IMG/VR virus record: IMGVR_UViG_3300040959_000743
Span: 1-26,741 of that record
Direction: 5' to 3' (one strand)
From: a virus
DNA: 26,741 bases
The notes under the pieces were generated by a model, which searched no databases, was not told where the DNA came from, and worked only from the letters and a program-made list of their open reading frames with translations. A program made the translations under genes and the position numbers. Below are positions 1 through 26,741 of the stretch, in pieces. Each line of letters starts with the position of its first letter. The stretch's first letter is position 1.

Positions 1-93
1 AGAAACTGTACCTACAATCACTATGATGCCCAGTAGAACACCATCCTGAGGGGGTAGTAAGTTGTCTTTCAGGCGTTGGAATCGGCCAATCAT
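1..93 (-). CDS. small membrane protein, N-terminal part (runs off left edge)
   Basis: An open frame begins with ATG at 93 and stays open to the window edge, giving 31 residues. It starts MIGRFQRLKDNLL, and a hydrophobic run (GVLLGIIVIVGTV) follows, so the protein probably has an N-terminal cytoplasmic stretch and a membrane segment. A good ribosome binding site (AAGGAAG) lies about 6 bases upstream of the ATG. It is the last gene visible in the minus-strand run that begins near 1060, directly after tRNA-Arg. Function unknown; a phage membrane protein is all that can be said because the rest is outside the window. Confidence 0.6.
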   Translation of the reverse strand, partial: MIGRFQRLKDNLLPPQDGVLLGIIVIVGTVS

Positions 94-125
94 CTTCTAT
101 CTTCCTTTTCTTTTTAGGCATTACG

Positions 126-198
126 CGCCCTTGGCAGGAGTCGAACCTGCGACCAACGGATTAGAAGTCCGACGCTCTATCCTCTGAGCTACAAGGGC
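126..198 (-). tRNA. tRNA-Arg (anticodon TCT)
   Basis: A full cloverleaf is readable on the minus strand: acceptor stem GCCCTTG paired with CAAGGGC, D arm with AGCTC..GAGC, anticodon loop CTTCTAA giving anticodon TCT, and a T arm containing GGTTCGA. The outermost anticodon-stem pair is a T/T mismatch. The 3' CCA is not encoded. It reads AGA codons, the main arginine codon in the plus-strand genes of this window. Confidence 0.95.
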
Positions 199-206
199 AA
201 GTGTCA

Positions 207-401
207 TTATATAGTTTCTGTTAGATCTCTAGCAACTTCTAATTTAATATGTGTTGTTGTAATATTGCGTTGTGCAACATGAAGGGTGTCTTGAAGAAAA
301 GATCCTGCTTTTGCCATATTCATAGCATTATCAATGTGGTCATATACCTCATTGAGTTTTTCTAGGGCGGTAATTACTTCGTAATATATTTCTTTATCCA
401 T
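207..401 (-). CDS. 64-aa hypothetical protein, helical
   Basis: This 64-residue protein begins MDKEIYYEVITALEKLNEVYDH and is predicted to be almost entirely helical, with heptad-like spacing of Leu and Ile and no cysteines or membrane segment. It lies 3 bases after the FmdB-like gene, so it is probably translated by coupling; its own ribosome binding site is weak (AAAGAAG, about 7 bases upstream). It is followed by tRNA-Arg. I do not recognise the family; the position among small early-type genes suggests an accessory phage protein. Confidence 0.6.
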   Translation of the reverse strand: MDKEIYYEVITALEKLNEVYDHIDNAMNMAKAGSFLQDTLHVAQRNITTTHIKLEVARDLTETI

Positions 402-404
402 CCC

Positions 405-587
405 CTACTTCTTTCTTGTGTCGGTGGAGTAAAATCCTTTACCCTTGAATTGTACTCCAACAGCATTATATATTTTATTGAAATTAATGCTATCGCATGT
501 GGGGCAATGTGTCAAGGTGTTTTCAGTTATAGATTGATATATTTCTTGTACCCCGCATTTATTGCAGGAATATGTATATGTTGGCAT
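405..587 (-). CDS. FmdB-family zinc-ribbon protein
   Basis: This 60-residue protein has the FmdB/putative regulatory protein pattern: an N-terminal MPTYTYSC start, a first Cys pair CNKC (residues 8-11), a second pair CPTC (28-31), and a C-terminal GKGFYSTD motif, all in the usual order and length. The four cysteines should bind one zinc. The family is widespread in bacteria and phages and is called regulatory by name, but its biochemical role is not established. The start is fixed by a strong ribosome binding site (AGGAGGAG) 4 bases upstream, directly after the 3' end of tRNA-Thr. The 64-aa gene follows after 3 bases. Confidence 0.88.
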   Translation of the reverse strand: MPTYTYSCNKCGVQEIYQSITENTLTHCPTCDSINFNKIYNAVGVQFKGKGFYSTDTRKK

Positions 588-598
588 ATCTCCTCCTG

Positions 599-670
599 AG
601 CCTCAAAACAGATTTGAACTGTTGACCGCTCGCTTACAAGGCGAGTGCTCTACCCCTGAGCTATTGAGGC
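599..670 (-). tRNA. tRNA-Thr (anticodon TGT)
   Basis: The minus strand folds into a cloverleaf with acceptor GCCTCAA/TTGAGGC, D arm AGCTC..GAGC, anticodon stem CTCGC/GCGAG around loop CTTGTAA (anticodon TGT), and T arm with GTTCAAATC. No CCA is encoded. It reads ACA, a frequent codon in the fibre genes here. Confidence 0.95.
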
Positions 671-722
671 GAACGGGGAGACAGCGGGGATGGGTGGTGG
701 GTGGAGTCGCTGCCTCCCCTAG

Positions 723-794
723 CTGGCGTGGTAGGATTCGAACCTACAACCCATCGGTTAACAGCCGATTGCGCTGCCATTGCGCCACACGCCA
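723..794 (-). tRNA. tRNA-Asn (anticodon GTT)
   Basis: On the minus strand, acceptor TGGCGTG pairs with CACGCCA, the anticodon stem ATCGG/CCGAT encloses loop CTGTTAA (anticodon GTT), and the T arm contains GGTTCGAATCC. No CCA is encoded. Asn is very abundant in the fibre proteins of this window. Confidence 0.95.
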
Positions 795-806
795 AGGTCT
801 TACGAC

Positions 807-1025
807 CTATGCACTTGACTGGGACTTTTCGTTTATAAATTCTCTTTCATCTACAATTTCGTATGCCCAATTATACAGGGCTTCCTCATGCTTTGTAAAG
901 TCATGACCACAAAATAATAGACTTCCTTCTATACCCTTTGCTTCCACCCAAGCCTGGGCATTGCAACGATCACACCTATCTTGTATACTGAGTGTCCGAG
1001 TTTTTTGTTCTTCCATAGTTTTCAT
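807..1025 (-). CDS. DUF7455-like zinc-binding small protein
   Basis: The product (72 residues from the chosen start, MKTMEEQKTRTLS...) holds the motif DRCDRCNAQAWV followed by LLFCGHDFTKHEEAL, which matches the pattern of the small actinobacterial DUF7455 family (DRCDRCGAQA...LLFCxHH). Two CxxC-type cysteines, a third Cys and histidines suggest one metal site. An upstream ATG at 1037 is in frame, but GGGAG sits 5 bases before the ATG at 1025 and overlaps the upstream ATG, so 1025 is preferred. It is the first gene of the minus-strand run and is followed by tRNA-Asn. Its function is unknown; it is the best pointer to an actinobacterial host. Confidence 0.75.
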   Translation of the reverse strand: MKTMEEQKTRTLSIQDRCDRCNAQAWVEAKGIEGSLLFCGHDFTKHEEALYNWAYEIVDEREFINEKSQSSA

Positions 1026-1067
1026 TACTACTCCCATCCATATTTAACAGCGGCCTGCAATAAATAT

Positions 1068-1096
1068 ATTTTACCATCATTGCGATATTGAGTCAA
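1068..1096 (-). promoter_or_regulatory. promoter of the leftward tRNA/small-gene operon
   Basis: Read on the minus strand: TTGACT (1096-1091), a 17-base spacer, then TAAAAT (1073-1068) preceded by TGG as an extended -10. Transcription would start near 1061, leaving about a 36-base leader before the ATG at 1025. It overlaps the rightward promoter at its -35 element. Confidence 0.6.
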
Positions 1097-1117
1097 CATA
1101 AAACATTGTGATAAAAT
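1088..1117 (+). promoter_or_regulatory. promoter of the rightward late region
   Basis: TTGAGT (1088-1093), an 18-base spacer and TAAAAT (1112-1117) with TGA just before it form a sigma-70-like promoter with an extended -10. It is the only rightward promoter here with a recognisable -35 box. Its -35 overlaps that of the leftward promoter in the near-palindrome TTGAGTCAA. Confidence 0.6.
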
Positions 1118-1156
1118 AGTTATATACTATTTTTTTAGGGGAGAACACAATTAAAT

Positions 1157-1441
1157 ATGGGACCAGATACGCCACAAATAGATGACTTAATCATCATGCT
1201 AGGTCAAATATCTGCCGCCTTAATTGCCATTTCTGGTGCTGGTGCAATTGCATATAAATTATTTTTTAAGAAATTAGCAGATAAGTTAGAAAAAATAAAT
1301 CAAGAACTTCATCCTAACGGTGGGTCTTCTATGAGAGATGCAGTCAATAGAATTGAGAAAGCTCAAGAAGAAATTAAAGAAGATGCTAAGAACATCAGGG
1401 AAAAAGTAGACGACCATATTCAATGGCACCTTGATAACTAA
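1157..1441 (+). CDS. small membrane / coiled-coil protein
   Basis: The 94-residue protein has one hydrophobic segment at about residues 11-34 (LIIMLGQISAALIAISGAGA), a basic stretch, and then a charged helical tail with a NGGSSMRDAVNRIE motif and heptads (IEKAQEEIKEDAKNIREKV). The NGGSS-RDAV-RIE motif is common in short membrane-anchored proteins of actinophages and some bacteria. The arrangement (one membrane helix plus cytoplasmic coiled coil) would fit a holin partner or spanin-like accessory, but that is a guess. AGGGGAG is 13 bases upstream of the ATG, a long spacing. It is the first rightward gene after the divergent promoter. Confidence 0.7.
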   Translation: MGPDTPQIDDLIIMLGQISAALIAISGAGAIAYKLFFKKLADKLEKINQELHPNGGSSMRDAVNRIEKAQEEIKEDAKNIREKVDDHIQWHLDN

Positions 1442-1450
1442 TGTTATAAT
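1442..1450 (+). promoter_or_regulatory. extended -10 promoter (TGTTATAAT)
   Basis: TGTTATAAT begins immediately after the stop codon of the preceding gene. No -35 box is visible. Transcription would start near 1457, ahead of AGGAG (1472-1476) and the ATG at 1483. Confidence 0.5.
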
Positions 1451-1482
1451 TTAAATAGAAAAATTTTAACTAGGAGTGCCAA

Positions 1483-1824
1483 ATGACCCCAGGCAAGCTA
1501 AAACTTTTGTGTCCTCAAGGAAGCACGTTTTCAAGAACACTCACATATAAGGTTGATAGCACTCCCGTAGATCTTACTGGATATGAGGCAAGACTGCAAG
1601 TTCGTGAGTATCACTATTCAGACGATTTTGTAATAAGCTTAACAGACACTTCTGGAATAACCCTGGGCGGCAGCGCAGGAACAATTGATGTTTTAGTTGA
1701 TGCAACAACAACAACAGAGCTAGTTCCAGGGGACTATGTGTATGACCTTGAATTAATTGCGAGTGGGACCGTGACTAGGCTCATTGAAGGCCAATTTGTT
1801 GTAACTCCAGAGGTGACTAGGTAG
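1483..1824 (+). CDS. tail/baseplate protein with BppU-N-like beta domain
   Basis: The 113-residue all-beta protein reads GSTFSRTLTYKVDSTPVDLTGYEARLQVRE, then GITLGGSAGTIDVLVDATTTTELVPGDYVYDLELIASGTVTRLIEGQF. This is the pattern of the small Ig-like domain found in phage upper-baseplate proteins (BppU N-terminal type) and in small proteins that precede fibre genes. The likely role is a virion adaptor beside the fibre. AGGAG lies 6 bases before the ATG. The stop codon shares one base with the GTG start of the next gene. A paralogue is at 3700-4059, in the same relative position before a short fibre gene. Confidence 0.72.
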   Translation: MTPGKLKLLCPQGSTFSRTLTYKVDSTPVDLTGYEARLQVREYHYSDDFVISLTDTSGITLGGSAGTIDVLVDATTTTELVPGDYVYDLELIASGTVTRLIEGQFVVTPEVTR

Positions 1825-2150
1825 TGGCAAACGTTTCTGTCGAAATTGTAGAAAATATTGCATCCGTTCAAACGACAGACGATAAAATTACTGTCGAACT
1901 AGGAACTTCTGGCCCACAGGGACCAAAGGGCGAAAGCGGAGAAGTTTTATACACTGACCTTTCTTATGTTCATAATCAAACCGTTGCTTCCGATACCTGG
2001 ACAATTACACATGGACTTCAATTTATACCAAGCATAACTGTAGTAGATTCAGCTGGAACAGTTGTTGAGGGGTCATACAACTATCCAGATGCAGATACTG
2101 TGGTTGCAAGCTTTTCGGGGGCTTTCTCTGGAAAGGCATATTTATCATGA
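1824..2150 (+). CDS. short tail fibre with collagen-like segment
   Basis: Starting at a GTG that overlaps the previous stop (TAGTG), this 108-residue protein has an N-terminal beta stretch, one short Gly-X-Y run (GPQGPKGESG, residues 30-39) and a C-terminal domain with THGLQFIPSITVVDSAGTVV...FSGAFSGKAYLS. That C-terminal pattern is common at the ends of phage fibre proteins. The Gly-X-Y run would form a short triple helix in a trimeric fibre. It is translationally coupled to the BppU-like gene and precedes the 420-aa fibre. Assignment as a structural protein is firm; the binding partner is not known. Confidence 0.75.
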   Translation: MANVSVEIVENIASVQTTDDKITVELGTSGPQGPKGESGEVLYTDLSYVHNQTVASDTWTITHGLQFIPSITVVDSAGTVVEGSYNYPDADTVVASFSGAFSGKAYLS

Positions 2151-2170
2151 AAGAAGGGAAGCGATAAAAA

Positions 2171-3433
2171 ATGGCAAGGAAATTTTTAACTCCTATAGAT
2201 TTGAATAAACTAGAGTTGCAAAATGCATCCATTCAAAATCTAGCCACCGATCCATCAAGCCCCGTAACAGGTCAAATTTATTACAATACTATTGATTCAA
2301 AACTAAAGGTTCATAACGGATCTTCCTGGACTACAGTCGGGAATACACAACAAGAAATAGAAGACTATGTAGATGGTCTAATTGCGGCAGGGGGTGGAAT
2401 ATCTGTTTTATATGATGATGGTGGAAATACCCTTACCATAGCCAACACAGGTGTTACCAGCCTTACTGGAACATCTGGTGAAATTGACGTTTCTGCATCT
2501 GCAGGCGCAGTTACACTCAGTCTGCCAACAACAGTGAGTGCAGATATTTCAGGAAATGCTGCAACAGCAACATCTTTGGAAACTGCAAGAACAATTGCAA
2601 TTGTTGGAGACGCATCAGCATCGGCTAGTTTTGATGGTACTGGTGACATTTCACTCAGCCTAACGATTGATTCTGAATCCGCAATTTCATCTATTACTGG
2701 AACTGCAAACGAAATTGATGTTTCTGCCTCAGTAGGCGCAGTTACTATTAGTTTGCCAAGTACCATTTCAGCCGATCTAGATGGTACTGCTGCTAGTGCA
2801 ACGTATGCAGTAACAGCTGGAACAGCCAACTCCGTTGCTGCTGACTCCGTAACTCTTGGAACAGACACAACAGGAAATTATGTTGCAAGCATTTCTGGAA
2901 CAACTAATGAAATTGAGGTTTCTGGTTCTGGAGAAGGTGCAGCAGTAACTGTTGGTTTGCCAAATGATGTAACAATCGCTGGCGATCTAACTGTTAGTGG
3001 AGATCTAACAATTAGCGGATCTGCAACATATGTCAATACAGAAATTATTGAACTAGATGACAATACCATTATTCTTAATGCTAATGCTACAACGGCATCA
3101 GAGAATGCAGGTATTGAGGTAGAACGAGGAACGGTAGAAAGCAACGTTTCTCTCCTATGGAATGAGACTAGCGATACATGGACATTGACAAATGATGCAA
3201 CAAACTATCACAGCATTACTCGTAAGCATTCAGAGGATGTTGGCAACAACAGCGATACTGTTTTTGCTGTAGACCATGATCTTGGAACAAGAGATGTAAA
3301 TGTTCAAATTTATGATAATTCTACATATGATACAGTTGAGGTTGATGTTGTAAGAACCAGCACAACTAGGGTAACAGTAACATTTGCTAGCGCACCAGCT
3401 AGCAACGCTTACCGAGTTGTAGTGGTAGGATAA
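2171..3433 (+). CDS. tail fibre protein, 420 aa
   Basis: The protein opens with MARKFLTPIDLNKLELQNA and a GQIYYNTIDSKLKVHNGSSWTTVG motif (a common phage fibre head domain). It continues with three related low-complexity repeats (SLTGTSGEIDVSASAGAVTLSL, SITGTANEIDVSASVGAVTISL and a third copy). The domain DNTIILNANATT...AGIEVERGT...LWNETSDTWTLTND comes next, and the C-terminus has DLGTRDVNVQIYDNSTYDTVEVDVVRTSTTRVTVTFASAP, a frequent fibre tip. Almost no charged core or catalytic motif is visible. The ribosome binding site is GAAGGGAAG about 11 bases upstream. A GC-rich hairpin closes the transcription unit just downstream. The central DNTI..AGIEVERG domain recurs in the 849-aa fibre. Confidence 0.85.
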   Translation: MARKFLTPIDLNKLELQNASIQNLATDPSSPVTGQIYYNTIDSKLKVHNGSSWTTVGNTQQEIEDYVDGLIAAGGGISVLYDDGGNTLTIANTGVTSLTGTSGEIDVSASAGAVTLSLPTTVSADISGNAATATSLETARTIAIVGDASASASFDGTGDISLSLTIDSESAISSITGTANEIDVSASVGAVTISLPSTISADLDGTAASATYAVTAGTANSVAADSVTLGTDTTGNYVASISGTTNEIEVSGSGEGAAVTVGLPNDVTIAGDLTVSGDLTISGSATYVNTEIIELDDNTIILNANATTASENAGIEVERGTVESNVSLLWNETSDTWTLTNDATNYHSITRKHSEDVGNNSDTVFAVDHDLGTRDVNVQIYDNSTYDTVEVDVVRTSTTRVTVTFASAPASNAYRVVVVG

Positions 3434-3440
3434 TATTTAT

Positions 3441-3465
3441 GGTGGGGGGCTTCGGCCCCCCCGCC
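3441..3465 (+). terminator. GC-rich hairpin with TTCG loop, likely terminator
   Basis: Seven G/C pairs (3444-3450 with 3455-3461) enclose a TTCG tetraloop, with two more outer GG/CC pairs. There is no clear T run afterwards, which is often so in actinobacterial genomes. It lies 8 bases after the fibre stop codon. Confidence 0.7.
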
Positions 3466-3480
3466 TAGAAAGGGGTAAGC

Positions 3481-3678
3481 ATGGCTAGAAGAGTTTTATC
3501 AGATCTTACAGTGAGTGGAGATCTGGCTGTTGATGGCTATTTAGATTATAGTAGTTTAAATACACAAACTAGTTCATCTTCTACTGCATCTTATTCAGAT
3601 TTAAAAGTTAACCCCGTTGGATACATCTTTATAAATATTGACGGCACAGAGTACAAAATGCCATATTACAACAGCTAG
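3481..3678 (+). CDS. 65-aa fibre-related protein
   Basis: This 65-residue protein starts MARRVLSDLTVSGDLAVDGYLDYSSL and ends with VNPVGYIFINIDGTEYKMPYY. The LTVSGDL motif matches the internal repeats of the neighbouring fibre genes, and the YIFINIDGTEYKMPYY end is typical of very short fibre or tip proteins that close on a beta strand. A ribosome binding site (AAGGGG) is 6 bases upstream. It lies between a terminator hairpin and the promoter at 3685, so it may be translated from read-through. A structural tail role is inferred from composition and place. Confidence 0.6.
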   Translation: MARRVLSDLTVSGDLAVDGYLDYSSLNTQTSSSSTASYSDLKVNPVGYIFINIDGTEYKMPYYNS

Positions 3679-3684
3679 GCTACA

Positions 3685-3693
3685 TGATATAAT
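3685..3693 (+). promoter_or_regulatory. extended -10 promoter (TGATATAAT), leaderless placement
   Basis: A perfect extended -10 ends 6 bases before the ATG at 3700, so transcription would begin at or next to the start codon. No ribosome binding site lies between them, which fits a leaderless mRNA. Confidence 0.6.
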
Positions 3694-3699
3694 TTAATT

Positions 3700-4059
3700 A
3701 TGGCTTTTCCTGCAACGTATAATTTCTCATATTATCGCGGAGACACGCTTGAGTTCGTAATCCAGCCTAAAAATGCTGACGGAACGGCCTTTGATCTTAC
3801 CCCCTATGTGTCTGCAAGTTCTACATTTACTGTTGCTTCTAGATCTGGTGGAACAGATACATTTGTTTTTAACGGCGATGTTACTATAAACTCAAGCGAA
3901 TCTTACATTACCTGTTCCATAACTCCCACAAATGGTGCAAATTTGGCACAGGGAACATCATATTTCTATGACGTAGAAATAAAAAACGATGACAATGTAT
4001 TTACTTTGCTTGCAGGAACTATCACCGTCACTAATGATATTAGTGGTAGAGTGACATGA
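3700..4059 (+). CDS. tail/baseplate protein with BppU-N-like domain (paralogue)
   Basis: The 119-residue beta protein carries YRGDTLEFVIQPKNADGTAFDLTPYV, then ITCSITPTNGANLAQGTSYFYDVEIKNDDNVFTLLAGTITV. The layout (Gly-Asp-Thr start, DLT box, G-T-S-Y-x-Y-D-V-E-I and a final G-T-I-T-V strand) matches the 1483-1824 product, so the two are probably diverged paralogues. There is no ribosome binding site; the extended -10 ends 6 bases upstream, implying leaderless translation. The stop overlaps the next ATG (ATGA), so the downstream fibre is coupled. Confidence 0.72.
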   Translation: MAFPATYNFSYYRGDTLEFVIQPKNADGTAFDLTPYVSASSTFTVASRSGGTDTFVFNGDVTINSSESYITCSITPTNGANLAQGTSYFYDVEIKNDDNVFTLLAGTITVTNDISGRVT

Positions 4060-4682
4060 GCATAGAAGTATTATTAAATAATAGCGATATAAGCGTTATA
4101 GGACCACCTGATACAGTTGAATTACAGTTAGACGTTGGTGGAAAGGGAGCACGGGGAAGTCAAATATTTAGTGGATTCGATAATCCAAACACTACCCCAC
4201 CAGATGAAGCTGTTCTACCAAATGATATATTTATTAGAGAGAGCCAGGGACAAACTGAGGGCTATATTTATCAATACCTGTCTGATGGTGCAGGGGGATT
4301 TCAATGGGAAAAGATTGGCTCTTTAAAACCATCAATTTATAGTGAGGTTGTATCACTAGGAGCAAGTGCTGGAAGCCTTAGTGCAAGTGCTGGAAGCCTT
4401 AGTGCAAGTGCTGGAATATATACATATCAGGTTTCGATATCTGAAGCATTTACAGAATATAGTGCAACATCTATTTCTGCAAATAATCTACACGTTCAAA
4501 TATCTACAGAGTTTAATGATGCCCCTGTTGTAACTAGTGTAAAAACAAAGAGTGTTGATAACGTATCTAACGTTATTGATGTGGATTTTTATTCAATTTA
4601 TTACAATTCTGCATCTACACAATGGCTGGACCTTAGCGATACATCGGCTAAGCATCATGTTACACTATCACTACTAGCTTGA
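4056..4682 (+). CDS. short tail fibre protein with tandem ASAGSLS repeats
   Basis: The 208-residue protein begins MSIEVLLNNSDISVIGPPDTVELQL, followed by a short collagen-like remnant (GGKGARG), a head segment NDIFIRESQGQTEGYIYQYLSDG..WEKIG, a glycine/alanine/serine repeat (ASAGSLS in tandem at about residues 103-120), and a beta-rich C-terminus. It occupies the same place after a BppU-like gene as the collagen-like fibre at 1824, so it is probably the second copy's short fibre. It is coupled by the ATGA overlap. The repeat probably acts as a flexible or shaft region. The last codons run into the next promoter. Confidence 0.72.
   Translation: MSIEVLLNNSDISVIGPPDTVELQLDVGGKGARGSQIFSGFDNPNTTPPDEAVLPNDIFIRESQGQTEGYIYQYLSDGAGGFQWEKIGSLKPSIYSEVVSLGASAGSLSASAGSLSASAGIYTYQVSISEAFTEYSATSISANNLHVQISTEFNDAPVVTSVKTKSVDNVSNVIDVDFYSIYYNSASTQWLDLSDTSAKHHVTLSLLA
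4362..4415 (+). repeat. 21-bp in-frame tandem repeat, about 2.6 copies
   Basis: The unit starting GCAAGTGCTGGAAGCC occurs identically at 4362-4382 and 4383-4403, with a 12-base partial third copy to 4415. It encodes ASAGSLS. Perfect identity suggests recent slippage or expansion, and copy-number change would stay in frame. Confidence 0.9.
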
Positions 4683-4691
4683 TGATATAAT
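4683..4691 (+). promoter_or_regulatory. extended -10 promoter (TGATATAAT)
   Basis: The motif starts at the base after the previous stop codon. Transcription would begin near 4698, at the GGAG that serves as ribosome binding site for the ATG at 4707, so the leader is only about 9 bases. No -35 box is seen. Confidence 0.6.
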
Positions 4692-4706
4692 AAAAGTGGA
4701 GAAAAA

Positions 4707-5444
4707 ATGGCACAAAACATATCAGATACCAATAGCTTTACTACCAACTATGAGGTAGGGGTTCCACACCAGACTGACGTTGCAAATATTGTGCAGGCTT
4801 TTACAGAGTACCATTATGGAGCAGATTATGATGGAACTGGATCTCCAGCGGGTATGGAAGGGCACCTAAGCGGCCTTGCTTCGGATCTTACTACTCATGG
4901 TACGTCTCCCACAGGAGTTCATGGAGTTGGTGCAGGTAGTGTTGTAGGAACAACGTCTACACAAACATTGACAAACAAAACCCTGTCTTCTCCCACAATT
5001 ACTGGCACAGCAACGGTTACTGGAGATTTTAATGTCACGGGCACTTTTAATGTAACAGAAAGTATTAATGTCACAGGAGACTTTGATGTTCAATCAGTCA
5101 GGGAATCACTATCTTCAGAACTATTATCTGCTGGAACCTTAACAATTGATTACTCAACAGGAACTAATGTAACTCTTTCTTCTCCATCATCTAACTTTAC
5201 CGTTGATTTGACAAACACTCCTACAGACAATGACAAAGTTATTAATGTGACTGTAATAACTACACAAGGAAGCACCGCATACATTCCATCAGCATTTGAG
5301 ATTGATGGGTCGGCACAAACAATCAGATGGGTTGCAGGCATCACCCCTACACCAACAGCTAATAAAATTGATATTTTTAGCTTTACTCTTATCCGTCAGT
5401 CAAGCTCCTGGACAGTCTTGGCCCAAGCCTCCTTGAACTTTTAG
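4707..5444 (+). CDS. tail fibre protein, 245 aa
   Basis: The protein begins MAQNISDTNSFTTNYEVGVPHQTDVANIVQAF and contains HGVGAGSVVGTTSTQTLTNKTLSSPTIT, a motif repeated across phage fibre proteins, then short strands TVTGDFNVTGTFNVTESINVTGDF (shaft-like repeats). The C-terminal part is beta-rich and ends IDIFSFTLIRQSSSWTVLAQASLNF, another common fibre-tip pattern. Translation starts with GGAG a few bases upstream, in a very short leader. The stop codon overlaps the AGGA ribosome binding site of the next gene. It is a virion structural protein with high confidence, although the receptor is unknown. Confidence 0.82.
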   Translation: MAQNISDTNSFTTNYEVGVPHQTDVANIVQAFTEYHYGADYDGTGSPAGMEGHLSGLASDLTTHGTSPTGVHGVGAGSVVGTTSTQTLTNKTLSSPTITGTATVTGDFNVTGTFNVTESINVTGDFDVQSVRESLSSELLSAGTLTIDYSTGTNVTLSSPSSNFTVDLTNTPTDNDKVINVTVITTQGSTAYIPSAFEIDGSAQTIRWVAGITPTPTANKIDIFSFTLIRQSSSWTVLAQASLNF

Positions 5445-5452
5445 GATATAAC

Positions 5453-6346
5453 ATGGCATTTCTTTCTGACATATTCGGTCCCATCGGTAGAGGAATTAGA
5501 AAATTTGTTCCAAATATTATTGGACAAACTAGAACAAATGCAGCAACAAAATTAAATGAAGCTGGTCTTGTTGTTGGCACAGAAACATCCACAACGACAA
5601 CAAATACTAGCTTGGATCAACAAATTATTAGTCAAAATCCGTCAGCAAATGAGCAAACTGCCCCAGGCGGTCCTGTTGACTATAATTACTATCAATATGT
5701 TGCTCCTTTCTTCCCACCGTTCTTCCCACCATCGTTCCCTTTCTTCCCACCATCTTTTGGCCCCTTCTTCCCACCGTTCTTCCCACCGTTCTTCCCACCA
5801 TCGTTCCCTTTCTTCCCACCATACTTCAAGCCACCAGGATGGAAGTCAGTTGGAATTGACACACTAATTAGAACACCAGACGGTCTTGTCGCCGCAGGAG
5901 ATTTAGAGTATGGAGACATTCTTGTTTCTGCAGAAATTGAAGGATTCCCATATATGTGGACGGAAGAATCAAATCAACAGGCACTTGATTGGACAAGTGA
6001 AGATCCACAAATAACTTATAAGGAATCAACAATTGTTGGGATACAAACCAGAATTGCAGAATGGGCAATTGTAATCAACGATGACATATTTTCTGACACC
6101 CACTTTGTCCTTGTAATGAGAGATGGCGAGGCAAAGTTTATTGAAGTTCTTAATGTTGTAGAAACAGATCTTATCTATTCATACCAAACCTCTTCGTTTG
6201 AAGAGATAACTCTTCTTGAGTTTATAGAATCACCACACGAAGTAGTTTGTATTAACGTAGAGCCATACGATGTGTTCTTTACAGAGCACATGCTGGTACA
6301 TGATAGTCATGCCATGCAGGAGATAGAAAACATTGGTTACGAATGA
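5453..6346 (+). CDS. PASTA / Phe-Pro repeat / Hint-like multidomain protein
   Basis: The 297-residue protein has three parts. Residues 18-70 look like a PASTA domain (VPNIIGQTRTNAATKLNEAGLVVG ... QNPSANEQTAPGG read in two pieces). Residues 85-128 hold seven FFPP motifs, with 20 Pro and 18 Phe in 44 residues. From about 132 there is a Hint-like (hedgehog/intein) fold: TLIRTPDGL..AGDLEYGDILVS, a central SDTHFVLVMRDGE with the block-B His, and a C-terminal CINVEPYDVFFTEHMLVHDS. The usual catalytic first Cys is replaced by Ser132 and the terminal His-Asn by His-Asp, so self-cleavage is doubtful. AGGA lies 6 bases upstream. The stop overlaps the next ATG. It may be a virion or cell-wall-binding protein. 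PASTA binds peptidoglycan in other proteins; that role here is inferred. Confidence 0.75.
   Translation: MAFLSDIFGPIGRGIRKFVPNIIGQTRTNAATKLNEAGLVVGTETSTTTTNTSLDQQIISQNPSANEQTAPGGPVDYNYYQYVAPFFPPFFPPSFPFFPPSFGPFFPPFFPPFFPPSFPFFPPYFKPPGWKSVGIDTLIRTPDGLVAAGDLEYGDILVSAEIEGFPYMWTEESNQQALDWTSEDPQITYKESTIVGIQTRIAEWAIVINDDIFSDTHFVLVMRDGEAKFIEVLNVVETDLIYSYQTSSFEEITLLEFIESPHEVVCINVEPYDVFFTEHMLVHDSHAMQEIENIGYE
5708..5822 (+). repeat. Phe-Pro coding repeat with 46-bp direct repeat
   Basis: A 12-base unit TTCTTCCCACCR (encoding FFPP) recurs, and a 46-base block is repeated exactly at 5708-5753 and 5777-5822, with one extra unit at 5765-5776. The identity at DNA level points to recent duplication. Confidence 0.9.
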
Positions 6347-6891
6347 CAAGCTTCGTAGCAAAAGATGATAATGGTGTCGCCACCGCAGACTTTGAGTGTT
6401 TTCCAGTAGAGCTAGGCGACAGTTGGATATTTACTCACAAATTTAAAAGCGGTGACCGTTATTCCTTCTTTATTTCTATGTATCATAATCAAGATTTTCC
6501 TGCAGGGACAGTAATTTCTTCTCCGTATATGTATCATAAGTATCCAGACGTATACTCCGTATATTCCCGTCCTAATGAAGATGGAATATATTATGGTGAG
6601 AGGGCTAGTATCAATCCAATACATCGTGGTAAAAAGTGGTGGACATGGTATGGATATATGACAAGAGTTATTATGTGGGGAACATTTGGTATTCATGTAG
6701 ATGTTACCCCCGACAGAAATACTAAAATGGAATCTTTTTATCAAAAAGCTACAAAGGGTATTGGTCAAGAATTAAAAACAAAAAATAATGGCAGAATGGA
6801 TTATCCAGATGAGGAGATGCCTAGAGATCCAGCATTTCCTTATTCATGGCAAAATAACAGAATTTCTAAAAGGATAAAAAATGAGAACTAA
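6343..6891 (+). CDS. unknown 182-aa protein between Hint-like gene and oxygenase run
   Basis: I do not recognise this protein. It is soluble, rich in Tyr, Trp and His, with MYHNQDFPAGTVISSPYMYHKYPDVYSVYSRP in the middle and HRGKKWWTWYGYMTRVIMWGTFG after it. The C-terminal 50 residues are basic and look disordered (KTKNNGRMDYPDEEMPRDPAF). The ATG overlaps the stop of the Hint-like gene (ATGA), and the 3' end overlaps the next start by 11 bases, so it is co-translated with both. The order suggests it works with either the Hint-like protein or the oxygenases. No catalytic motif is evident. Confidence 0.65.
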   Translation: MTSFVAKDDNGVATADFECFPVELGDSWIFTHKFKSGDRYSFFISMYHNQDFPAGTVISSPYMYHKYPDVYSVYSRPNEDGIYYGERASINPIHRGKKWWTWYGYMTRVIMWGTFGIHVDVTPDRNTKMESFYQKATKGIGQELKTKNNGRMDYPDEEMPRDPAFPYSWQNNRISKRIKNEN

Positions 6892-7483
6892 TGCTCATAA
6901 AGAGAGTGTTTTGTTTGAAAAAATAAAGCGCAGCAATCTTGTTTTAACCTCTGAAATTATTCCAAAAAATGTAATAGAAGATATTGATTTTGTAAGAAAT
7001 AGCAAAGAGGAAGTTTATCTTTTTAATGGTGGAGATAGAGCAAGCTTTGTTTATGATAGATCATGTGTTAACGACCTATCTTTTAATTATTTTCAGCTTT
7101 ATAACGAATCTGTGTATCTTTGTTTTAAAGAGGTAGTGTCTCTGTTATCAATAATTAGTGGTAAGAGAGAAATTAATACAGTAAAAAATAAGTACTATTT
7201 AACATCTGAGTATGAAGAATCTTTTAGAGATGATGTACTATATGACACAGGTGGAGGTGGTGCCCCTTCATTTTCTGGATACTGGATACTACAGGCAAAT
7301 GAAGATGCTAGCATAAAAATAAACTCAACTGAAACAGAGGTAGTTATTGGAACTATAGTAGTGTTTGAGTCGGGAGTAGACATACAACTTAGGAATATAG
7401 AAAAAGCAATATCCTTTAATCTATCTACCCTGAGTAGAATACCCGATCAATATCCTCAAAAATGGATGCCAATTCTGCTGTGA
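6881..7483 (+). CDS. unknown protein, possibly a degenerate 2OG-oxygenase-like jelly roll
   Basis: This 200-residue protein has a helical N-terminus and a C-terminal beta region, GGGGAPSFSGYWILQANED, then GTIVVFESGVDIQLRNIEKAISFNLSTL. The end resembles the last strands of the neighbouring dioxygenases (G-x-L-x-V-F-x-S ... R/K-x-S-x), but the HxD motif is absent and the distal His position is occupied by Gln or another residue. If the likeness is real, it lacks the iron site. AGGA is 6 bases upstream of the ATG, inside the previous gene. Its stop overlaps the promoter at 7481. The family link is weak and rests on fold-like pattern only. Confidence 0.5.
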   Translation: MRTNAHKESVLFEKIKRSNLVLTSEIIPKNVIEDIDFVRNSKEEVYLFNGGDRASFVYDRSCVNDLSFNYFQLYNESVYLCFKEVVSLLSIISGKREINTVKNKYYLTSEYEESFRDDVLYDTGGGGAPSFSGYWILQANEDASIKINSTETEVVIGTIVVFESGVDIQLRNIEKAISFNLSTLSRIPDQYPQKWMPILL

Positions 7484-7489
7484 TATAAT
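7481..7489 (+). promoter_or_regulatory. extended -10 promoter (TGATATAAT)
   Basis: The TGA of the extended -10 is also the stop codon of the upstream gene. Transcription would start near 7496, just before GGAG (7502-7505), which serves the GTG at 7511. Confidence 0.6.
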
Positions 7490-7510
7490 TTTCCTTTGAT
7501 TGGAGCATTA

Positions 7511-8200
7511 GTGGAAAAAATAACACAAGGTCCATGGTACGAGATTCAGGAGCAGACATGGACGGAATCTAAAGAAGTAGCAGATGGAATATGGGTATAT
7601 AAAAACGTTGTAAGTAACGGAAATGAAATAGTAGAAAAGATTTCAAAAATTTTAGATAGGTCATGGAACCCATCACTAAGTTGGATGCCAGCATATGTGG
7701 GATATCAGGAGCTTATGCCTGAATACAGAGATTGCCATGACTTTAAATATAAGCCTGGTCAATTACCAGAAAATATTCCAGGTGTTCAGACAATAAACCA
7801 AATATATTCAGAACTACACTATAGACAGTTGCAGCCTGTAAAAGACTATGCCAAACATTACAACATCGGGGAGCTTAGATATTGGGAGGCAATGAATCTT
7901 GTTAAGTACGGCCCTGGAGAGCACTTTGAATATCATCACGACCATGGATATTCATATAACTGCACAGTATCTCTTGTTCTTTATTTAAATGATAATTATG
8001 AAGGCGGAGAAATATCTTTTAGACTACAAAACCTACAGGTAAAGCCAGAAGCGGGGGATCTATTTGTTTTCCCATCAAACTTTATGTATCCTCATAGAGC
8101 TATGCCAGTAATTAGTGGAACTAAATATTCACTAGTAACAATGCTTGATTATTCAGACAAGTTCCATAGCCCAGAGTTTTATCAGGAAACAGGGTCATGA
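7511..8200 (+). CDS. 2OG-Fe(II) dioxygenase, prolyl-hydroxylase-like (1st of four)
   Basis: The 229-residue protein has the double-stranded beta-helix signature of 2-oxoglutarate/Fe(II) dioxygenases. The iron ligands are HHD (His142, Asp144) and distal His195, with Lys205 as the 2-oxoglutarate-binding residue ten positions on. The strand LVLYLNDNYEGGEISF and the loop GDLFVFPSNFMYPH are typical of the P4H-type subgroup. Such enzymes hydroxylate a C-H bond, often in Pro or Lys of proteins, using O2 and 2-oxoglutarate; the substrate here is unknown. An in-frame TTG at 7496 exists, but GGAG lies 5 bases before the GTG at 7511, so that start is preferred. The stop overlaps the next ATG. Confidence 0.88.
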   Translation: MEKITQGPWYEIQEQTWTESKEVADGIWVYKNVVSNGNEIVEKISKILDRSWNPSLSWMPAYVGYQELMPEYRDCHDFKYKPGQLPENIPGVQTINQIYSELHYRQLQPVKDYAKHYNIGELRYWEAMNLVKYGPGEHFEYHHDHGYSYNCTVSLVLYLNDNYEGGEISFRLQNLQVKPEAGDLFVFPSNFMYPHRAMPVISGTKYSLVTMLDYSDKFHSPEFYQETGS

Positions 8201-8892
8201 GATCAATACATGTTCATAAAGAAATAGATAAATCTGCCAATATAGAACAGCTACAAGTAAAAAGATTATGGATGGATGAAACGCCAAACAAACATGCATA
8301 TCAATGTATGCCCCTATCCCTGGCAAACTCATTGGGATGGGGAATATCTTTTCCAGAGGACATATCCTTTATTTGGAACGGAATTTGTGATACAACCGCA
8401 GATCACGTTAAGGTAATAAGCGGAAATAAGTATTGTTTTACATCTAGAGGCAATGCTACTATAAGCTTTAATACATATCTTACTGTTGTAACAGAAGAAA
8501 GTGTTACTACTTTAGTAATGCCCGTTCCAAATGAATTTAATGAAAATGCTCAATGCTTTACTAACCTAATAAGTACCTCATTTTTTAAGTCATCTATTCC
8601 TATCGCATGGAGGATAACAAAGCCCAATGTAGAAATAATAATACCAGCAGGTACGCCTGTTGCCACCATTGTTCCAATATCATTAGGTGCTCTGCAAGAG
8701 TTTGAGGTAAAAATACAAAATAAGCCTTATCCAATTAATAAAGAGCAAGTTAAGGAAGACTTTGAATTTTATAAAAAAGTTAGCAAACTAGGAAAATTTA
8801 CAAACCTTTATAGAAAAGCAGAGAATAGTAGAGGGGAGTCTGTGGGAAGTCATGAATCAAGAACAATCAAGCTTACAACAAAAAGTGAATGA
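8197..8892 (+). CDS. DUF6065-like jelly-roll protein
   Basis: The 231-residue protein contains KRLWMDETPNKHAYQCMPLSLANSLGWGISFPEDISFIWNG, which matches the DUF6065 pattern (hAyrCLPL-iAN-GW), followed by TRGNATISF-like strands and a PAGTPVATIVPISL end. The family has no assigned function that I know; it occurs in phages and bacteria near oxygenases. The ATG overlaps the previous stop (ATGA). The C-terminal 40 residues are basic and are overlapped by the next gene in another frame. It seems to be part of the same modification unit. Confidence 0.6.
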   Translation: MRSIHVHKEIDKSANIEQLQVKRLWMDETPNKHAYQCMPLSLANSLGWGISFPEDISFIWNGICDTTADHVKVISGNKYCFTSRGNATISFNTYLTVVTEESVTTLVMPVPNEFNENAQCFTNLISTSFFKSSIPIAWRITKPNVEIIIPAGTPVATIVPISLGALQEFEVKIQNKPYPINKEQVKEDFEFYKKVSKLGKFTNLYRKAENSRGESVGSHESRTIKLTTKSE

Positions 8893-9619
8893 TAAAAGCA
8901 TAATCTTTACATCTAATAGGCATCATCTAACAGAAAATCATCCGTCATGTCCAGTTTCTTCCGTAAAAACGATTCCTAAGTGGTATAAAGATGCAGACAT
9001 ATATGCGATTGATCCACAAACAAATAAGCCATATATTAATCCACAAGATGGTGGGAAAATACCTACATGGAAGTCGTGTCCTGCATTGTTAGATGTTATG
9101 TCTTCAGGCTACGTTTTAAGAACGCCTTGTGACATAGAATTTTATTACGACAATAATAGGATTAGAGCCAAAGTTTTAGATAAACAAAACAAAGACTTTA
9201 TTGATGAAAGATCTCCAATGCCCCAGTTTGTAACCCCCATGGGGTACGATGACAACCATTTTGCTTGGTGGATGAATTGGGCAGTAACTGTACCAGAAGG
9301 ATATAGCGTTTTGTACACACACCCTATGAACAGGTTTGACCTTCCATTTATTTCTACAAGTGGTGTTGTTGACAATGACAATGTATTTGGTGGTGGAACC
9401 ATGCCGTTCTTTCTATTTAAAGGATGGACTGGAGTTTTGCCTGCTGGAACACCGTATTCTCAGCTTTTTCCATTCAAAAGAGAAAACTGGTCATCAGACA
9501 TAAAAATAGAAAACCCAGAAAGAATGTACAAAAAAAATATGATTAGCACCCTTAGATTTAGAATAAAAAATGGTGGGGTGTATAAGAATAAAATTTGGAA
9601 GAGAAGATCTTACAAATAA
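8852..9619 (+). CDS. phage jelly-roll protein of the family seen beside 2OG oxygenases
   Basis: The 255-residue protein contains VKTIPKWYKDADIY, TWKSCPALLDVMSSGYVLRTPCDIEFYY, then WWMNWAVTVPEGYSVLYTHPMNRFDLPF, SGVVDNDN and PAGTPYSQLFPFKRENW. I recognise this pattern from cyanophage and other environmental phage genomes, where it is unnamed. Its C-terminal GTP-x-x-Q-x-x-P-F region resembles the end of the DUF6065-like neighbour, suggesting they are distant relatives. It starts with a 41-base overlap inside the upstream gene; GGGAAG precedes the ATG by 3-8 bases. The overlap keeps expression coupled. Function unknown. Confidence 0.65.
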   Translation: MNQEQSSLQQKVNDKSIIFTSNRHHLTENHPSCPVSSVKTIPKWYKDADIYAIDPQTNKPYINPQDGGKIPTWKSCPALLDVMSSGYVLRTPCDIEFYYDNNRIRAKVLDKQNKDFIDERSPMPQFVTPMGYDDNHFAWWMNWAVTVPEGYSVLYTHPMNRFDLPFISTSGVVDNDNVFGGGTMPFFLFKGWTGVLPAGTPYSQLFPFKRENWSSDIKIENPERMYKKNMISTLRFRIKNGGVYKNKIWKRRSYK

Positions 9620-9621
9620 GG

Positions 9622-9627
9622 TACAAT
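9622..9627 (+). promoter_or_regulatory. -10 promoter element (TACAAT), leaderless placement
   Basis: TACAAT ends exactly 6 bases before the ATG at 9634, the same spacing as at 3700. No ribosome binding site fits in the gap, so a leaderless transcript is likely. No -35 is visible. Confidence 0.5.
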
Positions 9628-9633
9628 TTTGTC

Positions 9634-10296
9634 ATGATTACCAATCCTCAAAATTTACAAAAACCAGTATCTATAACACCCTCTGGATATTTTGGTATGG
9701 ACGCAAGTAATATTGTTGAGCTAGAAAACTTTATGACAGAAAAAGAATTAGATACATTATCAAACTTTGCCAAAAACCTCACAACCTGGGATCAAACAGA
9801 GACACACTATGATGAGGACGGCGTTGTAATATATGAGTCAGAATATTGGAAAGACAGGGTTGCTACTTTTGAAACTTTAAGATCTGTAAATCCACAAATA
9901 CCCCTCATGATTACAAAAATGATGGATAGATTAAAAGTTCCAGTTGAAAAACATTTCAATGTAAAAATACAAGCAACAGGGCCAACGATAGTTAAATGGA
10001 TGCCAGGTCAATATCAACATCCACACGCAGACAAAGAATTGCATGAAGGAGAAAATGCGGGTAAACCAAACGATTTTCCATATTATGATTTAGCCAGCCT
10101 GTTTTATTTAAATGATGACTATGAGGGTGGAGAGCTTTATTTTCCTAAACAAGGTATTCAATTTAAGCCAAAGCGTGGTGCTGCTTATTTCTTCCCTGGA
10201 GATATGAATTATATACATGGAGTTACAGAAATAAAGAGTGGAGTTAGATTTACCTGTCCGTTTTTTTGGACAATAAAGGAGCTTGGAGATGCATAG
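9634..10296 (+). CDS. 2OG-Fe(II) dioxygenase (2nd of four)
   Basis: This 220-residue dioxygenase has HAD (His131, Asp133), distal His195 and Arg205, with the strand LFYLNDDYEGGELYF before the second half of the barrel. An upstream in-frame ATG (9595) lies inside the previous gene; the 9634 start is chosen because TACAAT sits 6 bases upstream and the earlier codons do not resemble the family. The first 30 residues (SITPSGYFGMDASNIVELENF) form the usual N-terminal strand. The reaction is predicted as hydroxylation; the substrate is unknown. Its stop overlaps the next gene by 8 bases. Confidence 0.88.
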   Translation: MITNPQNLQKPVSITPSGYFGMDASNIVELENFMTEKELDTLSNFAKNLTTWDQTETHYDEDGVVIYESEYWKDRVATFETLRSVNPQIPLMITKMMDRLKVPVEKHFNVKIQATGPTIVKWMPGQYQHPHADKELHEGENAGKPNDFPYYDLASLFYLNDDYEGGELYFPKQGIQFKPKRGAAYFFPGDMNYIHGVTEIKSGVRFTCPFFWTIKELGDA

Positions 10297-11020
10297 ATAT
10301 ACAAAAGACATTATCACATATGATAACTTTATCTCCAAGAGAGAGTGTGATTCTGTCATAAAGTTTCTAGAGAATCAAGCGGAATCCGAAAAGATGGAGT
10401 GGATGCCAATATCTTTTTATGAATCATACTCTTCTTCTTTGCCAAAAGAGGACAAGGAGCTAGAAAAATTTGATTTGCCTTCTAATTATTTTGAAATTTT
10501 AGAAGACAAAATGAAAAAAACTGTTGCAGAGGTACATGATCTAGAAGTAGAAACCATATTTAAAATAGGATTTCATACACAAAAATGGGAGCCTGGAGCA
10601 TACGCCAGACCACACTCAGACAATACTGATGAGAACGGTAAGTTCGGTGCTTTTGAAAGAAGTAGGTATGCATCATTTTTATATTTAAATGATGACTTTG
10701 ATGGTGGCGTTTTAAGATTTGTAAAGCAAAATATAGAAATGCCCCCTAAAACTGGACTACTTGCTTCATTTTCTGGAAGCTTTGAAAATATGCATGAAGT
10801 AACATTACTAAAGTCTGGCGTAAGATATACAATCGGATCTTTTTGGGATGATAGAGATGAATCAGCGTATCCAGAAGAATTAAAAGAGAGTTGGAAAGAG
10901 GAAATGGAAAAGACCAGAGAGCAGCAAAGGGTAGAAAAAGAAGAGTGGCAGAGTCTTTTGAAAAAAGGATATAAAATAGATCAGCAAGGTAGAAAATATA
11001 AGATAGGTGAAGTATCGTAA
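10289..11020 (+). CDS. 2OG-Fe(II) dioxygenase with coiled-coil tail (3rd of four)
   Basis: The 243-residue protein has HSD (His109, Asp111), distal His169 and Arg179, with FLYLNDDFDGGVLRF as the core strand. After the catalytic fold there is a charged helical tail of about 55 residues (LKESWKEEMEKTREQQRVEKEEWQ read in part), absent from the other three; it may mediate assembly. An alternative in-frame TTG at 10283 is too close to AAGGAG (10276-10280), while the ATG at 10289 has a normal spacing. The stop overlaps the next ATG by one base (TAATG). Confidence 0.86.
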   Translation: MHRYTKDIITYDNFISKRECDSVIKFLENQAESEKMEWMPISFYESYSSSLPKEDKELEKFDLPSNYFEILEDKMKKTVAEVHDLEVETIFKIGFHTQKWEPGAYARPHSDNTDENGKFGAFERSRYASFLYLNDDFDGGVLRFVKQNIEMPPKTGLLASFSGSFENMHEVTLLKSGVRYTIGSFWDDRDESAYPEELKESWKEEMEKTREQQRVEKEEWQSLLKKGYKIDQQGRKYKIGEVS

Positions 11021-11703
11021 TGGAACTAACAAGGCTTCATGAAAATGTTTATTATTATACAAATGTATTTGAAAACCCTCAATGGATAATAGATTCCTTA
11101 AACTCACTAGATGGTGATGAGCAAACATACTCAGCGATAACAAAGTGGTACCCATGGCTTGCCAGCAACAATAATGAAGACTGCTTTGGTGAAAAGAAAG
11201 ATCTCTACTATCATAATAAGGAGTATGTAGACAATCGGCTAGTTTCTGAAGTAATAGAAACAATGAAGCAAGGCGTAGAAAGAATATGCTATTCTTTTGT
11301 AAAGGATAGAGAACTAGACATTAAGCCGAACATATCCCCGTTTCTTGACATGTGCAAGTACACAAAGGGTGGAAATCTTGGACCACATTATGATGGTTTA
11401 GATGGAGATAGAAGCCTGATGTATTCTATCGTAATGTATTTCAATGATGATTATAGGGGTGGGCAAATATCTTTCTCAATTAATGAAGATGATATAAGGC
11501 CCACAACAAACATACAAGACCCTGCTATAGATTTTTGGGTAAAGCCAGATCCAGGTTCAGCAATCATATTCCCATCAACATATCCATACTTTCACCAATC
11601 ACACCCAATAATTTCTGGTGAAAAGTACATGTCAACCTCTTTTATATTTGTTGACGGTTATGATCCATATAATCCAGATCACGTTAAAGAATATCGTAGC
11701 TAA
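11020..11703 (+). CDS. 2OG-Fe(II) dioxygenase (4th of four)
   Basis: The 227-residue protein has HYD (His123, Asp125), distal His192 and Lys202, with IVMYFNDDYRGGQISF as the core strand and IIFPSTYPYFHQSHPIISGEKY around the distal ligand. Like the first copy it uses Lys rather than Arg to bind 2-oxoglutarate. The loop between the core strand and distal His is longer (about 40 residues, with DDIRPTTNIQD), so its substrate pocket probably differs. It is coupled by TAATG overlaps on both sides. Four intact paralogues in a row suggest distinct substrates. Confidence 0.87.
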   Translation: MELTRLHENVYYYTNVFENPQWIIDSLNSLDGDEQTYSAITKWYPWLASNNNEDCFGEKKDLYYHNKEYVDNRLVSEVIETMKQGVERICYSFVKDRELDIKPNISPFLDMCKYTKGGNLGPHYDGLDGDRSLMYSIVMYFNDDYRGGQISFSINEDDIRPTTNIQDPAIDFWVKPDPGSAIIFPSTYPYFHQSHPIISGEKYMSTSFIFVDGYDPYNPDHVKEYRS

Positions 11704-12368
11704 TGAGAACTGCTATTGTAACTGGTGCAAGTAAGGGTGTTGGTTATCAGACCTGCAAACTTTTGTCTAACAATGGATATAAAGTAATAGCGGTATCAAG
11801 AAATATAGATAAAATGATTCCTCTAAAGTCTGAGAATATAGAGGTATATAAAATGGATATCACAAATTTTAATGAGATTGAGATATTTTTTGAAAAATAT
11901 AAAAATATAGGTTTAGACTTACTTGTTAATAATGCTGGTGGTGGTGCAAGCCCAACACAAATAATAAACGAAAAGCCTGAAAATTTTAATTATGCATATA
12001 GCTTAAATGTAAGTGGACCGATGTATCTTTCTAAATTATTTACAAACAATATGGAAAAGTCTGATAATGCAACAATAATTTTTGTATCGTCCCTCGGTGG
12101 AAAATTTGCCTATCCAGGGGGCGGAAACTATACAAATGCAAAAAGAGGTATAGGTGGACTAGTAGATACGATGAGGCTTGAATATCCACAATATGGAATA
12201 AAGATAGTTGAATTATGTCCAGGAACTATAGACACGGTAGAAGGAGAAAAAAGGGAGTCTGCAATAACGGGCAAAGATATGGCTGAAATAATATATTGGA
12301 TATCTGAGTTGCCAAGCCATGTGAACATAAATTATTTAGAAGTGAACCACATAAATAGTAGAAAGTAG
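11703..12368 (+). CDS. short-chain dehydrogenase/reductase (SDR)
   Basis: The 221-residue Rossmann-fold protein has the classical SDR pattern: TGASKGVG (7-14) for dinucleotide binding, NNAG (76-79), catalytic Asn102, Ser130, Tyr143 and Lys147 (YTNAK), and PG at 173-174. The Thr-Gly-x3-Gly-x-Gly motif and a following Arg suggest NAD(P)H binding, probably NADPH. It would oxidise an alcohol or reduce a carbonyl group. It overlaps the fourth oxygenase by one base (TAATG), so its substrate may be the hydroxylated product of that enzyme or a nucleotide sugar; this is inference. It ends the oxygenase unit. Confidence 0.9.
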   Translation: MRTAIVTGASKGVGYQTCKLLSNNGYKVIAVSRNIDKMIPLKSENIEVYKMDITNFNEIEIFFEKYKNIGLDLLVNNAGGGASPTQIINEKPENFNYAYSLNVSGPMYLSKLFTNNMEKSDNATIIFVSSLGGKFAYPGGGNYTNAKRGIGGLVDTMRLEYPQYGIKIVELCPGTIDTVEGEKRESAITGKDMAEIIYWISELPSHVNINYLEVNHINSRK

Positions 12369-12370
12369 TG

Positions 12371-12376
12371 TACAAT
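12371..12376 (+). promoter_or_regulatory. -10 promoter element (TACAAT)
   Basis: TACAAT lies 2 bases after the SDR stop codon and about 24 bases before the TTG start of the holin gene. Transcription would start near 12383, leaving room for GGAGG (12389-12393). Confidence 0.5.
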
Positions 12377-12399
12377 ATTACCTAGTTTGGAGGTGCAAA

Positions 12400-12612
12400 T
12401 TGGATACTAAGTATGTAAACTTAATAAAGTCTTATGTCAAGGTTTTTATTTCTGTAGTTCTCGGCATGTTTCTTGCTGATGGAGCAGATGTATTTGCTGT
12501 TGATATGACAGACCTAAGATCCTGGTTGGCAGCTGGCCTAGCCTCTGTTATTCCACTAGTTCTTACTGCCCTTGACCCTAGCGATCATCGTTGGGGAAAG
12601 AACGCAGAGTAG
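12400..12612 (+). CDS. putative holin (r1t-like)
   Basis: The 70-residue protein has two hydrophobic segments (about 12-28, VKVFISVVLGMFLADGA, and 43-58, LAAGLASVIPLVLTAL) joined by a short acidic turn, and ends LDPSDHRWGKNAE. The LRSWLAAGLASVIPLVLTALDPSD pattern resembles the r1t-type phage holins. The start is TTG, supported by GGAGG 6 bases upstream; no other start is placed well. Holins form membrane lesions that time lysis. It has its own promoter and terminator, separate from the fibre genes; the lytic enzyme is not next to it. Confidence 0.72.
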   Translation: MDTKYVNLIKSYVKVFISVVLGMFLADGADVFAVDMTDLRSWLAAGLASVIPLVLTALDPSDHRWGKNAE

Positions 12613-12623
12613 TTTTATAGATT

Positions 12624-12647
12624 GATCCCCGCCATTGAGCGGGGATT
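12624..12647 (+). terminator. hairpin terminator after the holin gene
   Basis: Inverted repeat ATCCCCGC / GCGGGGAT (12625-12632 with 12639-12646), loop CATTGA, extendable by a G/T and a T/A pair. There is no T run. It lies 12 bases after the holin stop and 15 bases before the next promoter. Confidence 0.65.
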
Positions 12648-12661
12648 AGTCTGTCTAATAA

Positions 12662-12670
12662 TGATATAAT
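12662..12670 (+). promoter_or_regulatory. extended -10 promoter (TGATATAAT)
   Basis: A perfect extended -10 lies after the holin terminator. Transcription would start near 12677, with only about 12 bases before the ATG at 12689, and the leader has only a weak GGTGAA for ribosome binding. The spacing mirrors that at 4683. Confidence 0.65.
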
Positions 12671-12688
12671 AAAACTGGTGAAAAATTA

Positions 12689-15238
12689 ATGGCACAAAAC
12701 ACAACCAATTACGGATTCCCTTATCCAGAAGATGCAGATCCAGTAGACGTTGCTGGGGATATTCAAGCTTTAGCAGAGGATATTGATATAAATCTCGGGG
12801 AAATCATTGCCGATACTGTCGGCACAATGGTCACAAGTAATACTGAAAATGGTATATCAGTAACTTATGATGATGCAGACAACACCCTAGACTTTGATGT
12901 AGAAGACTTTGACATTACCCTTTTGGGTGATGTTTCTGGTAGCGCAAGCATTGTTAATCTTGCTAGTGCGAGTGTAAACGTTACAGTAATTGATGATTCT
13001 CACAATCATTCATCTTCTACTATTACAGATTTCTCTGAAGCAGTAGCAGACACAGTTGGAAATATGGTTAATTCCAACACAGAAAACGGAATTAGTGTTA
13101 CTTATGACGATAATGACAATACTTTAGACTTTGACGTTGATGATTTTGATATTGTACTATCTGGTGATGTTTCAGGTAGTGCAACAGTAACAAATCTTGC
13201 AAATGTAAATATCTCAGCATCTGTCGCAGATAATTCACATAATCATGTTGCTGCAAATATAACTGACTTTGAAACTGCGGTAGATTCAGTAGTAGATTCT
13301 TTTGCAAATATAGATGTTCCTACTGGCACAGACCCAGCAGCAACGGCTTATAACGACACTTTGTATATTACAGAGAGCAACGGCGTATTGGTAAATGGTG
13401 CAGGATCAAACACTATCGACATTTCTACTAATGCTACCCCTCTTAATACTGCATCTGCAATTGTTTCTAGAGACAGTGAAAAAACATTCGATATTACAGG
13501 CATAGACTTTGACACATCTACAAGCGCAACAACACAGGTTGGCAGATTGGCCTGGGATGATGGTGAAGGAACGCTCAAGGTAAATTTAAAGGGCGGTAAC
13601 GTAGATCTTGATATTGGTCAAGAAAATGTTGTTCTTTGTTATAACGGCTCTGGATCTGCAATGTCAATTGGCGACGTTGTTTATATTCAAGGGGCACAAG
13701 GACAAAGACCAGATATCACACTAGCATCTGCGTCATCAGAAAGTTCATCAAAAAAGACTTTAGGTATTGTCGCAGAAGCAATCGGTGCTGGAAATGAAGG
13801 CTTTGTAACAACCTTTGGTGTGGTAAAAGGTGTTAATACCTTCGGATTTACTGAAGGTGCTGCATTATGGCTTTCAACAGCTGCTGGTGAATTTACTCAA
13901 ACCCCTCCAACTACACCAGATCACCTTGTATTTGTTGGTTACTGCCTTAAAGCAAGCTCAAGTACAGGAAGAATCTTTGTAGAACCACAAAACGGGTACG
14001 AAATTGAAGAACTTCATAATGTGCTTATTACCTCTGCTAGTGCGAATGATGTATTAATCTATAATTCTGCATCATCATTATGGATGAATGAAAGTTTTGA
14101 TGAGCGAGCACAAGATGCTATTGCTACAATGATTTCTAATGGTACACAGACAAATCTAACCATTGATTATGATGATAATGCTAACTCTCTAAGCTTTAAC
14201 GTTGTTGGTGCTGTTGCAGATGTGCAGGGTACAACAAATGAAATAGAAGTAACCTCTGCTAGCAATATTTATACCGTTGGACTTCCTGATGACGTAACAA
14301 TTTCAAATGATTTAACTGTAGTAGGAAATCTAACAGTAAGTGGTTCTGTTGCCTATGTAAACACTACAGAACTTTTGATTGAAGATAATATTGTTACCCT
14401 TAATTCTAGTGCTTCTGCACCACTTCTAGATGCTGGTATTGAGGTACAAAGAGGTAGCGCATCAAATGTATATATCAAGTGGGATGAGTCATCTGATGTA
14501 TGGCAATTTACTAATGATGGTTCTACATACTACGATCTTGTAGATTTTGATACAACTCTTGCAACAAAAACTACTGATGATCTAACAGAAGGTAGCACTA
14601 ATCTATACTTTACAAATACCAGGGCATTAGACGCAACTGAAGCAACAATTGCTTCTGCCTCTGCCGCTGCTGTTCTTTCTGCTAGTGCATACACAGATTC
14701 AGAGATAGCTGCACTAACAACAGATGATCTAACAGAGGGATCTAACGAATACTTCACAGTTGAGCGTGCTCAAGATGCCGCTGCATCTATGATTACGGGC
14801 GGAAGTCATACAAATATTACTGTTACATATAACGACGGTACAAATACATTAGACCTAACTGGATCTGCTACCGTAACAAATGAACAGGTTCAAGATGCCA
14901 TTGCGCCACTTTTCACACACTCTAATCATACAAATATTACAGCAACATATGACGATGCAAACGATGAAATACTGTTACAAGCAAGTGGTGGCGGTGCTTC
15001 CTTAGGTTCTGGTTCTGCATATCCAACATCCAGCATAACAAATGGAGATCTTTTCTACAATACAACTAGAGGTAGAACAGCAATTTATTTTGATACTATA
15101 TGGAAAGAATTTGCATATGTAACAGATTTCCCATCTGATGGTGGAACACCTAGCACAACAACATTCGCTGATAGTTACGACGGTGGAGATCCATCAACAT
15201 CAATATTTGTTGGGGCACTTGACGGTGGATCTTTATAA
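12689..15238 (+). CDS. large tail fibre protein, 849 aa
   Basis: The N-terminus MAQNTTNYGFPYPEDADPVDV is the standard anchor of fibres in actinophage-like genomes. Two repeats of NTENGISVTYDDxDNTLDFDV follow. The domain VGRLAWDDGEGTLKVNLKGG ... GFVTTFGVVKGVNTFGFTEGAAL ... VGYCLKASSSTGRIFVEPQNGYEIEELHNV (about residues 285-450) is a well-known phage structural module. Next is a DNIVTLNSSA..LDAGIEVQRG segment shared with the 420-aa fibre, then DDLTEGSTNLYFTNTRALDAT repeats shared with the next gene. The C-terminus has four DGG-type motifs. It is almost certainly a trimeric fibre. No enzymatic motif is seen. Confidence 0.86.
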   Translation: MAQNTTNYGFPYPEDADPVDVAGDIQALAEDIDINLGEIIADTVGTMVTSNTENGISVTYDDADNTLDFDVEDFDITLLGDVSGSASIVNLASASVNVTVIDDSHNHSSSTITDFSEAVADTVGNMVNSNTENGISVTYDDNDNTLDFDVDDFDIVLSGDVSGSATVTNLANVNISASVADNSHNHVAANITDFETAVDSVVDSFANIDVPTGTDPAATAYNDTLYITESNGVLVNGAGSNTIDISTNATPLNTASAIVSRDSEKTFDITGIDFDTSTSATTQVGRLAWDDGEGTLKVNLKGGNVDLDIGQENVVLCYNGSGSAMSIGDVVYIQGAQGQRPDITLASASSESSSKKTLGIVAEAIGAGNEGFVTTFGVVKGVNTFGFTEGAALWLSTAAGEFTQTPPTTPDHLVFVGYCLKASSSTGRIFVEPQNGYEIEELHNVLITSASANDVLIYNSASSLWMNESFDERAQDAIATMISNGTQTNLTIDYDDNANSLSFNVVGAVADVQGTTNEIEVTSASNIYTVGLPDDVTISNDLTVVGNLTVSGSVAYVNTTELLIEDNIVTLNSSASAPLLDAGIEVQRGSASNVYIKWDESSDVWQFTNDGSTYYDLVDFDTTLATKTTDDLTEGSTNLYFTNTRALDATEATIASASAAAVLSASAYTDSEIAALTTDDLTEGSNEYFTVERAQDAAASMITGGSHTNITVTYNDGTNTLDLTGSATVTNEQVQDAIAPLFTHSNHTNITATYDDANDEILLQASGGGASLGSGSAYPTSSITNGDLFYNTTRGRTAIYFDTIWKEFAYVTDFPSDGGTPSTTTFADSYDGGDPSTSIFVGALDGGSL

Positions 15239-15255
15239 AATTAAATAAAAGCTTA

Positions 15256-15264
15256 TGATATAAT
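15256..15264 (+). promoter_or_regulatory. extended -10 promoter (TGATATAAT)
   Basis: Perfect extended -10, no -35 box upstream. The predicted start site near 15271 coincides with AGGAG (15271-15275), which serves the ATG at 15281. Confidence 0.65.
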
Positions 15265-15280
15265 ATTTCAAGGAGATAAT

Positions 15281-16036
15281 ATGGCGACATTAATTCAAGT
15301 TAGAAGAGGAACTGCGTCTGAATGGTCTTCTGCCAACCCAACTCTCTCTTCTGGTGAAATTGGACTAGCTACAGATTTAGGACAAATTAAAATAGGTGAT
15401 GGTTCTACTGCCTGGAGTTCTTTGTCATATATTTCTGCTAGCGATACTGATGATTTAACAGAAGGATCTACAAACCTTTATTTTACAAATCAGCGTGCTT
15501 TAGATGCAACACAGGCCACCATCGCTTCTGCTTCTGCTGCTGCCGTAGCACATGCTGATGCGCTAGATACTGACGACGTAGCAGAAGGTTCCACCAACCT
15601 CTACTTCACCAACCAACGTGCACTTGACGCTACAACTGCAACCATTGCTTCTGCATCAGCCGCCGCAGTAACCAGCGCAAACGGGTACACAGATACATCA
15701 ATTGCCAATCTAGTGGACACTGCACCATCAACTCTTGATACCCTCAATGAGCTTGCTGCTGCTCTTGGTGATGACCCTAGCTTTGCAACAACTGTTACCA
15801 ATAGCATTGCCACTAAACTTTCTATTGCTGATGCCTCTGCTACCTATCTTACACAAGTTGATGCAACATCAACCTACGCTCCACTTTCTTCCCCCGCACT
15901 TACTGGAACACCTACTGCTCCAACAGCAAGTGCAGGAACAAATTCTACACAAATTGCAACAACAGCATATGTAGATACTGCAACAGCGACGGTACAACCA
16001 ACAATTCATCCAATGTTTATTATAGGTGGGGTATAA
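15281..16036 (+). CDS. tail fibre with Mtd-like N-terminal domain, 251 aa
   Basis: Residues 1-53 (ATLIQVRRGTASEWSSANP, then SGEIGLATDLGQIKIGDGSTAWSSL) match the N-terminal domain of major tropism determinant-type proteins, a virion attachment module. Two near-identical shaft repeats containing EGSTNLYFTNQRALDAT follow (from residues 61 and 102), then LDTLNELAAALGDDPSFATTV and a SPALTGTPTAP..STQIATTAYVD segment, both classic phage fibre sequences. AGGAG lies 6 bases upstream. The second shaft repeat and the following 150 bases use C-rich codons unlike the first. The role is adsorption or connection of the tip proteins encoded next. Confidence 0.85.
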   Translation: MATLIQVRRGTASEWSSANPTLSSGEIGLATDLGQIKIGDGSTAWSSLSYISASDTDDLTEGSTNLYFTNQRALDATQATIASASAAAVAHADALDTDDVAEGSTNLYFTNQRALDATTATIASASAAAVTSANGYTDTSIANLVDTAPSTLDTLNELAAALGDDPSFATTVTNSIATKLSIADASATYLTQVDATSTYAPLSSPALTGTPTAPTASAGTNSTQIATTAYVDTATATVQPTIHPMFIIGGV

Positions 16037-16037
16037 A

Positions 16038-16379
16038 ATGACTGAAGTATATAAAAGATTAGGTGCTATTGCTCCTGCTGACGATAGTGAAACCCTTCTT
16101 TATACCGCCCCTTCTGGCACACAATCTTTAATCTCAAATATCACGGTAACTAACAGATCGTCTTCATCTGCATCATTTGATATAAATATTCATGAAACAG
16201 GGTCTGCTCCATTTACTTCTACTAACACTAATGCATTATACAAATCTTCCCTCATTTCAGCAAATGAAACACAAATTCTTGAACCTGGAATTGCTCTTTC
16301 TGCATCTGCCTCTATTGTGGCAAAGGATAATAGCGGGGGTAATCTAACATTTTCTACCTATGGAGTTGAACTATCATGA
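16038..16379 (+). CDS. small tail protein, 113 aa
   Basis: The protein reads MTEVYKRLGAIAPADDSETLLYTAPSG, then SNITVTNRSSSSASFDINIH, ILEPGIALSASASIVAKDNSGGNLTFSTYGVELS. This is the pattern of a small beta-sandwich protein found after fibre genes in many phages (GAxxPAxxTxTxLYTxPxGT). An in-frame GTG at 16026 lies upstream, but AGGTGGGG covers it and is 6 bases before the ATG at 16038. The stop overlaps the next ATG. The next gene has the same domain split by a repeat array. Confidence 0.72.
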   Translation: MTEVYKRLGAIAPADDSETLLYTAPSGTQSLISNITVTNRSSSSASFDINIHETGSAPFTSTNTNALYKSSLISANETQILEPGIALSASASIVAKDNSGGNLTFSTYGVELS

Positions 16380-17566
16380 CAGAATATAAGGTATTAGGAC
16401 AGAGTGCTCCAAGTGCTAATACAGAGACTGATCTTTATACTACCCCCTCGGGTTCTGCCACGGTAGTTAGAGCAATAAATGTAACAAATACAGCATCAGC
16501 TGCTGATACATTTGATATTTCTATCAATGATAGTGCAATTCCTCCTGCGCCTGATGGTCCCTTTGCTGCGGTGGCGACCAGCTCAGATGCCGCCGCCACC
16601 TCCACTGACGGCATCACATGGACCGCTAGGACAATGCCCTCAAGTCAGACTTGGATATCCGTCACCTCTGGCAACGGCACGTTTGCTGCGGTGGCATACG
16701 GCTCAGCCGCCACCGCCTACTCCACTGACGGCATCACATGGACCGCTAGGACAATGCCCTCAGAGCAGGGTTGGTTTTCCGTCGCCTATGGAAACGGCAC
16801 CTTTGCTGCCACGTCGAACGGTGCCGCCGCCGCCACCTCCACTGACGGCATCACATGGACCGCACGCACACTGCCCTCAAGTCAGACTTGGAGAGCCGTC
16901 GCCTTTGGCAACGGCACGTTTGCTGCGGTGGCGAGCAATACCGCCGCCGCCGCCACCTCCACTGACGGCATCACATGGACCGCACGCACACTGCCCTCAA
17001 GTCCGAATTGGTATCGCGTCACCTTTGGCAACGGCACGTTTGTTGCGGTGGCATACAGCTCAACCGCCGTTACCGTCTCCACTGACGGCATCACATGGAC
17101 GGCAGGCACACTGCCCTCATTTCAGCAATGGGTATCCCTTACCTATGGCAACGGCACGTTTGCTACGGTGTCATACTTCAACGCCGCCGCCGCCACCTCC
17201 ACTGACGGCATCACATGGACCGCTAGGACAATGCCCTCAAATACGAGGTGGAGAGCCGTCGGCTATGGAAACGGCACCTTTGCTGCGGTGTCATACGCAG
17301 GTGCCGCCGCCGCCTACTCCACTGACGGCATCACATGGACCGCTACGTCAATGCCCTCAAATAAGTATTGGGGGGCCGTCACCTATGCAGAACCCAGCCC
17401 TGTTTCACTCATTCCATCAGAAGACTATCTCTTCAATTCCCATGAAATTCTTGGTAATGAAACAATTACCATAAAGGGCGGGTATACAATGGAAGAAGAT
17501 AACACTATTCGTATTAAATCAACTAATGGAACATCTACATTCCATGCCTTTGGAGGAGAAATTTAA
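16376..17566 (+). CDS. tail protein with inserted seven-repeat Asp-box propeller
   Basis: Residues 1-55 (MTEYKVLGQSAPSANTETDLYT...TFDISIN) and the last 50 (PSEDYLFNSHEILGNETITI ... STFHAFGGEI) together match the 113-aa product encoded just upstream. Between them are seven 40-residue repeats, each with STDGITWTA (an Asp box, S-x-D-G-x-T-W), PS-xxx-W and GNGTF, at residues 76, 116, 155, 195, 235, 275 and 315. Seven such repeats predict a seven-bladed beta-propeller, commonly a glycan-binding or enzymatic fold. No catalytic residues of a sialidase are evident. Repeats are GC-rich against AT-rich flanks. Coupled through ATGA upstream and TAATG downstream. Confidence 0.82.
   Translation: MTEYKVLGQSAPSANTETDLYTTPSGSATVVRAINVTNTASAADTFDISINDSAIPPAPDGPFAAVATSSDAAATSTDGITWTARTMPSSQTWISVTSGNGTFAAVAYGSAATAYSTDGITWTARTMPSEQGWFSVAYGNGTFAATSNGAAAATSTDGITWTARTLPSSQTWRAVAFGNGTFAAVASNTAAAATSTDGITWTARTLPSSPNWYRVTFGNGTFVAVAYSSTAVTVSTDGITWTAGTLPSFQQWVSLTYGNGTFATVSYFNAAAATSTDGITWTARTMPSNTRWRAVGYGNGTFAAVSYAGAAAAYSTDGITWTATSMPSNKYWGAVTYAEPSPVSLIPSEDYLFNSHEILGNETITIKGGYTMEEDNTIRIKSTNGTSTFHAFGGEI
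16559..17390 (+). repeat. seven-copy 120-bp coding repeat array (first array)
   Basis: The core TCCACTGACGGCATCACATG recurs at 16601, 16721, 16838, 16958, 17078, 17198 and 17318 (period 120, once 117). The DNA is nearly identical at conserved codons and divergent in two windows, around the middle Trp and the GNGTF-to-Asp-box loop. The array is distinctly richer in C and G than the surrounding genes. Confidence 0.93.
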
Positions 17567-17700
17567 TGGGTATTGAGAGAACAAAGTTAACTCTTGAAAC
17601 ATTAGATGACGATGTTTCTGCTGTTCCAACATTTACATCGTCTACTGCTGAACCATCAGGCGGTAATAATGGAGATATCTGGCTTACCTACACCCCATAG
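17566..17700 (+). CDS. 44-aa tail-associated protein
   Basis: A short frame starts at an ATG sharing one base with the previous stop (TAATG) and encodes MGIERTKLTLETLDDDVSAV, ending SGGNNGDIWLTYTP. GGAGGAG lies 8 bases upstream. The ending P-S-G-G-x-x-G-D-I-W-L-T-Y-T-P is a motif I associate with small proteins in phage tip gene groups. It sits between two propeller-bearing genes and is part of the same coupled unit. Role unknown, presumably structural. Confidence 0.7.
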   Translation: MGIERTKLTLETLDDDVSAVPTFTSSTAEPSGGNNGDIWLTYTP

Positions 17701-17709
17701 GGATATATT

Positions 17710-18693
17710 ATGACTGCATATACAAAAGTTGGCGGGGAGTGGAAAGAATTTGATCCTAATGTAAAAGTAGGAGGCTCTTGGTACCCCGTCGATAATGGCT
17801 ATGTAAAAGTAGGTGGAGTGTGGAAAGAGTTTTATGCTTTAAGTGAACCCGTTATTGAAACTTTTGTTACCCTTGGAGTTAATACAACAGTTTCAGCCGC
17901 CTCCACCGATGGCACCACTTGGACGCAAGGGACATTGCCCGTGACTGCTAGTTGGAGAGAAGTGGCTCACGGCAATGGCACCTTTGTTACTTTGGGATAT
18001 GGTTCCACAATATCAGCCACCTCCACCGATGGCATCACATGGACGCAGGGGTCGCTGCCTGTGAGTTCTAGCTGGAGAAGTATAACCCACGGCAATGGCA
18101 CCTTTGTTGCTGTGACATATGGTTCCACAATATCAGCCACCTCCACCGACGCTATAACATGGACGCAAGGTTCATTGCCCGTGCAGGCTAATTGGAAAAA
18201 TTCAGCCTTCGGAAGTGGCACCTTTGTTGTTGTGGGAGGAAGCGGCGCAATAGCCCTCGCCTCCACCGATGCTATAACATGGACGCAGGGGACACTGCCT
18301 ACGAGTGATGATTGGCCCTGGGTCACCCACGGCAATGGCACCTTTGTTGCTGTGGCATCGTCCAGCCAAACAGCCGCTACCTCCACCGATGGCATTACTT
18401 GGACGCAGGGGACATTGCCTGTGTCTTCTGATTGGTACTCTGTTACCCACGGCGATGGAACCTTTGTTGCTGTGGCAATAAGTAGCACCATCGCTGCTAC
18501 CTCCACCAATGGCATCACTTGGACGCAGCAGACATTGCCTTACGGCAGTTGGCGGCAAATCACCCACGGCAATGGCATTTTTGTTACTGTGGCAGGCAAC
18601 ACCACAACAGCCCTCGTCTCTACCGATGGCATCACATGGACACAGCAAGTATTGCCTACGAGTGTTAACTGGATTCCTGTAGGATCTGGATAA
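17710..18693 (+). CDS. tail protein with seven-repeat Asp-box propeller
   Basis: The 327-residue protein starts with three short KVGGxW repeats (YTKVGGEWKEF, VKVGGSWYPV, VKVGGVWKEF; residues 4-44), a motif often at the anchor end of phage tip proteins. It then has seven 40-residue repeats with ASTDGxTWTQGTLP, a middle Trp and HGNGTFVAV, the Asp boxes beginning at residues 65, 105, 145, 185, 225, 265 and 304. It should form a seven-bladed propeller closely related to the one in the gene 144 bases upstream, but with a different anchor. AGGGAT is 6 bases before the ATG. Likely receptor-binding; ligand unknown. Confidence 0.82.
   Translation: MTAYTKVGGEWKEFDPNVKVGGSWYPVDNGYVKVGGVWKEFYALSEPVIETFVTLGVNTTVSAASTDGTTWTQGTLPVTASWREVAHGNGTFVTLGYGSTISATSTDGITWTQGSLPVSSSWRSITHGNGTFVAVTYGSTISATSTDAITWTQGSLPVQANWKNSAFGSGTFVVVGGSGAIALASTDAITWTQGTLPTSDDWPWVTHGNGTFVAVASSSQTAATSTDGITWTQGTLPVSSDWYSVTHGDGTFVAVAISSTIAATSTNGITWTQQTLPYGSWRQITHGNGIFVTVAGNTTTALVSTDGITWTQQVLPTSVNWIPVGSG
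17860..18690 (+). repeat. seven-copy 120-bp coding repeat array (second array)
   Basis: Core CTCCACCGATGGC-type boxes begin at 17902, 18022, 18142, 18262, 18382, 18502 and 18619 (period 120, the last 117). Consensus differs from the first array (TQGTLPV against TARTMPS), so the arrays amplified separately. Two boxes read GACGCT or GATGCT in place of GATGGC (Asp-Ala for Asp-Gly). Confidence 0.93.
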
Positions 18694-18712
18694 CAAAATA
18701 GCAAACGTATTA

Positions 18713-18718
18713 TATAAT
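18713..18718 (+). promoter_or_regulatory. -10 promoter element (TATAAT)
   Basis: TATAAT 24 bases before the ATG at 18742, with TAGGAAAA as ribosome binding site between them. It has no TG extension and no clear -35. Confidence 0.45.
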
Positions 18719-18741
18719 ATCCACAACAGATAGGAAAAATA

Positions 18742-19401
18742 ATGAAGCACTATGATGTTCTCATAGCAACTCCTGGGGCTATGATGGAGGCACAATATGT
18801 AAAAAGTCTTGTCAATACCCTCGCAGAATGTGATAAAAGAGGATTGACATATAAATTTCTCAATGCATATGGATCTTTAGTTCACCATGCCCGTGAATTA
18901 ACCTGCTCAGGTGGGGAGGGTATGGAATTAAATCCAGACCACAAAGGTCCAATGGGAGATTCTGTAACATATAACAAAATCTTTTGGATTGATTCTGATA
19001 TTGCTTGGGAACCATGGCAATTCTTTAAGATCTATGACTCAGAATATGATGTAACAACAGGGGCATACTTATTGGCAGATGGAGTCACCACTTCCGTCCA
19101 TGCATGGGGAACTTCTGGGGGTATTCCTAAGCATGATATTCTACAAATGTCTGAGATTACCAAGGTACAAAGCATTGGATTTGGTTTTGTAGCAATGAAG
19201 TCAGGGGTATTTGAAAGATTGGAACGCCCTTGGTTTAAGCATTATCTCCAAGGTATTCAAAGAAGCGACGGTACAACAATAGAAGATTCACTAGGAGAAG
19301 ATATTTCTTGGTGTATCAATGCATACAAGGCGGGTATAGATATTATGTTTGACCCTACCGTCCTTGTTAAGCATATGAAGAAAGTACCTGTTTTATGGTA
19401 A
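18742..19401 (+). CDS. GT-A-fold glycosyltransferase
   Basis: The 219-residue protein has a Rossmann-like start (HYDVLIATPGAMMEAQYVKSL), a metal/sugar-nucleotide DxD motif in IFWIDSDIAW (Asp84-Ser-Asp86), and a GEDISWC acidic motif (185-191) followed by a conserved late His (VLVKHMK, His211), all in the order seen in GT2-like enzymes. It would transfer a sugar from a nucleotide donor. Acceptor unknown: a virion protein or the host cell surface. The gene has its own promoter and ends in the next one. No membrane segment. Confidence 0.78.
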   Translation: MKHYDVLIATPGAMMEAQYVKSLVNTLAECDKRGLTYKFLNAYGSLVHHARELTCSGGEGMELNPDHKGPMGDSVTYNKIFWIDSDIAWEPWQFFKIYDSEYDVTTGAYLLADGVTTSVHAWGTSGGIPKHDILQMSEITKVQSIGFGFVAMKSGVFERLERPWFKHYLQGIQRSDGTTIEDSLGEDISWCINAYKAGIDIMFDPTVLVKHMKKVPVLW

Positions 19402-19404
19402 AAT
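19396..19404 (+). promoter_or_regulatory. extended -10 promoter (TGGTAAAAT)
   Basis: The element overlaps the last codon and stop of the glycosyltransferase gene. It precedes a near-perfect ribosome binding site (AAGGAGGTGA, 19413-19422) for the ATG at 19429. Confidence 0.5.
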
Positions 19405-19428
19405 ATAAGTTCAAGGAGGTGAAGTGAT

Positions 19429-19725
19429 ATGGCAAACAGGTATGAGGTTGCAGGACCAGAAGAGGGTTTTGCAGTAAGAGTATTTTATAATGGCGCAGAT
19501 GTTGCTGGACTATTCCAGCCCTACTACCCCAACGGTACCCCTTGGGATTCCGCTGAAGAGGCTGCTGAGTGGGCAGAGATGTTCATTGAGTCCATTGAGG
19601 TAGAGGACGCTCCATTTGCTCCAGGGGGCCGTGGTGAGCCACGCTCCCCAAAGCCAACCCCAGAAGAGATTGAGGCTATGGAGGCTGAGATGGAAGCACG
19701 CAGAAATGGTGAAATTCCACAGTAA
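19429..19725 (+). CDS. 98-aa acidic hypothetical protein
   Basis: The protein starts MANRYEVAGPEEGFAVRVFYNGADV, has SAEEAAEWAEMFIESIEVEDAPF, and ends in an acidic, proline- and glutamate-rich helix (PTPEEIEAMEAEMEARRNGE). Its coding sequence is richer in G and C than the flanking genes. It has the strongest ribosome binding site in the window, so it is likely made in large amounts. It lies between a glycosyltransferase and a sulfotransferase, and its own promoter and terminator make it a single-gene unit. Similar short proteins with EAAEWAE motifs occur in environmental phages; function unknown. Confidence 0.65.
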   Translation: MANRYEVAGPEEGFAVRVFYNGADVAGLFQPYYPNGTPWDSAEEAAEWAEMFIESIEVEDAPFAPGGRGEPRSPKPTPEEIEAMEAEMEARRNGEIPQ

Positions 19726-19746
19726 TATTTTATATAAAATCATATT

Positions 19747-19773
19747 AGCTAGGGTTTATTTATCCTAGCTTTT
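19747..19773 (+). terminator. hairpin terminator with short T run
   Basis: AGCTAGG (19747-19753) pairs with CCTAGCT (19764-19770) around a 10-base loop, followed by TTT. It lies 21 bases after the 98-aa gene. Confidence 0.65.
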
Positions 19774-19774
19774 A

Positions 19775-19783
19775 TGATATTAT
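19775..19783 (+). promoter_or_regulatory. extended -10 promoter (TGATATTAT)
   Basis: One mismatch from the recurrent TGATATAAT, directly after the hairpin. It precedes TAGGAAAA and the ATG at 19807. Confidence 0.5.
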
Positions 19784-19806
19784 GAGGTCAAATAGATAGG
19801 AAAATA

Positions 19807-20619
19807 ATGGATAAGAAATTCTTTTTTATGGCGGGTTTGCCACGTTCGGGTGGCACAATGTTGTCGTCCATTCTCAATCAAAACCCTGATATTTATGTAT
19901 CTCCACAGTCTGTGCTTCCTAATACCTTGGGATCAACATATAATCAATATTCAAGCAGGGAAAACAAAGACTCTGACCAATGGGACAACATCTATCGTGT
20001 TATGGAAATGATTATTCCCACTTTTTATGGCGGGTATAAAGAGAAGTATATTATAGACAAGAGCTTCTCATGGCTAGAACCACACCCCTATGTCATTCTT
20101 GAACATCATCTTAAGAATCCAATCAGGGTAATTTGTCCAGTTCGTAATGTCGTGGATATTCTTGCATCGTGGAATAGACTATGTGAAAACGATCCTAATA
20201 ATAAATTCGATCCCGCCATCTTGCAAAAAGATAAGACAAAGAGGTCCATGGCTGATAAGCGTGCAGATTACTTTATGTCCATTGGTGATGCAGAAAACGA
20301 TATTCGTAAGGGTATTGAGAATATGAAAAGAATTTTGCATTCACAGCTCAAAAATAACATTATGCTAGTAGACTATGATGATCTGATCCTTGATACAGAA
20401 AATACTGTTAATAAGGTGTATGACTTTTTGGGTATTGAGCATTATGATGCTAACCTTGATAATCTTTCTACCCCCCACACATACACAGATCATTGGGGTG
20501 TAAAGAATCATCACAAGGTAAAGAAAACGGTACAAAGAGAGAACTACGTTCTAGAAGACATATTCTCTCCATCTATTATTAAGAAGTATTCAGGACTAGA
20601 ATTTTGGAAAGATATGTAA
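19807..20619 (+). CDS. PAPS-dependent sulfotransferase
   Basis: The 270-residue protein begins with the 5'-phosphosulfate-binding loop GLPRSGGTMLSSIL (residues 10-23) and has the 3'-phosphate-binding motif PVRNVVDILASW (111-122, Arg113 and Ser121), the two signatures of the sulfotransferase superfamily. It would move a sulfate from PAPS to a hydroxyl, typically on a sugar or small molecule. Length is normal. The ribosome binding site is TAGGAAAA. It overlaps the next gene (TAATG), a GT4-type enzyme, so a sulfated glycan is the simplest product. PAPS would come from the host. Confidence 0.86.
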   Translation: MDKKFFFMAGLPRSGGTMLSSILNQNPDIYVSPQSVLPNTLGSTYNQYSSRENKDSDQWDNIYRVMEMIIPTFYGGYKEKYIIDKSFSWLEPHPYVILEHHLKNPIRVICPVRNVVDILASWNRLCENDPNNKFDPAILQKDKTKRSMADKRADYFMSIGDAENDIRKGIENMKRILHSQLKNNIMLVDYDDLILDTENTVNKVYDFLGIEHYDANLDNLSTPHTYTDHWGVKNHHKVKKTVQRENYVLEDIFSPSIIKKYSGLEFWKDM

Positions 20620-21554
20620 TGGAAAACGTATTCCCATGGGACAATAATAATTTAGGTGGTACAGAAGTAGCAGTACGATGGTTTCATAAGAACGTATTGC
20701 CAGAAATGAAGAATATAAGAGACTATCGCTGTATTTCTGTTCCTGGAGCACCACAGAAACTAGAAGAACTTTTCGATGGTCAGAGAAACATCCTGTGGCT
20801 TCATTTGACACCAGATCAGATTGATGACAATGGCATGAATGTATTGAAGCGTCAAGACTTTCTTGACACAGTTGATCATTTTATTGTCTTGTCTCAATTT
20901 CACAAAAGGCAAACTGTGTTGCAACTAGGTATTAATCCAGATATAGTTCATGTTATTGAATACCCTCTTTACAATATTGAATATAATAGTTATAAGTTTG
21001 ATAATGTTGATAAGGTAAGAATTATTCACGCTTCTCAGGCGGTACGAGGCCTAGAAGTTCTTCTACAATCTACACTTCAAATTGATGAAGATTTTCAACT
21101 AGATATTTATAATGATTTCTATCCTGAACAATATCTAGACAATGAGGCAATAGAGAAGTTGTTAGATGACGAAAGAATTACCTTCTATGGTAAGACACCT
21201 CATAAGACTGTCATGAAGAAGTTTGCAGACTCTCATATTCATGCTTATCCTTCAATTTTTGAGGAAACAAGTTGTCTTGTTCAGGCAGAAGCGTTGGCAT
21301 CTGGAAATCTTTGTGTCTATAGCAACATCGGGGTTCTTCCTGAGACTTCTCGCGGGTATGGAATGATGGTAGATTTCATTTCTAAGCAATCTATGGAAGA
21401 AGCAGTAAAAGACTACGCAGATAATCTAAGAAACGCTATAAACATGGTAAAGAATAAGGAATTCGATCCATCAGAGCAGATTGAAGATATTACAGCCTAC
21501 AGAAGCAAGGAAAGAATCAGCCAGCAATGGCTTAATTTCGATAAAATGCTATAA
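20619..21554 (+). CDS. GT4-type glycosyltransferase
   Basis: The 311-residue protein has GT-B features: NNNLGGTEVAV near the N-terminus (residues 9-19), a central HASQAVRGLEVLLQ linker, and the C-terminal EETSCLVQAEALASG with an E-x7-E pair (Glu216, Glu224) that binds the donor sugar nucleotide. An in-frame TTG at 20604 is possible, but the ATG at 20619 overlaps the sulfotransferase stop (TAATG) and is preferred. Predicted cytoplasmic. It is co-expressed with the sulfotransferase. Confidence 0.82.
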   Translation: MENVFPWDNNNLGGTEVAVRWFHKNVLPEMKNIRDYRCISVPGAPQKLEELFDGQRNILWLHLTPDQIDDNGMNVLKRQDFLDTVDHFIVLSQFHKRQTVLQLGINPDIVHVIEYPLYNIEYNSYKFDNVDKVRIIHASQAVRGLEVLLQSTLQIDEDFQLDIYNDFYPEQYLDNEAIEKLLDDERITFYGKTPHKTVMKKFADSHIHAYPSIFEETSCLVQAEALASGNLCVYSNIGVLPETSRGYGMMVDFISKQSMEEAVKDYADNLRNAINMVKNKEFDPSEQIEDITAYRSKERISQQWLNFDKML

Positions 21555-21568
21555 AACTATCCGTGTCA

Positions 21569-21577
21569 TGCTAAAAT
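21569..21577 (+). promoter_or_regulatory. extended -10 promoter (TGCTAAAAT), near-leaderless
   Basis: The element ends 9 bases before the ATG at 21587, predicting a leader of about 0-3 bases. No ribosome binding site is present in the interval (TGTATTAGT). Confidence 0.5.
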
Positions 21578-21586
21578 TGTATTAGT

Positions 21587-24500
21587 ATGATTACTAATTC
21601 TAATCTGTATGCTGAAAGAGTTTTTAGTGAGCACCCACTAGCTTTGTGGCCTTTAGATGAAAAAATATCATTTCTTCAACTACTTTCCGATGCTCAACAA
21701 AATTTATCAGACGGATTATATTGGTCACTATCAAACCTGTCTAGCATATCAACTGTGGACTATGCCGATACGCCAATCAAAACTAGCACGTCTTCACGAT
21801 TTCAATTAAGCTCTTCATCATCTTATGTTGCGGAAATTTCTAGCACATTTACTTTAAATAGCACTAGCGACTTTGATACAACAAAAGGCACTGCTTGTTT
21901 TTCTGCACATGTTTACCAGGGTTCGATTTTTATTGACTCGTTTGAAATCGGTGTTTCTTATGGGTCCACAGAAGATACGAAAAAATACGCTTTTGCTACG
22001 AACCTGGGCTGGCATAATATTTCTCATACCTTTGATTTGCCTGAAAATGAAGAACTAACTTTTTTTATTAGAATTACATTTTCTAATTTAGGATATGTTT
22101 CAGATTTTGTTACACAAATAAATGGAATATCGTTAGGGCAATGGTCTGAGCAATACATTGCAGATTCAATAGGATTTAATGATTTTGATTTACCGTCAAA
22201 CCTTGAACACCTTTTGGTTTCTGGATCTGGATACAGTTCTGTAACTGCGGATTCTTATGGACTTGATACAGAATTAAACGGCTACTATTTAATAAAAGAC
22301 AAAAAAATATTTGCACAAAATTCTGGCATTCCCCTTGTTTATGGATCTAATCATACTACTAAAATTTTTGAAGCCCCAAATGGAAATCCTTCTTTGATAT
22401 TTCCTGGAAATGGCTTTCTTAATGATTCTGGGAAATATAACAACTACACGTTAGAAGCGTGGGTAAGGATGGAAAATGTTTGTGCAGACCCAATTAAAAT
22501 TATTGGATCGGCGGCCTCTAACGATGGTATATATGTAGAAGAAGGTTTTATTACATTAAGAATTGGTCCATACCAAAAGTCTTATTATGTTGGAAAATGG
22601 TATAGGCCAATGCTCTTGCATTTTAGGTACACCTCAACAGAAGCTTCTCTTTTTATTAACGGAGAACAAACAATATCTCTTCCAATTGACATAAAAAACG
22701 TTGTGTTTGCTCAAAAAACAAACTTAAATGGAGATGATCTAGATTGGATAGCCGTATACGGTAGTGATTTTATTAACCCGTTTGAAATTGACTGCCTTTC
22801 AATTTTTCCATACATAATTCCTTTAGAAATGGCTAAAAAAAGGTTTGTGTTTGGTCAAGGTGTTAAAAATACCGATCTGTCAAGTGACACATACTCTGCA
22901 AACTCGTACCTTATTGATTATCCATTTGCAAACTACGCAGCAAACTCTATATACCCAGATATAAGTTCTTGGAGGTCTGGTTTTACAAATAATCTTAGGA
23001 CAACATCTACACACCTAATTAGTCCAGAATATAAACTTCCAGATTTTCAATTAAAAAGAAATTCAAGATTTCTTAATGCTTTTGATTGGTATAGTGAAAA
23101 TAAAAGGGCAAACGATATAGATACAGATCAATTTACATATTTAACAATGAGGCCGCTTTATGAATATGAAATATTTCTAAATTGGAATCAAGTATACAAT
23201 AGCGGAATAAATACCTGGGGAAGCCTATCCTCCGATACTTGGTATAACGAAACGCACGAAATATTTCTTAATGAAAATATTTTATATTCAGACGTTAGCA
23301 TTTATTATGACAACATAGACATACTTGATGAAAGATTAGAATCTGTTTCTGGTGTTTTTAAATCTCCAAATTCTGCAATTCTTGATCAGCCAATTTTTCA
23401 TTTTAGAAACAAGTCTACTGGAGAAAGAATAGGGGTAACCTTAAAACTAAATTGGCTTACCTATAGCTTTTATTCTTCTTCTGGTGTAGAAACTGTTTTG
23501 TACAATGAAAAAATTGATGATGCAGAATACTTTGTTGCTGGACTCAATATCAAGGATATTCAATCTTCAAAATATTCTATAATAGGAAGCTTTTTCTCAT
23601 CACTAGACAATATATCGTTAAACATCGGTGGATACGAAGATGCAGCGTTTGGTGGAAGAATATATGCTGTACATTTTAACAACGCATTCTTTTATCAAAA
23701 AGATTTGTCAACATATTTTGAAAATTCCTTTATAAAACAAATATCTGGCACATCTAACGTTGCTGGAGACTTAATAGAATACATAGCTAACTATTCTCTT
23801 CTTCCATCAGAAAAAGACTATATCGTAGATTTTGATATCGGAGTTACTGGATATTGGGAAGATTATCAGCCCCTTTCATTTTTTGGAAAATATGTTACTA
23901 ACGAATATGGAGAAGAAAACTATGATTTAGATATGCTTCAACTTAATATAGATATCCCCAAGAAATCTATTCTTGATGAAACATTAAATGAAATCTTAAC
24001 ATATGGTGCTTTAAAATTATCGTATGGAACCTACACAAATCTGTCAGATATTTTGTTGACTGGATATGCAAATTATCTAGAACTAAAGAACGATCGAGCA
24101 GCAGATGTACCAAATACTAGATTTGATTCAAACGTCAATGCTTTTGTTTCTTTCCAAACAAGTGACGAGGTTGGTAAGAAGTCTTATTCAAGTTTTGTAA
24201 ACATAAATGATATATCGTACAACAATGTTGTAGAATTTGATAGTTCTAATTATAAAAATACTAAATACGAAGTTGACGACAATACAATAATCTTTCCACC
24301 AAAAACACCAGACTTTAAAGACTATTACATAGGCTTGCATCTAGAAGTTAAAATTCGTGGCATTTTATACAAAAACTTGCAACTAAAAAGACTAGAACTT
24401 GCTTCATTAGCCTTTGATAAAACAACGGGATACCCAATTGGTACAAAGTATGCAAACGACATGTATCCATTTGCAAGAACAAATTATTTGTTTAATTATA

Positions 24501-25312
24501 AAAATAAAAATCCTTTTACTATATTTAAAGAAACAGCACCATACCTTTATCTTACAGAATATTCTGGAGTTTATGTAAATCCGTATGATTCACAACATGA
24601 AAGAGGAGTCCTTCTTCCTATCAATAAAAACAAGGAAGCCGACTATCAAACTGGTGGGATGCAATTTTGGGGAAGGTATCCTCTCGCAACGTTTCCAGAA
24701 ACTCCTTTTAAAGTTGCAAAAATAAAAAGCGATACAGTAGACATTGACTTTTACTTGCAACCAGAATCTAATAAAACTAGAGCAAAACTTGTGGCATATG
24801 ACTACAGAACTGGAAAAGAATACAAAAACTTAATATTTTATCAAGATTCTCATAAAGTAGAAAATCCGATATTTTACCCAAGGCAGTGGACTGGAATAAA
24901 TATATCCTTGCTTGATCCAATAGAGTTTGACAACGTAACTGGAAGAATAGAGTTGTATTCTGGAATGGTATTTAACAACATTGGAGAGTATAAGTACACA
25001 CAGTCAGTAAATGATATTTCTAAACAATTGTTTAAAAAATGGTGGCAGGTTTCTTATGATACAGAAACTAGCGTAAGTAATTCTTGGCAAGATATAGAAA
25101 GTCCTGGAGGCACTGGAACTGAAACTTGGGCCGATGCTGCAACCATCCTAGTTCCAAATGAATACACAATTGATGGAGACGTGGAATATAAAAATCAAGT
25201 CGGTCTTTCAGTTTCAGTAACTGAAGATATTTCTACCATGTCTTTGTATTCAAATGGTGCAGATGTATTTACAAATGTTCAATGGGAAGTTTTTGAAGGA
25301 TCTCCTGTCTAG
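21587..25312 (+). CDS. large virion protein with LamG-like domain, 1241 aa
   Basis: The N-terminus has YAERVFSEHPLALWPLDEK, a motif that opens large tail-associated proteins in several environmental phages. Residues about 255-375 look like a LamG/concanavalin-type lectin domain (NYTLEAWVRMEN ... VEEGFITLRIGPY ... YVGKWYRPMLLHFRY ... ASLFINGEQT). A second similar region is at about 575-715 (ESVSGVFKSPNS ... IGVTLKLNWLTYSF ... FGGRIYAVHFNNAFF). The rest is beta-rich with many Asn, Tyr and Ser. No membrane segment or catalytic motif is seen. It is the largest gene here, probably leaderless, and placed between two glycosyltransferase genes. Likely a minor tail or appendage protein that binds carbohydrate. 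Confidence 0.75.
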   Translation: MITNSNLYAERVFSEHPLALWPLDEKISFLQLLSDAQQNLSDGLYWSLSNLSSISTVDYADTPIKTSTSSRFQLSSSSSYVAEISSTFTLNSTSDFDTTKGTACFSAHVYQGSIFIDSFEIGVSYGSTEDTKKYAFATNLGWHNISHTFDLPENEELTFFIRITFSNLGYVSDFVTQINGISLGQWSEQYIADSIGFNDFDLPSNLEHLLVSGSGYSSVTADSYGLDTELNGYYLIKDKKIFAQNSGIPLVYGSNHTTKIFEAPNGNPSLIFPGNGFLNDSGKYNNYTLEAWVRMENVCADPIKIIGSAASNDGIYVEEGFITLRIGPYQKSYYVGKWYRPMLLHFRYTSTEASLFINGEQTISLPIDIKNVVFAQKTNLNGDDLDWIAVYGSDFINPFEIDCLSIFPYIIPLEMAKKRFVFGQGVKNTDLSSDTYSANSYLIDYPFANYAANSIYPDISSWRSGFTNNLRTTSTHLISPEYKLPDFQLKRNSRFLNAFDWYSENKRANDIDTDQFTYLTMRPLYEYEIFLNWNQVYNSGINTWGSLSSDTWYNETHEIFLNENILYSDVSIYYDNIDILDERLESVSGVFKSPNSAILDQPIFHFRNKSTGERIGVTLKLNWLTYSFYSSSGVETVLYNEKIDDAEYFVAGLNIKDIQSSKYSIIGSFFSSLDNISLNIGGYEDAAFGGRIYAVHFNNAFFYQKDLSTYFENSFIKQISGTSNVAGDLIEYIANYSLLPSEKDYIVDFDIGVTGYWEDYQPLSFFGKYVTNEYGEENYDLDMLQLNIDIPKKSILDETLNEILTYGALKLSYGTYTNLSDILLTGYANYLELKNDRAADVPNTRFDSNVNAFVSFQTSDEVGKKSYSSFVNINDISYNNVVEFDSSNYKNTKYEVDDNTIIFPPKTPDFKDYYIGLHLEVKIRGILYKNLQLKRLELASLAFDKTTGYPIGTKYANDMYPFARTNYLFNYKNKNPFTIFKETAPYLYLTEYSGVYVNPYDSQHERGVLLPINKNKEADYQTGGMQFWGRYPLATFPETPFKVAKIKSDTVDIDFYLQPESNKTRAKLVAYDYRTGKEYKNLIFYQDSHKVENPIFYPRQWTGINISLLDPIEFDNVTGRIELYSGMVFNNIGEYKYTQSVNDISKQLFKKWWQVSYDTETSVSNSWQDIESPGGTGTETWADAATILVPNEYTIDGDVEYKNQVGLSVSVTEDISTMSLYSNGADVFTNVQWEVFEGSPV

Positions 25313-25338
25313 CATATTTTACTTTTTTGTAGTAGAAT

Positions 25339-26451
25339 ATGACAAACGATTGGAGAAATGTGGGAACCCCAACAGTATCTTTTTTAACATATGATTTTAC
25401 TTTAGGAAGCAAGCCAGTAGAACCAAACGGGTGTGCCTGGTATAGATGCTATCTGCCTATGAAACAGCTTGAAAAAGCTGGATGGGACACAGGAATTGGA
25501 TTCCCTGGGTGGAATGAAGAGCACGGCTTTGGATTACTTGTTCCAGATAATAAGGCTATTCATGGTTGGGACGTAATAGTTTTTAAACTTATAATGCTTC
25601 AATCAATTGCAGATAAAGTTTTGCAAGCAAAAGAAATGGGACAAAAGATAGCAGTAGATATTGATGACTGGTTTGAGGGACTATCAGAATCAAATCTTGC
25701 CCATAAAATGACAGACCCAGAAGTGAATCCTCGTAATAATCGTGATCACTACAGGTATATTATTGAAAATGCAGATGCAATTATTACCTCTACCCCATTC
25801 CTATATGATTTTTATAAGAATGAAAAAGGATATAAAAACGTATACATGGTTCGTAATGGTATAGATTTGGATAGATGGACGCAAAGAAAAGACCACTCAC
25901 GATGGCTGCCGCAATTTGGTTGGGTTGGTGCAACTCCATGGAGATCTAATGACCTTGAACAATTATCTCCGTGGTTTGGAAATTTCTTAGAAAAAAATCA
26001 TTTAACATTTCATCATTCTGGAGCAATTAAAAATGCAAAAGAGGCTAGGGACCAACTAGGAATTCCAAAAGCTGTTAAGTCAACAAAACAGCCTATGGAA
26101 AAAATTAGTAACTATCCAAACCTTTTTAGAAAAATTGATGTAGGACTTGTTCCATTAAACGATGTTGGATTTAATCATGCAAAATCTTCTATCAAGGGTT
26201 TGGAATATGCTGCTGCTGGTGTGCCTTTTATAGCGTCCTGGAGTCCAGAGTACGAGCTTTTAGAGCAGCAAGGGGTAGGAAGGGTGGCAAGAAATCAAGA
26301 GGAATGGTTACAGCACTCTGAAGAACTTTTAAATTCCAATACAAGAAAAGAAGATGTAGAAAGAAATCTTGAGGGCATTAAAAAATACCAAACAATGGAA
26401 GTTCGTAGATCTGAATGGGATGAAGTAATTCGTCAAATTAAAGAACAATAG
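25339..26451 (+). CDS. GT4-like glycosyltransferase, 370 aa
   Basis: The protein has PVEPNGCAWYRCYLPMKQLEKAGWD near the N-terminus, VDIDDWFEGL (106-115), a VRNGIDLDRW linker (171-180), GWVGATPWR (194-202) at the start of the second Rossmann domain, and KSSIKGLEYAAAGVPFIAS (282-300) for donor binding. These are features of GT-B retaining transferases of the kind found in cyanophages and other environmental phages. The 26-base gap upstream has no good ribosome binding site; TAGAAT abuts the ATG and TATTTT lies at 25315-25320, so the promoter is unclear. It is the last rightward gene before a converging gene. Confidence 0.8.
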   Translation: MTNDWRNVGTPTVSFLTYDFTLGSKPVEPNGCAWYRCYLPMKQLEKAGWDTGIGFPGWNEEHGFGLLVPDNKAIHGWDVIVFKLIMLQSIADKVLQAKEMGQKIAVDIDDWFEGLSESNLAHKMTDPEVNPRNNRDHYRYIIENADAIITSTPFLYDFYKNEKGYKNVYMVRNGIDLDRWTQRKDHSRWLPQFGWVGATPWRSNDLEQLSPWFGNFLEKNHLTFHHSGAIKNAKEARDQLGIPKAVKSTKQPMEKISNYPNLFRKIDVGLVPLNDVGFNHAKSSIKGLEYAAAGVPFIASWSPEYELLEQQGVGRVARNQEEWLQHSEELLNSNTRKEDVERNLEGIKKYQTMEVRRSEWDEVIRQIKEQ

Positions 26452-26454
26452 AAA

Positions 26455-26502
26455 AGCAGGGCAGAATGTTGCCACCTTTTGAATTAGGTTTTCTGCCCCG
26501 CT
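26455..26502. terminator. inverted repeat between converging genes, likely bidirectional terminator
   Basis: AGCAGGGCAGAA (26455-26466) is the reverse complement of TTCTGCCCCGCT (26491-26502) with one mismatch, enclosing a 24-base loop. It fills the 58-base gap between the stop codons of two converging genes. Confidence 0.65.
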
Positions 26503-26509
26503 AATCTAT

Positions 26510-26741
26510 TTAGTAACAGTTATGACCAGGATAATACCAATGCTTCTTTCCACTACCATCTTGCCAAGCGGTGTAAAAAGCACGGTCTTGATAATACCTT
26601 GACCATTTATGAATTGGTTTATCAAACAAAGTCTTAATTTCGGCTGACAAACCATCTTTTGTTTTCTTGGATTCCTTTAACATCATCCAAACAAGCCCAT
26701 CTCTCCATTGAGAGTCCAAGAATTGATAGGCTCCTCTTGCC
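26510..26741 (-). CDS. C-terminal part of a probable lytic transglycosylase / lysozyme-like enzyme
   Basis: The frame is open from the right edge to the TAA at 26510-26512, 76 residues visible: ARGAYQFLDSQWRDG, then WMMLKESKKTKDGLSAEIK, FDKPIHKWSRYYQDRAFYTAW and a GKKHWYYPGHNCY end. G-x-YQFLDS-x-W is the motif after the catalytic Glu in transglycosylase-type lysozymes, and QDRAF(Y/W) fits the same fold. The catalytic Glu would be upstream, outside the window. It is on the strand opposite to the fibre genes, so it may be a virion-associated or lysis enzyme of the next gene group. A TTG at 26719 could be read as a start, but coding similarity continues before it. Confidence 0.65.
   Translation of the reverse strand, partial: ARGAYQFLDSQWRDGLVWMMLKESKKTKDGLSAEIKTLFDKPIHKWSRYYQDRAFYTAWQDGSGKKHWYYPGHNCY

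Follow-up and report, generated by a model that had tools for sequence, protein, structure and literature searches.

The window analysed here, a viral record of 26,741 bases from IMG/VR, contains two neighbouring genes, P2 and P3, that each code for seven Asp-box repeats (Table 1). The main finding is a plug-in, exchangeable propeller rather than the twin arrays to which a preliminary description had drawn attention. We consider it likely that the propellers serve as exchangeable receptor-binding heads and that the carrier which holds them is tail-fibre-associated, within a host-recognition island of cyanomyovirus type. The anatomy and the turnover are read from sequence and models, and we infer the location in the virion and the binding of a receptor. 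The kind is already known, that of phage beta-propeller adhesins, and the variant is new; searches of the open-licence literature gave no previous report of propellers being inserted or exchanged in phage tail carriers.

Table 1. Features of the propeller region; positions are those of the window.
Feature	Position	Strand	Length	Description
Mtd_N-type tail fibre protein	15281-16036	+	251 aa	Pfam Mtd_N, E 8.5e-15; PHROG tail fibre families
Slot A, empty carrier P1	16038-16379	+	113 aa	small beta domain without propeller
P2 gene (slot B)	16376-17566	+	396 aa	
Slot B carrier, N-terminal half	16376-16558	+		strands 1-4, at residues 5-51 in the model
Slot B propeller	16559-17395	+		seven Asp-box blades, 39-40 residues
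Slot B carrier, C-terminal half	17396-17566	+		strands 5-8, at residues 351-395 in the model
Slot C, open reading frame	17566-17700	+	44 codons	both ends match L025:4585 (MGIERT...GGNxGDIWLxY)
P3 gene (slot D)	17710-18693	+	327 aa	
Slot D anchor	17710-17859	+		N-terminal KVGG-W repeats; phrog_25859, E 2e-7
Slot D propeller	17860-18693	+		seven Asp-box blades, C-terminal
Downstream neighbour, conserved	18742-19401	+		phrog_1574

Asp boxes (motif S[TS][DN].[ITA]TWT) start at 16601, 16721, 16838, 16958, 17078, 17198 and 17318 in P2, and at 17902, 18022, 18142, 18262, 18382, 18502 and 18619 in P3, with spacings of 40, 39, 40, 40, 40 and 40 residues and of 40, 40, 40, 40, 40 and 39 residues, respectively. 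A six-frame scan of the window gives 14 matches to the motif, all within the two genes (7 + 7). Because 100 base-shuffled versions of the window contain no match and the codon-shuffled P2 and P3 reading frames (1000 each) at most one, the arrays are not due to chance, and the repeats reported in the preliminary description are real. Tandem Repeats Finder scores the period-120 arrays at 895 and 396. The units had been described as 40 residues long, which applies to nearly all of them, with one 39-residue unit in each gene; the two arrays do lie in adjacent genes, the gap being 143 bases instead of the 144 given earlier, and a small open frame (slot C) lies inside it. The consensus blades differ between the genes, as had been described, but with agreement at 27 of 40 positions they belong to one family.

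Structures of P2 and P3 were predicted with AlphaFold2 from alignments of 19 and 16 relatives, respectively. The P2 model has a pLDDT of 92.0 and a pTM of 0.74, and the P3 model, in which the first ~45 residues are unreliable, has values of 89.9 and 0.82. The best structural partner of both is 1l0q, a YVTN surface-layer propeller (chains re-aligned by VIA-align 2; Z 29.0, rmsd 2.5 and 273 aligned for P2; Z 28.7, rmsd 2.4 and 270 aligned for P3), with virginiamycin B lyases and designed WRAP propellers of seven blades next in rank; we take 1l0q and the lyases to be seven-bladed as well. The PDB Foldseek list also includes Kelch propellers and designs that are presumably six-bladed, as their name says, and the count of seven thus rests on the repeats and the model. 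Both predicted structures are closed and seven-bladed, so that structure prediction, the check proposed in the preliminary description, supports its expectation that P2 and P3 are closed seven-bladed Asp-box beta-propellers. The Asp box is predicted to fall in the turn that joins strand 3 to strand 4; the P2 blade at 195, for example, has a strand at 191-195, the box at 195-202 and a strand at 202-205. Both rings start at strand 2 of a blade and end at strand 1, which brings the two termini together on a single blade, and a ring closed in this way, as in P2, can be accommodated in a loop. Scores against DUF6242 (PF19755), 15.3 and 15.2 bits, miss the Pfam gathering score of 29.

Blade number among relatives was followed in 122 dereplicated blade reading frames taken from the window and from two locus scans of uncultured viral contigs; the scans used similarity to window proteins, so the sample is biased. 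They returned 56 and 78 distinct propeller loci. Among 126 arrays of at least four units that are uncut by a contig end, 78 have exactly seven profile matches, 16 have six, 11 have eight and the rest four to five or 9-18, and eight matches can mean seven blades plus a split half blade, as in P2. Repeat number is therefore not freely variable, seven being far the commonest; free variation had been named in the preliminary description as an outcome that would speak against it. When a unit is counted only if it shows an Asp box, 64 of the 126 arrays have six units and 33 have seven, which we take to mean that one blade per ring is often without the motif. The conserved downstream neighbour served as a propeller-blind anchor, for which 80 of the 199 loci found were examined. 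Thirty loci have an anchor identity of 65% or more and 1 kb of upstream sequence (two further loci of this identity, with short upstream sequence, were left out), and in 28 of them an array of at least four blades lies upstream of the anchor; these arrays have mostly 7 or 14-16 blades. One item scored as empty in this survey, in L265, is a carrier truncated where the contig stops. Just upstream of distant relatives of the anchor there are also single proteins of ~30 blades, of 1736 aa at 3919 in L311-L317 (not L314) and of 2058 aa at 3771 in L328, which are perhaps four rings in a row. Among cultured phages, each propeller protein matched one of 50,697 records (E 1e-5). A 323-residue open frame with Asp-box repeats is present on the plus strand of Synechococcus phage B23 (MN695335.1; L221, 5809-6777), where the annotation places two hypothetical proteins (gp328 and gp329) on the opposite strand; the B23 propeller gene seems to be misannotated.

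The relationship of the propellers to their carriers was followed by comparison of the window with the syntenic contig 3300022200_000033 (L005), to which it is 83% identical in nucleotide sequence over 18711-21541 and 80% over 15882-16195. P1, which matches phrog_1276 (the carrier family, of no known function; E 8.2e-8), has a 429-aa orthologue there, L005:4715. The two ends of this protein share 78% and 84% identity with P1, and a seven-blade propeller is inserted between P1 residues 55 and 58. With a dN of 0.13 and a dS of 0.39 between P1 and the L005 flanks, the empty P1 is conserved under purifying selection. The N-terminal half of P2 is 47% identical to P1 over the first 58 residues, its C-terminal half is 90% identical to that of slot B in L005 over 51 residues, and when its two flanks are joined they can be aligned to P1 across 121 columns (E 9e-13). 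The P2 model places four strands before the propeller and four after it, and P2 is thus predicted to be a small beta-sandwich carrier with a propeller inserted in one loop. L025:4585 has a seven-blade propeller between the ends that match the slot C frame, which is probably the empty form of a second carrier type, although it is short and a weaker case than slot A. The anchor of slot D is 70% identical to that of L025:5818 over 44 residues and is of low confidence in the P3 model. The preliminary description had assigned the two propellers different anchors; they do differ, and the account is completed by the first anchor being a carrier split around its propeller. The carrier has no PDB sequence match below E 0.3 and no Pfam match was found; structure searches were dominated by the signal of the propeller.

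Among close relatives the sets of propeller genes vary, and a given slot can contain another propeller or be empty; there are three such genes in L005 and five in L025, and in L148 six carriers in a row are filled, filled, filled, empty, filled and empty. Given these other propeller sets and the apparent emptiness of two window slots, there is no support for the earlier suggestion that the pair forms a dedicated device with twin tips or dual specificity. Half-profiles run on 220 sequences (the window and fetched loci, with three window-derived loci dropped) identified 136 carrier reading frames, of which 44 have at least three blades in the loop, one has a divergent insert and 91 are labelled empty, a class that includes two L096 rows that are loop-I filled; many of the 136 are repeats from a single contig. 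A tree was built from 101 carriers and 109 columns, with 71 distinct empty carriers and one filled L096 carrier entered twice. Eleven of the 12 rows in its slot A clade (support 98/100) are filled, and the empty P1 of the window is nested inside this clade (99/87 and 100/98), so that by parsimony the empty slot A would be a secondary loss of the propeller. Two sequence patterns used for further slot A and slot C orthologues returned just L005-type contigs and two chance matches. The full carrier profile has inserts at two loops, near columns 55-60 (the window type) and columns 12-19 (L010, L021 and L096). Two circular permutations occur among 75 single uncut arrays: in 32 of them the array ends after strand 1, and in the other 43 it ends after strand 3. 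The pattern of empty and filled carriers, the two insertion loops and the two permutations together argue for repeated independent propeller insertion. At 4998-6407 and 6341-7813 in L147 the same carriers have longer inserts (349 and 368 residues) of divergent, poorly recognised Asp-box units, and the loop therefore accepts more than one type of propeller.

The window propellers have a foreign codon composition. GC3 is 0.67 in the slot B propeller and 0.51 in that of slot D, as against 0.19-0.37 in 24 other window genes, and the slot B carrier halves have 0.18 (N) and 0.25 (C). Across 137 arrays GC content tracks that of the locus (r 0.86), and among 125 arrays P2 is the most deviant in composition (z 3.59) and P3 the sixth (z 2.25). 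No donor of the high-GC arrays was found, 37 bacterial loci matching at just 23-46% identity and no viral match being close.

In the carrier tree the slot B carriers of the window and L005 are close kin. A sister relationship of their propellers is rejected (p-AU 0.0098), and their blades have no positional correspondence (identity 0.527 on the diagonal and 0.515 off it, p 0.26); in a control lineage with 8-13% divergence outside the array the values are 0.78-0.94 and 0.35-0.37 (p 0.0014, the minimum for 720 permutations). Joint descent of the slot B propeller and its carrier is thereby rejected for this pair. Four moderately diverged fibre pairs at other loci behave differently from one another, one keeping blade correspondence (p 0.007) and three giving no clear result (p 0.057 to 0.29), so ring replacement is not universal. 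Few forks of the propeller tree are supported, and its shape is star-like. In near-identical contigs most arrays show at least the conservation of the sequence around them, and because overall they differ no more than this sequence does, continuous hypermutation is rejected for such contigs and diversification is not continuous. Conservation at short distance together with lost blade correspondence suggests that rings are stable for a while and are then replaced or rebuilt. The array of L073 has no difference from that of L062 in 771 positions, with 8% difference outside, and relative to L063 it differs by 2.3% in the backbone and by 22% inside the array; this points to array exchange, but the L073 contig is 5 kb long with the array at its edge, and may be a chimeric assembly.

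Blade correspondence could also have been lost by re-amplification or gene conversion within resident arrays, with no import of whole rings, an alternative that we find possible though doubtful. Continuous amplification from single blades is documented in PMC9218822; the P2 blades are alike, with a median identity of 0.675 (67.5%) that is above the 60% level given there for recently amplified propellers, and eight consecutive Asp-box codons are identical across all seven, while the P3 median of 0.55 is below that level. It is harder to reconcile resident arrays with the GC3 values and the deviant composition of P2 described above, or with whole rings that are missing from orthologous slots.

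Across 328 blades of exactly 40 residues, mean entropy is 2.51 bits in the top-face loops 4-1 and 2-3 (columns 12-16 and 33-36) and 1.23 bits in loops 3-4 and 1-2 (p 0.005). The Asp box of such propellers is described as lying on a conserved bottom face, with functional sites on a variable top face (PMC2716378), so the variation sits where a ligand would bind, and we infer ligand binding by the top-face loops. Non-synonymous to synonymous counts for the top-loop columns are 40:3 versus 21:11 in P2 and 52:9 versus 31:23 in P3, and in P3 mean dS exceeds mean dN; positive selection is not claimed, as blades share ancestry and the columns were picked after the alignment had been seen, and the counts are read as variability. 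Phages carry glycosidase-type tailspikes, and the propellers might accordingly be enzymes, sialidase-like or of another glycosidase type, whose heads cleave sugars of the host or of a capsule. We regard this as improbable: Asp-box propellers are common in glycosidases, as described in PMC2716378, but here none of the enzyme families in Pfam or NCBIfam scores above its cut-off, and the near-repeat blades of P2 and P3 are without a long unique loop for a catalytic site.

In their genomic setting these genes have the Mtd_N tail fibre gene upstream and the phrog_1574 gene, a sulfotransferase and glycosyltransferases downstream. By the phrog_1574 gene, the nearest cultured relatives are for the most part phages of Synechococcus and Prochlorococcus, and none of the 101 records reaches 60% identity. 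Slightly less probable again than an enzymatic role is that the genes are lysogeny or host-takeover factors located here by chance, as the downstream glycosyltransferases and sulfotransferase might suggest, since the Mtd_N tail fibre gene lies directly upstream of the carriers, P-SSM2 has an empty carrier homologue directly 3' of a tail fibre gene, and in pelagimyophages and cyanomyophages a single host recognition cluster contains both tail fibres and glycosyltransferases, as described in PMC7029224.

Among the other features of the window, a tandem family at 7496-11703 consists of four diverged paralogues (at 7496, 9595, 10283 and 11020) that are 24-32% identical where aligned, and the three that were scanned match 2OG-Fe(II) oxygenase-type PHROGs. 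The 297-aa protein at 5453-6346 has FFPP repeats (period 12/21/45 bases) and no PHROG match; we take the stretch after the repeats to resemble a Hint (hedgehog/intein) domain. The largest window gene, a 1241-aa reading frame at 21587-25312, has no Pfam, PHROG or NCBIfam match. DGR-diversified receptor-binding proteins have a reverse transcriptase and a template repeat nearby; among the 20 window proteins scanned with PHROGs, no reverse transcriptase was listed.

With the Asp-box beta-propellers of Quistgaard and Thirup (2009; PMC2716378), as described there, the window propellers share an SxDxGxTW-type motif between strands 3 and 4, a conserved bottom face and a variable top face; they differ in their regular, near-repeat 40-residue blades and in being inserted in a phage carrier domain. 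Propeller domains in phage adhesion or baseplate proteins include phi11 Gp45, with five blades, and PRD1 P2 and PhiKZ gp131C (4GBF), with seven (PMC4901313). By the description in that account these are single domains of one protein, whereas here rings come and go in several slots. The WD40 recognition genes hnwd of Podospora share high blade similarity, blade turnover and variable top-face residues (PMC2873952), but those, as described, are fungal genes with freely variable repeat number, whereas here it is mostly seven and the case for positive selection goes no further than a simple N:S contrast. The host recognition cluster of PMC7029224 is likewise a variable island with tail fibres and glycosyltransferases; its main text is without the word 'propeller', and the window island carries propellers.

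The reading that we favour is that each gene encodes a closed seven-bladed Asp-box propeller held by a small tail-fibre-associated protein, and that in P2 the propeller interrupts a single loop of a carrier domain with eight strands. The carrier would keep its place on the virion, and the variable top-face loops would probably bind a host surface glycan or protein. Whole rings would be gained, lost and replaced at fixed sites, presumably by homologous recombination between arrays, such that the binding surface would change and the carrier would be undisturbed.

We give even weight to the truth and the failure of a broader proposal, a slot system in cyanomyovirus-like phages. A row of small tail-associated carriers would have one receptive loop each, and complete seven-blade rings from a shared pool would be inserted, removed and passed between phages that differ in base composition. 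If true, this would give each phage a combinatorial set of receptor-binding heads in which the ring stays closed at seven blades. The plug-in propeller of the window, for its part, gives a clean natural example of one domain, for binding, that comes and goes as a whole within another, and its filled and empty orthologues can be compared. It also gives a testable account of how aquatic phages may change host recognition, the ring being swapped while the carrier and the rest of the tail are kept.
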